Below are positions 1 through 64,000 of a DNA stretch of 64,000 bases, piece by piece (positions within the stretch are counted from its first letter, which is position 1; the number at the start of each line of letters is the position of its first letter). This stretch comes from Enterobacter hormaechei subsp. xiangfangensis (lineage in GTDB: Bacteria; Pseudomonadota; Gammaproteobacteria; Enterobacterales; Enterobacteriaceae): contig NZ_CP017183.1 of NCBI RefSeq assembly GCF_001729785.1, positions 62,001-126,000 on the forward strand, written 5' to 3'. The position numbers and the translations under genes were made by a program. A model generated the notes under the pieces. That model made no database searches. It had not been told where the DNA came from and saw only the letters and a program-made list of their open reading frames with translations.

Positions 1-1173
1 AAGCCCGGCCTGGTAGTTATCGCTAATAATCGTCCCGGTATACCCGGTGATGAGGTTATTAAACCCGTAGCGCAGCGTGGCCTGCATGAATGCGGGTTCG
101 GCATCGAGCGTGTTCTGATGCACTTTACCCGCCACCACGCTGTACTGACTCACCCCTTCTTTTAGCATCCCGGGTACGGCGGAAAACGGCACCGTGAAGG
201 ACTGCTGTGAACCGTCCGCTTCACGCACCACCACCAGCAAATCGCCCGCGGAGCCGGTAGGCTGAATGCTGTCGAGGGTAAACTGGCCCGGCGGCACATT
301 CTCCTGATAGATCACGTTGCCATTCTGGATAACTTTCACCAGGGCGTTCGTCCGTGCCACGCCGTGAACCACCGGTGAAAAACCCTGCTGTGAATTTGGG
401 CGCATCTTCATGTCCGACGCCAGCGACACGCCGCGCACGCGCAGGGAATCAAACAGATCGCCAGGAATATAAAAGTCACCCAGCGTCAGGTTGGATTTCA
501 GCGAGGCCAGGGGACGGCGCAGGTAGCGGGTATTATTCTGCCAGCTACTCTCTCCGCTGGCCGTTTTCCGCCAGGCGCTGCTGTCGCGAAACTGCCAGCC
601 GAACAGGTTGGCGCCGGAATCCAGCCCGGCATAAAAATCATCATTTGTGTCTTTCGCAGCGCCTTTCGCGCGGGTGTTGTACCAGGTCGTGTTCCACGAG
701 AGCATCAGCGCCGGTATCCCCTCGTCCCAGAACTGGGGGGCAATGTAACCTTCTTCAGTACGCAGCACGGCCGCCTGCGGAACGGTAAGCGCCAGACTCA
801 GGGTGCTGGTATCGGTTTTGACTTCACCGCCCTGAACCAGATCGCGCAGCTGAACCTGCCCGTGCGCAATGGCGGGCGCAGGCACGGACGTGGTGTTGAT
901 GCCAAGCGACCGGGCATCTTTCCAGGCAAGGCGGATGTCGTCACGCTGCTCGCCGTAGATGACGGTATAACGTCCCTTCCAGCTGCCGTTTACGTAGATA
1001 TCCATCTCCTGACTGCCGGCTGGCATGGCGTTGTTTTCGGAAAAGCGAGACAGATCGGACTCACCGGATGCGCCAGCAAGCAGGGAGGGATCAAACGAGA
1101 CGGCCCCTGATTTATGCGAAAGCAGAAGCGTGCAGACTGCCAGCAGACAGAGTCTGTTTTGTTTCATTTTCAT
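1..1173 (-). CDS. Fimbrial outer-membrane usher (FimD/PapC family), N-terminal part; runs off the window
   Basis: This is the N-terminal 391 codons of a chaperone-usher pathway usher, the outer-membrane pore that assembles pilins. I read it directly from the reverse strand: start ATG at 1173-1171, then a signal peptide (MKMKQNRLCLLAVCTLLLS...), the usher N-terminal domain beginning near FDPSLLAG, and family motifs further on such as DVYVNG-like 'DIYVNGSW', 'GDFYIPGDLFDSLRVRG' and 'QENVPPGQFTLDSI'. No stop occurs before the window edge; ushers are normally 800-870 residues, so over half is missing. It lies 15 bp after the chaperone gene and is third in a pilin-chaperone-usher operon. Minor pilins and adhesin would lie beyond the left edge. 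Confidence 0.9.
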   Translation of the reverse strand, partial: MKMKQNRLCLLAVCTLLLSHKSGAVSFDPSLLAGASGESDLSRFSENNAMPAGSQEMDIYVNGSWKGRYTVIYGEQRDDIRLAWKDARSLGINTTSVPAPAIAHGQVQLRDLVQGGEVKTDTSTLSLALTVPQAAVLRTEEGYIAPQFWDEGIPALMLSWNTTWYNTRAKGAAKDTNDDFYAGLDSGANLFGWQFRDSSAWRKTASGESSWQNNTRYLRRPLASLKSNLTLGDFYIPGDLFDSLRVRGVSLASDMKMRPNSQQGFSPVVHGVARTNALVKVIQNGNVIYQENVPPGQFTLDSIQPTGSAGDLLVVVREADGSQQSFTVPFSAVPGMLKEGVSQYSVVAGKVHQNTLDAEPAFMQATLRYGFNNLITGYTGTIISDNYQAGL

Positions 1174-1188
1174 GGTGAGTCTTTCCGA

Positions 1189-1881
1189 TCACTGACTGGT
1201 GAAAGTCCGGGTTTTATACGCGCCAAGATCGTCCACATACATCAGCTGGAAGGTCTGTCCGCGCTTAACCGTATTTTTTGCGGCGACCGTCAGCTGCCCA
1301 AACGGGGAAACCATAGGGGACTCCTGGAGCAATTTCGTTTTACCCAGCGAAATATTGGCGACCGTAATATGGAACGGACTGTTATTTGTAATGCGAAAGC
1401 GATCGCCTTCGGCGGCGAGCGTCAGTTTCGCCACCGCGTCATCCAGCGTGCCTTTCAGCGCAGCGGGCCGGTAAAAAAGTTTGATACGGGATTTAATCGC
1501 CAGCTGAACGGTATTCTGATTTTGCAGATTTTCAGGTCTGGGCGGAATGTCGAGAACATTCAGGAAAAAGACGGATTCGCGATCCGCAGGCAAGCTGGAC
1601 GGCAGCTTTTTAATACGAAGCTGTTGGCCATTATGTTCGTTAACCTTTATTACTGGCGGCGACAGCAAAAACGGCACATTGGCTGTTTCCGGCGTGGAAT
1701 TAATATCACCGTCATCTATCCAGGATTGCACCAGAGCGGGCGCATCGCCCGTATTCATTAACTGGACGATCACCTCTTTGTTATTTTCAGGATAAAGGAC
1801 ACGGGTGCCATTAATGACAATATTGGCCCATGAGTGACCGGTGCTTAGCAGTAAGCCTGCCAGCAAAATTGCCTTGCGCAT
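1189..1881 (-). CDS. Periplasmic fimbrial chaperone (PapD/FimC family)
   Basis: Periplasmic chaperone of 230 residues that would cap pilin subunits by donor-strand complementation and deliver them to the usher encoded next. A signal peptide (about residues 1-19, ending SWA) precedes two immunoglobulin-like domains. The PapD-family signature is visible as 'LPADRESVFFLNVLDIPP', and the conserved basic pair of the pilin-binding cleft is likely the Arg in 'NGTRVLYP' and the Lys in 'KSRIKLFYRP'. The short linker around the F1-G1 strands suits the FGS subclass. It follows the major pilin after a stem-loop and precedes the usher by 15 bp, so all three share one operon. Confidence 0.93.
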   Translation of the reverse strand: MRKAILLAGLLLSTGHSWANIVINGTRVLYPENNKEVIVQLMNTGDAPALVQSWIDDGDINSTPETANVPFLLSPPVIKVNEHNGQQLRIKKLPSSLPADRESVFFLNVLDIPPRPENLQNQNTVQLAIKSRIKLFYRPAALKGTLDDAVAKLTLAAEGDRFRITNNSPFHITVANISLGKTKLLQESPMVSPFGQLTVAAKNTVKRGQTFQLMYVDDLGAYKTRTFTSQ

Positions 1882-1898
1882 GATTGCAACCTTAAATA

Positions 1899-1922
1899 CA
1901 GGCTCTGCGAAAACAGAGCCTG
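1899..1922 (-). promoter_or_regulatory. Stem-loop between major pilin and chaperone genes
   Basis: A perfect 9-bp inverted repeat, CAGGCTCTG / CAGAGCCTG, with a 6-nt spacer lies between the pilin stop and the chaperone start. In the direction of transcription the stem is followed by TATTTAAGG, too poor in T for a standard intrinsic terminator. Such hairpins after major pilin genes are known to stabilise or partly terminate the message so that pilin exceeds chaperone and usher; that role is inferred here. Confidence 0.6.
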
Positions 1923-1933
1923 AATAATCATTA

Positions 1934-2518
1934 TTACAGGTAGGAAATGGTATACGTTACGTTGGAGCTTAACTCGCCCACGGTGGCGGCAGCGGCGTTC
2001 GTTTTATAATAATAAACATCCAGCGTCAGCGTCTCGGAATCTGGCGCGGTCGCTGTACCCATAATATCCGTGGTGTAAGGCTGGTTCAGGGTAATTGGCG
2101 TGGACGAACCTGGCTCCACTAGCGCAAAACCGACATTACGTGCCATGCTGGCATCGCTTTCGTTCACGCTGTTATTGAGCAGGTATTTACCGTCAGTGGA
2201 AATATTATCCGCGCTGGAGAAATACACTTTCAGCGGGGTGCCGGTCGTTCCGGCTGCTGGTGAACAACCTGAGAAAGTCAGCGCAATAGATTTTTTATTC
2301 TTAGTGATCAGGCCAACCGTGGTGCCCGCATCTTTTACCGAAATAGGGGAAAGCGCAACGGTAAAGTCTGCGCTTTTACCGCCGTTAATGGTACAGGTTG
2401 TATCGGTAATAGCGCCGGTAAAGTTAATAATACCACCCGCCGAATTGTCTGCGGCCACTGCGCTGGTAGAGGCAATAGCAGCGGCCAGCAGTGATACGGT
2501 CATGATCGATTTGAACAT
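1934..2518 (-). CDS. Type-1-like fimbrial major subunit
   Basis: Major pilin of 194 residues exported through the Sec pathway and polymerised by the neighbouring chaperone and usher. The start is set at ATG 2518, because GGAG lies 6 nt upstream; an ATG four codons earlier lacks a ribosome binding site. Signal peptide about residues 1-22 (ending SAVA), mature start ADNSAGG. The mature protein begins with the typical 'GGIINFTGAITDTTC' strand and has the paired cysteines of pilins (TTCTING and FSGCSPA), ending in the conserved penultimate aromatic region 'VTYTISYL'. It is the first gene of the left-edge operon, divergent from the MarT-like regulator. Confidence 0.92.
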   Translation of the reverse strand: MFKSIMTVSLLAAAIASTSAVAADNSAGGIINFTGAITDTTCTINGGKSADFTVALSPISVKDAGTTVGLITKNKKSIALTFSGCSPAAGTTGTPLKVYFSSADNISTDGKYLLNNSVNESDASMARNVGFALVEPGSSTPITLNQPYTTDIMGTATAPDSETLTLDVYYYKTNAAAATVGELSSNVTYTISYL

Positions 2519-2892
2519 GATAAACTCCATGAAGATTTGTGTTATTTAAAATGAATGTTAATCGGCTACACATGTCCCTGATGTACCGGCTAGACGCATG
2601 GCGACTCGGGAGAATGCTTTGACGATATTATGTTGCACTAAAAAAGTACATAACAAAACATTATTCCAACAATTTCTAAAGTTTAAGATTATAATCTTGT
2701 GTGTTAGTTTTTTTTAATGTTTTAACCTAAATGCGTTGGTTCAAATATTTTTATTAATGATTTAATAATTGTTAATTAATGAAGCTTTATGAATTCATCT
2801 CTCAATTAATATCACGCGACTTGACCACACAAACTTTAGACTTATTATTGCCTGGCAAATGCACATAATTTTAACAATGGCGTAATAATAAT
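2519..2892. promoter_or_regulatory. Divergent AT-rich promoter region between pilin and MarT-like regulator
   Basis: About 370 bp without a credible gene, strongly AT-rich compared with its flanks, separating divergently transcribed genes. It must hold the promoters of the pilin operon (leftward) and of the regulator (rightward). A perfect 14-bp palindrome, AAGATTATAATCTT, lies at 2685-2698 and is a candidate operator. AT-rich tracts of this kind attract H-NS in enteric bacteria, and ToxR/CadC-type regulators often act by displacing it; that is inference. Confidence 0.45.
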
Positions 2893-3705
2893 ATGAAGTA
2901 TCTCATTGATCTTACAATGCTTTATGAAGTCGACACCGGTATGATCATGATTAATGGAGAGGAAGAGTCATCCATTAAGTTATCTAACCAGGCGGGTCGT
3001 CTGCTTTATGAACTTATCATCAATAATGGTAAAACTCTCGACAGAGACGACCTGATAAAGAAGGTCTGGGAGGATCATGGTTTCTCTGGTTCTTCGGTGA
3101 GTCTGAATGTTGCCATAAGTGAAATCAGAAAAGCATTTCGTACATTAGGATGCGACCCTTTACTGATAAAAACGATACGTGGCAAGGGATTTAGCCTTGC
3201 CGCGCATATTGAACACCACACGGTCAGGCCGCCGGTTGTTTCAACGCTTAGTGAACAATCTGCCTCTGAATCATTCGATACGCTAGCGCATAAGAAAGAT
3301 GCCGATCCGCCTAAACAATTAATATCGCTGCACAGACTCTTTATTTCTCTCTGCACCTTATTACTGATTACCGTTATCGGCACCGCTGTTTTACTGTTGC
3401 ACCAAAGGGATTCCTATGCCGAGAGCCTGAAAGATTCTGATATGCATCTGCTCGGTAAAGTGGACCGGTGTACGGTATACCTGATCGATAAGAATATGTA
3501 TCAGCCGCGACAGCACTACTTTAATCACGTAAAAGAGGTCATCGCCAGTCAACATATCGACTGTCAACATCAGGTTGCAGATGCTTACTATTCCAGGTTT
3601 AAAAAGTCGCAGATAGAAAATTATTTCCTGGCCATCTGTTATCAGCAGGACAGTATCGACGATTATAAGAACTGCATTTCTTACAGAAGCCTGACCGGGA
3701 GTTAA
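2893..3705 (+). CDS. MarT-like (ToxR/CadC-type) membrane-bound transcriptional regulator
   Basis: A 270-residue one-component regulator. Residues about 1-105 form an OmpR/PhoB-type winged helix (e.g. 'LSNQAGRLLYELIINNG', 'SVSLNVAISEIRKAFR', 'IRGKGFSLA'). One membrane helix lies at about 148-168 (rich in Leu, Ile and Val), so the C-terminal ~100 residues are periplasmic. That part has four cysteines (DRCTVYL, HIDCQHQ, AICYQQ, YKNCISY). Together with the next gene, 3 bp downstream, it resembles Salmonella MarT-FidL of pathogenicity island 3, which is also at selC. It lies between two fimbrial operons and probably controls one or both; the signal is unknown. Confidence 0.8.
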   Translation: MKYLIDLTMLYEVDTGMIMINGEEESSIKLSNQAGRLLYELIINNGKTLDRDDLIKKVWEDHGFSGSSVSLNVAISEIRKAFRTLGCDPLLIKTIRGKGFSLAAHIEHHTVRPPVVSTLSEQSASESFDTLAHKKDADPPKQLISLHRLFISLCTLLLITVIGTAVLLLHQRDSYAESLKDSDMHLLGKVDRCTVYLIDKNMYQPRQHYFNHVKEVIASQHIDCQHQVADAYYSRFKKSQIENYFLAICYQQDSIDDYKNCISYRSLTGS

Positions 3706-3708
3706 AAT

Positions 3709-4194
3709 ATGTCAAGGACTAAAATGAGTGTACTGTTCAGTATCGTACTGGCGCTGTCTGTCATCGCGTTGTTATGGATCTATTTTACCAGAACGCAGGA
3801 TGAGGGGTTTGGCTGCCAGTCAGATACCATTTCCTGGAAAACATATTCCACGGGTGAGTCAACCGATATGTCGCTAACCACGCTTTTCCTGTTTAACAAC
3901 AAAGATGTTGTGACGGTTATTCATAAAGGCGTGCTCAAGAAAGAGGGCAAAAGCTACCTGATTGACCGAAATTACACGCTCAGCGTGGAAAAAGTCGATG
4001 GAAGCAATATCTTTTATATTAAGGATAAAAAGCTGAATAAATCTGAAGATGATGCGGCGCCGGATGGCGTTGTAAACGAAATGTTACTTGATAATATCAA
4101 CTTCTTCTATATTACCAGCGTAAAAAAACATGCGTGGTTAATTAAGGGGCTGGTGTTGCCTGTAATGATGTGTGTGGCTGTCCCGACGTCCTGA
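3709..4194 (+). CDS. FidL-like single-span membrane protein
   Basis: A 161-residue protein with one N-terminal membrane helix (about residues 7-27) and a periplasmic domain, encoded 3 bp after the MarT-like regulator and surely co-transcribed. Size, topology and position match FidL, the small partner of MarT in Salmonella. By analogy with ToxR-ToxS it may stabilise or tune the periplasmic domain of the regulator, but no function has been shown for FidL as far as I know. A cysteine follows the membrane helix (GFGCQS) and another is nine from the end or thereabouts (VMMCVAV), positions shared with the second FidL-like protein at 30376-30855. The last residues may be frayed by sequence drift. 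Confidence 0.7.
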   Translation: MSRTKMSVLFSIVLALSVIALLWIYFTRTQDEGFGCQSDTISWKTYSTGESTDMSLTTLFLFNNKDVVTVIHKGVLKKEGKSYLIDRNYTLSVEKVDGSNIFYIKDKKLNKSEDDAAPDGVVNEMLLDNINFFYITSVKKHAWLIKGLVLPVMMCVAVPTS

Positions 4195-4227
4195 TATTTC
4201 TCTTTATTAAAAAATCGATATTTATCT

Positions 4228-4255
4228 ATTACTCGGGAAAGTGAGTAATTTACTC
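4228..4255. repeat. ATTACTC inverted and direct repeats upstream of ecpA-like gene
   Basis: ATTACTC at 4228-4234 is followed by its exact inverse GAGTAAT at 4243-4249 and a third, near-identical TTTACTC at 4249-4255. The cluster lies about 170 bp before the ecpA start, in the 228-bp gap after fidL. It looks like a regulator binding site; which regulator is not known. Confidence 0.4.
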
Positions 4256-4367
4256 AATACGTAACAATAAGATACGAGAAATTTATTTATATTTTTATTG
4301 TTGCTCTCCGTCGAGTGAATTTTTCTGTATTGCCTCGTTATTTTGCGGCTGTCTATACTCCGCCTCG

Positions 4368-4387
4368 AAAAAGGGGCTCCCCTTTTT
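4368..4387 (+). promoter_or_regulatory. Terminator-like hairpin in the ecpA leader
   Basis: A perfect inverted repeat, AAAAAGGGG / CCCCTTTTT with two bases between the arms, ends 34 bp before the ecpA start. A G/C core followed by a T run has the form of an intrinsic terminator. If the ecpA promoter is upstream it would act as an attenuator; if not, it ends transcripts from fidL. The sequence alone cannot separate the two. Confidence 0.5.
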
Positions 4388-4421
4388 ATACACGTGGATT
4401 CTTTTTTGAAGGACTAAATAA

Positions 4422-5045
4422 ATGAACAAACTGAACGCTATCGTTCTGGGCTCCCTGCTGTCTGTTTCTGCCCTGAGCGCAGTTAATGCAGCAGAAACGA
4501 CGGCTTCTGCCACATGGCAGGCAACCGCGACCAAAGACAGCGAATCCGATCTGGTTGTTACGCCAACGCGTGCTCTGAACTTTGTTTACAGCGCCAACAC
4601 CAAATCTTTCAACACCGACACCGGTCTGTTTGATGTGGCTATCCGTGGCGATCACTCTACGGCGACCAGCTTCAAACTCGAAGCTATCCTCGACGATTCA
4701 AACAACACGCTGTTCAGCGTGGGTGGTGAAGCGACCAAGCTGAAAGTGGGTGCGCGTTGGGGCGGTAACGACCTGGGCTCTATCGGTGGCACCGTGGGGG
4801 CGAAATCAACCGCATGGACCACGCTGGTTGATTCCTCTTCTAACACCGGCGTCTCTTCTGGCCTGTGGAACCTGACCACCAGCGCAGGCGCGGCGGCAGA
4901 TACCGAAATTACCGGCCAGGACAAATTCGTCTTCTACGTTGACTCCGCTCAGGACAATGCCGGTACGGCGAAAGAGTTCAAAGACCTGACCAACAGCCTG
5001 TGGGAAGGGACCGTGTCTGTTGCGTTCCGCGCAACCTGGGGCTAA
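4422..5045 (+). CDS. ecpA: EcpA-like major pilin (common pilus / alpha fimbriae)
   Basis: A 207-residue pilin of the E. coli common pilus (ECP, Mat) type. A signal peptide of about 23 residues (ending NAA) precedes the mature protein. Family features are clear: 'ATWQATATKDSESDLVVTP' near the start, 'FNTDTGLFDVAIRGD' with 'TATSFKLEA', and the C-terminal 'WEGTVSVAFRATWG', which acts as the donor-strand and subunit signature. GAAGGA precedes the start by 8 bp. It is first in an ecpABCDE-order operon. The LuxR-type regulator ecpR that precedes ecpA in E. coli is absent; a MarT/FidL-like pair is upstream instead. Sequence divergence from E. coli EcpA suggests a second, paralogous ecp-type locus rather than the standard one. 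Confidence 0.88.
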   Translation: MNKLNAIVLGSLLSVSALSAVNAAETTASATWQATATKDSESDLVVTPTRALNFVYSANTKSFNTDTGLFDVAIRGDHSTATSFKLEAILDDSNNTLFSVGGEATKLKVGARWGGNDLGSIGGTVGAKSTAWTTLVDSSSNTGVSSGLWNLTTSAGAAADTEITGQDKFVFYVDSAQDNAGTAKEFKDLTNSLWEGTVSVAFRATWG

Positions 5046-5058
5046 GGCCTGATCGATC

Positions 5059-5076
5059 CAGGGGCGCAAGCCCCTG
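5059..5076 (+). promoter_or_regulatory. GNRA-capped stem-loop between ecpA and ecpB
   Basis: CAGGGGC / GCCCCTG form a perfect 7-bp stem closed by GCAA, a stable GNRA tetraloop, 14 bp after the ecpA stop. No T run follows, so it is more likely an mRNA-stabilising or processing element that keeps pilin message above the assembly genes than a full terminator. Confidence 0.6.
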
Positions 5077-5090
5077 TTTAGGGAAATAGC

Positions 5091-5768
5091 ATGTTTAACC
5101 TCAAATCCGCCTTCTTATTTTTATTATTTATCTCTTCCTCCGCGCTGGCCATTAATGTGGGAAAAGTCACCACCATTATTTCTGCGGATGCTGACTCCAC
5201 CGCCAAGGAAATAAAAAACGAAGCAGACAGCGTGCGCATTGTTTCTGTTCGCGCACAGCGGATCAGCAGCCCAATGGATGAAGGGATCGTCATCAATCCG
5301 GAGAAAGTGGACGAACTGTTGCTGACGCCCACGCGCATGGTGATGCCCGCCGGTACCAGCAATATCGTCAAATTTTACTATCACGGGAACGCCGATAACA
5401 AAGAGCGTTACTACCGCATTACCTTCACGGATGAAGGGGTAAGCGAAGAGGTGGACAGCGGTTCGCCAAAAAACGGCACCGGGATGACGCGCGCGGTGGT
5501 GAGCACCATTCTGGTGGTTCAGCCCCGGGATAAGAAGATTGATTTCGTCTATGTGGCGGGAAAAATAACCAATAAAGGGAACACCTCGTTTCGCGTCAAT
5601 GCGACCGGGACCTGCCTGAAGCCGAATCCGGAATCCCCCGGCACGCCGTGTAGCAAAAACTTCTACCTGATGCCAGAGACCTCGCGCGCTATCGAGGATA
5701 TCAACGTTACGGATAACCATTTTCATCTCGGAATATGGGACCTGAAACAGTTCATTCCTGTTAAGTAA
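5091..5768 (+). CDS. ecpB: EcpB-like periplasmic chaperone
   Basis: A 225-residue periplasmic chaperone of the alpha-fimbrial type, about the length of E. coli EcpB. Signal peptide about residues 1-20 (ending ALA). The body has the feature 'LLLTPTRMVMPAGTSNIVKFYY' region followed by 'DNKERYYRITFTDE', which recurs almost unchanged in the second chaperone of this operon (EcpE-like: 'DNKERYYRVKFTE'). Two cysteines (TCLKPN, TPCSKN) near the C terminus could pair. It is encoded 45 bp after ecpA and 6 bp before the usher gene, and would guide EcpA-type subunits to EcpC. Confidence 0.88.
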   Translation: MFNLKSAFLFLLFISSSALAINVGKVTTIISADADSTAKEIKNEADSVRIVSVRAQRISSPMDEGIVINPEKVDELLLTPTRMVMPAGTSNIVKFYYHGNADNKERYYRITFTDEGVSEEVDSGSPKNGTGMTRAVVSTILVVQPRDKKIDFVYVAGKITNKGNTSFRVNATGTCLKPNPESPGTPCSKNFYLMPETSRAIEDINVTDNHFHLGIWDLKQFIPVK

Positions 5769-5774
5769 GGATGC

Positions 5775-8369
5775 ATGGTGAAAAATAAATTAGTGTTGCC
5801 GGTGATGATGGCTTGCGCATCCGGCACGCTGCCCGCGCTTGCGCATGCAGCCTCAAGCTCCGTGGTTATCGCTAATTACCGTTTTCCCGACTCGCTTTAT
5901 GCACTGCTGGAGCAGGGGATCAAAATTCCCGTCTATCTGGTGAATACGCGTCCACACTCAGCACAACAAGGGAACCACGAAGGCACGGCGAGTGAATATG
6001 TTCGTATCGGTGACGTGACGCTCTTTGCAAAAGATCTGAAGCTGGGGCTGAGGGACGTTCAGGTCCAGGAGTCTGATAACGGCATTCGTCTGTCAAAAGA
6101 GATGCGGGCGTTACTGCAAAGCATTAACGATAAGCAGTTTGATGACCAGATGCGTATTCCGGTTAGCGCGGGTTCGGCGTTCGAACTGGATCAGAAAAAA
6201 ATGCGCCTGTTGCTGAATCTGTCGCAGAGCGACTACGGGGTGAATATTCGCCCGCGTGAGGTGGATATTGATGCGCCGGAGTCTGACGACCTGAGCGGCA
6301 CGTTCTCCTACAACCTCGGGGCGTATCACACCGAGAGCGGCTACGGTGACAGCTGGTCGTCGGGCTATCTGAACGCGAGAAACTGGATCTCAATGGGCGT
6401 CGATCATGTGCTGATCGATGGCTCTGGCTACGTCAACGAGAGCAGCAGCGATACCCAGATGAACGCGGTTATGTGGGAGCGCGACTATCAGGGGATGCGC
6501 TACGCCGCAGGCATGCTGAACGGCTGGGCGATGCAGTCTCTGGCGAGCGTCAGCGGGATTTCCGGCGGTGAAGTCTACGGCGTTTCCATGGGCAACCAGG
6601 CCAACTCCCGCAAACGCGATAACACGCTCTCTCTGACGCCGGTGGTGGTCTATTTCCCCACGGCGGGCGAGGCCCGTATTCGTCGTGACGGGCAGCTTAT
6701 CGGCATTCAGCGCTTTGACGTCGGCAACCATGAAATTGACACCAGCAGCCTGCCCTACGGGATCTACAGCATCGAAGTTGAGGTGGTGAGCGGAAGCCGC
6801 ACCGTGTCGCGTAACATGTACACCGTAAATAAGCCGTTCTCCAGCAACGTGTCGGAAACGCTGCGCTGGCAGATGTGGGGCGGGATGTATAGCCGCGATA
6901 AATCCGTCGTCAATTATAAAAAATACGCGAAACGCAAAAACGAGCAGGACAACACCTACTACTACGATTACGACACCAAACATAAAGACACCATGTCGCT
7001 GGTGGGAGCCTCGTTCAGCAAGCGCAGCGGGATGGTCGACTGGAACGCCTCCACCTACATGATGCGGGAACACATCGTCAGCGAGCTGTGGGCCTCCCTG
7101 AACCTGACGGGCTATTTCTCGGTGAATACCCAGACCATGGCCGCCTCCGACGGAACCTATCGCGCCAACTATGGGGCGAATCTCAGCCTGCCGTGGCAGA
7201 TCGGCTCGGTGTGGTACTCCCATGAACAGCTCTCCAGTGGCAAGTTCCTCGATATCTATGAGAGCAAGGGCAATACCTGGGGCGCCTCCTTTAGCCTGCC
7301 GTCGTTCGGTCTGCCCTCGGCGGGCAACCTGAGCCTGATGCGCCAGGAGGACGACCTCTATCGCTATAAACGCTATCAGCTGGACTACTCCCAGGGGTTA
7401 TACGCCGGTCGCTACGGTACGGCGCGCCTGCGGGTGGGAATGTCGCGCAACAAATACGACGGGTATTACGAAGAGAAAGATCGTTACGTGATGCTCGATT
7501 TCGCTATACCGCTCGGCAATACCGTGTCGGTTGGCGTTTCCCACAATCGCGATACCGGCACGGCGCTGAACGTCAGCGCCAGCCGCCAGTTTGAAGGCGA
7601 TTACCTGAAATCGGCTACCGCCAACGTCTCGAAAGCCTTTAACAGCCGCCAGGATCGCAGCGTAAGCGGCGGCGGCAGCGTGAACTTCGACACGCCGTGG
7701 AACAGCAACATCCTCAGCGTCCAGAGCGGCATGAGTAAAGGCTGGAACTCCACGCTGACCAGTGACGGCAGCGTGGGCTGGTCCAAAGAGGCCATCGCCG
7801 CCGGGAAAGGCACCGAAAGCGCAGGGGTGATTGTCAGTACCGGTCTCAAATCTGATGAAGCGCTGACCCTGAAGCTTAACGGCCGGGCAGAACGCATCAA
7901 AGGGGATAAGACCTGGCTGTCGCTGCCGGCATACCAGGCTTATGACCTGGAAGTGATGAACAGTGAAACCGGTACGGAAAGCTATGAGATTGGCGCGAAT
8001 GCGCGTCGCCATATCACGGTTTATCCGGGCAATACCGTGGTGATGAAGCCGCAGGTGAAGAAAATCGTCACTCTGTTTGGTCGTCTTGTGGATGCAAACG
8101 GGGCCCCGATTGGCGCCATGCAGATCAAAAACCACGTCGGGCTGACCCGGACGGAAAACGACGGACGCTTCGTGATCGACGTTGATAAGAACAACCCTGT
8201 CCTGAGTATCGCCACGCCGGACGACAGCGTCTGCGAAGTGCGCCTGGACATCGAGTCTAACCGCGGTGCGCTGTGGCTTGGGGACATCTCCTGCGACAAA
8301 GGCGATTTCGTCTGGCAGGAAGCAAAAGGAACGCAGGAACGTGACGATGAAAAAGATATTCGCTCTTAA
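5775..8369 (+). CDS. ecpC: EcpC-like outer-membrane usher
   Basis: An 864-residue alpha-family usher that would form the outer-membrane pore for pilus assembly (E. coli EcpC is about 840). A signal peptide ends near ALAHAA. The central region is rich in alternating aromatic/polar beta-strand sequence, as expected for the barrel. The C-terminal part has a carboxypeptidase-regulatory-like beta-sandwich ('GRLVDANGAPIGAMQIKN', 'TENDGRFVIDVD') and paired cysteines near the end (DDSVCEVRL, GDISCDKG). The start could also be the GTG one codon later, which is better spaced from AAGGA. Its 3' end overlaps ecpD by 23 bp, which implies translational coupling. Confidence 0.9.
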   Translation: MVKNKLVLPVMMACASGTLPALAHAASSSVVIANYRFPDSLYALLEQGIKIPVYLVNTRPHSAQQGNHEGTASEYVRIGDVTLFAKDLKLGLRDVQVQESDNGIRLSKEMRALLQSINDKQFDDQMRIPVSAGSAFELDQKKMRLLLNLSQSDYGVNIRPREVDIDAPESDDLSGTFSYNLGAYHTESGYGDSWSSGYLNARNWISMGVDHVLIDGSGYVNESSSDTQMNAVMWERDYQGMRYAAGMLNGWAMQSLASVSGISGGEVYGVSMGNQANSRKRDNTLSLTPVVVYFPTAGEARIRRDGQLIGIQRFDVGNHEIDTSSLPYGIYSIEVEVVSGSRTVSRNMYTVNKPFSSNVSETLRWQMWGGMYSRDKSVVNYKKYAKRKNEQDNTYYYDYDTKHKDTMSLVGASFSKRSGMVDWNASTYMMREHIVSELWASLNLTGYFSVNTQTMAASDGTYRANYGANLSLPWQIGSVWYSHEQLSSGKFLDIYESKGNTWGASFSLPSFGLPSAGNLSLMRQEDDLYRYKRYQLDYSQGLYAGRYGTARLRVGMSRNKYDGYYEEKDRYVMLDFAIPLGNTVSVGVSHNRDTGTALNVSASRQFEGDYLKSATANVSKAFNSRQDRSVSGGGSVNFDTPWNSNILSVQSGMSKGWNSTLTSDGSVGWSKEAIAAGKGTESAGVIVSTGLKSDEALTLKLNGRAERIKGDKTWLSLPAYQAYDLEVMNSETGTESYEIGANARRHITVYPGNTVVMKPQVKKIVTLFGRLVDANGAPIGAMQIKNHVGLTRTENDGRFVIDVDKNNPVLSIATPDDSVCEVRLDIESNRGALWLGDISCDKGDFVWQEAKGTQERDDEKDIRS

Positions 8370-9945
8370 TTTACTGCTGATAAGCGCGGCGGCCCTGGCG
8401 CAGGAGCTGCCCTATTTCGCCATTAATAACCCGGACAATAACGGTACGGGAAACAGCGCAGGGCTGTTTAGTCTGAACAGCACGTCGACCGCGTTTTTAC
8501 ACGGTTCGCGCGAGTGGCCGACCCTGAGTGCGAAAACGAATAACGGTATCGCCACTTACATCCCGGACAACAGCTTCAACGGCCCGGCAGGCAGCGCGTT
8601 AACTATCGACTTTTCGGTGACCGGTTCCAGCGCTTCTCCGTTCTTTAAAGGGACGGCGTGTTCCTCGTCCTGCGGCAACACGGGGTACACCCCGACGACC
8701 AGCTATACCGACACGTCGATGGTGGTTAAGCCGCCGGTGATGGAGCCCGGCACGTCATACGGGCGCTGGGTACTGGGCGATCCGTTCTTTAACTATTTGC
8801 TCAACGCCGCGCCAGGGGATGAAGTGACCATCACCTCCACGCCGCAAATCAGCTCCATCAACAAAGTGACCACCACCAATACGCTTCACAAGGTGGGCAC
8901 GCTGACCATGACCAACTCCAGAGCGCTTAACCTGGGTATTGACCCGATCAGCGGCGAGGTGACGATTGTCGATGGATCAACGGGGGCCACCTGCACCAAG
9001 TACACCCGTAACACGGTCTCTGGCGTCCTGTGCGACCTGCTCGAATACACATTTGTTGGGGAAGATATCTCCGGTTACAACGGAGGGCTGGCGCTCACCT
9101 CTTCCCGCGTCAACAGCGTGCTGCAATCGCACATGAGCGGCGGCACCGGGCTTGCCGCCGAGCTGACCTTCGATGAAAACACCTGGTACAGTATCTCCGG
9201 CGGTATCCTGAGCGATACGCGTGTCCTGGCGAACACCTTCCTTGCAGCGCCGCAGAAAAACGGCGGCAAAGCGTACCTTAAAATCTTTTTGCCGAAAGCG
9301 TTAATTCTGAGCGTGGCGCAGGCGGGGGACGGCAGCAACATTGGCAATATCGTCAGCCTGTGTCTGACGCCCGGCAACAGCTCGCTGGCGGCGGATTTCT
9401 GCTTCCAGCCGGGGGGCGGCCTGGTGATTAACCCTATCGAACCCGGGCTGGAAATTGTGCCAGACAACCCGGATTACACCCTCGATCCTGACGGTCTGGG
9501 CGGCTCAGGGAAAGGCATTATCGGCGAAGCGCCCATTGAGATCCCCTACACCATCACCTACAGCGGGGCGCAAAAAGATGCGGCGATTGCGGTCACGGTA
9601 AAAGTCACCGGGCCTACCCAAAGCCTGAATGGGGTGGACTACTGCGCCTTTAGCGGCAACGGCTTTACGGTTCCCATTCCGGGCAACGTGCTGGTGGGGA
9701 AAAGCCAGACGCTGATGGCGCACAACTGTAAAGGCGAAGTACTGTCGATCCCGGCGCCGGCCACCCATGCGGAAGAGTGGGACAAAATGAGTTCCGGCGT
9801 GACCGATATGTGGCTCTGGAAAACACCGCTGATCCTCCAGTTCGTTATGGATAATCCGGTATCGAAAACCACCTATGACGGAAATAGCTGGTTTGGTGAA
9901 GTGACCGCGCAGGGAAGAATAGATGTTAGCGCATCCTGGAATTAA
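8347..9945 (+). CDS. ecpD: EcpD-like pilus tip adhesin/minor subunit
   Basis: A 532-residue secreted protein matching E. coli EcpD (about 547), the polymer-forming tip adhesin of the common pilus. I start it at ATG 8347 (MKKIFALNLLLISAAALA), which gives a perfect signal peptide; a longer in-frame reading lies wholly within ecpC. Features include 'LPYFAINNPDN' at the mature start, a serine/glycine-rich N-terminal half with several cysteines (TACSSSCGN, ATCTKY, VLCDLLEY) and a pilin-like C-terminal half ending in 'GRIDVSASWN'. It overlaps the usher gene and is followed by ecpE after 6 bp. Confidence 0.88.
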   Translation: MKKIFALNLLLISAAALAQELPYFAINNPDNNGTGNSAGLFSLNSTSTAFLHGSREWPTLSAKTNNGIATYIPDNSFNGPAGSALTIDFSVTGSSASPFFKGTACSSSCGNTGYTPTTSYTDTSMVVKPPVMEPGTSYGRWVLGDPFFNYLLNAAPGDEVTITSTPQISSINKVTTTNTLHKVGTLTMTNSRALNLGIDPISGEVTIVDGSTGATCTKYTRNTVSGVLCDLLEYTFVGEDISGYNGGLALTSSRVNSVLQSHMSGGTGLAAELTFDENTWYSISGGILSDTRVLANTFLAAPQKNGGKAYLKIFLPKALILSVAQAGDGSNIGNIVSLCLTPGNSSLAADFCFQPGGGLVINPIEPGLEIVPDNPDYTLDPDGLGGSGKGIIGEAPIEIPYTITYSGAQKDAAIAVTVKVTGPTQSLNGVDYCAFSGNGFTVPIPGNVLVGKSQTLMAHNCKGEVLSIPAPATHAEEWDKMSSGVTDMWLWKTPLILQFVMDNPVSKTTYDGNSWFGEVTAQGRIDVSASWN

Positions 9946-9951
9946 TCAACC

Positions 9952-10605
9952 ATGACTGGAAAATTCCTGGCTATTTTTGCAATAAATTGCTTCATTTCCA
10001 CAGGGGCAAATGCTTTAATTATCGAAAGTCTGAATATTGATTTTCTTCCCGAAAGAGAAGTTGTTTTTCAGCCGATAAAAAACGATACCAGCGAGCGTCA
10101 GAATTATACCGTGTCGCTTATTCAGGTAGACGTTCCTAAAGAGAAGGGAAAAGAAACCGAAATAAAAGACGGCGAAGTCATGTATTCGCCTAAGCAATTA
10201 ACGCTGGGGAGCGGTGAACGCGCGGGTTTTAAATTTTATTATACCGGCCCGCATGACAACAAAGAGCGATACTATCGCGTAAAATTCACCGAGACGCCGC
10301 TCCAGGCAAAGGTTATCACGCGCAAAGGCCAGCGCATCCAGTCGGATGTGGTGGTCTCGCTTGAGGCTATTTTGATTGTCCGACCATGGACACGACATTT
10401 TGATTATGCGTTTAGCAACGGGGTGGTGAGTAATACCGGGAATACCTATTTTAAATATGTTTCCTCGGTCGGGTGCAGTACGCAATACAACAATTCAAAA
10501 TATATTCCACCGGGGCAACGGCTGGAAATAGATAATGCCGGGCAGGCTGCAAGGCGGATGATTATTTATGGCAATAAAATCATTCCGCTGACCACCTGCC
10601 CGTAG
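9952..10605 (+). CDS. ecpE: EcpE-like second periplasmic chaperone
   Basis: A 217-residue periplasmic chaperone, the last gene of the ecp-type operon; E. coli EcpE is about 236 residues. A signal peptide (ending about TGANA) precedes an immunoglobulin-like fold with 'SGERAGFKFYYTGPHDNKERYY', shared with the EcpB-like protein. The two chaperones presumably serve different subunits (EcpA-type and EcpD-type). The 5' third of the gene is AT-rich compared with ecpC and ecpD. Only 73 bp separate its stop from the first double-glycine peptide gene, on the same strand, so read-through into that cassette is possible. Confidence 0.85.
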   Translation: MTGKFLAIFAINCFISTGANALIIESLNIDFLPEREVVFQPIKNDTSERQNYTVSLIQVDVPKEKGKETEIKDGEVMYSPKQLTLGSGERAGFKFYYTGPHDNKERYYRVKFTETPLQAKVITRKGQRIQSDVVVSLEAILIVRPWTRHFDYAFSNGVVSNTGNTYFKYVSSVGCSTQYNNSKYIPPGQRLEIDNAGQAARRMIIYGNKIIPLTTCP

Positions 10606-10612
10606 CAACCGC

Positions 10613-10655
10613 TTTCCTTCATAAAAGGAAATTAGCCTTTAGCATCATGCTAAAG
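10613..10655 (+). promoter_or_regulatory. Two tandem stem-loops between ecpE and the peptide genes
   Basis: TTTCCTT / AAGGAAA (10613-10631, 5-nt loop) is followed at once by CTTTAGCA / TGCTAAAG (10637-10655, 3-nt loop, or a 9-bp DNA inverted repeat around one central base). Neither is followed by a T run. They may protect the 5' end of the peptide message after processing, attenuate read-through from ecpE, or, for the second, form an operator. No clear -10/-35 pair is visible here. Confidence 0.55.
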
Positions 10656-10678
10656 ATCCATCACTACAGGAGATAAAA

Positions 10679-10873
10679 ATGAAAGCGATTTCATTCGTAG
10701 AAGCGAAAGACATTATTGGCGGCGCGTTAAACCCGTTCGCTGGTCTGGTTAAAGGTGCACAGCTGGGTTACGACACTGGCGCCAGCATCATGGGCATGGT
10801 TGGCGGTGTGGTTGGCGGAGTTCTGGGTGGCGCAATGGGCTTCCTGGGCGCGCTGGTTGGTAGCTACAACTAA
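10679..10873 (+). CDS. Double-glycine-leader peptide 1 (microcin/class II bacteriocin-like)
   Basis: A 64-residue peptide. The first 15 residues, MKAISFVEAKDIIGG, form a Gly-Gly leader of exactly the length of the microcin V leader. Cleavage after GG would release 49 residues beginning ALNPFAGLVKGAQ. The core has no cysteine, carries little charge and holds a long glycine zipper (GG at four-residue spacing through residues 40-55), as in membrane-inserting class II bacteriocins. AGGAGA lies 6 bp before the ATG. A paralogous peptide follows after 23 bp and a matching C39-peptidase ABC exporter lies 277 bp further. Alternatives are a signalling or biofilm peptide. The secretion type is well supported; antibacterial activity is inferred. 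Confidence 0.82.
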   Translation: MKAISFVEAKDIIGGALNPFAGLVKGAQLGYDTGASIMGMVGGVVGGVLGGAMGFLGALVGSYN

Positions 10874-10896
10874 TTCACGTTAACAGGAAAAGTATC

Positions 10897-11082
10897 ATGC
10901 AAGTTATCGATTTCAAAAAAGCACAGGCCATCATCGGTGGTTGGGATCCGTTTGCTGCCGCTATTCAGGGCGCAAGCGCGGGCTATAACGCGGGCAGCCA
11001 GATGTTAGGCGCGCTGGGCGGCACCATCGGCGGCGTATTCGGCCTGGTGGGCGGCTTCATCGGCGGTTTCTTCAGCGCCTAA
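10897..11082 (+). CDS. Double-glycine-leader peptide 2 (paralogue of peptide 1)
   Basis: A 61-residue peptide with leader MQVIDFKKAQAIIGG (15 residues) and a predicted 46-residue core starting WDPFAAAIQGASAGY. It aligns with peptide 1 without gaps over the first 35 core residues: (N/D)PFA, QGA/KGA, GY(D/N), then repeated GG pairs. Both lack cysteine. Two paralogous glycine-zipper peptides in tandem resemble two-peptide (class IIb) bacteriocins, whose partners pair through GxxxG motifs. A strong intrinsic terminator follows, so the two peptide genes form one short transcript unit. Confidence 0.82.
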   Translation: MQVIDFKKAQAIIGGWDPFAAAIQGASAGYNAGSQMLGALGGTIGGVFGLVGGFIGGFFSA

Positions 11083-11103
11083 GCGAGAAGCACGTTGTAC
11101 GCA

Positions 11104-11130
11104 TGGCCCGCATTGCCGGGCCATTTTTTT
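11104..11130 (+). terminator. Intrinsic terminator after the peptide genes
   Basis: TGGCCCG / CGGGCCA form a perfect 7-bp GC-rich stem with a 6-nt loop, followed by seven T. It ends 20 bp before the exporter start and would let the peptides be made in excess of the exporter, with partial read-through supplying the latter. Confidence 0.9.
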
Positions 11131-11149
11131 ATTTCAGCCACGGATCATT

Positions 11150-13246
11150 ATGTTTTCGCTCTTTCAGTATAAAAAACAGGGTAAGACCCCTGTTATTCGC
11201 CAGCATGAATTTACCGAATGTGGACTGGCCTGCCTGGCGATGGTGTTGGGGCACTACGACCACCATGTCTCCGTCAGCCAGCTGCGCCGGGAGATTTCCG
11301 TTTCCGCCGATGCGGGAACCTCAATGGCGGAATTGATGACCCTTGCCAGCGATAAAAATATGTCTGGCCGGGTGCTTAAAGGCGAAATCACTGAAATAGA
11401 AACGTCTGAGCTGCCGCTCATCGCCTTCTGGCGCAGCAACCATTTCGTGGTCATCGTGAAGATCGACAGCCGCAGCGTGACCGTTCACGACCCGGCCAGC
11501 GGCGTGCGTCGTTACCGTCTGAAAGAGGCGGAAAAACTCTTTTCCGGCTATGTGCTTGAGCTTAAGCCCACGCCGTGCTTCGAAAAGAAATCCCCGGATG
11601 AAAAGCTCACGCTTGGCCGTTTAGCCAATAAATCTCCGAGCCTGTTCCAGCGCCAGCTGCTGCTGTTTGTGCTCTGTATTTTTACTCTCATCACCATGCT
11701 GGCAAGCCCCACCTACGTGCAGCTGATTATGGATGAGGCCATTTCCCGCAGCGACAGCGATCTGGTGATCCTGCTCACCGCGATCTTCGCTATCGTCTTT
11801 ATCTTTGAAGTCATCGGTAAATTCCTCAAGCAGCTGCTTGAGATCCTGATGCGTAACATTGCCTATGACGATTTAAGCCAGTCCGTGCGCCACTACATGC
11901 TGCGCACCCAGACCAGCTGGTTCCGCTCGCGCCCGCCGGGCATCGTGCTGGCTATTGAGAAATCGCTCCACGCCTGCGCGGAGTTCATCAGCAATGGTTA
12001 CGTGCAAATTCTCTTTTCCAGCCTGATCGCCGTCACCAGCCTGCTGTTTATGCTGCTGTATAACGTCAAAATTGCGCTGCTGACAATGCTGCTGATGGGC
12101 GTGTTTTTTCTGATCCGCTTTTCGCTGATCGGCCCCTATCAACGCGCGGTGGATGACTCCATCGAGCGCACCGCCCAGTATGAGTCTCTGCTGGTGGAGA
12201 CGCAGAAAGGGATCATAACGCTCAAAGCGAACAACATGGAGCAGGCCCGGGATGCGGTGATGGACAAATCCCAGCGCGAGCACATCGCCGGGCTGATGCG
12301 TAAAGAGCGGCTACTGGCCCGCTTTGACGTGGCTTCGCTGCTGGTGATCAATGCCGAGCAGCTGCTGGTGGTCTGCTTTGGCGCGTGGCTGATCCTGGAA
12401 GGGCAGATGAGCATCGGGATGCTTTACGCCTATATCAGCTATAAGCGCTATTTTTCCGATGCCATGGTGCAGGTGGCGCAGAAGCTGCTGGACAAAAATG
12501 CCCTCAAGGGGCCGCTGGATCGCGTGGGCGACCTGCTGTTTGCTCCCTCTGAAACCAGCCAGTTTGGGAAGCGGATTGTCACCTCGCCGGTCTGTCTGCA
12601 ATTTGAGGATGTCTCATTTGCCTATCCTGGCCGGGAGGCCACGCTACAGCATATCAACATGACCCTGAAGCAGGGCGAAGAGGCGGTGATTGTGGGCCAG
12701 AGCGGGTCGGGAAAAACCACGCTGCTGCGTTTGATCTCCGGCATGCTGCTGGCATCGTCTGGCACGCTGCGGATCAATAAGATCCCCATTGAGGAGTGCG
12801 ATCTTTCCTCGCTGCGTCAGCACATCCGCATCGTCCATGCGGACGATATTCTCTTCACCGGCTCGATTCTGGACAACATCGCCTGCTTTGACAGCGCACC
12901 GGATAAAGAGCAGGTCATTGCCGCGTGTCGGCTGGCGGAGGTGGACCACGTCGTCGCCCGGCTGCCGCACGGCTACGAAACGGAGATGCTGCCGGGGAAC
13001 ACCTTTTTCTCTGCCGGGGAGATGCAGCGTCTGGTTCTGGCGCGCGCCCTGTACAGCCAGCCTAAGCTTCTGCTCTGTGACGAAGTGACGGCGAACCTGG
13101 ATAAAACGACCGCGCAGAAAGTGCTGGCGAACCTGCGTAGCCTGGGGATTGGCCTGGTGTTTGTCACCCACTCGCCGGACGTGGTGGGCTGTCAGGGGCG
13201 TCTCTATACCATGGAAAACGGCACCCTGCGGGAGAGTGAGCAATGA
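11150..13246 (+). CDS. Peptidase-containing ABC exporter (CvaB/MchF type)
   Basis: A 698-residue inner-membrane bacteriocin exporter, the same length as CvaB. An N-terminal C39 peptidase domain (about 12-140) has the full catalytic set: Gln18, Cys24 in 'QHEFTECGLACLAMV', His98 in 'NHFVV' and Asp114 in 'HDPA'. It should cut Gly-Gly leaders such as those just upstream. A six-helix membrane domain spans about 165-430. The ATPase domain has Walker A 'GQSGSGKTTLL' (about 516-526), Walker B 'LLLCDEVTANLD' (about 640-651) and H-loop 'FVTHS'. The signature loop is 'FSAGEMQR' rather than LSGGQ. It overlaps the next gene by 4 bp. No strong ribosome binding site precedes the start. Confidence 0.92.
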   Translation: MFSLFQYKKQGKTPVIRQHEFTECGLACLAMVLGHYDHHVSVSQLRREISVSADAGTSMAELMTLASDKNMSGRVLKGEITEIETSELPLIAFWRSNHFVVIVKIDSRSVTVHDPASGVRRYRLKEAEKLFSGYVLELKPTPCFEKKSPDEKLTLGRLANKSPSLFQRQLLLFVLCIFTLITMLASPTYVQLIMDEAISRSDSDLVILLTAIFAIVFIFEVIGKFLKQLLEILMRNIAYDDLSQSVRHYMLRTQTSWFRSRPPGIVLAIEKSLHACAEFISNGYVQILFSSLIAVTSLLFMLLYNVKIALLTMLLMGVFFLIRFSLIGPYQRAVDDSIERTAQYESLLVETQKGIITLKANNMEQARDAVMDKSQREHIAGLMRKERLLARFDVASLLVINAEQLLVVCFGAWLILEGQMSIGMLYAYISYKRYFSDAMVQVAQKLLDKNALKGPLDRVGDLLFAPSETSQFGKRIVTSPVCLQFEDVSFAYPGREATLQHINMTLKQGEEAVIVGQSGSGKTTLLRLISGMLLASSGTLRINKIPIEECDLSSLRQHIRIVHADDILFTGSILDNIACFDSAPDKEQVIAACRLAEVDHVVARLPHGYETEMLPGNTFFSAGEMQRLVLARALYSQPKLLLCDEVTANLDKTTAQKVLANLRSLGIGLVFVTHSPDVVGCQGRLYTMENGTLRESEQ

Positions 13247-13992
13247 TGCTTTTGCCGCGTCTCTATGCGCGACTCTGCGCGCGCCAGGCCGGGCGCACGC
13301 TGCTGGCAAACCGGATCACGCAAAACTACAGCCAGTTTATGCGTTGCCCGGAGGCCGATGTTCCGGCTGATTTTCTGCATCAGAATGCGCATGAGCTGAG
13401 CGGGTTTAACTTCGTGGAGCAGATCTTCCCGCCCGCGCTTTGGGCGCGCAACGTTAGTTTTGATCTGCACGGGTACGTGGCGCAGTGGACGCGGGAGCAG
13501 GCATTTTACAGTTCATCTCGCACCCTGCTACTGGGCATGCGCTGGGCGGGCTTTGGTCTGATCGTGGATGCGCTGCTCGCCACCGCGCCAGCCGATGTGC
13601 GCTTTCAGTTTATTACCCGTCACCCTGCGCTGCATAAGCTGATGGCCGCGCACGAAGGCCGACGCGCCAGCTCGTTTTTCGCCCCTCACCGCCTGGTGAC
13701 GGTGCTGCTGATGGACGAACGCCTGCCGGATGCGCCGCTGTTCTCCACCCAGGCAGGGGATCAAAAGGCGTGGTTAACGGACGTCTCAACGCGGTTTTTA
13801 TCGCGCTATGGCTACAGCGTCCGAACGCTGCTGCCGATCTGTTCGCTGCACGCGGCGGAGTTTGGGCTGGAGAGTCAGGCGTATGCGCCGGAGGATTACC
13901 GTCAGGCCGCCGCCGACACGCTGAACGCGCTGCGCAAAACCCCCACGCTCTGGAGTGCATGGGATGATCTTTCAGTGATTTATCATGGATGA
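13243..13992 (+). CDS. Unrecognised 249-residue protein within the exporter operon
   Basis: I do not recognise this family. The gene overlaps the ABC exporter by 4 bp (ATGA) and ends 6 bp before the HlyD-type gene, so it is an integral part of the operon. The protein is 249 residues, without signal peptide or clear membrane helix; a hydrophobic stretch lies at about 95-110 ('LLLGMRWAGFGLIVDALLA'). It is rich in Ala, Arg, Leu and His, has three cysteines (ARLCARQ, MRCPEA, PICSLHA) and many aromatic residues in its middle ('GYVAQWTREQAFYSSS'). Possible roles are immunity, a cytoplasmic chaperone or docking factor for the peptides, or a modifying enzyme. Nothing in the sequence decides this. Confidence 0.8.
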   Translation: MMLLPRLYARLCARQAGRTLLANRITQNYSQFMRCPEADVPADFLHQNAHELSGFNFVEQIFPPALWARNVSFDLHGYVAQWTREQAFYSSSRTLLLGMRWAGFGLIVDALLATAPADVRFQFITRHPALHKLMAAHEGRRASSFFAPHRLVTVLLMDERLPDAPLFSTQAGDQKAWLTDVSTRFLSRYGYSVRTLLPICSLHAAEFGLESQAYAPEDYRQAAADTLNALRKTPTLWSAWDDLSVIYHG

Positions 13993-13998
13993 CATATC

Positions 13999-15249
13999 GT
14001 GAAATTAAAAAACCGAAGCGGACAGCGGCGGGCGCTGATCCCGCATCACTTCTCAAAAAGCTATCACATCAACGCGCCACGGCTGAAAGCCGTGCTGACC
14101 TTGTTCATCGCCTTTTTTCTCTGCCTGCTGGTCTTTGCGATTGTCTTTAATTTTTCGGAAACCACGCTGGCACGCGGGGTGTTGATCCCGGCGCAGGGCG
14201 ATGTGGAAGTCCGCGCCAGAGAGTCCGGTACCCTTGTCGATTTTGCCGTCCGGCCCGGTCAGTACGTGAAGGAAAACGATCCGCTGTTCACCGTGTCGCA
14301 GGACTATGGCGGCAAGCAGGGCTCGGTGGTGCAGTTTGACCGCCAGCAGATGGAAGCGGAGAAGAAGCGCAGCGAGCAGCGCATCCAGGCCATTGAGGAC
14401 TCGATTGCGTCGTATCGCAAAAATCTGGCGCAGCAGCTGGCTCTCACCGACAAGCAGATCGCCGTTTCCCGCGATAAGGTGAAGAAGCTGCGCGCGCTGT
14501 TAAAAAACAGCACCGACACCTACGAGGCGTGGAAATCCGTCTCCGGGAAGGGCTATGTCTCCAGAGTGGATCTCGATAAAAGCCACAATGATGTGCTCAA
14601 TGCGCAGCTCAACCTGACGCTGGAGGAGAGCACTATTCTTGAGCTTGAGGCACGCAAAACCAGCCTGACCGACAGCACCCAGTCGCAAATTGACTCTCTG
14701 AGCGAAGAGCAGCTGTATGTGAAAAACCGCATCAGCGAAATCGATCGCAACCTGTCCAGCCGGGGAAGTTCCACCATGGCGATGCTGGCCCCTGCCGATG
14801 GTTACGTGGTGGCGATTAACTTCCCGCCTGGCCGGGCCATTACGCAAAATAGCGAGGTGGTGGTGGTGATCCGTAAAAATACCGCGGCGACGATGGAGGG
14901 GTACCTGTATGTTCCGGCAACGGGGGTGGGGCGCGTGGCGAAAGGCGATAAGGTCAAGCTGCGCTTCGACTCCTGGCCCGTGGACAAATACGGTTCCGTG
15001 GAGGCGACGCTGTCCGATTTCTATGAGGTAAACATTGATGCCCATTCGGCGCTGATCCCGCTCCAGGAAGGGCAGAACTACTACCTGGCTAAAGTGCGCG
15101 TCCCCTCCTGGTTTACCGACCCGGACAAGAAAAAGCGCATGCTGATGGGCGGGATGACGGTGAACGCCGATATCGTTATCGATCGTAAGCCGCTTATCAA
15201 TCTGCTGATTGCCCCGCTGGAAAGGGTGCGCAAGCGGTTTATCGATTGA
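13999..15249 (+). CDS. HlyD/CvaA-type periplasmic adaptor of the peptide exporter
   Basis: A 416-residue membrane-fusion protein (CvaA is about 413). A short cytoplasmic N terminus and one membrane helix (about 34-54) precede a lipoyl-like half ('VEVRARESGTLVDF', 'VRPGQYVKENDPL'), a long coiled coil (about 105-245, rich in Gln, Glu, Lys, Ser) and the return lipoyl half ('LAPADGYVVAINFPPG'). It would bridge the ABC exporter to an outer-membrane channel; no TolC is encoded here, so the chromosomal one would be used, as for microcin V. The start codon is GTG. It is the last gene of the cassette; no evident terminator follows. Confidence 0.92.
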   Translation: MKLKNRSGQRRALIPHHFSKSYHINAPRLKAVLTLFIAFFLCLLVFAIVFNFSETTLARGVLIPAQGDVEVRARESGTLVDFAVRPGQYVKENDPLFTVSQDYGGKQGSVVQFDRQQMEAEKKRSEQRIQAIEDSIASYRKNLAQQLALTDKQIAVSRDKVKKLRALLKNSTDTYEAWKSVSGKGYVSRVDLDKSHNDVLNAQLNLTLEESTILELEARKTSLTDSTQSQIDSLSEEQLYVKNRISEIDRNLSSRGSSTMAMLAPADGYVVAINFPPGRAITQNSEVVVVIRKNTAATMEGYLYVPATGVGRVAKGDKVKLRFDSWPVDKYGSVEATLSDFYEVNIDAHSALIPLQEGQNYYLAKVRVPSWFTDPDKKKRMLMGGMTVNADIVIDRKPLINLLIAPLERVRKRFID

Positions 15250-15300
15250 CCCGATTTCATCGATCATCGCCCTTTGGCCCACATTCTTAACGGCACCCTG

Positions 15301-15338
15301 GGGCTATTCTCCTTCTCATACCAACCGGAGGATAGCCC
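15301..15338 (+). promoter_or_regulatory. Stem covering the ribosome binding site of the MBL-fold gene
   Basis: GGGCTATTCTCC (15301-15312) and GGAGGATAGCCC (15327-15338) form a 12-bp stem with one G-T wobble and a 14-nt loop. The 3' arm contains the Shine-Dalgarno GGAGG and ends directly before the ATG at 15339. In RNA this would hide the site completely, as in thermometers and translational riboswitches. As DNA it could instead be a dyad operator. Confidence 0.6.
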
Positions 15339-16118
15339 ATGAACATTACGCAAATTCGCAATGCCACCCAACTGATCACTTACGCGGGAAAACGCTTTTT
15401 AATCGACCCAATGCTGGCGCCAAAAGGCACTTATCCGGGTTTTCCCGGCACGGCGCGGGCTGATATTCGCAACCCGATGGTCGAGCTTCCCGTTGACGTT
15501 CAAACGCTTCTGGATGCTGACGCGGTGATCGTCACCCATACCCATGCCGATCACTGGGATCAGTACGCCGTTGAGCTGATCGCCAAAGGCAAGCCGATCT
15601 ACGTGCAAAATGATAGCGATGCCGCGCTGCTGCGCAGCCAGGGATTTACCAACCTGACGATCATGACCGGGGAAACAACATACGGCGATATCCGGATAGT
15701 GAAAACCCACGGCGGCCAGCACGGTACTGACCGCGCTTACGCCGTGCCGGAGCTGGCAGAGTTTCTGGGGGAAGCCTGCGGCGTGGTGTTCCGTCATCCC
15801 GATGAGAAGACGCTTTATATCGCAGGGGATACCATCTGGCGCGATGCGGTGGCGGCCGATCTGCAAAAGCACCAGCCGGATATCGTCGTGCTCAACGCCG
15901 GTTACGCTCATGTCATTGGGTTTGGGCCGATTATCATGGGGGAAGAAGATCTGCTTAACGTGCATTTCCTGCTGCCGCAGGCGAAAATCGTGGCGACCCA
16001 TATGGAAGCTATCAACCACTGCCTGCTGACCCGCCGCGCGCTGCGCGAGTATGTTGACGCCAACGAGATAAGTGACGCGGTGAGCATTCCTCAGGACGGC
16101 GAAACCGTTATATTCTGA
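15339..16118 (+). CDS. Metallo-beta-lactamase-fold hydrolase (UlaG-like)
   Basis: A 259-residue cytoplasmic MBL-fold enzyme. The zinc motif is 'HTHADHWD' (about 67-74), followed by further ligands in 'THGGQHG', 'IAGDTIW' (Asp bridging the metals) and 'VATHMEAINHC'. The overall layout is that of the UlaG/L-ascorbate-6-phosphate-lactonase-like subgroup, but the substrate cannot be told. There is no signal peptide. The gene precedes a GlxA-type regulator by 25 bp, and this pairing is a common arrangement in enterobacteria. Its translation start is enclosed in a 12-bp stem. Confidence 0.85.
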   Translation: MNITQIRNATQLITYAGKRFLIDPMLAPKGTYPGFPGTARADIRNPMVELPVDVQTLLDADAVIVTHTHADHWDQYAVELIAKGKPIYVQNDSDAALLRSQGFTNLTIMTGETTYGDIRIVKTHGGQHGTDRAYAVPELAEFLGEACGVVFRHPDEKTLYIAGDTIWRDAVAADLQKHQPDIVVLNAGYAHVIGFGPIIMGEEDLLNVHFLLPQAKIVATHMEAINHCLLTRRALREYVDANEISDAVSIPQDGETVIF

Positions 16119-16143
16119 GTGTTAAAGGGGAAAGGAGAGACAG

Positions 16144-17130
16144 ATGCCGCTTGTTAACGTTGCTATTGTCGCGGTGGACGGGTTTAGCCCGTTCCACTAC
16201 TCCGTCCCCTGCATTCTGTTTGGCGATACGGTATCCGGGGAAAAGCGCTTTAACGTTACGATCTGCGCTGAAAAACCGGGATTCCTGACCTCGAAAGACG
16301 GTTTTGCCCTGCATGCGACGCAGGATTTTTCTGCAATCGCATCGGCTGAAATTGTGGTTGTACCCTACTGGCAGCACGTGCTGGAGCGCCCGCCTCAGAC
16401 GCTGCTCGACAGCCTGGTTCAGGCCAGAGACAACGGGGCGGAAATTGTTGGGCTGTGTCTGGGATCGTTTGTACTGGGCTATGCGGGCATACTCAGCGGC
16501 AAACGGGCCGCCACCCACTGGGAGTTTGAACACCAGTTTCAGACGCTGTTTCCGGACGTTCGACTGGACATCAACGCGCTCTACGTGGACGACGGCAATG
16601 TGATCACCTCGGCAGGTACCGCCGCCGCGCTCGACTGCTGTTTGTATATCATCCGCCAGCGCTTTGGCAGCGTTGTCGCCAATCAGATTGCCCGCCGGAT
16701 GATCGTCCCGCCGCACCGCGAGGGCGGGCAGGCGCAGTTTATTGCGCAACCTGTGCCGAAAGATACCCGCGACGGGCGGATTAACTGTCTCATTGACTAC
16801 CTTCAGCAGCACATTTCCGAACCGCATAACCTGGATTCGCTGGCGGACGTGGTGTCGATGAGCCGACGCACGCTGACCCGCCATTTTATCAAGGCGACGG
16901 GCATGAGCGTTGCCGACTGGCTTACCGCCGAGCGCCTGCGGCGCAGCCAGATCCTGCTGGAGTCCGGCAGTCTGCCAATCGAAAGCGTCGCTGAGCAGGT
17001 GGGGTTTTTATCAGCGGTGACGTATCGGCAGCAGTTTAAGGCGCGCTTTGGTGTCAGTCCGGCGGAGTGGCGTAAGACGTTTCGCGTTAAGCCGTATGCA
17101 GCGAAAAATAATGCTGGCGCGATGGAATAA
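16144..17130 (+). CDS. GlxA-family AraC-type transcriptional regulator (DJ-1/PfpI domain)
   Basis: A 328-residue regulator with an N-terminal DJ-1/PfpI-like domain (about 1-190; nucleophile-elbow-like 'GLCLGSFVLGYAG', with Cys in the elbow) and a C-terminal AraC helix-turn-helix pair ('LDSLADVVSMSRRTLTRHF' and 'PIESVAEQVGFLSAVTYR'). Such proteins activate transcription and the amidase-like domain is thought to sense ligands. AAGGAGAG precedes the ATG. It probably forms an operon with the MBL-fold enzyme and may regulate it. The ligand is unknown. Confidence 0.85.
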   Translation: MPLVNVAIVAVDGFSPFHYSVPCILFGDTVSGEKRFNVTICAEKPGFLTSKDGFALHATQDFSAIASAEIVVVPYWQHVLERPPQTLLDSLVQARDNGAEIVGLCLGSFVLGYAGILSGKRAATHWEFEHQFQTLFPDVRLDINALYVDDGNVITSAGTAAALDCCLYIIRQRFGSVVANQIARRMIVPPHREGGQAQFIAQPVPKDTRDGRINCLIDYLQQHISEPHNLDSLADVVSMSRRTLTRHFIKATGMSVADWLTAERLRRSQILLESGSLPIESVAEQVGFLSAVTYRQQFKARFGVSPAEWRKTFRVKPYAAKNNAGAME

Positions 17131-17253
17131 AAAGACGTGGGCGGCTTCTTTGCCTTTAAAGCTGGCGGCAATGGATATGCATCAGACGGGTTACAAGCAC
17201 TTCTCTTCCGGTTAAGATAATCCACGTTACTTTCCAGAAGAAAAGGTAGTGGC

Positions 17254-17583
17254 ATGAACAATATTGAAACGCAGTTACTTGAATCAGGTTTCACCGTAAA
17301 AGAATTAGCGTATCTGAACCGAAACATTAGCCGTTATGGTTCATCCCTGCTCGAGGTAGTGCTTGAGTTAGGTAAGCGATTTATCATGGTTCTGTGTATT
17401 ACTGCGACTGTGGCCCTGATTTTCCTGGCGCTTCTTTTTTTCGCTGAACATTATAATATTGTTTCCGGTGGCATTTCTCTTTTCATCGTATTGATTATTG
17501 CCTGGTTTTTTCAACCCCCGATCATTACCTACAAAGCCTGGCGCTTCAGAAAGAAATACATTAGTTCTGTCCAGACGCATTAG
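17254..17583 (+). CDS. Small two-helix membrane protein, hypothetical
   Basis: A 109-residue protein with a charged, amphipathic N-terminal 40 residues and two membrane helices (about 47-69 and 73-95) followed by a basic tail ('KAWRFRKKYISSVQTH'). AGAAAAGG precedes the start. I do not recognise the family. Its 3' end overlaps by 23 bp the 3' end of the convergent DUF4225 gene. The topology resembles small immunity or scaffold proteins, but there is no direct evidence. Confidence 0.6.
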   Translation: MNNIETQLLESGFTVKELAYLNRNISRYGSSLLEVVLELGKRFIMVLCITATVALIFLALLFFAEHYNIVSGGISLFIVLIIAWFFQPPIITYKAWRFRKKYISSVQTH

Positions 17584-18364
17584 AAATTAAATCAAACGAG
17601 ACTTTTGCAGAGACACCCCAGCCGATAATTTTCATAGTGAGCGCTGCGCGATTCATTCCGTCGACTTTGCGGTAGAAATCCAGCGGGAGATAACGAAACA
17701 GACGCCATGATTCGGGTTTCCGGATGGCGCCAAATACCGTATAGACGCTTGCTGCCAGGCTTACGCTATTGAATACCCCAAGTGCTGATTCACGTTTAAA
17801 TCCCATAAACTGAGCGATATCCATGACGCCATCTGCCAGCATACCTTCGGAGTTTGGTTGATGTTGAAGCGTTCTGTTAATTTCTTTTGAAATGGCATTT
17901 GCACCATCCATAACCAGAATCGCTCCTGCAAGCGCACCCACTGGATTCATTGTCATCATTGCACCAACACCTGCAACAATCTGTAACCCTGAAAGCACAA
18001 CCTTAATCGATGAGATAACGTAACCGACGACTTTGTTATTTTCTTTAACCAGTTCAATCTGAGCAAAAAGCTGAGCTGTACGGGAGCGAAGCATTCTGCT
18101 TTGCTCAAGAAGACTTTCGTTCTCAGCCCGGATGTTTTTCAGGCATTCCATGCACTCCTCATCACTTCTGGCTGCCCGGGTAGCACTAAATTGTTGCATC
18201 ACAAACTGCCGAATATCATCCATAAATTTAATCCGTGCGAGTCCGTCGCTGAGATGTTGCCCTCCGACAATATTCGCAGTATTGATGAGCTTGCGGGCTT
18301 CAAGATTTATCATTGTTTCAGCCCATGCGCGGGCGTTCTGACCAGGGAAAAGTACAATATCCAT
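17561..18364 (-). CDS. DUF4225-family protein
   Basis: A 267-residue protein that I assign to DUF4225 from its pattern: 'MDIVLFPGQNARAWAETMINLEARKLINTAN' opening (quoted in part, residues 1-20 and following), a Cys pair in 'SDEECMECLKNI', a coiled segment, then a hydrophobic glycine-rich region ('LQIVAGVGAMMTMNPVGALA') and 'SWRLFRYLPLDFYRK'. I place the start at ATG 18364 because the family begins there; an upstream extension uses TTG. DUF4225 also occurs as the C-terminal part of some type VI secretion PAAR/VgrG-linked proteins, so a toxin-related role is possible. The lower GC content suggests acquired DNA. Confidence 0.6.
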   Translation of the reverse strand: MDIVLFPGQNARAWAETMINLEARKLINTANIVGGQHLSDGLARIKFMDDIRQFVMQQFSATRAARSDEECMECLKNIRAENESLLEQSRMLRSRTAQLFAQIELVKENNKVVGYVISSIKVVLSGLQIVAGVGAMMTMNPVGALAGAILVMDGANAISKEINRTLQHQPNSEGMLADGVMDIAQFMGFKRESALGVFNSVSLAASVYTVFGAIRKPESWRLFRYLPLDFYRKVDGMNRAALTMKIIGWGVSAKVSFDLISNASGQN

Positions 18365-18539
18365 TTTAATTTTCTCATCTGATAACCAACGTTTACAGAT
18401 TATCCTGACATCAGAAACTGGCAACAATAAATTGGATAATCTGTCGCGAGCGCAGAATTCGCCGAAGGTATATACCGACGGAAATCATCTTCGTCGTTGA
18501 TGGCGACCTTGAAAGTGGTGACAGCATAAAAGAAGTGCA

Positions 18540-19628
18540 TTACCCCAGCCGCTCCATCCGTGTCTCCCCCTCCGCCATCGACAGCTGATACAGCGAAAAC
18601 GATCGGTGCTTCTCAATCAAATGCGCCAGCTCCGGCGAGTGGCTGGTGAGCCAGATCTGCGAATAGCGGCTGGCCTCGGCAATGAGGCTTGCCAGGGCGG
18701 GCAGCATCTGCGGATGCAGGCTGTTTTCCGGTTCGTTGAGGGCGATAAATGCGGGAGGGCGCGGGCTTAACAGCGCCACCGCCAGGCATAAAAAACGCAG
18801 CGTGCCGTCGGAGAACTCTGCCGGTTCCAGCGGTCTGCTCAGCCCCTCGCGCTGCATCATCATGCGGAAGCGCCCGCCGGTGTTGTCGCTGTAAAACACG
18901 CAGCCGGGGAAGGCCTGGTCGAGAATGCGCATCAGCAGCAGCTCGTCGCCAATTTCGACAATGGTCTGAAACGCGGCGGCCAGGTTCGCGCCGTCGCTGG
19001 CCAGCACCGGGGAGCGGAAACCCACCTGCGGCGCGCGGATCGCCGAGCCGGATGAAACGGAAAACTCATGATAAAAGCGCCAGTTACGCAGGGACTCACG
19101 CATCTGCGACACTTCGGGGTAGAGGTGCGGTTCACCGAGCTGACCGAACACTGACTCGTTCTCATACAGCGTACCGCTGTGGGTCACTTTTTCGTGATGT
19201 ACGTTGTTCAGGAATACGGCCTGGTTCTTACGCTTCATCAGCTGTGACGACGGACGACGGTGCTGGCCGCTCAGCCAGATAGATTCCTCTTTGATCACCG
19301 GATCGAGCTGAAACTGTGAGGGGTAGGGCAGCTTTTCCACAAACCCGACCTGAAGCTCATATTCATAGGTTTCCGTTTCCACCGCCAGGTTCATGCGCCG
19401 CAGCTGGTCGCTGCGGGTTTTGCCCGCCCAGAACACTTTCAAAATGCCCCCCTCGTTTGCCAGCGTCTGGGAGAATTGCCCCTGCGCCGCGCTGTGCATC
19501 AGGTAAATCGCCTTATAAATATTGGATTTTCCGGTGCCGTTGGGGCCGAACACGATATTGAGCTGTTCCAGCTCAAGCGACATATCGCGAATTGAGCGAT
19601 AGTTTTGAATATGCAGATTTTTGATCAT
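18540..19628 (-). CDS. AAA family ATPase (RecF/SMC-like, AAA_21 type)
   Basis: A 362-residue cytoplasmic ATPase. Residues 1-25 ('MIKNLHIQNYRSIRDMSLEL' region) are the typical SMC/RecF-like opening, followed by Walker A 'FGPNGTGKSNIYKAIY' (about 27-42). The C-terminal third has signature-like 'SDGTLRFLCLAVAL', Walker B 'FIALNEPENSLHP' and the H-loop 'WLTSHSPEL'. No nuclease or TOPRIM domain is fused, and none is encoded next door, so this is a stand-alone ATPase. Related proteins occur in housekeeping and in phage-defence roles. Expression is monocistronic by layout. Confidence 0.8.
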   Translation of the reverse strand: MIKNLHIQNYRSIRDMSLELEQLNIVFGPNGTGKSNIYKAIYLMHSAAQGQFSQTLANEGGILKVFWAGKTRSDQLRRMNLAVETETYEYELQVGFVEKLPYPSQFQLDPVIKEESIWLSGQHRRPSSQLMKRKNQAVFLNNVHHEKVTHSGTLYENESVFGQLGEPHLYPEVSQMRESLRNWRFYHEFSVSSGSAIRAPQVGFRSPVLASDGANLAAAFQTIVEIGDELLLMRILDQAFPGCVFYSDNTGGRFRMMMQREGLSRPLEPAEFSDGTLRFLCLAVALLSPRPPAFIALNEPENSLHPQMLPALASLIAEASRYSQIWLTSHSPELAHLIEKHRSFSLYQLSMAEGETRMERLG

Positions 19629-19688
19629 CGGGTTACTCCGCTGTGCACGCTTAACCTGTACAGAATTACAGTATTTTACGCTGAGCGC

Positions 19689-19718
19689 AAAAAAAAGACG
19701 ACAGTGAGGGTGTCGTCT
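19689..19718 (-). terminator. Intrinsic terminator of the DUF523/DUF1722 gene
   Basis: On the minus strand AGACGACA / TGTCGTCT form a perfect 8-bp stem with a 7-nt loop, followed by a run of seven T. It lies 57 bp after the stop of the DUF523/DUF1722 gene and before the AAA ATPase gene, so these are separate transcripts. Confidence 0.88.
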
Positions 19719-19774
19719 AAACGGGGTACAGCTTTGGGCCTCTGTGGGTCAATGGGGCCTTCGCTTCTTTCTTA

Positions 19775-20734
19775 TCAGGTAACGGCCAGACGCAGACCCA
19801 AATCATCAGGATAGGGATCAAAGTAGTTTTGCGTCATCAGATACCGGTCAGGGTATTCAGCCAGATAATGCTTAAGCAGCGTCAGCGGCGCGAGGATCGG
19901 CAGCAGTCCGTCCCGGTAATGCAGGATCACATCACGCAGTTCTCCGCGCTGGCGGCTGTTCAGCTGGTTACGGAAATAGCCCTGAATGTGCATCAGCACG
20001 TTAGTGTGATTCTTCCGCGAAGCGGGTTTTTTCAGGATGGTCATCAGTTTGTCGCGATAGGCCACGAAAAACGCGTCCAGATCGTCCCACTCGTGCAGTG
20101 ATGCCACGAACGGGCCAATTTCACGGTAGCCTGCCTGATGGTGCGCCAGAAGCTGAAGCTTATAGCGGCTGTGAAAGTCCAGCAGAGCACGGCGCGTCAG
20201 GCCATTTTTACGCATTACGTTCAGTTCGTGGAGGGCAAAAACGCGCTCAACAAAGTTTTCCCGCAGTACCGGATCGTGCAGGCGACCGTCTTCTTCGACG
20301 GGCAGCCAGGGGAAAGTTTCAAGGAGGGAGGCGGTGAACAGCCCGACACCCTCCTTGCGGCCCCGGTTGCCGTTTTCGTCGTACAGCCGCACGCGCTCCA
20401 TGCCGCAGCTGGGGGATTTTGCACAGACGATAAACCCCGACAGATCGCCGATTTTCGGCAGATAATCTGCCGTAAATGCAGCCATCTTCTGCGTGACGTC
20501 ATCGTGGGGCGCTTTGCTGAACCGCATTTCTGTCTCGCCGCCGGTGGTCATCACCAGGCGCAGCGCCGGACGAGGCGTGGGCAGGCCGATAGCCATTTCA
20601 GGGCATACCGGGCGGAAAGCGACCCACTGCGCCAGCTCATCCATCACAAAGCCCATACGCTTATGCCCGCCGTCAAAGCGAACGGCGGAACCGGTCAAAC
20701 ATCCGCTAATACCCAGCACAGGTTTTGTTGTCAT
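19775..20734 (-). CDS. DUF523-DUF1722 fusion protein (YbgA-like)
   Basis: A 319-residue protein with an N-terminal DUF523 domain (about 1-150) and a C-terminal DUF1722 domain (about 185-310), the latter being the whole of E. coli YbgA. DUF523 includes TudS thiouracil desulfurases that bind an iron-sulfur cluster through three cysteines; candidates here are Cys in 'GISGCLTG', 'RPVCPEMAIGLP' and 'CAKSPSCGMERV'. The ATG at 20734 is chosen because GGGAGG lies 8 bp upstream; a GTG three codons earlier is too close. A thionucleobase-related role is inferred from the family only. Confidence 0.85.
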   Translation of the reverse strand: MTTKPVLGISGCLTGSAVRFDGGHKRMGFVMDELAQWVAFRPVCPEMAIGLPTPRPALRLVMTTGGETEMRFSKAPHDDVTQKMAAFTADYLPKIGDLSGFIVCAKSPSCGMERVRLYDENGNRGRKEGVGLFTASLLETFPWLPVEEDGRLHDPVLRENFVERVFALHELNVMRKNGLTRRALLDFHSRYKLQLLAHHQAGYREIGPFVASLHEWDDLDAFFVAYRDKLMTILKKPASRKNHTNVLMHIQGYFRNQLNSRQRGELRDVILHYRDGLLPILAPLTLLKHYLAEYPDRYLMTQNYFDPYPDDLGLRLAVT

Positions 20735-20836
20735 GGTGTGCACCTCCCGATCTCATATCTAAAAGTTACACAACAATGCTAGTTTGTCCAAGTATTGGCG
20801 GGATTATTTTTTAATCGTCTTTAAAATCAAGAGCAA

Positions 20837-21247
20837 TCAGCTGCCCTTGTAGGTTGAGTAACCGTACTGGCTGAGCAGAAGCGGGATGTGCAGTTTTTCA
20901 TTGGTGCGGGTGACGGTGAACAGCACCGGCACTTCCGGGAAGAAGGAGTCCAGCTTTTTGCCGTGGAAGTAATCGGCGGTTTTGAAGGTCACTTTATACA
21001 CGCCAGGTGCCATATCCTGATCCTGCGGATAAAGCGATTTAATGCGCCCGTCGTGGTCGGTTTTACCGCTGGCAATCGGGGTCCACTTGTCCTGCTCCTG
21101 CTTCTCCAGCGTAACGGTCACATCCGCTGGCGGCATACCGGTTTGCTGGTCCAGAACGTGGACGCTCAGGGTGCCTGCCGGGGCGCTGAATGCGGCAGGC
21201 GCGAAAGCCATGGCAGCCAGCATCATCAGAGGGAGTGTCTTTTTCAT
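20837..21247 (-). CDS. hiuH: Periplasmic 5-hydroxyisourate hydrolase (transthyretin-like)
   Basis: A 136-residue secreted transthyretin-like protein (UraH/HiuH, E. coli YedX type) that would hydrolyse 5-hydroxyisourate, the product of urate oxidation. A clear signal peptide (ending FSA) places it in the periplasm, as in E. coli. Conserved parts are 'LSVHVLDQQTGMPP' with the active-site His, 'DHDGRIK' with an Arg, 'FFPEV' and the C terminus. That C terminus is YKGS, where the family tetrapeptide is YRGS. No urate oxidase or OHCU decarboxylase is nearby, so it acts alone here. Confidence 0.9.
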   Translation of the reverse strand: MKKTLPLMMLAAMAFAPAAFSAPAGTLSVHVLDQQTGMPPADVTVTLEKQEQDKWTPIASGKTDHDGRIKSLYPQDQDMAPGVYKVTFKTADYFHGKKLDSFFPEVPVLFTVTRTNEKLHIPLLLSQYGYSTYKGS

Positions 21248-21346
21248 CGTGTTTTCCTGTTGAGTTGTCGGTGACAGGAAAACGTTAGCACTCGCTGCGC
21301 GAAAAAATATTCAACTTTTCGTGAAGATTGCCACAGCAGAAAATAA

Positions 21347-22072
21347 TCAGAGGATAATTACCTCAAGGGAAACCTGCTGCTGCCACTGCGCAACCTGCTT
21401 TTTCCGCGCGGCGGTGAGTTTGCCGCTGGTGACCAGCAGCCATTTGCGATCCGGGAAAATTTCCGGGGCCAGCGCGGCAGGGGGAACCGGCAGGATGTCG
21501 ATGCGGTGGCCCTGGCCGGTGCGCGTCAGGGCTTCAAGCCAGATCTCACACGGGTCGTTGAGGTACCAGCCGCTGATGAGGATGTTATCGCCCGGCGCTT
21601 TTTTATCGCCCTCAAGGCAAAACGAGGTATAGGCGATGAGGATGCCGTCGAGGATCTCACGCAGCGTCATGGCGGCGGCGACGTTGGCCGATATCTGGCT
21701 GCGCAACGGACGCAGCACGTTAGTGACCAGCTCTGGCCTTGGGTATTCGCGTCCGGCGTCGTAAATCATCTGACGCAGGGATTCAATTTTCCCCTCCTGC
21801 AACTTTTGCATCATGGCCTGTTGCAGGGTTTGCCAGTTATTGGCGCGGCGCGGCGCAGGGCGTTCCAGCAGTGATTTAACCTGACCGATGGGTACGCCTT
21901 TTTTTACCCAGTCGAGGATTTTCAGCGCCTGCTGAACGTCCTCATCGCTGTACAGGCGGTGACCGCCGTCCGTACGCTCGGGTTTGAGCAAGCCATAGCG
22001 TCGCTGCCACGCCCGCAGCGTGGTGGCGGTGATGCCGCTGAGTCTGGCGAATTCGCCGATGGAGTAAGCCAT
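21347..22072 (-). CDS. MlrA-like MerR-family transcriptional regulator
   Basis: A 241-residue regulator with an N-terminal MerR DNA-binding domain ('YSIGEFARLSGITATTLRAW', 'RYGLLKPERTDGGHRLY'), closely matching MlrA (YehV), the activator of csgD and curli in E. coli, in both domain plan and length (243). The C-terminal part follows the MlrA-like fold ('ILDGILIAYTSFCLEG', 'ISGWYLNDPCEIWLEAL') without a cobalamin-binding signature. As MlrA proper is encoded elsewhere in enterics, this is a paralogue. It is divergent from blc, with 117 bp between, and may control blc or the neighbouring fimbriae. Confidence 0.85.
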   Translation of the reverse strand: MAYSIGEFARLSGITATTLRAWQRRYGLLKPERTDGGHRLYSDEDVQQALKILDWVKKGVPIGQVKSLLERPAPRRANNWQTLQQAMMQKLQEGKIESLRQMIYDAGREYPRPELVTNVLRPLRSQISANVAAAMTLREILDGILIAYTSFCLEGDKKAPGDNILISGWYLNDPCEIWLEALTRTGQGHRIDILPVPPAALAPEIFPDRKWLLVTSGKLTAARKKQVAQWQQQVSLEVIIL

Positions 22073-22137
22073 GTCTGCATCCGAAGAGAAGGAGTTGTCT
22101 CAATATACTACGAATATTCTCCGACGGGATGAAGCGC

Positions 22138-22156
22138 CGCACGGGTGCGCTACACT
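22138..22156 (+). promoter_or_regulatory. Candidate blc promoter (sigma-S-like -10) with adjacent palindrome
   Basis: CTACACT at 22150-22156 matches the sigma-S extended -10 consensus CTATACT at six of seven positions, 34 bp before the blc ATG. A 12-bp palindrome CGCACGGGTGCG lies directly upstream at 22138-22149. E. coli blc is known to be RpoS-dependent, which agrees. Confidence 0.45.
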
Positions 22157-22189
22157 TAACGTCCAACCGCGTAAATGAAAGGAGTTCTC

Positions 22190-22714
22190 ATGAGGCTATG
22201 GCCTGTAGTTACCGGTGTCGCCATTGCGCTGACTCTGGTTGCCTGTAAATCTCCCACGCCGCCGAAAGGCGTGCAGCCCATTACCGGCTTTGATGCCAGC
22301 CGCTATCTCGGCAAATGGTATGAAGTCGCCCGACTGGAAAACCGCTTTGAGCGCGGTCTGGAACAGGTCACCGCGACGTACGGCAAGCGCAGCGATGGCG
22401 GTATCAGCGTACTGAACCGCGGCTATGATCCGGTGAAGAACAAATGGAATGAGAGCGAAGGAAAGGCGTACTTTACCGGCGAACCGACTACGGCTGCGCT
22501 GAAGGTATCGTTCTTCGGCCCGTTCTACGGCGGCTATAACGTGATCAAGCTGGACGATAAGTACCAGTACGCGCTGGTCAGCGGCCCGAACCGTGACTAC
22601 CTGTGGATTTTATCGCGCACCCCGACCATTCCGGATGCGGTAAAACAGGACTACCTGAACACCGCACGCGGTCTGGGCTTCCGGGTCGATCAGCTGGTGT
22701 GGGTGAAGCACTAA
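22190..22714 (+). CDS. blc: Outer-membrane lipocalin Blc
   Basis: A 174-residue bacterial lipocalin, an outer-membrane lipoprotein that binds lysophospholipids and fatty acids. The lipobox is LVAC with Cys19; lack of Asp after it (KS) predicts outer-membrane sorting. The lipocalin motif 'DASRYLGKWYEVARLENRFE' and the C-terminal 'YLWILSRTPTI' are conserved. The start is ATG 22190, preceded by AAAGGAG; an ATG five codons earlier overlaps that site and is rejected. It stops 1 bp before the end of the convergent fimbrial adhesin gene. Confidence 0.95.
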   Translation: MRLWPVVTGVAIALTLVACKSPTPPKGVQPITGFDASRYLGKWYEVARLENRFERGLEQVTATYGKRSDGGISVLNRGYDPVKNKWNESEGKAYFTGEPTTAALKVSFFGPFYGGYNVIKLDDKYQYALVSGPNRDYLWILSRTPTIPDAVKQDYLNTARGLGFRVDQLVWVKH

Positions 22715-22715
22715 C

Positions 22716-23723
22716 CTACTGATACGAAAAGGTGATGCTTGCCAGGGCATTGGCCGAGCCGGGGACCAGGTCTCCGGTTCGGATGTACTGCGCCTGGAAC
22801 GGCAGGGATAGCGTTTGTGCTGCGCTGGTGGTCTGGATGAAAAACTGTCCCGTCGTGCCTGCGGCCGAGCTGTCTGGCCCCATCATCAGCGGCCCGGTAC
22901 CGTTATAGAAAAACTGTACGCCAATGCCGGAGGCCGTGGAGTCCCCGGTCAGCGTCACGACCGACGAGGTATTTGACGGTGTGGTCTGATCGGTCATCAC
23001 TGCGTTAACCGCCACGTTCTCATCGCAGGTCAGGCTGACGTTAAACTCCCCCGACGGCGAGGTGCTGCCTACGCTGGGCAGCGTGTGAACATCAATGGTG
23101 CCCAGGTCGACGTTGGCGCTTTTTGTGCCTACCGTGCAGCCGCTTGCCGTCACCGTGATGGTGGTGGGGTTGATGATCACCTGCGCGGTTTTCACTTCGT
23201 TGTTATAGGCCGTCAGGATCGCCGCGTTAATGGTCGGGGTCTGGTATACGCCGGATTTCAGCGGAACGCCGGTCTTGATAAACGTCACTTTTGCTGACCA
23301 GCCCAGTGCGGTGGCGTAACCGTTAGTCCCATCGGCCGGATAGCTCTGCGTAATGCCCGTCTGCATCGGCACATAGGTGGTGCCGTTATAATCTTTGAGC
23401 CCAAGAATGAAGCCGATGCCGGGCACGCCCGTTTCAAATACCATGTAATTTGCGCCATCAAGAATAACCGTGATGCCGGTGGCGGTTATACTGCTGCTCG
23501 GCTCCAGCGTCCCTTTGGAGCAGGTAAATACCAGGCCGCACCAGAACACTTCCGAGACGCTCGCAGAGGCGCTCCATTCAGAGCCGATCGTCTTTCCAGG
23601 CACGATGGAGTCTGCCGGGCCGGACCACGACATGGGCGTTGGCGAAAGGGTGATATCCGATGTCCAGGAGAGGGCAAGCGCCTGAGAGGACATGAAAAAC
23701 AGGGCTAAAAACAGTAAACGCAT
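22716..23723 (-). CDS. Fimbrial tip adhesin-type protein
   Basis: A 335-residue two-domain fimbrial protein, last gene of the second type-1-like operon and therefore its likely tip adhesin. A signal peptide (ending QALA) is followed by a lectin-like N-terminal half of about 150 residues with one cysteine pair ('FWCGLVFTCSKG'), then a pilin domain beginning 'TITVTASGCTVGTKSANVDLG' with its own cysteines ('SGCTVG', 'LTCDEN') and ending 'ASITFSYQ'. The N-terminal half does not resemble FimH in sequence, so the receptor cannot be told. It abuts the minor pilin gene with a 1-bp overlap. Confidence 0.85.
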   Translation of the reverse strand: MRLLFLALFFMSSQALALSWTSDITLSPTPMSWSGPADSIVPGKTIGSEWSASASVSEVFWCGLVFTCSKGTLEPSSSITATGITVILDGANYMVFETGVPGIGFILGLKDYNGTTYVPMQTGITQSYPADGTNGYATALGWSAKVTFIKTGVPLKSGVYQTPTINAAILTAYNNEVKTAQVIINPTTITVTASGCTVGTKSANVDLGTIDVHTLPSVGSTSPSGEFNVSLTCDENVAVNAVMTDQTTPSNTSSVVTLTGDSTASGIGVQFFYNGTGPLMMGPDSSAAGTTGQFFIQTTSAAQTLSLPFQAQYIRTGDLVPGSANALASITFSYQ

Positions 23724-24241
23724 TATTGATACTCCGTCGTCCAGGTCGCCACTGCCGAAACGTCTCCGGCATTGACCGGCGCACCCGTGGCGGCCAGTCG
23801 CGCATAGAAGGTCATTTTTACGCTGTCATCCCCCGCCGCGCCGTAAGCAGCGGTTTGGGTGTCCAGCGGGATAAGTACGCTGTCTTTATCCAGTATCTGC
23901 ACTGCCACGCCGGTCGCGCCGCCGTCAGCGACTTTCAGAAGCTGCGGGTTTTCGTCATCCGGCGTACCGCTGAAGCGGATTTTCACGCCAGCAAAGGTGG
24001 GGCCGCACGCTTCAAGGGTGAGCGTGAAGGGCGTTTTGATATTGCTGACTGCCCCCGCCTCGCTAAATTGCTTCACGCCGAGGGTGCCCAGCGGCACGTT
24101 TTGCTCCTTCGAATCTTCCGAGACAATGCAGGTATTGCCGATCACGTTGCCGGTCACGGAAACCAGCACGTCATAGCCGCGCGCGGGGACGGTGATGACC
24201 ATCAGCAGGATCAGGGGGAGGAAACGGACGGTTACTGACAT
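23723..24241 (-). CDS. Minor fimbrial subunit
   Basis: A 172-residue pilin, fourth in the second fimbrial operon. Start ATG 24241 is chosen since AGGAGG precedes it and a signal peptide follows (MSVTVRFLPLILLMVITVPA); a longer reading lies inside the usher gene. The pilin fold is shown by 'VTGNVIGNTCIVSEDS', the second Cys in 'LEACGPTFAGVKIRFSG' and the C-terminal 'VSAVATWTTEYQ'. It overlaps the usher by 10 bp and the adhesin by 1 bp. It is probably an adaptor between shaft and adhesin (FimF/FimG-like). Confidence 0.86.
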   Translation of the reverse strand: MSVTVRFLPLILLMVITVPARGYDVLVSVTGNVIGNTCIVSEDSKEQNVPLGTLGVKQFSEAGAVSNIKTPFTLTLEACGPTFAGVKIRFSGTPDDENPQLLKVADGGATGVAVQILDKDSVLIPLDTQTAAYGAAGDDSVKMTFYARLAATGAPVNAGDVSAVATWTTEYQ

Positions 24242-26757
24242 ATGGCCTCCTGGGAATAAAGCCCGGTGCGGGCGTGATAATTCTGCGGGTTCAACGCATA
24301 GCGGATCGTGCAGCGCTGGGCGCTGTCGCGTCCCCATACGGCATGCAAGGTTCCCTGCGCTGACAGGCCGGTCAGATACACGCTGCCGCCGTCGCCGACG
24401 ATACCGCTGGCTTTGTCATCCTCTGACGAGACCAGCGTGCCGAAGGGGAGCACGTCTTTAGCGTGACGTACGATAAACATCGCTTTTGCTCCCTGACGCG
24501 TGGTGAGGGTGGCGCGAACCAGTGCCCCGTCGGTGGGGATTTTATTGGCGATGGCGTTCTCAAGTTCCACGTCATTGCCCACGGTGGTGACATCCAGCGC
24601 AACCTGATTAACGCGATACGGCGTGGCGTACGGGATCACCGCATAGCCCCGGCTGTCGGTTTTGATGCCCTTGTGGTTGAGCACGGCGACATGGCTGGCG
24701 CCCGGGGCTTTCACCAGAATATTGGTGTTCCCGAGCGGCTGGCTCAGCGTCAGACCATCCTCATGCAGCACCGCTCCGCCGCTCATCCCGTAGCTGAGGT
24801 TGCGGGAGTCACCGGCGTAGCTGTAGCCCAGGTTATAGTCTCCCCACGCGCCCTCGTATTGCAGCGCGGCATCGCCGCCGTAGTGCTGCTGCGCGCTGTA
24901 GCGCTGGTTGACGCTATAGAAAAGATTCTCCTGCCCCGGCAGATAACCACTGACACCGGTACTGGCGGTGGTGCCAGCGGGATCCGCATGGGTAGCGGTA
25001 AAACGGAGACGGGTCGACAGCGCCGGATTACCCAGCGGCACCGACAGGGACAACGCGAGGATATTGTCTTTCTTGTTGTCGTACAGGCCAGAGCTACGCT
25101 GGGCGCTGATGCCAAGCGACAGGTTACGAAACGTCGCGTTCCACGCGAACTGCAAACTTTGCGTGGTTTTTGACGTATTCCAGTAGGTTTGTTGATCCCA
25201 GGACAGCGACAGCGCGCCGTATTCGCCCATCAGCTGCGACAACAGCAGCTGATTTTTTGCCTTACGCGACATATGCAGGTTGTAAACCGTGTCGTAGTGA
25301 GTGGTGACGGTGCCATCGTCTTCCACGGTCTGTTCTGGCGCTCCGCCCGCCATGCCTTTGTAAGTGGTATCGCTGAGAGTATAAAACCCTGCCGTTGAGT
25401 AACGCAGCGAGAAGAAATTGACTCGCGTACCGATATCGTTCAGCAGCTTGCTGTACCGCAGGCGCACCGAATCACCGGTGTAGTGCTGGTTATCAGCCAG
25501 CTGGCTGCGGGCATGGGTGAGGTCGAGAGAGTAGGCGCCAAAGCGGCCGAGATTCTGCCCGATCCCGAAGGCCAGGCCGGTGTAGCGATCGGAAAACTGC
25601 GCCCCGCCATAAAACGTGAGGCCGTATCGCCAGCCCAGGAACAGCTCGCCCTGCGCGAAGGAGGGCGAGATCTGATTGCCCGCAGGGCGGTATTTCCCCG
25701 CCCCCAGAGCATATTTGACCTGACCGTTACGCACCAGATTCGGCACGCTGGCAAAGGGCAGGGTGTATTGCGTCTGGCTACCGTCGCTCTCCTGAATGGT
25801 GACCGCGAGATCGCCGCCGGAAGAGGTCGGATAGAGATCTTTCAGCACAAACGCCCCCGGCGGAACGGAGGTTTGATAGATGACGTTACCGTTCTGGCGA
25901 ACCGTCACCGTGGCATTGCTGCGCGCGATGCCGCGCACTTCAGGCGCGTAACCGCTCAGGCTGGCGGGCAACATATTGTCATCGGTCTTCAGGGCAATCC
26001 CACGCAGGCCAACGGCGTCAAACACCTGCGAGGAGGTGAACGTTTCACCGGCATAAACCTGGGCACGCAGGGCGCGGATATCCCGCTGTAGCCAGGTCTG
26101 GACGTGGGTGAGCTCGTTACTCTCTTTGGTCCACGTGGTGAAATCACGCAGCCGCCATGCGCCCAGGTTGGCGCCGCTGTTCAGGCTCACAAACAGCTGT
26201 TGTTCCCGCGTGCGCGTCTCGCCCCGGTAGTCATTATTCGCGCCATTGACCACATAGTTCAGCCACGCGGCAGGGATGCCGGACTCCCAGCTCTCCGGGC
26301 TGACGTATCCGCGCGGCAGAGCGCGCATCGCGCTTTGCGGTACGGTGAAGTTGAGGGTAAGCGTCCTCTGGTCAAAATCAAACCGGGTATCGGCGAATGA
26401 CTGGGTTAAAAAAATGCAGCGCTGCGCAGGCGGCAGCTCACCCCCTTTAGCCTGACGGCTGTCGATGCCAAGTGCGGCGAATTGTGCAGGCGTAAGGCAC
26501 GGCAGGGCTTCACCGGCGGTGCTTTCAGCGACGCGAAACGTGACGTTACCTGTGAACGCGAACTGGGTGTTGATATACACGTTAAGATTGTACTCGCCCG
26601 GCGGCAACGCGCTCCCGGCGTTGACCCAGGCGAGATCGGCGCTGTTGGCGCGCTCGCCGTTGAGAAACGCAGGATTAAATTGCAGCTCGCTTTCGGCAGC
26701 CACGGCTTGCCGAATCACCAGGGCGATCGCCGTGGCGCACAGGATTTTAATTTTCAT
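24232..26757 (-). CDS. Fimbrial outer-membrane usher (FimD family)
   Basis: An 841-residue usher with all expected parts: signal peptide (ending AVAA), N-terminal chaperone-binding domain ('LQFNPAFLNG', 'YNLNVYINTQFA'), a cysteine pair in the N-terminal domain (ALPCLTPAQ, AQRCIFL), the barrel region, a plug segment around 'TVTVRQNGNVIYQTSVPPG', and C-terminal domains with a terminal Cys pair ('QRCTIRYALN', 'SQEAICQ'). It belongs to the same family as the usher at the left edge but is only moderately similar to it, so the two operons are not a recent duplication. Confidence 0.94.
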   Translation of the reverse strand: MKIKILCATAIALVIRQAVAAESELQFNPAFLNGERANSADLAWVNAGSALPPGEYNLNVYINTQFAFTGNVTFRVAESTAGEALPCLTPAQFAALGIDSRQAKGGELPPAQRCIFLTQSFADTRFDFDQRTLTLNFTVPQSAMRALPRGYVSPESWESGIPAAWLNYVVNGANNDYRGETRTREQQLFVSLNSGANLGAWRLRDFTTWTKESNELTHVQTWLQRDIRALRAQVYAGETFTSSQVFDAVGLRGIALKTDDNMLPASLSGYAPEVRGIARSNATVTVRQNGNVIYQTSVPPGAFVLKDLYPTSSGGDLAVTIQESDGSQTQYTLPFASVPNLVRNGQVKYALGAGKYRPAGNQISPSFAQGELFLGWRYGLTFYGGAQFSDRYTGLAFGIGQNLGRFGAYSLDLTHARSQLADNQHYTGDSVRLRYSKLLNDIGTRVNFFSLRYSTAGFYTLSDTTYKGMAGGAPEQTVEDDGTVTTHYDTVYNLHMSRKAKNQLLLSQLMGEYGALSLSWDQQTYWNTSKTTQSLQFAWNATFRNLSLGISAQRSSGLYDNKKDNILALSLSVPLGNPALSTRLRFTATHADPAGTTASTGVSGYLPGQENLFYSVNQRYSAQQHYGGDAALQYEGAWGDYNLGYSYAGDSRNLSYGMSGGAVLHEDGLTLSQPLGNTNILVKAPGASHVAVLNHKGIKTDSRGYAVIPYATPYRVNQVALDVTTVGNDVELENAIANKIPTDGALVRATLTTRQGAKAMFIVRHAKDVLPFGTLVSSEDDKASGIVGDGGSVYLTGLSAQGTLHAVWGRDSAQRCTIRYALNPQNYHARTGLYSQEAICQ

Positions 26758-26780
26758 GTGGTCACGCCTTACTGTTTTTA

Positions 26781-27458
26781 TTATTGGGACAATGACGTGC
26801 GGGTGACGGGCGTCCAGGCCCCATAATCGTTAATCGTCTGGTAGCTCATGCTGCTCGCATGGCTGAAGGTGTCTGCCAGCGTCACGCTGGCTTTCGGCGG
26901 TACCATGACGGGCGATACCGGCCTGCCATCAATTTTCACGTTAATGGTGGTGAGGTAATACGGCGTTGGGTTGGTCAGCGTGACCTTGCCCGCGCGGTAG
27001 GCGCCGGCAAGGTTTTTCCATGCCTCCCCTGCACCTTCCCTGAGCCGCTCCGGGCGATAAAAGACCTTGATGCGGTTGGCAGAGGCGAATTGCAGCGAAT
27101 TGCCGGAACCGTTTTTAACCTGCTGTGGGATAGCTTTGACCGTCATCCAGTACAGCGTCTCGCGATCGGCTGGCAGGGCGTCACCGCTGAACATGATTTT
27201 CACCGCGCTTTCGCTGGCGGGCTTCATGACGTACAGCGGCGGCGTGATGACGAAGTCGTTGGTACGGCTCCCTTTCTCGTCTTCCATCCATGACTGGATC
27301 AGGAACGTGGCATCAGGGTGGGTATTTCTTACCTGCATCATCGTCTGCGTAGCCGCGCCTGCGTAGACCAGCCGCGTTGCGCCTAACCCCACGCCGCCTG
27401 CATACACGGCGGATGAACATAACGTGCCAGCCAGACAAATCCATGTGTTTACGCGCAT
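26781..27458 (-). CDS. Periplasmic fimbrial chaperone (PapD/FimC family)
   Basis: A 225-residue chaperone of the second type-1-like operon. Signal peptide about residues 1-20 (ending VYA). The cleft residues are in 'GATRLVYAG' and 'ANRIKVFYRPERL'; the family signature reads 'LPADRETLYWMTVKAIPQQ'. It lies 23 bp before the usher gene and follows the major pilin after a stem-loop. Its partner subunits are the three pilin-fold proteins of this operon. Confidence 0.93.
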   Translation of the reverse strand: MRVNTWICLAGTLCSSAVYAGGVGLGATRLVYAGAATQTMMQVRNTHPDATFLIQSWMEDEKGSRTNDFVITPPLYVMKPASESAVKIMFSGDALPADRETLYWMTVKAIPQQVKNGSGNSLQFASANRIKVFYRPERLREGAGEAWKNLAGAYRAGKVTLTNPTPYYLTTINVKIDGRPVSPVMVPPKASVTLADTFSHASSMSYQTINDYGAWTPVTRTSLSQ

Positions 27459-27481
27459 TGTGCGTCTCCTGAAAGCTGAGT

Positions 27482-27507
27482 CAGACCCGGCCAGCAGACC
27501 GGGCCTG
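27482..27507 (-). promoter_or_regulatory. Stem-loop between pilin and chaperone genes, second fimbrial operon
   Basis: On the transcribed sense CAGGCCCGG / CCGGGTCTG form a 9-bp stem with one G-T wobble and an 8-nt loop, beginning 5 bp after the pilin stop. No T run follows. It is the same architecture as in the left-edge and ecp-type operons, and a role in raising pilin over assembly proteins is inferred. Confidence 0.6.
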
Positions 27508-27511
27508 AAGA

Positions 27512-28096
27512 TTACGAATAGGTCACGGTGTAGGTGGCGACCGCGCTGGCATCACCCGCCGTGGCGTTGCCCAGTGGGGAGTAATATTTCGCGCTGAAGT
27601 TCAGGGTGTTCGCCCCCGCACGCAGGGGGATCGCTGCTGCCGGCTCACCCAGCCTGACGACGTTGCCCTGTTCGTCATAAAGACGGATAGCGACATGCTG
27701 CGCCGAGCCCGCGCCGCCGTTTACTCCCGCGGCCAGGCTATTCACATCGGTACTGTCCGGCGTACCGGTGAAGGTGATAGCCACGGTCGTTGCGGCGATG
27801 GGGTTATTTTCCGTGGACGCGGAGGTATCGGCGATTTCGCAATCCTCCAGGGTGATGGAGAAGGCTTTTGCGGTACTGGCTTCACTGCCTGCGGCAGCCA
27901 GCGTGGCGGTACGCACTTCCCCCATGTCGACGTCGATATTGGCGCTACCGGCGCTGATGGCACAGGCGGAGGTCACCACTTTACCGCTGAAGTTAACCGT
28001 GCCGCCGCTGGTGGCGGCGGCCAGTGCTGAGCCCGCTGGCAGCAGGGCGGCAATGCTTAATGCCAGCAGAGAATGGCAAGTAAGGCGTGCTTTCAT
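27512..28096 (-). CDS. Type-1-like fimbrial major subunit
   Basis: A 194-residue major pilin, first structural gene of the second operon. Signal peptide ends at SALAA; the mature protein starts ATSGGTVNFSGKVVTSAC. Two cysteines (TSACAIS and LEDCEIA) frame the pilin disulfide, and the C terminus is 'ASAVATYTVTYS' with the penultimate Tyr. It is closer to FimA of type 1 fimbriae than is the pilin at 1934-2518. The gene lies 53 bp after the LuxR-type regulator gene on the same strand. Confidence 0.93.
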   Translation of the reverse strand: MKARLTCHSLLALSIAALLPAGSALAAATSGGTVNFSGKVVTSACAISAGSANIDVDMGEVRTATLAAAGSEASTAKAFSITLEDCEIADTSASTENNPIAATTVAITFTGTPDSTDVNSLAAGVNGGAGSAQHVAIRLYDEQGNVVRLGEPAAAIPLRAGANTLNFSAKYYSPLGNATAGDASAVATYTVTYS

Positions 28097-28148
28097 TTCA
28101 TAGTTCCTTGGTTTTTTTATTACGAGATTTGCTCTGAAAGCGGCAGGT

Positions 28149-28751
28149 CTAACTGGTTAAAAAGACCAGCAAATCTGTCTTATTCCTGAGCCCGAGTTTC
28201 CTTATCGCTGAGCTTTTTAAGGCGCTCACGCGGCGATAAGAAAGTTTCTCCAGTTCTGCGATGTAACGTATATCCAGTCCGTTCCTGAGTTCCTTTAATA
28301 CTCTCCTTTCTCCAGGCGTCAGCGATAACGCCGCTGGCTGCTTTTGGGGCCGATAATGGCTATCGACCATTTTTGCTAGCTTTATCCGCCACTGATAAAC
28401 CGTGTTCTGTAGCGAGATATAGGCATCAATATCTTCCCGGACCCATAACAGGGAATGGGCAGAGGTTGAGTACAGGCAGATCATCACTTCAGGGTGCGTG
28501 GCTTTGATTTTTTTTAAATATTTCAGTGAGTCATACCCTGTATGGTATTTCTCTGCGCCGGATATAAATAAGATATCGACACGAATCGACGACAGCGCCT
28601 TATCCAGTTCCTGATAACCTCCTTCGATGATAATGATGTGAAGGTCGTCGCGGATGCTGCTTAATAATGTTTTAATGCCGTTTCTTGCATAATGATCGCC
28701 GCCCATCAGTGCAACAGTTATATGCTGTGTTATTTGGCTATTGTTCGTCAT
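28149..28751 (-). CDS. LuxR/FimZ-type regulator with a degenerate receiver domain
   Basis: A 200-residue protein with a receiver-like N-terminal domain (about 8-125) and a GerE-type helix-turn-helix (about 143-197: 'LTPGERRVLKELRNGLD', 'LSYRRVSALKSSAIRKLGL'). The plan is that of FimZ, BvgA and similar fimbrial regulators. The phosphoacceptor position at the end of strand 3 holds Ser64 ('VDILFISGAE', where an Asp is expected), the acidic pair is reduced to one Asp19 ('GGDHYARNG'), and the conserved Lys is not evident. It is therefore unlikely to be controlled by phosphorylation. Being 53 bp upstream of the pilin gene, it likely regulates this fimbrial operon. Confidence 0.82.
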   Translation of the reverse strand: MTNNSQITQHITVALMGGDHYARNGIKTLLSSIRDDLHIIIIEGGYQELDKALSSIRVDILFISGAEKYHTGYDSLKYLKKIKATHPEVMICLYSTSAHSLLWVREDIDAYISLQNTVYQWRIKLAKMVDSHYRPQKQPAALSLTPGERRVLKELRNGLDIRYIAELEKLSYRRVSALKSSAIRKLGLRNKTDLLVFLTS

Positions 28752-29585
28752 GTTAATCCTCGATTTATAATAGTAATCAGGCGAATTATTTATAAGGTTA
28801 TCGCCAGTATTCTCGAAGCAATGACGTATTGCATAGTGTAGGCCTACTATACGTCGGCCAATAAAGAGGTAATCTGAATTAATCTAAAATTGTATTAATT
28901 ACTAAGATCGAGACCGGTTACGACGCTTCCCTCTGATTGGTCTTATTCCGCTTCGCTTTCTGTAAATTATGATAGCTTCTATTTTTAATGAAAATTTAGC
29001 TTTGATAAATGTTTTGTAAGGAGTTTGTCGTCTGGTGTCAGTGCGGGTGTGAAGTTGCTGACGGGGAATAACAATTTACGAATGTTATCATCGATAAAAA
29101 CTGATAGAAAGGTGGCTGAAAAGCATACAAAAACCATATAAGTTATTGATATTGTTCTGGTTGAGAAAAGTTAAGGCTTAAGGGTGCTGAATATTTCAGA
29201 CACGCATGTCCGTGGCGTACAATGTTTTTTTATGTAGGTATTTGTCAATGTCAAGAGGCGAGGAGTGCGCCAAAAGGTGAGGCTCTGATAAATGAGATGC
29301 TGCCGGTAGTGAGATACTTCTGTGGAGCGGAAATTCACTTCACAAAACATCATAATGAGGATGATCGCGGATGAAGTGGCTCTGCAAGCCGCATTCTACA
29401 AGGGTTGAGTTCTTATGCAGGTTCAGTGAAGCTTAAGGGATGAAATATAAATTAAGATTTTTCGCCAATGGCGAAGATATACAGCATGCCGTTAATCAGT
29501 CACATTAATCCCGACGTGAATGTCATCCCATACATGCGGTGACCCAGGTTCAACATCTGTTAACCGGAGAATTCATACTGCCCCT
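28752..29585. promoter_or_regulatory. Long AT-rich intergenic region between LuxR-type and MarT-like regulator genes
   Basis: About 830 bp with no convincing gene on either strand; AT-rich, with an exact 10-bp palindrome GTAGGCCTAC at 28838-28847, about 87 bp upstream of the LuxR-type gene start. It holds the divergent promoters of two regulator genes. No fimS-like pair of inverted repeats or recombinase gene was seen, so there is no sign of phase inversion. Confidence 0.4.
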
Positions 29586-30374
29586 ATGCATAAGCATTAC
29601 ATTATAAATAATATCGTCGAATTTCATCCTGCGGCCAGCACGTTACGTGATATCAACAATCCTGACCGTGTGGTTGTGTTAAATTCGCCAGCAGGCCGAT
29701 GCCTGTTGTTATTAATCGACAGAGCGGGGTCGATTGTCACTCAGCAAGAGTTCCTTGATATTGTCTGGCAAAGCCGCGGCATGCTTGTCTCCTCCAATAC
29801 CTATTACCAGAACATCTCCATCCTGCGCAAAGGGCTCAAAAAGATTGGTTTTGAAACTGACCCTATCGTTACCATTCCGCGGATTGGGTTGACGCTGGCA
29901 AGCGACACGCAAATAACCGTCAGAGAGTCTTCACCTGTCGCGCCTCAACCCGCAGAGGAACAATGTGTGGAGGCGCCAGCGATCGAGGAGGTTTCTGCAT
30001 CCTCCGCGCCAGCAACGCCCGTTGCCAGGAAGCCCACGCGCTGGCTGGCTGTTGTCATGGGGCTATTGATCGTCCTGGCCGGGGCAGGCGTGACGGGATA
30101 TATGAACGCCACAGAAAACCGTTTTGTTGAGGATTACCGTTTTGCGGCATCCGTCGGAGCCTGTCGCGTTTATCTTGCGAACGACATTCAGACTCACGCT
30201 GAACGCGCTTCCGCGCTGACCTATGTGGAACAATTCAAGGCTGAATGCGCGCAATATCCCTGGGTTTACATCAGCTGGTACGCTCTGCTTCCTCGTGCGT
30301 CGGTTATTCGCTGCGACCGGCCAATGAAAGAACCGAACCGCTGTATATCTGATTATTTCCTGAAGGATAGCTAG
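29586..30374 (+). CDS. MarT-like (ToxR/CadC-type) membrane-bound transcriptional regulator, second copy
   Basis: A 262-residue regulator with the same plan as that at 2893-3705: winged helix (about 1-100; 'NSPAGRCLLLLIDRAGSIV', 'TYYQNISILRKGLKKIG', 'IPRIGLTLA'), an Ala/Pro-rich linker (about 105-145), one membrane helix (about 148-170) and a periplasmic tail with four cysteines ('GACRVYLAND', 'KAECAQYP', 'VIRCDRP', 'NRCISDY'). I start it at ATG 29586, where the domain begins; an ATG 22 codons earlier is possible, and neither has a well-placed ribosome binding site. It precedes a FidL-like gene by 1 bp and lies next to the second fimbrial locus. Confidence 0.78.
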   Translation: MHKHYIINNIVEFHPAASTLRDINNPDRVVVLNSPAGRCLLLLIDRAGSIVTQQEFLDIVWQSRGMLVSSNTYYQNISILRKGLKKIGFETDPIVTIPRIGLTLASDTQITVRESSPVAPQPAEEQCVEAPAIEEVSASSAPATPVARKPTRWLAVVMGLLIVLAGAGVTGYMNATENRFVEDYRFAASVGACRVYLANDIQTHAERASALTYVEQFKAECAQYPWVYISWYALLPRASVIRCDRPMKEPNRCISDYFLKDS

Positions 30375-30375
30375 C

Positions 30376-30855
30376 ATGACTCGTTTTCGGCAGATGCTGT
30401 ATATCATCGTGACGGGCCTCGTCACCGCAGGCGTGCTGACGGGCTATTACCTGTGGCACCGAACTTACGTTCAGCCTTTTTCATGCCAGGCTAATCTGGT
30501 CCAGCACCATCCGGATGAGACGCTGACGGTCTGGCTGAATTACACCTTCGACGGGAAATTCGGCACCCTGAGCATGAATGGCCGGGCAAAGAGCGATCCG
30601 GGTAAAACCATCGACAGGAAAATTTCCTTTCGGGTGGAGAGGCAAGATCATCTCTATTTGCTGACGTCAGAAAAAAATATGACGTTCCCGGACGATAATG
30701 TTGACGACAGCTGGCTGGAAAAATATGAACCGCAATTTTTTGTCTATCCGGGCAAGAGTATTTATATGCGGATCAATGAACAACATAATGGTAACTATAT
30801 CTTTACCTTAGGAACATTACCGACATATGTGTGTCGTGGTTCAAAAAAAGAATGA
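30376..30855 (+). CDS. FidL-like single-span membrane protein, second copy
   Basis: A 159-residue protein with an N-terminal membrane helix (about 8-28, 'YIIVTGLVTAGVLTGYYLW') and a periplasmic domain. One cysteine follows the helix ('PFSCQANL') and another is near the C terminus ('TYVCRGSKKE'), the same positions as in the first FidL-like protein. The gene begins 1 bp after the regulator stop, so it is co-transcribed and probably translationally coupled. Role by analogy: partner of the MarT-like sensor-regulator in the membrane. Confidence 0.72.
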   Translation: MTRFRQMLYIIVTGLVTAGVLTGYYLWHRTYVQPFSCQANLVQHHPDETLTVWLNYTFDGKFGTLSMNGRAKSDPGKTIDRKISFRVERQDHLYLLTSEKNMTFPDDNVDDSWLEKYEPQFFVYPGKSIYMRINEQHNGNYIFTLGTLPTYVCRGSKKE

Positions 30856-30989
30856 TATAAACGAGAAAAACATTATATTTTCCTCCCTTCTCATTTATGC
30901 TTGATTTAAAATATCAGGATTATCTTAGAAATATAAAGTGCGACAGATCATGTTGCGATAATGTAATTAATTTTAAATTTGGCAAGTAA

Positions 30990-31979
30990 ATGAAAAGTGT
31001 ATTTGACTCCTCCGATGGGGGGAAATCAGTACCGGAAAAGTGTCTGCATATTGGGTTGATATTATGGCCCCGTTATTCACTCCTGGCCGTCTCCGGATTG
31101 CTGGAGGCGCTGCGTTATGCAGCGAAAGCTCAGGATAAATTAGCATTTAAAATCAGCCTGATAAGTGAATTTCCTGATATCCCGATTATCAGCAATGCGG
31201 GGATTATCATGAGACCGGATTCCACCCATGCGCCGCCGGACAGTTTTAACTACCTTGCTGTTATCGGCGGTGAATTGCAGTATCTGGACTTAGGGTATCA
31301 GGGGGATAAAGCGTATCTGGCACATGCCCACCATGCCGGAGTTCCGCTCATTGGCATTGGCACCGGCAGTTTTGTCCTCGCACAGGAAGGATTGCTGAAT
31401 GAACGACGAGCCTCCATCCATCCTTTCCACCTTGATGCATTTCGGCAGGCTTTCCCGCTGGTTTATGCTGAGCAAGGGTATGATTTCATCGACGATGGCG
31501 ATGTGCTGACCTGCCCGGGCGGTATTTCCACCCTGACGCTGGCAACTGAGCTTATCCGCGCCCATGCCGGGGATGATATCGCCAGCACCACCTGCCAGCG
31601 TTTGTCGCTCGTTCCGCATGAAATTGCCACCCCACGTCCGGCGAATCTTGCGCTTATCCCTGACTCGCGGTTGCGCCGCGCCGTCATGCTGATTGAACAG
31701 TTCCTGACCCGGCCGCTCACCACCGCCGGGCTTGCGCGAGAAGTGGCATTGAGTGAACGCCAGCTCAACCGCCTGTTCCACGCAGAATTCGGCAAAACGG
31801 CCCGCGAATTTATCCGCAGCGCCAGGCTGCGCTATGCTTGCTGGCTGCTGAAGAACTCGCAGCAAAGCGTGACGGATATTGCGCAGCGGATGGGATTCAG
31901 CGACTGCGCGCACTTTATTCGTCATTTCCAGACGGAGTATGGTTGTACGCCTGGGGTGTGGCGCACGTCGCAGAGCTGA
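30990..31979 (+). CDS. GlxA-family AraC-type transcriptional regulator
   Basis: A 329-residue regulator with an N-terminal DJ-1/PfpI-like domain (about 15-200) and a C-terminal AraC double helix-turn-helix ('TAGLAREVALSERQLNRLF', 'VTDIAQRMGFSDCAHFIRHF'). The elbow that carries Cys in catalytic relatives reads 'GIGTGSFVLAQEG', so the nucleophile is absent and the domain is probably only for binding. It differs clearly from the other GlxA-type protein at 16144-17130. It is encoded alone and precedes the GNAT gene by 48 bp. Confidence 0.84.
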   Translation: MKSVFDSSDGGKSVPEKCLHIGLILWPRYSLLAVSGLLEALRYAAKAQDKLAFKISLISEFPDIPIISNAGIIMRPDSTHAPPDSFNYLAVIGGELQYLDLGYQGDKAYLAHAHHAGVPLIGIGTGSFVLAQEGLLNERRASIHPFHLDAFRQAFPLVYAEQGYDFIDDGDVLTCPGGISTLTLATELIRAHAGDDIASTTCQRLSLVPHEIATPRPANLALIPDSRLRRAVMLIEQFLTRPLTTAGLAREVALSERQLNRLFHAEFGKTAREFIRSARLRYACWLLKNSQQSVTDIAQRMGFSDCAHFIRHFQTEYGCTPGVWRTSQS

Positions 31980-32027
31980 ATATCATTACATTGCTGCCCT
32001 GAAACTTTACTCAACCGGAATATCACC

Positions 32028-32471
32028 ATGAAAATAGAAGCCGCACACCCCTCGCAATTTGAACGCCTCGTCGCAGTCTGGGAGTCGTCCGTACGCGCCA
32101 CGCACCGCTTTTTGCAGGAAAGCGATATCGCGGCGCTGCGTCCGTTATTGCTCAACGCATATTTGCCTAATCTCAGGGTTGTGATTGCCCGGGATGACGT
32201 GGGTATTATTCACGGCTTTTTGGGCGTGGATAAAAATCGCATTGAAATGCTGTTTGTGGATGATGCGAGCCGGGGGAAGGGTATCGGGAAAATGCTGCTG
32301 CAATATGCCATTGCAGAATTCGGCGTAAATGAAGTGGATGTGAACGAGCAGAATCCGCAGGGGGTGGCGTTTTATCGCCATATGGGGTTTGAGCAGGTCG
32401 GGCGTTCGGAACTGGACGGGCAGGGGAATCCGTTTCCGCTGTTGCATATGCGGTTGAGTGGACAGGCTTAA
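32028..32471 (+). CDS. GNAT-family N-acetyltransferase (YjaB-like)
   Basis: A 147-residue acetyltransferase. The acetyl-CoA loop is 'RGKGIGKMLL' (about 83-92), and the C-terminal block 'NEQNPQGVAFYRHMGFEQ', 'GRSELDGQGNPFPLLHM' closely follows YjaB, an E. coli lysine N-acetyltransferase. Because E. coli yjaB lies at another locus, this may be a paralogue. Substrate not known. It converges with the T6SS immunity-type gene, with a compound stem-loop between. Confidence 0.85.
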   Translation: MKIEAAHPSQFERLVAVWESSVRATHRFLQESDIAALRPLLLNAYLPNLRVVIARDDVGIIHGFLGVDKNRIEMLFVDDASRGKGIGKMLLQYAIAEFGVNEVDVNEQNPQGVAFYRHMGFEQVGRSELDGQGNPFPLLHMRLSGQA

Positions 32472-32499
32472 CGCCCTCTTCTGTAAAAGAGGGAGCCTG
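32463..32499. terminator. Compound stem-loop between convergent genes
   Basis: CCCTCTT / AAGAGGG (7 bp, 6-nt loop, 32474-32493) is nested inside CAGGCT / AGCCTG (32463-32468 and 32494-32499). It sits between the ends of the GNAT gene and of the convergent immunity-type gene, the place for a bidirectional terminator, but no T run follows on either strand. Confidence 0.45.
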
Positions 32500-32503
32500 C
32501 AAG

Positions 32504-33091
32504 CTAGTTACTGGTTATTTGCCCGATAATTACGCCGCGCAATTTTTCGCCATCAAAGTAATAAGAGACGGTATTGTTCTGAACAAATCCATCCTGTACA
32601 GGTGTCTCCTGATAAAGCAGGATCTTTTTTCTGTTGCCGATTGTTTTTTTGCCGAACAATTCAACTAAATCCCCGTGAGTGGCATTTAACAATGGAACGC
32701 CAGAGACTGAGACACTGACTCGTTCCGTTGTATTCACACACTCTTTATGGATGCCATCCCTGGATATGGCTAGCGCAGTTAACAGCCCTGCACCCATTTC
32801 GTTATCTGAAATGAACCAATAATTGGTGCCATCGTCGTCATGAAGGCAGATCCAGTGCGCGGAGCTGTCTTTCTCCACGTATGTACTGAAAATCTGAGAC
32901 AGATGAGTAACTTCCATCTGAACCGTTTTCTTGCCGATCGTGATGGTCGGGGAAAGGGGCACTATGGTTGAAATTTCCGTCAGCGAGCCGTCTTCATCGT
33001 AATACTGTGTTGCGAAGCCGGTCATTTCAGATGCTGAGACGTGCAAACTGACTGCAACGAGTAATGGCAATGAACAAATTAAACGCTTCAT
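32504..33091 (-). CDS. Probable periplasmic immunity protein to the Tlde1-like effector
   Basis: A 195-residue protein with a signal peptide (MKRLICSLPLLVAVSLHVSA), so periplasmic. Its start overlaps the stop of the Tlde1-like gene by 4 bp (ATGA), the classic layout of an effector with its cognate immunity protein. In Salmonella, Tlde1 attacks periplasmic peptidoglycan precursors and is blocked by the periplasmic Tldi1; a secreted protein in this position fits. I recognise no other domain. Two cysteines (HWICLHDD, HKECVNT) may form a disulfide. AT-rich relative to the chromosome. Confidence 0.65.
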   Translation of the reverse strand: MKRLICSLPLLVAVSLHVSASEMTGFATQYYDEDGSLTEISTIVPLSPTITIGKKTVQMEVTHLSQIFSTYVEKDSSAHWICLHDDDGTNYWFISDNEMGAGLLTALAISRDGIHKECVNTTERVSVSVSGVPLLNATHGDLVELFGKKTIGNRKKILLYQETPVQDGFVQNNTVSYYFDGEKLRGVIIGQITSN

Positions 33092-33453
33092 TTGACAATC
33101 AACACCGTATCGTTGCTTTTCCAGATGCTTCTTCTCGCACTCAAAGGAGCAATAATGCAGCCGTCTGAAGAGTCATCAGGGTGCAAACTGCTTTTGCCAT
33201 GAATTTTAAATGAGTCTCTGCCACACATATCATTTGTCGAGTAGGGCGTGAGGCTGAGGGTATATTTTCCTGTGTGGGCAGAATTATGAGGGGAACCAAT
33301 TGTGTATTTCCCTCGAGGTAGAAGCCCACTGTTTTTTACACATTCTTGAGATGGATCGTTTTTGTAACCACTTGCTCCTGCATAATCTGCATCGAACTGA
33401 TAAACACCATCAAGATAAAATTTGTGCTCTTTTACATTATATTCCCAGGACAT
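33088..33453 (-). CDS. Tlde1-like (DUF2778) type VI secretion L,D-transpeptidase-fold effector
   Basis: A 121-residue protein without signal peptide. The DUF2778 pattern is clear: opening 'MSWEYNVKEHKFYLDG', 'GLLPRGKYTIGSP', and the catalytic motif 'IHGKSSLHPDDSSDGCIIAP' with His85 and Cys99 intact. Tlde1 of Salmonella uses this motif to act as an L,D-carboxypeptidase and L,D-transpeptidase that exchanges D-amino acids on peptidoglycan precursors of competitors. Delivery would be by the Hcp-type protein encoded 9 bp upstream. The lack of a secretion signal agrees with T6SS cargo. The family is recognised from memory, not from a search. Confidence 0.8.
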   Translation of the reverse strand: MSWEYNVKEHKFYLDGVYQFDADYAGASGYKNDPSQECVKNSGLLPRGKYTIGSPHNSAHTGKYTLSLTPYSTNDMCGRDSFKIHGKSSLHPDDSSDGCIIAPLSARRSIWKSNDTVLIVK

Positions 33454-33462
33454 ACTTTCTCC

Positions 33463-33948
33463 TTAAGCGCGTTCCTTCCAGGTATCAGAATGAATGATGT
33501 TTCCATCTATGTAATGCCATGTTATTTTTTCATATGTTAGATCTACATATTCACAATGTGTATAGCGTTCGTTTTGCGGTAGTTTAATGTCAAACATGAG
33601 TGGTTCAATTTGAACTACTCTTGCATTTTCTAAAGTTGTCTTAAAGTAAGCCTCTTCGAGCCCGTTATAGTTGATCCTGTAAAATATAAATTCTGCTCTT
33701 GTTAGTGTTTGTCCAGTGCTCAAGGCCTTGTATAGATATGAGGATGAGGAATCAATCTCTTTCATGAATGCATAGGTGCTACAAATACGTTTTGAAGTGA
33801 TTTTTCCGGAGTGCTTATCAATAGGTTGTTCGATTGAGTGCATAAATTCAATAACTTCTATTGAGCCTTCGCGATCTTTTACATCGACAGAGCCTTTAAT
33901 TCTCCGGCCTGCATCGTCCTCAAGCCATAAGTAAACAGGTATAGCCAT
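33463..33948 (-). CDS. hcp: Orphan Hcp-family type VI secretion tube protein
   Basis: A 161-residue Hcp, the hexameric ring protein of the T6SS tube. Typical features are 'MAIPVYLWLEDDAGRRIKGS', 'IEVIEFMHSIEQPID' and 'YFKTTLENARVVQIEPLM'. No other T6SS structural gene is in the window, so it must work with an apparatus encoded elsewhere. Hcp carries small effectors in its lumen; the Tlde1-like protein encoded next (121 residues) is of suitable size. The gene leads the three-gene unit and AAGGAGATTG precedes the start. Confidence 0.88.
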   Translation of the reverse strand: MAIPVYLWLEDDAGRRIKGSVDVKDREGSIEVIEFMHSIEQPIDKHSGKITSKRICSTYAFMKEIDSSSSYLYKALSTGQTLTRAEFIFYRINYNGLEEAYFKTTLENARVVQIEPLMFDIKLPQNERYTHCEYVDLTYEKITWHYIDGNIIHSDTWKERA

Positions 33949-34324
33949 CTCAATCTCCTTTTATAGACTGAGGGAAACTACTCTTCATTATGGATTTAAA
34001 TTGTGACATTCATTTCAAAATAGAAAATAAAATAAAATATGGAAGTGGGACTTAAAATTGCTCTTTGCGATGTATAAGTTTCTCAAATATATTTCCAAAA
34101 ATTATAACATTGAATTATGATTTCGTTGCCATCGTAAGATAAATGCTAAGTAAAAATAGCATCAGGTATTGAAATGATGAATGTCATCAAATATTGAACT
34201 TGTAAGTTAGCATTACATGTTGGGTTCGATTGCTTTTTGGATGTTATGGAAGAAATCTGGCATTCTATATTGTTTTTTATGTTGGCTGCATGCCCAGCAG
34301 CCAACTTGATAACAGCGGGAACGG
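33949..34324. other. AT-rich intergenic region upstream of hcp and downstream of symE
   Basis: About 375 bp without a credible gene, very AT-rich. It must hold the hcp promoter. A perfect 9-bp stem, GTTGGCTGC / GCAGCCAAC with a 7-nt loop, lies at 34281-34305 just after the symE stop; it lacks a T run in the symE direction, so its role as terminator is doubtful. Confidence 0.4.
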
Positions 34325-34621
34325 TTATGATAATTGCAGGCTCGCCAGCGTGTTCTCGATCTGGCATAACTTTGCTTTAGTGCGTTTGTAATCGTCCAGA
34401 ATCCTTTGCTCCTGCTCGTTATACGCTACCAGAACGATGCACCCTTTCATGACCTTTACCGTGACCTGCTGTCCGGTATCAAAACCCGCCGCGCGCAGCC
34501 ACTTGCCGGAAAGGATGATTTTTGGCGTAGATTTGTCGTAAACATTCGGGCGGTATCCCACAATTAACGAACGCTCGGTTCCGGATTGGTCGGTGTCTGG
34601 GGTAGAATGCGAATCAGCCAT
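34325..34621 (-). CDS. symE: SymE-family toxin (type I toxin-antitoxin)
   Basis: A 98-residue protein with the SymE core 'PKIILSGKWLRAAGFDTGQQ' followed by 'VTVKVMKGCIVLVAY', an AbrB-like swapped-hairpin fold. In E. coli SymE is an SOS-induced toxin that condenses nucleoid DNA and is repressed by the antisense RNA SymR. I start it at ATG 34621, with AAGGAG 6 bp upstream; an upstream extension lies across the inverted repeat. An antisense RNA over the 5' end would run rightward here; I cannot confirm it. No LexA box is evident. Confidence 0.82.
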   Translation of the reverse strand: MADSHSTPDTDQSGTERSLIVGYRPNVYDKSTPKIILSGKWLRAAGFDTGQQVTVKVMKGCIVLVAYNEQEQRILDDYKRTKAKLCQIENTLASLQLS

Positions 34622-34704
34622 AATCAACTCCTTGATAGTTGGTGAGGTTAGACGCCCTTTAGTGCTCCAACACTGCTGGGCGTTGTCAAAATTCCGAATC
34701 CATG

Positions 34705-34750
34705 TGGTAGGTACCACGTGCGAATAAATTAACCGAAGTGGTACCTACCA
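34705..34750. promoter_or_regulatory. 13-bp perfect inverted repeat between divergent symE and RHH genes (operator candidate)
   Basis: TGGTAGGTACCAC (34705-34717) and GTGGTACCTACCA (34738-34750) are exact inverses around a 20-bp spacer. The right arm ends at the A of the ATG of the ribbon-helix-helix gene. RHH proteins commonly repress their own promoters at such sites. As RNA the repeat would also place the start codon at the base of a 13-bp stem. Confidence 0.65.
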
Positions 34751-34920
34751 TGCAAGAGAAAAAGAAACCAAATTTTGACCGCACTAAGAGCACGATGAAG
34801 AACATACGTTTCGAGGATGAGCTTTTGGAGCAGATCGAGAAGGCGGCGGGGAAAGGGAATTTTAGTAAATGGGTGAAGGAGGCTTGTAGGTTAAGATTAT
34901 TATCTAGCCAAAGAGAGTAG
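34750..34920 (+). CDS. Small ribbon-helix-helix protein (YlcI/YnfO-like)
   Basis: A 56-residue protein with a ribbon-helix-helix pattern: strand 'KNIRFEDELLEQIEKAA' then 'NFSKWVKEACRLRLL'. It resembles the small prophage proteins YlcI/YnfO (DUF3950). The start is ATG 34750; a GTG four codons earlier is also in frame. It lies 5 bp before the DUF3800 gene, so the two form an operon, and a 13-bp inverted repeat overlaps its start. It is the likely repressor of the pair. Confidence 0.7.
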   Translation: MQEKKKPNFDRTKSTMKNIRFEDELLEQIEKAAGKGNFSKWVKEACRLRLLSSQRE

Positions 34921-34925
34921 TAAAT

Positions 34926-35939
34926 ATGGAAATATTAATTGATGAATCAGGTTCATTTACTCCTGAAAGTGAACTAGAAAATTCTTGGAGTGTAGTTGCT
35001 GCTTATATTTGTCCGGAAACTGAAAAAAGGAAATATAGGAATGCCCTCAATAATTTAAAAAAAAGGAATGGTTTGGGCAGACAAGAGATAAAATTAGTTA
35101 ACATTAGTGAAAGTAACTATATTTTGTTTCTTCAAGAAATTTCGCAGCTGAACGGTAGTCTTTTTTGTGTTGTAACAGACTCATATTATAATAATAAAAG
35201 CTTTATCGAAAATCATAAAGATACGCATGTGAAAACCATAGTAAATAGTATTGAGCAGATGCGTTATCACGAGGGAAAACTTGCTCAACATTTGATGGCA
35301 AAAGAATTATTGTCTGTATCTCTCCCACTTTATATTCAGTTGATGTGCCAAATAAGATTAGTGCATACAATAATCTCCCAATCTGTAAATTACTATGCAC
35401 AACGACAACCACAGACGTTAAAAAAATTCAAATGGCGTTTAGATCAAAAACAGCCGTCTCACAAAACTAAGTATGAGTTGATATTTGAAAAATTTTCACC
35501 AGCTTTGTTGCAAATGTATACCCTTGAAAACCCTTTAGGTATAGTGAATGGTTTTAACTATAAATATATGAGAGAGTTTATTTATAATGAAGGAGAGATA
35601 CCTAATTATCTGATCGAGAAAAAAACATCCTTAGCTAATAGCCGCGCTTTTAACATCCAAAAAATATTACGGGATGACATTAGCTATGAGGATTCAATGA
35701 AAAATGACGGTTTGCAAGTTATAGATCTTTTGGCTTCTGGTATGCGTAAGCTTTTAAAAATGAGATTTGCAGATAATACTTTAATAGCCAATCTACTCGG
35801 CAGTCTCATGATACAGCAGCAATATAATAATCCGCCCATAGACATAATTGTTTTCGATGAAAAATCTGCTGCTTTAAGAAAAGAATTAGATGAGCTTGTA
35901 AAAATATTAATTAAAAACTCAAAACGAATGATACGTTGA
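34926..35939 (+). CDS. DUF3800-domain protein
   Basis: A 337-residue protein that opens with 'MEILIDESGSF', the acidic 'IDESG' motif of DUF3800, a family with an RNase H-like fold; later acidic residues ('VIDLLASGMRK', 'IIVFDEK') may complete a metal site. No membrane helix. The gene is very AT-rich, unlike the neighbouring yic genes, and sits 15 bp from the 3' end of selC, a known integration site. DUF3800 proteins often occur in mobile and defence-rich loci, but no activity is established here. With the RHH gene it forms a two-gene unit like toxin-antitoxin or regulated-defence modules. Confidence 0.75.
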   Translation: MEILIDESGSFTPESELENSWSVVAAYICPETEKRKYRNALNNLKKRNGLGRQEIKLVNISESNYILFLQEISQLNGSLFCVVTDSYYNNKSFIENHKDTHVKTIVNSIEQMRYHEGKLAQHLMAKELLSVSLPLYIQLMCQIRLVHTIISQSVNYYAQRQPQTLKKFKWRLDQKQPSHKTKYELIFEKFSPALLQMYTLENPLGIVNGFNYKYMREFIYNEGEIPNYLIEKKTSLANSRAFNIQKILRDDISYEDSMKNDGLQVIDLLASGMRKLLKMRFADNTLIANLLGSLMIQQQYNNPPIDIIVFDEKSAALRKELDELVKILIKNSKRMIR

Positions 35940-35954
35940 AGTAGGTAAAATATT

Positions 35955-36049
35955 TGGCGGAAGATCACAGGAGTCGAACCTGCCCGGGAACGCTGGCGTC
36001 CCCAACTGGATTTGAAGTCCAGCCACCTCACCGGAGATGACGATCTTCC
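35955..36049 (-). tRNA. selC: tRNA-Sec (selC)
   Basis: A 95-nt selenocysteine tRNA, read on the minus strand from GGAAGATCG to the encoded CCA end. The long acceptor stem (GGAAGATC / GATCTTCC), the long variable arm, the anticodon loop CTTCAAA with TCA, and GGTTCGACTCC in the T arm agree with E. coli selC, with a few changes in the D and variable arms. Its 3' end faces the accessory region, the usual side for island insertion at selC. Confidence 0.97.
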
Positions 36050-36080
36050 GCGCCTGCATTGCTACATGGAGGCGGGGCGC

Positions 36081-36086
36081 ATTATA
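36081..36086 (-). promoter_or_regulatory. selC promoter -10 with GC-rich discriminator
   Basis: A perfect TATAAT on the minus strand, 32 bp before the selC 5' end, is directly followed by GCGCCCC. This GC-rich discriminator is typical of stable-RNA promoters under stringent control. The -35 is weak. Confidence 0.65.
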
Positions 36087-36336
36087 GCTACTTTCAGGCA
36101 TTTACCACATACCCCACACCACTTTTTTCACCTCTCTTTTGACCTGAATCCCCCTGTTTCAGCTAATTCTTAAGAAAATCCTCAGGTTAGCATTTCGTGC
36201 TCATCAACTTTTATCCCGATCACAAAAAACAAGAAACGTAATCTCTTAACCAGAAAACGCAATACCCGCTCCTGAAACAATGGTTTAAAAAACGGTAACC
36301 GGTCTCAGCGCCCCCTACAGCGTGAAGGATAAAAAT

Positions 36337-37728
36337 ATGAGCGAAGTACTGTCAGTAAAAGAGAAGATTGGCTACGGCATGGGAGACGCCGCCAGCCATA
36401 TCATTTTTGATAACGTCATGCTTTATATGATGTTTTTCTACACCGATATTTTTGGTATTCCCGCCGGGTTTGTCGGCACCATGTTCCTGCTGGCCCGCGC
36501 GCTGGATGCGATCTCCGACCCGTGCATGGGGCTGATTGCCGACCGCACCCGCAGCCGCTGGGGCAAGTTCCGTCCATGGATTTTGTTTGGCGCTATCCCG
36601 TTCGGCATCGTCTGCGTGCTGGCGTATACCACGCCGGACCTGAGCCTCAACGGCAAAATGGTTTACGCCGCCATCACCTACACGCTGCTGACCCTGCTCT
36701 ATACCGTGGTCAACATCCCGTACTGCGCGCTGGGCGGCGTGATCACCAACGACCCGACGCAGCGTATCTCCCTTCAGTCGTGGCGCTTTGTGCTGGCGAC
36801 GGCGGGCGGCATGCTCTCCACGGTGCTGATGATGCCGCTGGTGAACCTGATTGGCGGCGACGATAAAGCGTTCGGCTTCCAGGGCGGGATCGCCGTGCTG
36901 TCGGTGGTCGCGTTCCTGATGTTGGCGTTCTGCTTCTTCACCACCAAAGAGCGCATCCAGGTGCCACCGAGCACCACCTCCATGCGTGAAGATCTGCGCG
37001 ACATCTGGCAAAACGACCAGTGGCGTATTGTCGGCGTGCTCACCATCCTCAACATCCTCGCCGTCTGCGTGCGCGGCGGCGCGATGATGTACTACTGCAC
37101 CTGGATCATGGGCTCGCCGGAGGTGTTCGTCGCCTTCCTCACCACCTACTGCGTCGGCAACCTGATTGGCTCGGCGCTGGCGAAACCGCTCACCGACTGG
37201 AAGTGCAAGGTGAGCATCTTCTGGTGGACCAACGCCGCGCTGGCGGTGGTCAGCGTGGCGATGTTCTTCGTGCCGATGCATGCCACCGTGCTGATGTTCG
37301 GCTTCATCTTCGTTATCGGCGTGCTGCACCAGCTCGTGACGCCGATTCAGTGGGTAATGATGTCCGATACCGTCGACTACGGCGAATGGACCAACGGCAA
37401 ACGCCTGACCGGCATCAGCTTTGCGGGCACGCTGTTCGTGCTGAAACTCGGCCTGGCGCTGGGCGGGGCGATGATCGGCTGGATGCTGGCTGGAGGTGGC
37501 TACGACGCGGCGGCCAAAACCCAGAACAGCGCGACCATCAGCATCATTATCGGCCTGTTTACCCTGGCCCCGGCGGTCTGCTACGTGCTGAGCGCCATCA
37601 TCGCCAAACGCTACTACACGCTGAAAACCCCCTTCCTGACCAAAATCCTGGGCGAGCTGGCACAGGGCGCGCGCCGTAATCAGCAGGAGTTTGAAAACCT
37701 GCCGGTCAGCAAAGAATTAAAGAACTAA
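36337..37728 (+). CDS. yicJ: Sugar-cation symporter YicJ (GPH family)
   Basis: A 463-residue, 12-helix transporter of the glycoside-pentoside-hexuronide:cation symporter family, the E. coli YicJ orthologue (about 460). Family signatures include 'GDAASHIIFDNVMLYMMFF' and 'DAISDPCMGLIADRTRSRWG' near the N terminus and 'PIQWVMMSDTVDYGEW' later. The start is ATG 36337 with AAGGA 8 bp upstream; an upstream GTG is rejected. It precedes yicI by 12 bp, so the pair imports and splits alpha-xylosides. The substrate is inferred from yicI. Confidence 0.95.
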   Translation: MSEVLSVKEKIGYGMGDAASHIIFDNVMLYMMFFYTDIFGIPAGFVGTMFLLARALDAISDPCMGLIADRTRSRWGKFRPWILFGAIPFGIVCVLAYTTPDLSLNGKMVYAAITYTLLTLLYTVVNIPYCALGGVITNDPTQRISLQSWRFVLATAGGMLSTVLMMPLVNLIGGDDKAFGFQGGIAVLSVVAFLMLAFCFFTTKERIQVPPSTTSMREDLRDIWQNDQWRIVGVLTILNILAVCVRGGAMMYYCTWIMGSPEVFVAFLTTYCVGNLIGSALAKPLTDWKCKVSIFWWTNAALAVVSVAMFFVPMHATVLMFGFIFVIGVLHQLVTPIQWVMMSDTVDYGEWTNGKRLTGISFAGTLFVLKLGLALGGAMIGWMLAGGGYDAAAKTQNSATISIIIGLFTLAPAVCYVLSAIIAKRYYTLKTPFLTKILGELAQGARRNQQEFENLPVSKELKN

Positions 37729-37740
37729 GAGGACGAGAGC

Positions 37741-40059
37741 ATGAAAATCAGTGATGGAAACTGGCTTATTCAACCGGGCCTGAACGTGACCTGTCCGGTG
37801 CAGGTATTCGACGTGGAGCAGCAGGGCAATGACCTGATGGTGTATGTGGCGCCGCGTGACGTGCGCGAACGCACCTGGCAGCTCGACACGTTGATGTTCA
37901 CGGTGCGCCTGTTTGCTCCGCAGGAAGGGATTGTGGGGGTGCGCATCGAGCACTTCCAGGGCACGCTGAACAACGGCCCGCACTATCCGCTGAACGTTCT
38001 GAAGGATGCAAAAGTTGAGATTGAAAACAACGCCGAATTTGCCGAGCTGAAAAGCGGCAGCGTCAGCGTGCGCGTTACCAAAGGCGAGTTCTGGGCTCTG
38101 GATTTCCTGCGCAACGGCCAGCGCATTACCGGCAGCCAGCTGAAAAACAACGGCTACGTACAGGACAGCAATACCGATCGCAACTATGTGTTTGAACGTC
38201 TGGATCTGGGCGTGGGGGAAACGGTCTACGGCCTGGGCGAGCGCTTCACCGCCCTGGTGCGCAACGGTCAGACGGTCGAAACCTGGAACCGCGACGGGGG
38301 CACCAGCACCGAGCAGTCCTACAAAAATATCCCGTTCTACCTGACCAACCGCGGCTACGGCGTGCTGGTGAATCATCCGGAAAACGTCTCGTTTGAAGTC
38401 GGCTCTGAAAAAGTCTCCAAAGTGCAGTTCAGCGTGGAAGGGGAGTATCTGGAGTACTTCGTGATCGACGGCCCGACGCCGAAAGAAGTGCTGAACCGCT
38501 ATACCCGCTTCACTGGCCGTCCGGCGCTGCCGCCTGCGTGGTCGTTCGGCCTGTGGCTGACCACCTCGTTCACCACCAACTACGACGAAGCCACGGTAAA
38601 CAGCTTTATCGACGGCATGGCCGAGCGCGACCTGCCGCTGCACGTGTTCCACTTCGACTGCTTCTGGATGAAGGCCTTCCAGTGGTGCGATTTCGAGTGG
38701 GACCCGGTGACCTTCCCCGATCCGGAAGGGATGATCCGCCGCCTGAAAGAGAAAGGGCTGAAGGTCTGCGTGTGGATCAACCCGTACATCGGCCAGAAAT
38801 CCCCGATTTTCCGCGAGCTGAAAGAGAAGGGCTACCTGCTGAAGCGCCCGGACGGCTCCCTGTGGCAGTGGGACAAATGGCAGCCGGGGCTGGCGATCTA
38901 CGACTTCACCAACCCGGACGCGTGCAGGTGGTATGCGGACAAACTGAAAGGCCTGGTGGAGATCGGCGTCGACTGCTTCAAGACCGATTTCGGCGAGCGT
39001 ATCCCGACGGACGTGCAGTGGTTCGACGGGTACGATCCGCAGAAGATGCACAACCATTACGCCTACATCTACAACGAACTGGTATGGAACGTGCTGAAAG
39101 AGACGGTGGGAGAAGAAGAGGCGGTGCTGTTTGCCCGCTCCGCGTCCGTGGGTGCGCAACAGTTCCCGGTACACTGGGGCGGCGACTGCTACGCCAACTA
39201 TGAATCGATGGCCGAAAGCCTGCGCGGCGGGCTGTCGATTGGGCTGTCCGGCTTCGGGTTCTGGAGCCACGATATCGGCGGGTTCGAAAACACCGCTCCG
39301 GCGCACGTCTACAAACGCTGGTGCGCGTTCGGGCTGTTCTCCAGCCACAGCCGCCTGCACGGCAGCAAATCCTACCGCGTGCCGTGGGCGTACGATGACG
39401 AGTCCTGCGACGTGGTGCGCCACTTCACGCAGCTGAAATGTCAGCTGATGCCGTACCTGTATCGTCAGGCGGCGCTGGCGCACGAGTTCGGCACGCCGAT
39501 GCTGCGGGCGATGATGCTGGAGTTCCCGGACGATCCGGCGTGTGACTATCTTGACCGTCAGTACATGCTGGGGGATTCAATGATGGTGGCGCCGGTGTTC
39601 TCCGAGGCGGGCGATGTGCAGTTTTACCTGCCGGAAGGGCGCTGGACGCACCTGTGGCACAACGACGAAATCGAGGGTAGCCGCTGGCATAAGCAGCAGC
39701 ACGATTTCCAGAGCCTGCCGGTCTATGTGCGCGACAACACGCTGCTGGCGCTCGGCAATAATAACCAGAAGCCGGACTATGCGTGGCATGAGGGGACAGC
39801 CTTCCAGCTCTTCAACCTGAGCGATGGCGCAACGGCGGTGAGTGAAGTGCCTGCGGCGGACGGTTCCGTGTTGTTTACGCTGAAGGCGTCACGTCAGGGC
39901 GACGTCGTGACCTTTACCGGCGCGGGAGATGCGCAAAATTGGTCGGTGTGCTTGCGCAACGTGGAGAAGGTCGGCGGCGTAAAAGGCGGTTCACATGCGG
40001 GCAGCGAGTGGGGTGTGGTGGTGAAAGCCGAGGGGGATGAGGTGGTGGTTCACCTCTGA
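37741..40059 (+). CDS. yicI: Alpha-xylosidase YicI (GH31)
   Basis: A 772-residue glycoside hydrolase family 31 enzyme that releases alpha-xylose from the non-reducing end of isoprimeverose-type sugars; E. coli YicI is 772 residues. The nucleophile is Asp416 in '[10 protein letters not shown]' and the acid/base is Asp482 in '[10 protein letters not shown]', both at the same numbers as in E. coli. The N-terminal beta-sandwich, the catalytic barrel and the C-terminal sandwich are complete. It is cytoplasmic and forms an operon with the transporter yicJ. Confidence 0.98.
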
Positions 40060-40070
40060 GCTGGAAAAAT

Positions 40071-40140
40071 GCCCGGTGGCGCTTCGCTTACCGGGCCTAC
40101 ATGAGATCGTAGGCCGGGTAAGGCGAAGCCGCCACCCGGC
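40071..40140. repeat. REP pair (BIME) between yicI and yicH
   Basis: Two REP-type palindromic units in opposite orientation, at 40071-40100 and 40109-40140, with the cores GCCCGGTGGCGCTTCGC and GGCGAAGCCGCCACCCGGC and the typical ends CCGGGCCTAC / GTAGGCCGGG. Such units lie between convergent genes in enterics and can stop transcription or 3' decay; here they separate the ends of yicI and yicH. Confidence 0.9.
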
Positions 40141-40143
40141 TAT

Positions 40144-41838
40144 TTACTGTGCCGGAGCCACCGTCGACACCACACCACCCGTCATCGTCTGTTGCACCTG
40201 CTGTTTATCCATATTCACCGCGCTCAGCTTCCCGTTCACCGTCGGCTTCAGCGGCGCATTCGCCTGCACGCTTCCGCTGGCGGTGAGCTGAATATTGCCG
40301 TCGCCCGCAATCGGCAGCGCTGGCCAGCCCCACTGCTGCAAAACGTTGAGTGGTACACCGCGCCCGTTCAGGCTCACGGTGGTTTGTCGCTGTGGCAGCT
40401 GTGACACGGTGGCGGTCGCTTCCAGGATCCCTTTCTCGGTAAAGGCGCTCAGGTCGGTAATATTTACCGTTGCGGCGTTGGCATTCAGCGCCAGCGACGG
40501 GCGACGCACGTCGACGCGGTTAAAGGTCGCTGCCGCCCCGTTGAGGGTTGCGTTACCGCCCCACACGCCCCACTTGTGATCCTGCGCCAGCCGCAAATTA
40601 GCGCCATAACCGTCGAGGGAGGTGATCTGCCACGGGAACGCCGGATCGATGTCGATCACCAGGTTGCGGCTCAGGCCGAATTTTTTCAGCGTCACGCTGT
40701 TCAGCCATGCCGGGAGCGGGTCCATCCACAGCGTTTTCCAGTTTTCCGGAAGCGTATATTCCAGCCCGGCAATCGCAACGTCGTCCAGCACCAGCGCCTG
40801 ACCCTCGCGCAGCCAGTTGCCGGAGGTGCGCACCATGCCCCCTTCCCAGCGGGAGGTGAACTGACGCAGCGCAATGCCCTGCGGGGAGAATTCCGCGTTC
40901 AGGATAGGGTCAAACAGATGCAGCGAGCCGTAGATAAATTCGCTGGCGTTCATGGATAACCGTCCCTCCTGGCTTTGCCAGTCACCTTTACTCAGGGTGA
41001 GGTTACGCAGGCTGAGATCGAGGTCGGTTACCGCCCAGTCTGGCCCCTGTAGACGGGCATCGGTCACTTCCAGCCGCCCAATCTGTAACGAAGGCAGGGT
41101 GGAGAGAGGGGCGAAGAAATCCAGCAGCGATTTGTCGCTTTGCAGGCGGATCTCATTCAGACGCAGGGTGTTGATAACCCAGCCACCGTCGGCATTACGC
41201 AGAGCCGAGCCCGTAAGCGAGCCGCGCGCCATATCGGCACCGATGGTATTCAGCGCCACCTCTTTGCCGTTGAGTTGTCCCTGAATCAGCACGTTGTTGG
41301 CCGGTATGCCGTTGAGGGTGAGCGACCCGGCGCTCATCTGGATTTGCGCATTTTTCCCCAGTACGTTCCCCGCCTCGGGCTGCCACGGGCTGACGCCGCC
41401 GGTCACCTTTTGCGCACTGAGATCCCACTCCGTATTCGGGCTGTTAAAGGCCATGTTATTCAGTTGCAGACGGTCGGCCTGGAACGGCAGCGGCGCCGTC
41501 TGCGGCGATAAATTCAGCGTGCCATCGAACAGGGTGATGGCATCCATATGCAGCGGGTCGGTGATCTGGCGGCTGCTTAAGCCAATATCCACTTTTTTAG
41601 CGACCAGCGTGGCCGGTTTGCCATCTCGTCCGAAGGTAACGTTTTCCAGAAGGATGTGAGAAGGGGATGAAAAGCGGTGATCCATCAGGTCAAAGTTGAG
41701 CTCGTAATCGGTATTCACCGTGATCCAGCTGCTGACCTGCGATGCGCCCCAGCGGGTCTGGAGCAGAAAATAAAAGGCGAGCACTACAATGAGCAGGGCT
41801 ACCAGAAGATAGATAAGCAGCTTTCCAATAAATTTCAT
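40144..41838 (-). CDS. yicH: AsmA-family inner-membrane protein YicH
   Basis: A 564-residue AsmA-like protein with an N-terminal membrane anchor (about 4-26, 'IGKLLIYLLVALLIVVLAFY') and a long periplasmic beta-rich domain. It aligns with E. coli YicH almost throughout (e.g. 'TFGRDGKPATLVAKKVDI', 'RLEVTDARLQGPDWAVTDL'). AsmA-family proteins are thought to move phospholipid between the membranes; no specific role of YicH is certain. The start is ATG 41838 with GGAAGG upstream, as in E. coli; a longer reading of eight codons is rejected. Confidence 0.93.
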   Translation of the reverse strand: MKFIGKLLIYLLVALLIVVLAFYFLLQTRWGASQVSSWITVNTDYELNFDLMDHRFSSPSHILLENVTFGRDGKPATLVAKKVDIGLSSRQITDPLHMDAITLFDGTLNLSPQTAPLPFQADRLQLNNMAFNSPNTEWDLSAQKVTGGVSPWQPEAGNVLGKNAQIQMSAGSLTLNGIPANNVLIQGQLNGKEVALNTIGADMARGSLTGSALRNADGGWVINTLRLNEIRLQSDKSLLDFFAPLSTLPSLQIGRLEVTDARLQGPDWAVTDLDLSLRNLTLSKGDWQSQEGRLSMNASEFIYGSLHLFDPILNAEFSPQGIALRQFTSRWEGGMVRTSGNWLREGQALVLDDVAIAGLEYTLPENWKTLWMDPLPAWLNSVTLKKFGLSRNLVIDIDPAFPWQITSLDGYGANLRLAQDHKWGVWGGNATLNGAAATFNRVDVRRPSLALNANAATVNITDLSAFTEKGILEATATVSQLPQRQTTVSLNGRGVPLNVLQQWGWPALPIAGDGNIQLTASGSVQANAPLKPTVNGKLSAVNMDKQQVQQTMTGGVVSTVAPAQ

Positions 41839-41923
41839 GGTCTTCCTTCCCGCGAAACGCACATAAGGGTGTTATGCACGATTTATGCGCAATGCTCAAG
41901 GCGGGAATGGTGTAAAGAGATGT

Positions 41924-41950
41924 CACGGCAGGCATTGACAGCCTGCCGTG
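41924..41950 (-). terminator. Stem-loop after xanP
   Basis: CACGGCAGGC / GCCTGCCGTG form a perfect 10-bp stem with a 7-nt loop just after the xanP stop. The tail on the minus strand, ACATCTCTTTA, is only moderately T-rich, so it is a plausible but not ideal terminator. Confidence 0.6.
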
Positions 41951-41956
41951 TGGGGA

Positions 41957-43348
41957 TCAGTTCTTTTCAGGCGGGAAAATGAGATTCAGCACGATAGCGG
42001 TAATACCGCCCGCGGCGATGCCGGAAGAGAGCAGGTTTTTCACCCAGTCCGGGGCAAACTGCAAAATCATCGGCTGCTGGGAGACGCCAAGCCCTACGGC
42101 GAGAGACAGCGCAATAATCATGATTGCGCGGCGGTTCAGCGGCTCGCGGGAGACGATACGCACGCCGGAGGCCGCGATGGTACCGAACATGACCAGCGTC
42201 GCGCCGCCCAGCACCGGCTCGGGAATGTGCTGTACAAATCCGCTTACCGCCGGGAACAGGCCGAGGACCACCAGCATCAGCGCCACCACGAAGCCCACGT
42301 AGCGGCTGGCCACGCCGGTCAGCTGGATCACGCCGTTGTTCTGGCCGAAGCAGGAGTTCGGGAAGGTGTTGAACACCGCCGAGACAAACGAGTTCAGTCC
42401 GTTCGCCAGCACGCCGCCTTTAAGACGTTTCATGTACAGCGGGCCGGAGACCGGCTGCTCGGACACGTCGGAGGTGGCGGTGATATCGCCAATGGTTTCC
42501 AGCGAGGTAATCATAAAGACCAGCATCAGCGGCAGGAGCAGACTCCAGTCAATGCCCAGGCCATAGTAGAGCGGCGTTGGCACGGTAATCAACGCGCTGT
42601 TGGTTGGGGTGGTGTTCTCCGGGAGCATACCCAGCGCCCACGCCAGCAGGTAACCGGCCGCCATGGCGATCACCAGCGATGCCACGCGCAGGTACGGGTT
42701 ACGCTGACGGTTAAGCAGAATAATGATCGCCAGCACCACGCCTGCCAGCAGCAGGTTTTTCGGCGCGCCGAAGGTATGGTCGCTCATTGCCGCGTAGCCG
42801 CCCCCGATGGAGGTCAGACCCACCTGAATCAGCGACAGGCCGATAATCATCACCACCACGCCGGAGACCAGCGGGGTAATCACCCGGCGCGCCAGGTGCA
42901 GAACGCGGGAGATGAACATCTCTGTGCAGCTTGCCAGCATCAGGGTGCCGAAAAGCGCCGCCATCATCGTCGGGACATCTGCGCCGCCGGTTTTCAGTGC
43001 CGTACCGCCCATGATCAGCGGAGCCACAAAGTTAAAGCTGGTGCCCTGAATCGACAGCAAACCTGAACCCACCGGACCCCAGGCTTTAATTTGAATGATG
43101 GAGGCCACGCCGGAAGCGAACAGAGACATACTGATGATGTGTTGCGTATCCTGCGCCGGTAACCCTAGCGCCTGGCAAATCAGCAGAGCCGGCGTGATGA
43201 CCGCAACGAACATCGCCAGCAGGTGCTGGCAGGCGGCAAACAGGGTTTGTGGCAGCGGGGGACGATCTTCAAGGCGGTAAATCAGTTCGCTGTTTTGCTT
43301 CTGCGCAATCGGTTGCGCATCAGCAGACTCCAGAGTGTTAACAGACAT
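41957..43348 (-). CDS. xanP: Xanthine:proton symporter XanP (NCS2 family)
   Basis: A 463-residue, about 14-helix nucleobase transporter, the orthologue of E. coli XanP (YicE), same length. Characteristic stretches are '[20 protein letters not shown]', '[15 protein letters not shown]' and the NCS2 motif '[19 protein letters not shown]'. It imports xanthine with protons. The start is ATG 43348, matching E. coli; five upstream codons are not used. It is divergent from gltS with 225 bp between. Confidence 0.97.
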
Positions 43349-43573
43349 CGGCGGCAATCCCACGGTGGAAAAGCGGGCATTTTAGCTGACCACCTGGTAA
43401 AAGCAAACGATTGCCAGCAAAAAAAAGAGAGAAAATCTGCCGGTGTGAGCAGCTTTTCTACAACGAACAGGAAAAAAAAATTACACTTTTCGCGCCGGCG
43501 GCTCATGACGAGCATCACCCGGCCCAGGATAACGCCGCGTGTGTATGGAATACGCGCATAACAGGAGCCTTTT

Positions 43574-44776
43574 ATGATTCATCTCGATACGTTGTCGACC
43601 CTTGTTGCCGCAACGCTGGTTCTTCTGCTTGGTCGCAAGCTGGTACACAGTGTTTCCTTTCTGAAAAAGTACACCATTCCTGAACCCGTCGCCGGTGGTT
43701 TGCTGGTGGCGCTGGCCCTGCTGGTACTGAAAAAAAGCATGGGCTGGGAAATCGATTTTGATATGTCCCTGAAAGATCCGTTGATGCTGGCCTTCTTTGC
43801 CACTATCGGCCTGAACGCTAACCTCGCAAGCCTGCGTTCGGGTGGCAAGGTGCTGGGCGTGTTTCTGATTGTTGTGGTGGGCCTGCTTCTGATGCAAAAC
43901 GCCATCGGCATCGGTATGGCGTCATTGCTGGGGCTGGATCCGCTGATGGGTCTGCTGGCGGGGTCGATTACCCTGTCAGGTGGCCACGGAACTGGCGCGG
44001 CGTGGAGCAAGCTGTTCATCGAACGCTATGGCTTTGAAAACGCAACGGAAGTGGCGATGGCCTGCGCGACCTTTGGCCTGGTGCTTGGCGGGCTGATTGG
44101 CGGCCCGGTGGCGCGCTATCTGGTGAAACACTCCACCACGCCGGAAGGCAGGCCAGACGATGAAATGGTGCCGACCGCATTTGAAAAACCGGACGTTGGC
44201 CGTAGTATCACCTCGCTGGTGATGATTGAAACCATCGCCATGATTGCTATCTGCCTCACCGTGGGCAAAATCGTTGCGCAATGGCTGGCGGGAACGGCTT
44301 TCGAACTGCCAACCTTTGTCTGCGTGCTGTTTATCGGGGTGATCCTGAGCAACGGTCTGGCGCAGATGGGCTTCTACCGCGTCTTTGAGCGCGCAGTGTC
44401 CGTGCTGGGGAACGTCAGCCTGTCGCTGTTCCTGGCGATGGCGCTGATGAGCCTCAAGCTGTGGGAACTGGCCTCGCTGGCGCTGCCGATGGTGGCGATC
44501 CTGGCGGTACAGGCCGTGTTTATGGCGCTGTATGCCATCTTTGTTACCTGGCGCATGATGGGCAAAAACTATGATGCGGCGGTACTGGCAGCGGGTCACT
44601 GTGGGTTTGGACTGGGGGCAACGCCAACGGCCATCGCAAACATGCAGGCGATCACTGAACGGTTCGGTCCGTCGCACATGGCGTTTCTGGTGGTGCCGAT
44701 GGTGGGGGCATTCTTCATTGATATCGTCAACGCGCTGGTCATTAAGCTCTACCTGATGCTGCCGATGTTTGGCTGA
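43574..44776 (+). CDS. gltS: Sodium/glutamate symporter GltS
   Basis: A 400-residue inner-membrane transporter of the ESS family importing glutamate with sodium; E. coli GltS is 401. Two inverted halves each with a glycine-rich re-entrant loop are visible: 'GSITLSGGHGTGAAW' and 'AAGHCGFGLGATPTAIANMQ'. GGAGCC precedes the start. The gene ends 3 bp before the stop of the convergent recG. Confidence 0.97.
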   Translation: MIHLDTLSTLVAATLVLLLGRKLVHSVSFLKKYTIPEPVAGGLLVALALLVLKKSMGWEIDFDMSLKDPLMLAFFATIGLNANLASLRSGGKVLGVFLIVVVGLLLMQNAIGIGMASLLGLDPLMGLLAGSITLSGGHGTGAAWSKLFIERYGFENATEVAMACATFGLVLGGLIGGPVARYLVKHSTTPEGRPDDEMVPTAFEKPDVGRSITSLVMIETIAMIAICLTVGKIVAQWLAGTAFELPTFVCVLFIGVILSNGLAQMGFYRVFERAVSVLGNVSLSLFLAMALMSLKLWELASLALPMVAILAVQAVFMALYAIFVTWRMMGKNYDAAVLAAGHCGFGLGATPTAIANMQAITERFGPSHMAFLVVPMVGAFFIDIVNALVIKLYLMLPMFG

Positions 44777-44779
44777 TCG

Positions 44780-46861
44780 TCAGGCGTTGGAATACCGCTC
44801 GGTTTCCGGCATCCAGCGTTCAATTAACGCTGCCGCCTGTTCGGGGTAGCGTTCATGAATATGACGTGCAAGGCGTTGTACTTCGGGGATCATGGCCTGA
44901 TCGCGCAACAAATCCGCCACTTTAAATTCGGCGTTACCCGTCTGACGCGTGCCCAGCAGTTCACCCGGGCCGCGGATCTCCAGATCTTTTTGCGCAATGA
45001 CGAAGCCGTCATTGCTGTCGCGTAATACCTGCAAACGCATCTGCGCGGTTTTCGACAGCGGGGCTTTGTAGAGCAGCACGCAGTGAGAGGCGATCGCGCC
45101 ACGGCCCACACGGCCTCGTAGCTGGTGGAGCTGCGCCAGGCCCAGGCGCTCCGGGTTCTCAATAATCATCAGGCTGGAGTTCGGCACGTCCACGCCCACT
45201 TCGATAACCGTGGTCGCAACGAGTAAATGCAGTTCACCCTGTTTGAACGACTGCATCACCGCCTGCTTTTCGGCAGGCTTCATGCGCCCGTGAACCAGAC
45301 CGACGTTCAGCTCCGGCAGGGCGAGCTTTAACTCTTCCCATGTGGCTTCGGCAGCCTGCGCTTCCAGCAGCTCAGACTCTTCAATCAGGGTACAGACCCA
45401 GTAAGCCTGACGTCCTTCGTGGGTGCAGGCGTTGCGCACGCGGTCAATGATGTCGCTGCGGCGCGTGTCCGGAATGGCGACCGTTGTCACCGGCGTACGA
45501 CCCGGGGGGAGTTCGTCGATGGTGGAGGTATCCAGATCGGCATAGGCCGTCATCGCCAGGGTGCGCGGAATCGGCGTGGCGGTCATGATCAGCTGATGCG
45601 GGTGGAAGCCCTGTTGCAGACCTTTCTCCCACAACGCCAGACGCTGATGAACACCAAAGCGGTGCTGTTCGTCGATAATCACCAGCGCCAGGCCGTTAAA
45701 CTGCACCTGTTCCTGGAAAATGGCGTGCGTGCCGACAATCATCTGCACCTGCCCGCTGGCTATCGCCTCCTGCTGCGCAAGGCGCGCTTTGCCCTTCTGC
45801 TTCCCGGCCAGCCAGCCCACTTCAATTCCCAGCGGGGCAAACCAGTTACGGAAATTGTTGGCGTGCTGCTCGGCCAGCAGTTCCGTCGGTGCCATCAGCG
45901 CCACCTGCTTGCCGTGGGCGATAGCGCGCAAAGCGGCCAGCGCGGCGACCAGCGTTTTACCGGAACCCACATCGCCCTGCACCAGGCGCATCATCGGCAC
46001 ATCCAGCGCCATATCGCGTTCGATCTCGGCGGTCACCCGCGCCTGGGCGCCGGTGGGTTTAAACGGCAGTGAGGCCAGCAGCTTATCTTTGAGCTCATCA
46101 CGCTGGCTTAATGGCTGCGCGTGGAAACGCTGCGCACCTGCGCGCAGGGCCAGCATGCTCAGGTTGTGAGCCAGTAATTCCTCAAGGATAAGACGCCGTT
46201 GGGCGGGGTGTTTACCGCTCTCTAAATCAACAAGCTGAAGCGTTGGCGGTGGGCGGTGCAGGGTGCGCAACGCCTCTGGCAGGCTCATCATGCCCTGCGC
46301 CAGCTCCGGCGGCAGCAGCTCGTTAATGGCGCAGGTATCGAGCAGCTCCAGCGCCTGGTCGGTGAGCTTGCGCAGCGTAGCCTGCTTAATGCCTTCAGTG
46401 GTTGGATAGACCGGCGTGAGCGTCTCCTGTAGCTCAGGTGAGCTGAGATCACCCTGCACGCGGTATTCCGGGTGGATCATCTCCGCGCCGTATTTGCCAC
46501 GTTTCGCTTCGCCGTACGCGAGCACGCGTCGTCCCGTGGCAAGGCTGTTTTTCATCGCCGCGCTGAAGTTGAAAAAGCGCAGGGTAAGAATACCGGTGCC
46601 GTCGCTGATCTGGCAGGTCATCATCCTGCGTCCGCCAAAGGTGATGTTGCAGTTCAGCACTTCCCCTTCAACGGTGGCGTAAATAGCGGGCAGCAGATCG
46701 CCAATTTTATAAAGCTGAGTACGGTCTTCGTAACGCAGGGGGAGGTGGAGCAGGAGATCCTGCACGGTGTGCAGGCCAATCTTCGCCAGTTTACTGCTTT
46801 GTGCCGCGCCCACGCCCGTCAGGCTGTTGAGCGGTATAGCGTCCAGCAGGCGGCCTTTCAT
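44780..46861 (-). CDS. recG: ATP-dependent DNA helicase RecG
   Basis: A 693-residue helicase that remodels stalled forks and Holliday junctions; same length as E. coli RecG. The N-terminal wedge (OB-fold) domain is followed by helicase motifs: Walker A 'VQGDVGSGKTLVAALAAL', DExH-type 'VIIDEQHRFGV', 'MTATPIPRTLAMT', and in the second lobe 'ATTVIEVGVDVPNSSLM' and 'QLRGRVGRG'. It is the last gene of the gmk-rpoZ-spoT-trmH-recG series and starts 4 bp after the trmH stop. Confidence 0.98.
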   Translation of the reverse strand: MKGRLLDAIPLNSLTGVGAAQSSKLAKIGLHTVQDLLLHLPLRYEDRTQLYKIGDLLPAIYATVEGEVLNCNITFGGRRMMTCQISDGTGILTLRFFNFSAAMKNSLATGRRVLAYGEAKRGKYGAEMIHPEYRVQGDLSSPELQETLTPVYPTTEGIKQATLRKLTDQALELLDTCAINELLPPELAQGMMSLPEALRTLHRPPPTLQLVDLESGKHPAQRRLILEELLAHNLSMLALRAGAQRFHAQPLSQRDELKDKLLASLPFKPTGAQARVTAEIERDMALDVPMMRLVQGDVGSGKTLVAALAALRAIAHGKQVALMAPTELLAEQHANNFRNWFAPLGIEVGWLAGKQKGKARLAQQEAIASGQVQMIVGTHAIFQEQVQFNGLALVIIDEQHRFGVHQRLALWEKGLQQGFHPHQLIMTATPIPRTLAMTAYADLDTSTIDELPPGRTPVTTVAIPDTRRSDIIDRVRNACTHEGRQAYWVCTLIEESELLEAQAAEATWEELKLALPELNVGLVHGRMKPAEKQAVMQSFKQGELHLLVATTVIEVGVDVPNSSLMIIENPERLGLAQLHQLRGRVGRGAIASHCVLLYKAPLSKTAQMRLQVLRDSNDGFVIAQKDLEIRGPGELLGTRQTGNAEFKVADLLRDQAMIPEVQRLARHIHERYPEQAAALIERWMPETERYSNA

Positions 46862-46864
46862 GAT

Positions 46865-47554
46865 TTATCCCGCGTACTGCATGGTGGACCACCACTCGGC
46901 ATCGGCTTCAATTTCGCCCTGCGCGTTGACGTGGGGGTAAGGCAATTTCTTCTGCTTCGCAACGCGAGCCAGCACCGGATAGCCACCTTCAAACAGCAGG
47001 CGCTGCTGCTCCTCTTCCGGCAGCATGCTGTTGCTGCGCTCGTACATTCCGGCATTCTGACGCTGGCGCTGCGCTTCATACAGGATCAGCGCTGAGGCGA
47101 CCGACACGTTGAGTGACTGGACCATGCCAATCATCGGAATGATGATGTCCCGATCGGCCAAATCCAGTGCTTCCTGCGTGATCCCCGTTTTCTCCTGGCC
47201 CATTAAAATACAGGTCGGACGGGTGTAGTCGATCTCACGGAAATCCACGGCTTTAGCAGAGAGGTTGGTTGCCAGAACCTGCATGCCACGCCCTTTCAGG
47301 TGCGAGACCGCTTCACCAATAGTCTGGTGAGTTTTCACTGATACCCAGCTGTTGCTGCCTGCGGCGGTGGAGGCCATGGTACGCATACGTGCGCCAGGCC
47401 AGACGGCGTGGACTTCATGCACGCCGACGGCATCTGCGGTGCGGACGATAGCAGAGACGTTATGAGGTTTATGGACCTGCTCCATGCAGACCGTCAGATC
47501 AGGCTGACGCCTGGCGAGCATTTCGCAGATTCGCTCGTAACGTTTTGAATTCAT
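46865..47554 (-). CDS. trmH: tRNA (guanosine-18-2'-O)-methyltransferase TrmH
   Basis: A 229-residue SPOUT methyltransferase that methylates the ribose of G18 in a subset of tRNAs. The knot motifs are present: 'HNVSAIVRTADAVGVHEVHA' (motif 1 with its Arg), 'CILMGQEKTGITQEAL' and 'IPMIGMVQSLNVSVASALIL'. I start it at ATG 47554, as in E. coli; the longer reading lies inside spoT. The start lies 4 bp after the spoT stop. Confidence 0.97.
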   Translation of the reverse strand: MNSKRYERICEMLARRQPDLTVCMEQVHKPHNVSAIVRTADAVGVHEVHAVWPGARMRTMASTAAGSNSWVSVKTHQTIGEAVSHLKGRGMQVLATNLSAKAVDFREIDYTRPTCILMGQEKTGITQEALDLADRDIIIPMIGMVQSLNVSVASALILYEAQRQRQNAGMYERSNSMLPEEEQQRLLFEGGYPVLARVAKQKKLPYPHVNAQGEIEADAEWWSTMQYAG

Positions 47555-47558
47555 AATG

Positions 47559-49673
47559 CTAGTTTCGGTTACGGGTGACTTTAATGACATCCGGCATCAC
47601 GCGGATCTTGCGCATAATATTGGCCAGATGCACGCGGTCACGGGCGGTCAGGCGAATAAAGGCGCTGTAAACGCGGCCATCTTTTTCTTCCGTATTCAGG
47701 CTTTGAATGTTGGACGAGGCCGTGTTAATCGCTGCCGTCAGGTTCGCCAGTGCACCCTGGTGGTTGAACATATCCACCTTGATTTCAGTGATAAATTCCT
47801 GCGCCGTCTCTTTATCCCACTCGACCGCCATGAACTTCTCAGGCTCTTTCTGATAGCCACGGATGTTACGGCAGGATTCGTGGTGGATCACCAGCCCTTT
47901 ACCCGGGCTGACGTGCGCAATAATCGGGTCGCCCGGGATAGGACGGCAGCATTTGGCGAAGGTGATGAGCACACCGTCAGCGCCTTTGATCGGCAGGTGA
48001 CCATGATTTTGCGTGGTGGCAGGAACGGCTGTCGTTTCGCCTTGTTGCAGATTCTTCGCCACGACCACGCTCATGGCGTTGCCGAGACCAATCTCTGCCA
48101 GCAGGTCATCCAGCGAGGCGAGCTTCATACGCTCCAGCTCATGCTGAATGTTTTCTGGCGGGATCTCTGCCAGTTTGCGGCTGCCACCCAGCGCGTGATT
48201 GAGCAGACGACGCCCCAGGCTAACGGAGTCGTCGCGCTTAAGGTTTTTCAGCAGCTGGCGGATTTTTGCGCGCGCTTTTGAGCTCACGACAAAGTTCAGC
48301 CAGGCGGCGTTAGGACGTGCCCCCGGCGCGGTAATGATCTCCACCGTCTGTCCGCTGAAGAGCGGCTGCGACAGCGGATAAGGCTGCCTGTCGACGCGGG
48401 CACCTACGCAGGCGTGGCCGATATCGGTATGCACGGCGTAAGCGAAGTCGACCGGTGTCGCGCCCGCAGGCAGTTCGACAATGCGCCCTTCCGGCGTGAA
48501 AACGTAAATCTCATCCGGGAAGAGATCGGATTTAACGCTCTCGATAAATTCAAACGAGCTACCTGCGCTCTGTTGCAGCTCCAGCAGGCTCTGCATCCAG
48601 CGCTGGGCGCGGATTTGCGCGGTGGTGCTGCTTTCGCCGCCGTGCTCTTTGTAAGCCCAGTGCGCCGCGACACCCATCTCCGCCATCTGATCCATATCTT
48701 CGGTACGAATCTGCACCTCAACAGGGACACCGTGCGGGCCAATCATGGAGGTGTGCAAAGACTGATATCCGTTCGCTTTTGGAATGGCGATGTAATCTTT
48801 GACGCGCCCCGGACGCGGCTTGTACAGGCTGTGCATCTGCCCCAGCACGCGATAACAGGTGTCTGAGTCGTGGACGATGACGCGGAACGCGTAGATATCC
48901 ATGATCGAGTGAAAACGCTGCTCTTTGAGCACCATTTTGCAGTAGATAGAGTACAAATGCTTTTCGCGACCGCTCACGCGGCACGGAATGCCCGCTTCCT
49001 GCAAACGCCCTTCGATTTCAGAGAGGATCTTTTGAATCATCTCTTTACGGTTACCGCGAGCGGCTTTCACCACCTCTTTAATCACGCGATAGCGGTTCGG
49101 GTACAACGCCTCAAAACCCAGCTCTTCCAGCTCGGTTTTAATGTGATGAATACCTAAACGGTGCGCCAGCGGACTGTAGATTTCGAGGGTTTCACGGGCG
49201 ATGCGGCGACGTTTATCCGGGCGAAGTGAGCCCAGCGTGCGCATATTGTGGGTGCGGTCAGCGAGTTTGATGAGAATGACGCGGATATCCTGCACCATCG
49301 CCATGATCATCTTGCGGAAGTTTTCGGCCTGCGCCTCTTTCTTATCGCGGAATTTCAGCTTATCAAGCTTAGAGACCCCTTCCACCAGCTCGGCAACGCT
49401 TTTGCCAAACAGCTGTTCCATGTCCTGGTAGGTGGCAGGGGTATCTTCAATCACGTCATGCAGCAGGGCGGCCATCAGCGTTTCGTAGTCGAGTTTCATC
49501 TCGGCCAGAATACAGGCCACCGCTACCGGGTGCGTGATATAAGGTTCACCGCTTGAACGTGTCTGGCCCTCGTGAGCGTCACGTGCAACGAGATACGCCT
49601 GCTGAAGACGCTTAATCTGGTCTTCAGGCAGGTAGGTTTGAATCAGTTGATTCAGGCTTTCAAACAGATACAA
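47559..49673 (-). CDS. spoT: Bifunctional (p)ppGpp synthetase/hydrolase SpoT
   Basis: A 704-residue RelA/SpoT homologue (E. coli 702) that mainly hydrolyses ppGpp. The HD hydrolase domain has His72-Asp73 in 'ALLHDVIEDT'; a synthetase domain follows ('RVIVHDSDTCYRVLG', 'DYIAIPKANGYQSLHT'), then TGS ('IYVFTPEGRIVELPAGATP'), a helical part, a zinc-finger-like segment ('KCCRPIPGDPI', 'HHESCRNI') and a C-terminal ACT domain. It is 19 bp downstream of rpoZ in the usual gmk-rpoZ-spoT order. Confidence 0.98.
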   Translation of the reverse strand: MYLFESLNQLIQTYLPEDQIKRLQQAYLVARDAHEGQTRSSGEPYITHPVAVACILAEMKLDYETLMAALLHDVIEDTPATYQDMEQLFGKSVAELVEGVSKLDKLKFRDKKEAQAENFRKMIMAMVQDIRVILIKLADRTHNMRTLGSLRPDKRRRIARETLEIYSPLAHRLGIHHIKTELEELGFEALYPNRYRVIKEVVKAARGNRKEMIQKILSEIEGRLQEAGIPCRVSGREKHLYSIYCKMVLKEQRFHSIMDIYAFRVIVHDSDTCYRVLGQMHSLYKPRPGRVKDYIAIPKANGYQSLHTSMIGPHGVPVEVQIRTEDMDQMAEMGVAAHWAYKEHGGESSTTAQIRAQRWMQSLLELQQSAGSSFEFIESVKSDLFPDEIYVFTPEGRIVELPAGATPVDFAYAVHTDIGHACVGARVDRQPYPLSQPLFSGQTVEIITAPGARPNAAWLNFVVSSKARAKIRQLLKNLKRDDSVSLGRRLLNHALGGSRKLAEIPPENIQHELERMKLASLDDLLAEIGLGNAMSVVVAKNLQQGETTAVPATTQNHGHLPIKGADGVLITFAKCCRPIPGDPIIAHVSPGKGLVIHHESCRNIRGYQKEPEKFMAVEWDKETAQEFITEIKVDMFNHQGALANLTAAINTASSNIQSLNTEEKDGRVYSAFIRLTARDRVHLANIMRKIRVMPDVIKVTRNRN

Positions 49674-49692
49674 GGGCGACCCGCAGGTTTAA

Positions 49693-49968
49693 TTAACGAC
49701 GACCTTCAGCAATAGCGGTAACAGCTTGTAATTCAGCGGCTTCCTGCTCTTGCTGCTCCTGGCGCTCACGCACGTCGAGGATCTGGTTGTTGATCAGACC
49801 TTCTTCGATTTCGCGAAGTGCAATAACGGTGGTTTTATCGTTTTCTTCCGGTACCAGCGGATCTTTACCGCCTACCTGCATCTGACGAGCGCGACGCGCG
49901 GCGACCAGCACCAGGTCAAAACGGTTACCAATTTTCTCTACAGCGTCCTGAACAGTTACGCGTGCCAT
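49693..49968 (-). CDS. rpoZ: RNA polymerase omega subunit RpoZ
   Basis: A 91-residue omega subunit, same length as in E. coli. It binds beta-prime and helps RNA polymerase assembly; together with beta-prime it forms one of the ppGpp sites. The N-terminal '[20 protein letters not shown]' and '[20 protein letters not shown]' are conserved. It sits between gmk and spoT. Confidence 0.98.
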
Positions 49969-50022
49969 ACTTAAAATGCTCCACAGGTGAAGAAATGACT
50001 GGGCATGATACTGAAAGTGGGT

Positions 50023-50664
<642 letters not shown>

Positions 50665-50749
50665 TTAACGAAGAAGTCCTACATACGGGCTTATTATACA
50701 CGTCGCCGCTGTGTGACGTAGTCTTTGTCACACTTTTTCCCCCGGATGA

Positions 50750-52567
<1,818 letters not shown>

Positions 52568-53275
52568 TCTGCATGCGCTCCTGAACAGACTGGCGAGGGA
52601 GGAAAACATTTTCGCTGCCGTGAAATAGCGTATTTATGAGACGCGGTTTATATACGCAGTAATTATGAATATAAATGAATTATTCATGATAAATATATTT
52701 TGAGGAAATATTATTCCCGATCCTGATTTCAGGGTTTACTCTGCTTGTGTTTTTATTTTTCTCGAGAGGTTGGTTTAATTGATCTCAATCATTATTAATC
52801 GAGAACACTAGCCGGTAATGAAGGCGTTATAGGTGATGTAGTCTGTTTGCTTGACGTGGTTTTGCTTTTAATTTCAGTTGGTTAAATGTTTAATTAATAA
52901 TATATTGAGTTTTTTCTGGTTAACAATTGGTCATATTTATTCTGACGGAAATCATTGCGTCAAATTATTATAAGAATTATCTTATCCAAAATTTTTAAGG
53001 TAGTTACCGCTGGGGTGCATTTTGCATCACTTCTGCGTTTTCCTTTCTTTTTGCACCCCGTGAGGGAGTTAACTATCTGAACTCCAATTGAAGCAATTAA
53101 GGGTACCGAAATATATCCTGGCGGTTTATATGCGCTGGTGTTCAGAGCCCAGGGCTTTTACATGGATGATTTTCCGTCCCTGTCGGGCCGGAATTCAGCC
53201 CCGGGCTTTATGCCCGTTAACCGGGACCTGGTTTCCAGGTGCTCATATTTTCCTTCATTTGAATGAGGACCAAAA
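52568..53275 (+). promoter_or_regulatory. Long upstream region and structured leader of the gfc-type operon
   Basis: About 700 bp without a convincing gene. The first 420 bp are very AT-rich and probably hold the promoter. From about 52999 it becomes GC-richer and structured: GGTAGTTA (52999-53006) pairs with TAACTATC (53070-53077), enclosing GGGGTGCA (53012-53019) with TGCACCCC (53052-53059). Between 53190 and 53250 lie further short hairpins, such as CGGGC/GCCCG and ACCTGG/CCAGGT. A clear JUMPstart/ops element was not found. Confidence 0.5.
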
Positions 53276-53572
53276 ATGAAAAGGACGCTTTGTACAGTGC
53301 TGACGGCACTCACGCTGGCGACTGCCTTGCCTGCTATAGGCGCTACCACCGAAGCAGGTAGCACCAGCGCAGCAACAACCGGAACAACAACCGGAGCAAC
53401 GGTGGGAACTACCGCTGGCACTACGGGGGGACTGGCGGCAGGGGCGATTGGGACAACCGCTGTTGTCACCACCGCTGCGATTGCCGGCGTAGCGACGTTA
53501 GCCGTTGTCGCGGCAAGCGACAGTGGCGATGACTCAAGCAATGGTACTTCCACGACGACAGTTACCCGCTAA
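53276..53572 (+). CDS. gfcA: GfcA-like small threonine-rich secreted protein
   Basis: A 98-residue protein with a signal peptide (about 1-22) and a mature part made almost wholly of Thr, Ala, Gly, Ser and Val, with a hydrophobic glycine/alanine segment at about 48-80. It matches GfcA (YmcD), first gene of the group 4 capsule operon; function unknown. A GAATGAGGACC ribosome binding site region precedes it. Two hairpins follow, which may raise its expression over the rest. Confidence 0.82.
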   Translation: MKRTLCTVLTALTLATALPAIGATTEAGSTSAATTGTTTGATVGTTAGTTGGLAAGAIGTTAVVTTAAIAGVATLAVVAASDSGDDSSNGTSTTTVTR

Positions 53573-53579
53573 GGCTGGT

Positions 53580-53648
53580 GCGCAAGGCGATATAGCCTTG
53601 CGCTGAACAGCGCAACGACTTGACCCGGCGTCGATATCAAAGCCGGGT
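53580..53648 (+). promoter_or_regulatory. Two stem-loops between gfcA and gfcB
   Basis: GCGCAAGGC / GCCTTGCGC (53580-53603, perfect 9 bp, 6-nt loop) and ACCCGGC / GCCGGGT (53623-53648, 7 bp, 12-nt loop) fill the gap after gfcA. The second is followed by ATTTGATTGATTTC. They may partly terminate transcription or protect the gfcA message. Confidence 0.6.
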
Positions 53649-53687
53649 ATTTGATTGATTTCAATGTTATTTAATCAAGGATTTCTG

Positions 53688-54332
53688 GTGAGACTGTTTA
53701 TTCTGCTCATCGTGACTCTGCTGATCCAGGGGTGTACGCCGAGCCAGCAGAGCATTATTGAGACCTTTAACGCCAGTCTGGACGGGCGCCAGGATGTGAC
53801 GGTAACGGACGGGCAGATTCAGGCGCTCCCATACTCAACCATGTACCTGCGACTGGATAATGGCCCGAGGATCCTGGTGGTTCTCGGATACATCGAACAG
53901 GGAAACAGTAAATGGTTATCGCAGGATAATGCGATGATCGTCACGCATAACGGTCGCCTTATCCACACGCTCAAGCTTCCTTATAACCTGCTTGAGGTAA
54001 CCAATCTTGAGCACGATCCGCTGCGCCACACGCCGCAGCTCCGCGACGGCAGCCAGTGGTCGCGTGATGTGCGCTGGCAGGAAGAGGGGCGGTATCGCTC
54101 CGCACACCTGACCTCGCGCTTCTCCCTGAGCGGGACGGAAAACCTGACCCTTGCCGGAAACACGCTACGTTGTCAGGTCTGGCAGGAGGCGGTGCAGGCC
54201 GACGGCCTCGATCGTCGCTGGCATAACACCTTCTGGATTGATTCCGCTACCGGCCAGGTACGCCAGAGCGAACAGATGCTCGGCGCGGGCGTATTCCCTG
54301 TCGCCATGACGATGTTGAAGCCCGCCCCATGA
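53688..54332 (+). CDS. gfcB: GfcB-like outer-membrane lipoprotein (YjbF family)
   Basis: A 214-residue lipoprotein (lipobox IQGC, Cys16). I choose GTG 53688, with AAGGA 7 bp upstream, because it matches the E. coli GfcB start; two ATGs upstream would spoil the signal peptide. The sequence follows GfcB (YmcC): 'IQALPYSTMYLRLDNG', 'NSKWLSQDNAMIVTHNGRL', 'TFWIDSATGQVRQSEQMLGAG'. It belongs to the GfcB-GfcC-GfcD set needed for group 4 capsule assembly. It overlaps gfcC by 4 bp. Confidence 0.9.
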   Translation: MRLFILLIVTLLIQGCTPSQQSIIETFNASLDGRQDVTVTDGQIQALPYSTMYLRLDNGPRILVVLGYIEQGNSKWLSQDNAMIVTHNGRLIHTLKLPYNLLEVTNLEHDPLRHTPQLRDGSQWSRDVRWQEEGRYRSAHLTSRFSLSGTENLTLAGNTLRCQVWQEAVQADGLDRRWHNTFWIDSATGQVRQSEQMLGAGVFPVAMTMLKPAP

Positions 54333-55066
54333 ACAGACTCAGAAAATGGTTACCTGGCGTAGGGCTATCTCTCTTCAGCCTGTCCGCCTTATGCGCAAGC
54401 GTCGTTACCGTGCATCAGCCGGGCAAAACGTGGTCTGCTGAACCGGCTGATACGCTCTCCCGGCTGGTCACCCAGCCGCAGCTGAACAACGTCTGGTGGC
54501 AGGGGGCTGTCATCGCAACCCCTTCCGCCACGCTGCGCGCGCAACAGACGCAACAGCAGGTGCTGGCGTCGCTTTCAGCCTGGCAGAATCGCGCCGATGA
54601 CGAGCGGATCGCGACCATTCGCGCTGTCGCTGCACAGATCCGCTCCCTGCGGATCGTCGGGCGGCAGTTTGTCAGCCTCGACCCAGATGCCGTGCGTACC
54701 GACGCCCGCGGCGATCGCTCCCTTGAGGGCCGTTACGATCTGTGGCTCTCTCCTGCGCCCCGTACCGTCACGCTGATGGGGGCGGTCGTCACGCCGGGGA
54801 AACGGGCCTGGCGACCGGGCGCAAGCATCCGGGACTACTTACAGGGGCAGTTGCGGCTGGCCGGCGCCGACAGGAATAACGTAACCGTTATCGATCCTGA
54901 CGGCAGTACGGTTGTTGCGCCGGTGGCGTACTGGAACGCACGCCATATTGAAGCAGAGCCGGGCGCTGTTCTGTGGGTGGGGTTTGATCCCCGGGCGGTA
55001 CCGGACGATTTTACCGGTCTGAATGAGCAAATCGTTGCGCTCCTGACGCGGCGGATACCTGACTGA
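54329..55066 (+). CDS. gfcC: GfcC-like periplasmic capsule-assembly protein
   Basis: A 245-residue periplasmic protein (E. coli GfcC about 248) with a signal peptide ending near ALCA. GfcC consists of two SLBB-like ubiquitin-fold domains and a C-terminal amphipathic helix; matching stretches are '[19 protein letters not shown]' and '[18 protein letters not shown]', and the last 25 residues can form such a helix. It probably interacts with the outer-membrane components. It overlaps both neighbours (4 bp with gfcB, 1 bp with gfcD). Confidence 0.9.
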
Positions 55067-57159
55067 TGAACAAACTTTTTTTACTGAGCGGCCTTGCTCT
55101 GGCGATCTCTTCTGCCTGCCACGCGGAGCTGCGTACCTGGCCCGATCCGACCGGACCGTCACAGTCCGATTTTGGCGGCACCGGCCTGATGCAAATGCCC
55201 GACGCGCGCTTTGGCCGGGAAGGGGAATTCAGCGTCAACTACCGCGATAACAACCAGTACCGTTTTTACTCCTCTTCGGTCGTGCTCTTCCCGTGGCTGG
55301 AAGGGACAATTCGCTATACCGACGTCCGCACCCGTAAATACAGCAGCGACGAGGATTTCAGCGGTGATCAAAGCTACAAGGATAAGTCGTTCGACTTTAA
55401 AGTTCGTCTGTGGGAAGAGGACTATAGCCTGCCGCAGGTGGCGCTCGGCAAGCGTGATATTGCAGGCACCGGCCTGTTCGATGGTGAATATCTGGTTGCC
55501 AGTAAAATGGCCGGACCGGTCGATTTTACCTTTGGAATAGCCTGGGGATATCCCGGTAATAGCGACAACGTGGGTAACCCGCTTTGCCATGACAACAATA
55601 AGTATTGCACCCGCGGCGAGTCGCATGATGCCGGAGATATCAGCTTTAGCGATATGTTTCGTGGTCCGGCGTCTCTGTTTGGCGGCCTCCAGTATCAGAC
55701 GCCCTGGCAGCCCCTGCGCCTGAAGCTTGAGTATGACGGCAACAATTATGCCGATGATTTTGCCGGCTCCATTAAGCAGTCGAGCCATATTAACGTGGGG
55801 GCGGTCTATCGCGTTGCCGACTGGGCCGATCTCAACCTCAGCTACGAGCGCGGCAATACGCTGATGTTTGGCTTCACCCTGCGGACCAACTTTAACGACC
55901 TGCGCCCCGCGCTGCGTGATAACCCGAAACCGGCCTGGCAACCGGCACCGGCAGGCGAGACGCTGGACTATACCTCTGCGGCGAACCAGCTCACCGCGCT
56001 TAAGTACAACGCAGGCTTCGATGCGCCGGAGATCCTTCAGCACGGCAATACCTTATACATGACCGGCGAACAGTATCGCTATCGCGATCCGCGCGAAGCG
56101 GTGGATCGTGCCAACCGTATTCTGATCAATAACCTGCCCGACGGGGTCGACACGATCGCTATCACCCAGCAGCGTGATCATCTGCCGCTCGTCACGACGC
56201 AAACCGATGTCGCCAGCCTGCGCAAACAGTTGGCGGGGCAGCCGCTCGGCCAGGAGGAGGCGCTCAGGCAGCAGCGCGTCGAGCCTGTGGATACCACAGC
56301 ATTCGGGCGTGGCTACCGTATTCGCGCCGATCGCTTCAGCTACAGCGTTAAACCGACGCTGGCGCAGTCGCTGGGCGGTCCGGAAGATTTCTATATGTTC
56401 CAGGTGGGGGTGATGGCCAGCGCCAGCTACTGGCTGACCGATCGTCTGCTGCTCGACGGCGGCGTGTTCGCCAACCTCTATAACAACTACGACAAGTTCA
56501 AATCCTCGCTACTTCCCGCTGACTCCAGCCTGCCGCGCGTCAGAACCCATATTCGCGATTATGTCAGCAATGACGTCTACATCAACAACTTACAAGCCAA
56601 CTATGTCGATGCGCTGGGGAACGGCTTCTATGCCCAGATTTATGGCGGCTACCTCGAAACCATGTACGGCGGCGTGGGAGCAGAGGCGCTCTGGCGCCCG
56701 CTGGATAGCGACTGGGCGCTGGGCGTGGATGCGAATTACGTCAAGCAGCGCGACTGGGACGACATGATGCGCTTCACCGACTACAGCGTGCCAACCGGAT
56801 TTATCACCGCCTACTGGAACCCGGCGAAGCTCAACAGTGTGCTAATGAAGCTGAGCGTCGGGCAGTACCTGGCGAAGGATAAAGGCGCCACCCTCGACGT
56901 CGCGAAGCGATTCGACAGCGGCGTGACGGTAGGCGTCTGGGCGGCGCTGACCAACGTCTCGAAAGAGGATTATGGCGAAGGTGGCTTTAGCAAAGGCTTC
57001 TACATCTCGATCCCGCTTGATCTGATGACGATCGGCCCAAATCGCAACCGGGCGGTGGTCTCGTGGACGCCTCTCACGCGTGATGGCGGCCAGATGTTAG
57101 GCCGTAAATATCAGCTCTATGACATGACGTCAGAACGCGAAACCCCGGTAGGGCAGTAG
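55066..57159 (+). CDS. gfcD: GfcD-like outer-membrane beta-barrel protein (YjbH family)
   Basis: A 697-residue protein (E. coli GfcD about 698) with a signal peptide (ending ACHA) and '[20 protein letters not shown]' at the mature start, the hallmark of the YjbH family. The rest is aromatic-rich beta-strand sequence, in accord with one or two outer-membrane barrels. It is required with GfcA-C for group 4 capsule, and may form part of the export path at the surface. It overlaps gfcC by one base. Confidence 0.9.
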
Positions 57160-57202
57160 TACCGGATGAAACAGGCATTACTTAACCAGATGATTTTCCT
57201 GA

Positions 57203-58336
57203 ATGAAAAACGTTAAATTTTCCGTGCTGGCGTTGGCTATGATGGCGTTAAGCGGTTGTACTATCGTACCGGGCCAGGGACTTAGCAACCAGGGCAAAGA
57301 TATTATCGATCTGCCTGACAGCAATTACGATCTGAATAAGATGGTCAACGTCTATCCCCTCACGCCGGGGCTGGTGGAGCAGTTGCTGCCTGGCAAAGTC
57401 GACTCCCGCGCGAATCCTGAACTGGATCGCCAGCTTCAGAACTACCAATATTGCATCGGCGTCGGCGACGTGCTGATGGTTACCGTCTGGGACCACCCGG
57501 AGCTGACCACCCCCGCAGGTCAGTACCGCAGCGCCAGCGATACGGGCAACTGGGTGAATGCCGATGGCACGATCTTCTACCCCTATATCGGCAAAATCCG
57601 CGTCGTCGGCAAAACGCTGGCCCAGGTGCGCGATGAGATCGCCGCCCGGCTGGACTCGGTGATTGAGAGCCCGCAGGTGGATGTCAGCGTCGCGGCATTC
57701 CGCTCGCAAAAAGCCTACGTGACGGGCGAAGTGGCTAAGTCGGGCCAGCAGCCCATCACCAACATTCCGCTGACGATAATGGATGCGATCAATGCGGCTG
57801 GCGGCCTGACATCTGAGGCGGACTGGCGCCATGTGGTGCTGACCCACAACGGCCAGGACACGCACATTTCGCTCTACGCGCTGATGCAGCGCGGCGATCT
57901 CACCCAGAACAAACTCCTCTATCCGGGCGATATTCTCTTCATTCCCCGTAATGACGACCTGAAAGTGTTTGTCATGGGCGAGGTGGGTAAACAGAGCACC
58001 CTGAAGATGGACCGTAGCGGCATGACGCTGGCGGAAGCGCTGGGTAATGCACAGGGCGTGAATCAGGATATGGCCGACGCCACCGGAATCTTTGTGATTC
58101 GTCCGTTGCAGGGCAAGCAGAACGGCAAAATCGCCAACGTCTACCAGCTTAACGCCCGGGATGCCACCGCGATGGTGTTGAGCACCGAATTTCAGCTTGA
58201 GCCTTACGACATCGTCTATGTCACCACCGCGCCGCTGGTGCGCTGGAACCGCGTGATCTCTCAGCTTGTGCCGACCATTACCGGCGTACATGACCTGACT
58301 GAAACAGGGAGATATATCAGAACATGGCCAAACTAA
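57203..58336 (+). CDS. gfcE: GfcE outer-membrane polysaccharide export lipoprotein (Wza homologue)
   Basis: A 377-residue Wza-type OPX protein (E. coli GfcE 379), forming the octameric export channel for capsule. The lipobox is LSGC with Cys19. The polysaccharide-export motif '[19 protein letters not shown]' and SLBB repeats ('[18 protein letters not shown]', '[15 protein letters not shown]') precede the C-terminal amphipathic helix that crosses the outer membrane ('[15 protein letters not shown]'). It overlaps etp by 13 bp. Confidence 0.94.
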
Positions 58337-58767
58337 CGTTTAACGCCATCCTGGTGATCTGTACCGGCAATATCTGCCGCTCCCCCATTGGGGAACGGCT
58401 GCTGCGCCGGCTGCTTCCCGCTGCCCGGGTCGATTCAGCGGGAACGTGTGGCCTGGAAGGGCGCACCGCCGATTCACAGGCGACAGAGATCGCCGCCGAA
58501 CGCGGCACCCTGCTTGAGGGCCACGTGGCGCGCAGGCTCACCCCCGCCATGGTGCGCGACTACGATCTGATTCTGGCGATGGAGCTGGAACATATCGAGC
58601 AGGTCACGGCTATCGCACCGGAGGCGCGCGGCAAAATGATGCTCTTTGGTCACTGGACGGGCAGAAAAGAGATCCCGGACCCCTACCGTAAAAACCGGGA
58701 CGCATTTGAATATGTTTATGGGCTGCTGGAGCAGGCCAGTCTGGAATGGGCGAAACGGCTCAGTTAA
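58324..58767 (+). CDS. etp: Low-molecular-weight protein-tyrosine phosphatase Etp
   Basis: A 147-residue phosphatase (E. coli Etp 148) that dephosphorylates the kinase Etk. The P-loop signature C(X)5R is 'CTGNICRS' with Cys13 and Arg19, and the general-acid Asp is in 'IPDPYRKN'. It is encoded between the export channel and its cognate kinase, the standard order in gfc, wza and amsI-type operons. Confidence 0.95.
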
Positions 58768-58789
58768 TCACACGGGATAGTTACGTTTT

Positions 58790-60967
58790 ATGTCAACAAA
58801 TAACCTTCACGCCCATGATGCGTCTGCCGCGAATAACGAGATCGATCTTGTGCGCCTGTTGGGTGAGCTGCTCGACCACCGAAAATTCATTCTCATCCTT
58901 ACCGCGCTGTTCACGCTGGTGGCCCTGCTTTATGCGCTCTTTGCCACACCGGTTTATCAGGCCGATGCGCTGATACAGGTGGAACAGAAGCAGGGCAACG
59001 CGCTACTCAGTAACCTTAGCGAGTTCATCCCTGACTCCTCGCCGGAGTCGGCACCGGAGCTTCAGCTTCTCCAGTCGCGCATGATCCTCGGTAAAACGAT
59101 TGATGACCTTAACCTGCGCACGCAGGTAAGTGAAAACTATTTTCCCCTTGTCGGACGCGGCTGGGCGCGGCTCACCGGCCAACAGCCTGGCATCGTCGAT
59201 ATCCGTATGCTCAATCTTCCCCCTGTCGCGGGCCGGGCGCAAAAGCTGACGCTGACCGTCGGCGAGAAGGGCCACTATCAGCTGGAAGGCGATAATGTGA
59301 CGTTACAGGGCGTTGTGGGACAACCCCTGAGCGCGGCGAATATCGCCATTACCATTGCCGATATCCAGGCGAAGCCGGGTACGCAATTTACGATTACACA
59401 GCAGAGTGAGCTGGAGGCCATTGACGCGCTACAGCTGCGTTTTTCCGTGAGCGAGCGCAGCAAGGACAGCGGGATGCTTGGCCTGACCATCACGGGGGAA
59501 GACCCCGACGAGATGGCTCGCGTGCTTAACTGCATCGCCGACAACTATTTACAACAGAACGTGGCTCGCCAGGCGGCGCAGGATGCGAAAAGCCTGCAAT
59601 TTTTGAAGCAGCAGCTTCCGCAGGTGCGCAGCGAGCTGGACCAGGCCGAGGAGAAGCTCAACCGCTATCGCCAGCAAAACGACTCCGTTGACCTGAACCT
59701 GGAGGCAAAAGCGGTGCTGGAGCAGATTGTAAATGCGGACAATCAGCTCAATGAACTGACCTTCCGGGAAGCGGAAATTTCGCAGCTCTACAAAAAAGAT
59801 CACCCCACCTACCGGGCGCTGATTGAGAAACGGCAGACGCTGGAGCAGGAAAAAAACCGCCTGAATAAACGGGTATCGTCCATGCCGTCAACCCAGCAGG
59901 AGGTGTTGCGCCTGAGCCGTGATGTGGAGTCGGGACGCGTTATCTACCAGCAGCTGCTTAACCGCGAACAGGAGCTGAGCATCGCCCGGTCGAGCGCAAT
60001 TGGTAACGTCCGCATTATCGATCCGGCCGTGACCCGGCCGCAGCCAGTCAAGCCGAAAAAAGCGCTGGTCGTCGTTCTGGGGGTTCTCCTGGGTCTGTTC
60101 GTCTCTGCGGGCTGGATCCTGGCGCGCAGTATGCTGCGTATGGGCATTGAAACGCCGGAGCAGCTGGAGGAGCATGGGATTAACGTCTATGCCACCGTAC
60201 CGCTGTCAGAATGGCTGGCTAAAAAGATGCGTTTGCGTAAAAAAGACTTTATGTCCCCAGGGCTGCGCCATAAGACCAAACATATCCCCTTCCTGGCGGC
60301 GGATAATCCGGTCGATCTCTCCGTGGAGGCGATTCGCGGCCTGCGCACCAGTCTGCATTTTGCGATGATGGAGTCAGCGAACAATATACTGATGATCTCT
60401 GGCGCCACGCCTGACAGCGGTAAAACCTTTGTCAGCAGTACCCTGGCGGCCGTCGTGGCGCAGGCGGGCCAGAAAGTGCTCTATATTGATGCGGATATGC
60501 GTCGCGGGTATGCCCATGATCTGTTTAAGCTCGACAATACCTGCGGCTTGTCGGAGATGTTGTCCGGTAAGGCGGAGTATACCCAGGGCGTTCAGACATT
60601 CGATAAAGGCGGGTTCGATACCATCGTGCGCGGGCAGATCCCTCCTAATCCGGCGGAGCTTCTGATGCATACGCGTTTCCAGCAGCTGCTGGACTGGGCG
60701 AATGAACGCTACGATCTGGTGATTATCGATACGCCACCGATCCTGGCGGTCACCGACGCGGCGGTTGTCGGCCGTCGCGCAGGCACCACGCTGCTGGTCG
60801 CCCGCTTCGGGATGAACAGCGTGAAGGAGATGCTGGTCTGTGTACAGCGTCTGGAGCAGAGTGGCGTCAATACCAAAGGGGTGATTCTCAACGGCGTCGT
60901 TAAGCGGGCAAGCAACGCTTACGGCTACGGCTATCATCACTACGGTTACAACTACTCGAGTAACTGA
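58790..60967 (+). CDS. etk: Tyrosine-protein kinase Etk (Wzc homologue)
   Basis: A 725-residue BY-kinase (E. coli Etk 726) controlling capsule polymerisation and export. An N-terminal Wzz domain with membrane helix (about 33-53), a periplasmic part with coiled coil, a second helix (about 422-445) and a cytoplasmic kinase follow in order. Walker A 'SGATPDSGKTF' (about 538-548), Walker A-prime 'LYIDADMRRG' and Walker B 'LVIIDTPPIL' are intact. The C terminus is a six-tyrosine cluster ('AYGYGYHHYGYNY') for autophosphorylation. Confidence 0.96.
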   Translation: MSTNNLHAHDASAANNEIDLVRLLGELLDHRKFILILTALFTLVALLYALFATPVYQADALIQVEQKQGNALLSNLSEFIPDSSPESAPELQLLQSRMILGKTIDDLNLRTQVSENYFPLVGRGWARLTGQQPGIVDIRMLNLPPVAGRAQKLTLTVGEKGHYQLEGDNVTLQGVVGQPLSAANIAITIADIQAKPGTQFTITQQSELEAIDALQLRFSVSERSKDSGMLGLTITGEDPDEMARVLNCIADNYLQQNVARQAAQDAKSLQFLKQQLPQVRSELDQAEEKLNRYRQQNDSVDLNLEAKAVLEQIVNADNQLNELTFREAEISQLYKKDHPTYRALIEKRQTLEQEKNRLNKRVSSMPSTQQEVLRLSRDVESGRVIYQQLLNREQELSIARSSAIGNVRIIDPAVTRPQPVKPKKALVVVLGVLLGLFVSAGWILARSMLRMGIETPEQLEEHGINVYATVPLSEWLAKKMRLRKKDFMSPGLRHKTKHIPFLAADNPVDLSVEAIRGLRTSLHFAMMESANNILMISGATPDSGKTFVSSTLAAVVAQAGQKVLYIDADMRRGYAHDLFKLDNTCGLSEMLSGKAEYTQGVQTFDKGGFDTIVRGQIPPNPAELLMHTRFQQLLDWANERYDLVIIDTPPILAVTDAAVVGRRAGTTLLVARFGMNSVKEMLVCVQRLEQSGVNTKGVILNGVVKRASNAYGYGYHHYGYNYSSN

Positions 60968-60993
60968 TTATCCGGCGCCTGCCCGTTCTGACA

Positions 60994-61611
60994 TTAATGC
61001 GCATTGTGTTTGTAATGAAAAACGGGCAGGCCCAGCTTCAGGCGCAATGCCAGCATACGCGCGGTGAAGCCAAACAGCAGGGTGGAGATAACCACCACAT
61101 CGTGGCTGGTGACATAGTGCTGCAAGGCGACGTAAAGCACTGCCGCAGCAAAGGAGATGCCGGCATACAGTTCCTTCTGGAAAACCAGCGGGATACGTTT
61201 GCAGAACATATCCCGCAGCACCCCGCCAAACACGCCCGTGATCACGGCAGCAATGGTGGCGATAACCGGGCCTTCACTCATATCGAGAGCGATTTGTGCG
61301 CCAATGATGGAAAAAACAATCAGCCCAAGCGCATCCAGCACCAGGAACACGCGGCGCAGATGAGGCATCACCGGGGCCACAATCGTGGTTAGCACGGCTG
61401 CCGTTGCCACGATAATGACGTACTCAGGGTTTTTTACCCAGCCGAGCGGATAATGGCCAAGCAGGATATCGCGTACGGACCCGCCGCCGAGCGCGGTGGC
61501 TGTGGCAATGATAATCACGCCGAAGGTGTCCATACGGCGACGTCCGGCAGCGAGCGCGCCGGTCATGGCTTCTGCGGTAATGCCAATAAGATAAAGAATG
61601 TGAAGCAGCAT
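60994..61611 (-). CDS. yicG: YicG inner-membrane protein (UPF0126/TRIC-like)
   Basis: A 205-residue membrane protein with about seven helices in two similar halves, each with the glycine-rich motif of the UPF0126/TRIC family ('[16 protein letters not shown]' and '[18 protein letters not shown]'). It is the E. coli YicG orthologue (205). Family members conduct cations or transport small solutes; no substrate is certain. The gene converges with the end of etk. Confidence 0.94.
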
Positions 61612-61771
61612 AAACCCTCCGGAATGAAGAGAAGGAGATTAGCGATTTGTGCGGAAGATCACGATTGAGATTTTCTAAGGTGAGGGGGTTTGCCCTACAG
61701 AAAATTATCAACGCATGCCAGGCAGGCTTGATATAAGGCGGGATAGAAAGGAAGTAGGGCTAAGAAAGGAT

Positions 61772-61810
61772 TAGAAAAAGTAATGGGTGGTATGCGAGGC
61801 AATACCACCC
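61772..61810 (-). terminator. Intrinsic terminator after yicC
   Basis: GGGTGGTAT / ATACCACCC form a perfect 9-bp stem with an 8-nt loop. On the minus strand it begins 9 bp after the yicC stop and is followed by ATTACTTTTTCTAATCC, which supplies the T run. Confidence 0.78.
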
Positions 61811-61819
61811 TGAAAGGAA

Positions 61820-62683
61820 TTACTCGATATTCTGGATCTGCTCGCGCATCTGCTCAATCAGGACCTTCAGTTCAATCGCTGAATTGGTTACCTCTGCATT
61901 GATAGACTTAGACGCCAGCGTGTTCGACTCGCGATTGAACTCCTGCATCATAAAGTCGAGACGGCGGCCTACCGCTTCTTTCTTCTTCAGAATGTTGTAG
62001 GTCTCTTTAACGTGCGCTTCCAGACGATCCAGCTCTTCAGCCACGTCCACACGCTGCGCCATCAGCACCAGCTCTTGTTCCAGACGGTTGTTTTCCAGCT
62101 GGACTTCCGCCTCTTCCAGTTTGGCGACAAGACGCTCACGCTGCCATTGCAGCACTTCTGGCATATGAGCGCGCACTTTAGCGACTTCGGCGCTCACGCC
62201 CTCAAGGCGTTGCTCAATCATCGCTTTCAGCGCCTGGCCTTCGGTTTCGCGGGCAACGATAAAGTCGTCCAGCGTGCCGTCGAGTGCAGCCAGGATCTCA
62301 GCGGTAATCGCGTCCAGATCCTGCTCTCCGGCGGCCATCACGCCAGGCCAGCGCAGAATATCAACCGGGTTGATCTCGCCTTCATCGCTTTGCATTTTGA
62401 CCCAGTTCGCCGCATTAACCAGCTGTTTTGCCAACTTTTCGTTCAGGATCAGTTCGCCCTGTGCACTGGCATCAGGCTCAAAACGCAGGTTACATTCCAC
62501 TTTCCCGCGGGTCAGACGCGTACGGATACGCTCACGCACCACAGGCTCCAGGCTGCGGAACTGTTCCGGCATACGGAAATACGTTTCCAGATAGCGCTGG
62601 TTTACCGAGCGCATTTCCCAGGTAGCGCTACCCCAGCTACCCTTGATTTCACGCCGGGCGTAGGCGGTCATACTGCGGATCAT
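61820..62683 (-). CDS. yicC: YicC-family protein (reported endoribonuclease)
   Basis: A 287-residue cytoplasmic protein, nearly identical to E. coli YicC (287). Conserved blocks are 'MIRSMTAYARREIKG' with 'SVNQRYLETYFRMPEQFR', and the C-terminal 'RRLDFMMQEFNRESNTLASK'. YicC has been reported to act as an endoribonuclease affecting small RNAs such as RyhB. The start is ATG 62683, as in E. coli; an ATG two codons earlier overlaps the likely ribosome binding site. Divergent from rph. Confidence 0.95.
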   Translation of the reverse strand: MIRSMTAYARREIKGSWGSATWEMRSVNQRYLETYFRMPEQFRSLEPVVRERIRTRLTRGKVECNLRFEPDASAQGELILNEKLAKQLVNAANWVKMQSDEGEINPVDILRWPGVMAAGEQDLDAITAEILAALDGTLDDFIVARETEGQALKAMIEQRLEGVSAEVAKVRAHMPEVLQWQRERLVAKLEEAEVQLENNRLEQELVLMAQRVDVAEELDRLEAHVKETYNILKKKEAVGRRLDFMMQEFNRESNTLASKSINAEVTNSAIELKVLIEQMREQIQNIE

Positions 62684-62766
62684 AGACATTCCCGTTTTTA
62701 AAGGAGAGATGGGGGGATTATAGCTTTCAGGGGCTTCTCAGGATAGGAATAAGCGTCCTTTATCCG

Positions 62767-62772
62767 TATAAT
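62767..62772 (+). promoter_or_regulatory. Candidate -10 of the rph-pyrE promoter
   Basis: A perfect TATAAT lies 36 bp before the rph start in the yicC-rph divergent gap. The -35 at 17 bp spacing is poor (TAGGAA), so assignment rests on the -10 alone. Confidence 0.45.
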
Positions 62773-62808
62773 GCGCAGCCACATTCGTTTCAAGCCGGAG
62801 AATCCATC

Positions 62809-63525
62809 ATGCGTCCAGCAGGTCGTAGCGCCAACCAGGTGCGTCCCGTCACCCTGACCCGTAACTATACAAAACACGCTGAAGGCTCCGTGCTGGTTGA
62901 GTTTGGTGACACCAAGGTGCTTTGCACCGCGTCCATTGAAGAGGGCGTGCCTCGCTTCCTGAAAGGTCAGGGCCAGGGGTGGATCACCGCCGAATACGGT
63001 ATGTTGCCGCGCGCAACCCATACCCGTAATGCCCGTGAAGCGGCAAAAGGTAAGCAGGGCGGCCGTACTATGGAGATTCAGCGCCTGATCGCGCGTGCGC
63101 TCCGCGCCGCGGTTGACCTGAAAACGTTGGGTGAGTTCACCATCACGCTGGACTGCGACGTGATCCAGGCCGATGGTGGCACGCGTACGGCCTCTATTAC
63201 CGGTGCCTGTGTGGCGCTGGCAGACGCCCTGAACAAGCTGGTTGCCGCCGGTAAGCTGAAAACCAACCCAATGAAAGGGATGGTTGCTGCTGTCTCCGTT
63301 GGTATCGTTAACGGCGAAGCGCTTTGCGATCTGGAATACGTTGAAGATTCTGCCGCAGAAACCGACATGAACGTGGTGATGACCGAAGATGGTCGCATCA
63401 TTGAAGTGCAGGGTACGGCAGAAGGCGAGCCATTCACCCACGAAGAACTGCTCACCTTGCTGGCGTTGGCCCGAGGGGGAATCGAATCTATTGTAGCGAC
63501 GCAGAAAGCGGCGTTAGAAAATTGA
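62809..63525 (+). CDS. rph: RNase PH
   Basis: A 238-residue phosphorolytic 3'-5' exoribonuclease that trims tRNA 3' ends. Family blocks are '[19 protein letters not shown]', '[18 protein letters not shown]' and '[19 protein letters not shown]'. The reading frame is intact to its end, unlike the frameshifted rph of E. coli K-12 MG1655. The stop lies 4 bp before the pyrE attenuator, so translation to the end of rph can affect it. Confidence 0.98.
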
Positions 63526-63529
63526 TTTT

Positions 63530-63557
63530 AAGGCGACCAATGAGTCGCCTTTTTTTT
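63530..63557 (+). terminator. pyrE attenuator
   Basis: AAGGCGAC / GTCGCCTT (8 bp, 6-nt loop) followed by a T run lies between rph and pyrE. In E. coli this attenuator lowers pyrE when UTP is plentiful, because ribosomes translating the end of rph then lag behind polymerase and let the hairpin form. The close spacing to the rph stop agrees. Confidence 0.93.
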
Positions 63558-63591
63558 GCCTGTAAGACTGAAAAGACAAAGGAGCAAATCC

Positions 63592-64000
63592 ATGAAATCG
63601 TATCAGCGCCAGTTTATTGAGTTTGCGCTTAACAAGCAGGTACTTAAGTTTGGCGAGTTCACGCTGAAATCCGGGCGTAAAAGCCCGTATTTCTTCAACG
63701 CCGGGCTGTTTAATACCGGGCGCGACCTGGCACTGTTAGGCCGCTTCTATGCCGAAGCGCTGGTGGATTCCGGGATTGATTTCGACCTGCTGTTTGGCCC
63801 CGCGTACAAAGGCATTCCAATCGCAACCACCACGGCGGTGGCGCTGGCGGAGCACCATGACCGCGACGTACCGTACTGCTTTAACCGTAAAGAAGCCAAA
63901 ACCCACGGTGAAGGCGGCAATCTGGTAGGCAGTGCGTTGCAGGGCCGCGTGATGCTGGTGGATGACGTGATCACCGCAGGTACCGCGATCCGTGAATCGA
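63592..64000 (+). CDS. pyrE: Orotate phosphoribosyltransferase, N-terminal part; runs off the window
   Basis: The first 136 codons of PyrE (normally 213), which joins orotate to PRPP to make OMP in pyrimidine synthesis. I read [20 protein letters not shown] at the start, then '[18 protein letters not shown]', '[17 protein letters not shown]', '[14 protein letters not shown]' and the PRPP-binding motif '[17 protein letters not shown]' right at the edge. AAAGGAG precedes the ATG. Expression is controlled by the attenuator upstream. Confidence 0.97.

Follow-up and report, generated by a model that had tools for sequence, protein, structure and literature searches.

The operon ecpRABCDE of the E. 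coli common pilus (ECP) encodes a pilin, a chaperone, an usher, an adhesin and a second chaperone. In the Cdz system of Caulobacter crescentus (CdzC, CdzD, CdzA, CdzB and CdzI), two T1SS-exported glycine-zipper proteins kill on contact, according to passages of PMC5380434. The 2017 survey in the same passages lists Enterobacteriaceae among the carriers of Cdz-like systems and reports fimbrial neighbours. In that survey similarity was highest for the exporter, the Cdz-like proteins varied substantially, and a small transmembrane immunity protein of the CdzI type was found only sometimes among the relatives and was not a strict criterion. Passages on the EbfG1-4/PteB system of Synechococcus elongatus describe GG proteins that use a C39 transporter for biofilm formation, some of them amyloid-forming (PMC4997328, PMC9981879). 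Class II microcins are described in excerpts of PMC11494933 and PMC9746304 by a 15-residue GG leader, a glycine-rich core and a C39 exporter.

Organization of the Ten-Gene Unit

As shown in Table 1, ten same-strand genes of the window (the whole stretch of 64,000 nucleotides that was analysed) form one unit, in which an ECP-like pilus operon is followed by a peptide/exporter cassette. Peptide 1 begins 73 bp after the stop of ecpE on the same strand, the orphan gene overlaps the ABC gene by 4 bp, and there is no TolC gene within the unit. The two peptides are cysteine-free paralogues. Their 15-residue leaders close in GG (IIGG at residues 12-15 in both), with isoleucine at -4 and -12 and alanine at -7, and their cores contain 26-31% glycine. 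The GxxxG run is uninterrupted in both window peptides, while certain peptide 2 relatives carry a proline where the run starts. The C-terminus is SYN or similar in peptide 1 and SA in peptide 2. Inspection of the exporter showed that the catalytic residues Gln18, Cys24, His98 and Asp114 are all present. An earlier sequence-only reading had described the same peptide pair, exporter, 249-residue protein, HlyD adaptor and spacing from ecpE, and the coordinates and translations agree with it.

Table 1. Features of the unit and of the genes preceding it (positions in the window).
Feature	Position	Strand	Basis and remarks
Winged-helix (Trans_reg_C) regulator	2893..3705	+	Pfam Trans_reg_C 5e-14
161-aa protein	3709..4194	+	Single N-terminal hydrophobic stretch; recurrence in Enterobacter loci
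EcpA-like major pilin	4422..5045	+	NCBIfam EcpA model 1e-39, under cut-off; high-expression codon signature
EcpB-like pilus chaperone	5091..5768	+	Position; about 26% identity to ecpE product; E. hormaechei plasmid copy annotated periplasmic chaperone
EcpC-like usher, CS1 type	5775..8369	+	Pfam CooC_C 7e-19, TcfC 2e-17; served as clade marker
EcpD-like tip adhesin	8341..9945	+	NCBIfam EcpD 1e-26, under cut-off
EcpE-like second chaperone	9952..10605	+	Pfam EcpB_C 6e-5, slightly under cut-off
Peptide 1	10679..10873	+	64 aa; leader MKAISFVEAKDIIGG and 49-aa glycine-zipper core
Peptide 2	10897..11082	+	61 aa; leader MQVIDFKKAQAIIGG and 46-aa glycine-zipper core beginning WDP
Intrinsic-terminator-like hairpin and T run	11103..11124	+	Peptide 2/exporter gap; top-ranked terminator-like site
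C39-peptidase ABC exporter	11150..13246	+	698 aa; Pfam Peptidase_C39 5e-33, ABC_membrane, ABC_tran
Orphan protein	13243..13992	+	249 aa; no Pfam or NCBIfam family
HlyD-type periplasmic adaptor	13999..15249	+	416 aa, GTG start; Pfam HlyD_3

The pilus had been called ecp-type. Its gene order supports this, but the pilin scored 135.9 bits against the NCBIfam EcpA equivalog cut-off of 200 and the adhesin 93.2 bits against the EcpD equivalog cut-off of 900. Judged by these models, the window pilus has ECP gene order yet is not ECP proper. The next-nearest ushers in the family draw were only 29-38% identical. One of 13 Enterobacter copies of ecpD (locus L037) is frameshifted, and the peptides of that locus look intact.

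The Trans_reg_C regulator, which we take to be ToxR-like, probably belongs to the unit. It was found 5' of ecpA, whole or clipped by the locus edge, in 10 of 12 other Enterobacter loci, and the two loci lacking it have less than 800 bp of upstream sequence each. The 161-residue protein, possibly a ToxS/FidL-like partner of the regulator, was present in all 12 loci (clipped by the locus edge in one) and had no Pfam match at E 0.01. The pair had no match near the operon in the E. mori plasmid copy that was opened. The metallo-hydrolase and AraC-type genes that lie downstream (15339-17130) were excluded from the unit: both were present in nine of the 12 other Enterobacter loci and neither in the fetched stretch of the remaining three. 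The E. hormaechei plasmid copy has them behind the unit, and none is annotated at that place in the incomplete gene table of the E. mori copy.

Distribution and Co-Inheritance

Of 61 Enterobacter genomes, an identical set of 14 carried the usher clade, the peptides and the 249-residue protein; the other 47 had none of them, and they were never separated. The family draws recovered the same four genomes with the orphan (4/295), ushers of at least 50% identity (4/295) and the peptides (4/392). The order of the genes was identical in all 14 Enterobacter genomes and in two other genera; for G331, which is not among the long loci, it was taken from L013, which has the same coordinates. Peptides in the two other genera were 56-86% identical to those of the window. 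In the Pantoea locus, identity was 56-62% for the peptides (56% for peptide 1), 63% for the exporter and 30% for the 249-residue protein. Three plasmid records also carry the cassette, including copies in E. hormaechei and E. mori, and in one Enterobacter plasmid copy a carbapenemase gene lies within a few kb. The ten genes, inherited as a block, probably make up a single surface module that can be transferred.

The sequence-only reading had linked the cassette to the pilus and asked for conservation of the order ecpE, two peptides, ABC, 249-residue protein and HlyD; both hold across Enterobacter and the two other genera. It would have been abandoned if the peptides were not conserved with the exporter, and they were found to be co-conserved with the cassette. 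Because the same order recurs in two other genera and strong purifying selection acts on the peptides, the cassette is not a product of chance. The peptides as an annotation artefact were ruled out, as they are kept in three genera with dN/dS far below 1. A weak peptide match in G630 (order draw, E 6e-4) was set aside because its frame holds a stop. More distant plasmid exporters were seen in 28 records, about 29-32% identical where listed. A literature search, which returned mostly titles and the starts of abstracts, gave no paper recognised as describing the unit among the matches listed. The nine putative Enterobacter microcins of PMC11494933 or the Cdz-like list of PMC5380434 may include these peptides.

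Conservation, Codon Usage and Hairpin

In 13 of the 14 Enterobacter genomes (G331 left out), the pooled dN/dS of the peptides was 0.037 (0.012-0.074), and values for ABC, HlyD and the pilin were 0.052, 0.040 and 0.074, respectively. The orphan, at 0.162 (0.125-0.206), was the fastest evolving among the ten genes. Rates for ecpD were left out of the argument because the L037 row is frameshifted. The peptide interval overlaps those of the exporter genes, and on these rates peptide and exporter conservation are about equal, with the peptides under strong purifying selection. Some peptide diversity exists, as seen in a divergent peptide-1 allele (P0042, 75% identical) of other strains and in peptide 2 of the E. 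mori plasmid, with 6 of 61 residues changed.

Optimal-codon use was compared with an expectation derived from the remaining seven genes, with an assumed optimal-codon set. The sample comprised the window, L032, L033 and 11 Enterobacter loci, with L037 left out. The mean z of the excess in these 14 genomes was 6.9, 4.2 and 3.0 for ecpA, peptide 1 and peptide 2, respectively, so that the strongest high-expression codon signature is common to the peptides and the major pilin. The usher showed a small excess (mean z 1.9, 2.6 in the window), and that of peptide 2 was weak in the Pantoea locus (z 1.5). Single terminator-like sites are weak evidence, since 29 were found versus 11.7 expected. The hairpin after peptide 2 was kept, by eye, in 15 of 15 aligned loci; in Pantoea one pair is changed on both sides and the T run is poorer. 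Such a hairpin could leave more peptide than exporter transcripts.

The 249-Residue Protein and the Search for Immunity Genes

Among relatives of the 249-residue protein, one of 11 gave a stray DUF440 match (E 0.29), and the one PDB match (E 0.37) was judged meaningless. A search of 5.8 billion sequences, which detects only relatives with common short exact words, returned 26 proteins at E <=1. No clear transmembrane segment was found in the protein, and none of the 61 Enterobacter genomes had it without the rest of the unit. It is the sole non-pilus neighbour within the limits of 30-250 aa given in an excerpt of PMC9746304. ORFs of at least 30 aa from the first start codon were scanned over a stretch that began 200 bp before the end of ecpE and closed 400 bp beyond hlyD, and no further small hydrophobic ORF was kept in at least 8 of 14 other loci. 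A hidden immunity ORF in the unit was rejected, as all other ORFs kept that widely overlap unit genes and have a hydropathy peak <=1.5. An immunity function could still reside in the 249-residue protein or in a gene at another site.

Possible Functions of the Peptides

Among known systems Cdz comes closest, a likeness drawn from published criteria. In the passages of PMC5380434, Cdz-like proteins have 60-151 residues (here 64 and 61), a leader ending in G then G/A/S (as in both peptides), one or two zippers with proline or a charged residue beside them but not within them (as here), and a T1SS within 10 kb (ABC and HlyD lie directly 3'). A small transmembrane immunity protein of the CdzI type was not found within the unit. 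What stands of the earlier proposal of a Gram-negative two-peptide system is an exported pair, with a surface or contact role as an inference; in view of the Cdz account in PMC5380434, as excerpted, the arrangement is not unprecedented. The proposed class II microcin membership is not supported. A catalytic C39 exporter and an adaptor are present, but no small transmembrane candidate for a cognate immunity protein beside the peptides was found in the unit. The suggested bacteriocin-class scan gave 15.5 and 12.7 bits for Pfam PF10439 (class IIc bacteriocins) against a gathering cut-off of 27.1.

A contact bacteriocin of the Cdz type, whose surface peptides would jointly enter and depolarise the membrane of a touching cell, with the pilus providing contact and immunity lying in the 249-residue protein or a distant gene, is a serious possibility that we rate somewhat below even. 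The adjacent 61-64 aa GG-leader peptides, their GxxxG cores of mostly small hydrophobic residues, the adjoining T1SS, and the enterobacterial systems with fimbrial neighbours in the survey all agree with it (PMC5380434, in part). So do the under-cut-off Bacteriocin_IIc matches, which are weak, in 7 of 12 peptides, the three plasmid records and the two alleles departing from the common one. However, Cdz-like proteins are variable in the surveyed passages, whereas the window peptides match their exporter approximately in conservation; and the 249-residue protein, which never stands alone, diverges in Pantoea far more than the peptides do. Peptide conservation, the immunity gene not found in the unit, the orphan never alone and the pilin-like codon signature together make a poor fit to a bacteriocin. 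With peptides this conserved, no immunity candidate in the unit and codon usage of this kind, a structural role is at least as likely.

A diffusible two-peptide class II microcin with a coincidental pilus neighbour would account for the leader, the glycine content and the exporter (PMC11494933, PMC9746304, in part). It is unlikely, as the cassette is never apart from the pilus in 14 Enterobacter genomes or two other genera, an immunity gene of the usual type was not found in the unit, and such hydrophobic cores would be expected, by analogy with CdzC, to aggregate. GG peptides can serve as signals. That these are pheromones which prompt pilus production by neighbours and are sensed by the upstream ToxR-like regulator is more unlikely still. 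In Enterobacter chromosomes the unit comes with the regulator and its small partner, but two glycine-zipper cores of such hydrophobicity, and codon usage resembling that of the pilin, would be unusual for signals, and the regulator pair was not matched near the operon in the opened E. mori plasmid copy.

We slightly prefer adhesion or aggregation to Cdz-type killing. That abundant, surface-retained peptides act with the pilus in adhesion, aggregation or matrix has, in our judgement, not quite an even chance. What the sequence itself shows is the order of the genes, their joint occurrence, the export signals and catalytic residues, the conservation and the codon signature. The kept hairpin after peptide 2, the scan that yielded no other conserved small hydrophobic ORF and the EbfG/PteB precedent also speak for this view. 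On this adhesive reading, a chaperone-usher pilus of ECP-like lineage would be assembled via its own usher while the two glycine-zipper peptides are produced, presumably in large amounts, alongside it. The C39 domain would trim them after GG, and they would leave via ABC-HlyD and probably the cell's TolC. Like CdzC, they may remain on the surface and self-associate beside or on the pili, and they may bind cells or surface structures together, adhesively rather than toxically, as the pilus brings contact. The 249-residue protein may assist the peptides in the cytoplasm, as a chaperone, an adaptor or a modifying enzyme, rather than confer immunity. We hold more tentatively the fuller proposal of an obligate peptide partner of an ECP-like pilus, made in pilin-like amounts, derived from or convergent with Cdz-type toxins and serving cell-cell adhesion in a mobile ten-gene unit with a new 249-residue helper. 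Against the adhesive reading, most published Cdz-like features are present and CdzC/D kill (PMC5380434, in part), and abundant, conserved proteins can also be toxins. The overlapping dN/dS intervals, the lower identity of peptide 1 than of the exporter in Pantoea, the assumed codon set with its usher excess and weak peptide 2 value in Pantoea, the peptide alleles, a possible immunity gene at another site and the frameshifted ecpD beside intact-looking peptides count against it as well.

Joint action of peptides and pilus would mean that a single surface structure draws on two secretion routes, and GG-peptide 'bacteriocins' predicted in Gram-negative bacteria would need re-examination. If the peptides kill, a Cdz-type weapon would lie inside an adhesion operon, also on Enterobacter plasmids. 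Either way, the fixed unit is a clean system for asking whether Cdz-like peptides are weapons or glue.

Comparison with Known Systems

The window shares with class II microcins (MccV and others) the leader length, catalytic C39 ABC exporter, HlyD-type adaptor and glycine-rich core, but has two glycine-zipper peptides, fixed pilus linkage and no immunity gene found. Sister exporters in two genomes of the family (L095 and L096) have related ABC and HlyD proteins (HlyD 40 and 42% identical) and short upstream precursors with 15-residue GG leaders, whereas these precursors have 45-47 aa and cysteine-containing cores. Their genomes gave no usher match at E 1e-50 and no match to the 249-residue protein. 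The EbfG/PteB system also combines several small GG-leader proteins with a C39 transporter, which biofilm formation requires, and has no killing role in the cited passages; it is cyanobacterial, and those passages concern mutants in type II secretion/type IV pilus assembly and mention no adjoining chaperone-usher operon. The window pilus follows the same order as ECP, from pilin to second chaperone, but misses the NCBIfam EcpA and EcpD cut-offs and is followed by a peptide export cassette. Compared with Cdz, the window has shorter peptides (64/61 versus 86/84 aa), a fixed ten-gene unit with an ECP-like pilus, an extra 249-residue protein, no detected three-transmembrane CdzI-like gene, and peptides that match the exporter in conservation instead of varying. 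The two share a pair of small, leader-bearing glycine-zipper proteins encoded side by side, a dedicated T1SS ABC protein and adaptor, a cluster without a TolC gene and, as the survey passages report for many Cdz relatives, fimbrial neighbours.

Composition and Borders of the Ten-Gene Unit

The source genome was 4.66 Mb in one contig. The sequence-only reading had described a peptide and exporter cassette in the window, and its coordinates and features were borne out when the ORF calls, the catalytic residues and the gap to ecpE were re-checked. Both small proteins contained a 15-residue leader ending in GG and a neutral or slightly acidic glycine-zipper core. The cores consisted of 28–29% glycine and 76–78% G/A/V/I/L/M/F, and a genome-wide search found no further peptides of this type. 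Pfam and NCBIfam identified a C39-peptidase ABC exporter and a HlyD-type adaptor after the peptides; the 249-aa protein encoded between these two (the orphan) matched no family in either database.

A five-gene pilus operon was located upstream of the peptides. Its gene order is what we take to be that of the E. coli common pilus, and it scored below the NCBIfam cut-offs for EcpA and EcpD. In a family draw of 295 genomes, the ushers of the other 46 matching genomes were only 29–38% identical to that of the window (E 1e-50). Two genes upstream of the unit appear, by analogy with the annotated E. hormaechei plasmid copy (L059), to encode a chaperone and a subunit belonging to a different fimbrial operon of the chaperone-usher type. 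The surroundings of L059 are fimbria-rich, because a further fimbrial operon was present downstream of the unit as well as chaperone and subunit genes upstream.

The same two genes followed hlyD in 9 of the 12 other Enterobacter loci and not in the remaining 3, and the end of the unit was therefore placed at hlyD. A ToxR-like regulator and a small partner were found upstream in Enterobacter chromosomes wherever there was sufficient upstream sequence; this pair diverged more among loci than the ten unit genes, down to 56% identity in partial matches. The Pantoea locus (genome G190) carried a winged-helix regulator and a small protein downstream on the opposite strand, with no tblastn link to the Enterobacter pair.

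Locations of features in the window and at related loci
Feature	Sequence	Positions	Strand	Description
Orphan	window	13243–13992	+	249-aa protein
Chaperone- and subunit-like genes	window	1189–2530	−	two genes 5' of the unit
Exporter gene	NZ_OX147903.1 (second E. mori plasmid)	33721–35801		annotated as two pieces, C39 part and ATPase part
C39 ABC–HlyD pair	L095	887–4531		one upstream precursor of 45–47 aa; L095 begins at contig end
C39 ABC–HlyD pair	L096	9431–14482		two upstream precursors of 45–47 aa

Distribution of the Unit

Three markers, the orphan, the usher (92% identity or higher) and a peptide profile, were searched in 61 Enterobacter genomes. All three were present in the same 14 genomes, each with two peptides, and the order from the pilin to HlyD was identical in all 14. 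The other 47 carried none of the markers, 9 of them having only distant or fragmentary usher matches, and no genome contained one part of the unit but not the rest. Fisher's test for co-occurrence gave 4e-14, but linked genes are inherited jointly, and the lack of any separated part among the 61 genomes is the more telling result. In the family draws, four genomes carried the orphan (295 genomes searched). The same four were the ones with an usher at 50% identity or above (295 searched) and with the peptides (392 searched).

Two of these four carriers, G027 and G190, belonged to genera other than Enterobacter, and both had the full gene order. The two peptides, exporter, HlyD and orphan of G027 were 86, 84, 81, 81 and 54% identical to those of the window, and those of G190 were 56, 62, 63, 54 and 30% identical, respectively. 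The pilin, usher and adhesin of G190 showed 58, 49–51 and 42% identity, respectively. Its peptide and orphan matched protein database records named Pantoea sp. 1.19, and relatives of the peptides and orphan were also matched in Erwinia, as individual protein records. The ecpD adhesin gene of L037 and L009 (Enterobacter cloacae DSM 26481) was spread over two frames; the other nine unit genes matched full-length.

A megablast search of 20,395 E. coli records gave no copy of the export cassette. Among 72,556 plasmid records, three carried it, and two of these three were classed as conjugative; the whole unit was annotated on the two plasmids inspected, L059 and an E. mori plasmid (L060, NZ_OX147917.1). 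On L060, which is conjugative, the entire unit and an annotated IMI-2 carbapenemase gene were roughly 6 kb apart. A LuxR-type gene was upstream of the operon on the opposite strand, and the chromosomal ToxR-like pair was not matched nearby.

Two further family-draw genomes (loci L095 and L096) had HlyD relatives 40 and 42% identical to that of the window. ABC genes were found alongside, together with short precursors whose leaders are 15 residues long and end in GG and whose cores contain Cys. Neither the usher nor the orphan had a match in these genomes. Exporters of this type therefore seem to have other peptide substrates as well, and the form that accompanies the pilus and the orphan looks like a distinct branch in these sequence comparisons. 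The L095 and L096 precursors are possible new small exported peptides.

Constraint and Predicted Expression of the Peptides

The dN/dS values pooled over 13 Enterobacter genomes, with bootstrap intervals, were 0.037 (0.012–0.074) for the peptides (0.032 for the cores alone), 0.052 (0.040–0.065) for ABC, 0.040 (0.029–0.053) for HlyD, 0.074 for the pilin and 0.162 (0.125–0.206) for the orphan. The two peptides had mean pairwise identities of 97.5 and 98.3%, compared with 95% for ABC and HlyD and 85.1% for the orphan. The peptides are therefore about as constrained as their exporter.

Optimal-codon use was compared with the level predicted per amino acid from seven unit genes (excluding ecpA, pep1 and pep2), using what we take to be the E. 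coli optimal set. Mean z over 14 genomes was 6.9, 4.2 and 3.0 for the major pilin, peptide 1 and peptide 2, respectively. The usher excess was small (1.9, and 2.6 in the window), and the remaining genes had none. The Pantoea locus gave a weaker signal (3.2, 2.5 and 1.5 for the pilin, peptide 1 and peptide 2, respectively). Between pep2 and the exporter gene there was a hairpin that resembles a terminator and is followed by a run of T, in a scan that found 29 sites against 11.7 expected in shuffles. All 15 loci compared retained this hairpin; in Pantoea one pair differs on both sides and the T run is poorer. Taken together, the hairpin and the codon signature suggest that the peptides may be made in large excess over the exporter.

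Possible Structural or Toxic Role of the Peptides

We tentatively favor, at somewhat under even chances, a structural role in which the peptides would be abundant partners of the pilus. This reading draws on how the peptides are conserved, on their codon signature and on the absence of a recognizable immunity gene in the unit. However, three findings run counter to this. Peptide 1 was less conserved than the exporter in the Pantoea locus; a peptide-1 allele 75% identical to that of the window (P0042) was present on 43 contigs outside the 13 genomes inspected; and peptide 2 of the E. mori plasmid differed at 6 of 61 residues. One P0042 contig is named Enterobacter cloacae complex sp. P15RS.

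Killing of the Cdz type by the peptide pair would be almost as likely and was ranked only slightly below the structural role. The unit is like Cdz in design and agreed with four of the five sequence features that define Cdz-like systems, with an equivocal outcome for the fifth, but the peptides are conserved and share a pilin-like codon signature, and no Cdz-type immunity gene was seen in the unit. As far as the consulted part of the Cdz study (PMC5380434) describes, CdzI is a three-TM protein whose single deletion in the producer was not possible. Among the other conserved ORFs of 30 aa or more within the unit, none was hydrophobic enough for a membrane helix, and the orphan had at most one borderline hydrophobic stretch. 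The orphan drifts fastest of the ten genes and was absent from the 47 Enterobacter genomes without the unit; for a bacteriocin, immunity-only copies might be expected in such genomes. Its invariant polar residues across 11 aligned relatives, such as D158, E159, R160, W237 and D241, would fit a helper or an enzyme. The family members that bore names in these searches came from Enterobacter (one labelled Lelliottia), Erwinia and Pantoea. Residues of the DERL and WxxWDxL type are invariant in the C-terminal part of the family.

Comparison with Known Systems

The peptides did not reach the Pfam class IIc bacteriocin cut-off, and no immunity gene of the kind expected for class II microcins was recognized within the unit. 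In the portions consulted, the surveys of Cdz (PMC5380434) and class II microcins (PMC9746304) report conserved exporters and variable peptides, whereas here peptides and exporter are under similar constraint. The EbfG peptides and PteB exporter of cyanobacterial biofilms offer a functional precedent for a structural role, according to the consulted parts of PMC4997328 and PMC9981879. Like the two glycine-zipper proteins of Cdz, which are exported by a type I system, the peptide pair belongs to a unit of the same design, with cell contact as its natural setting.
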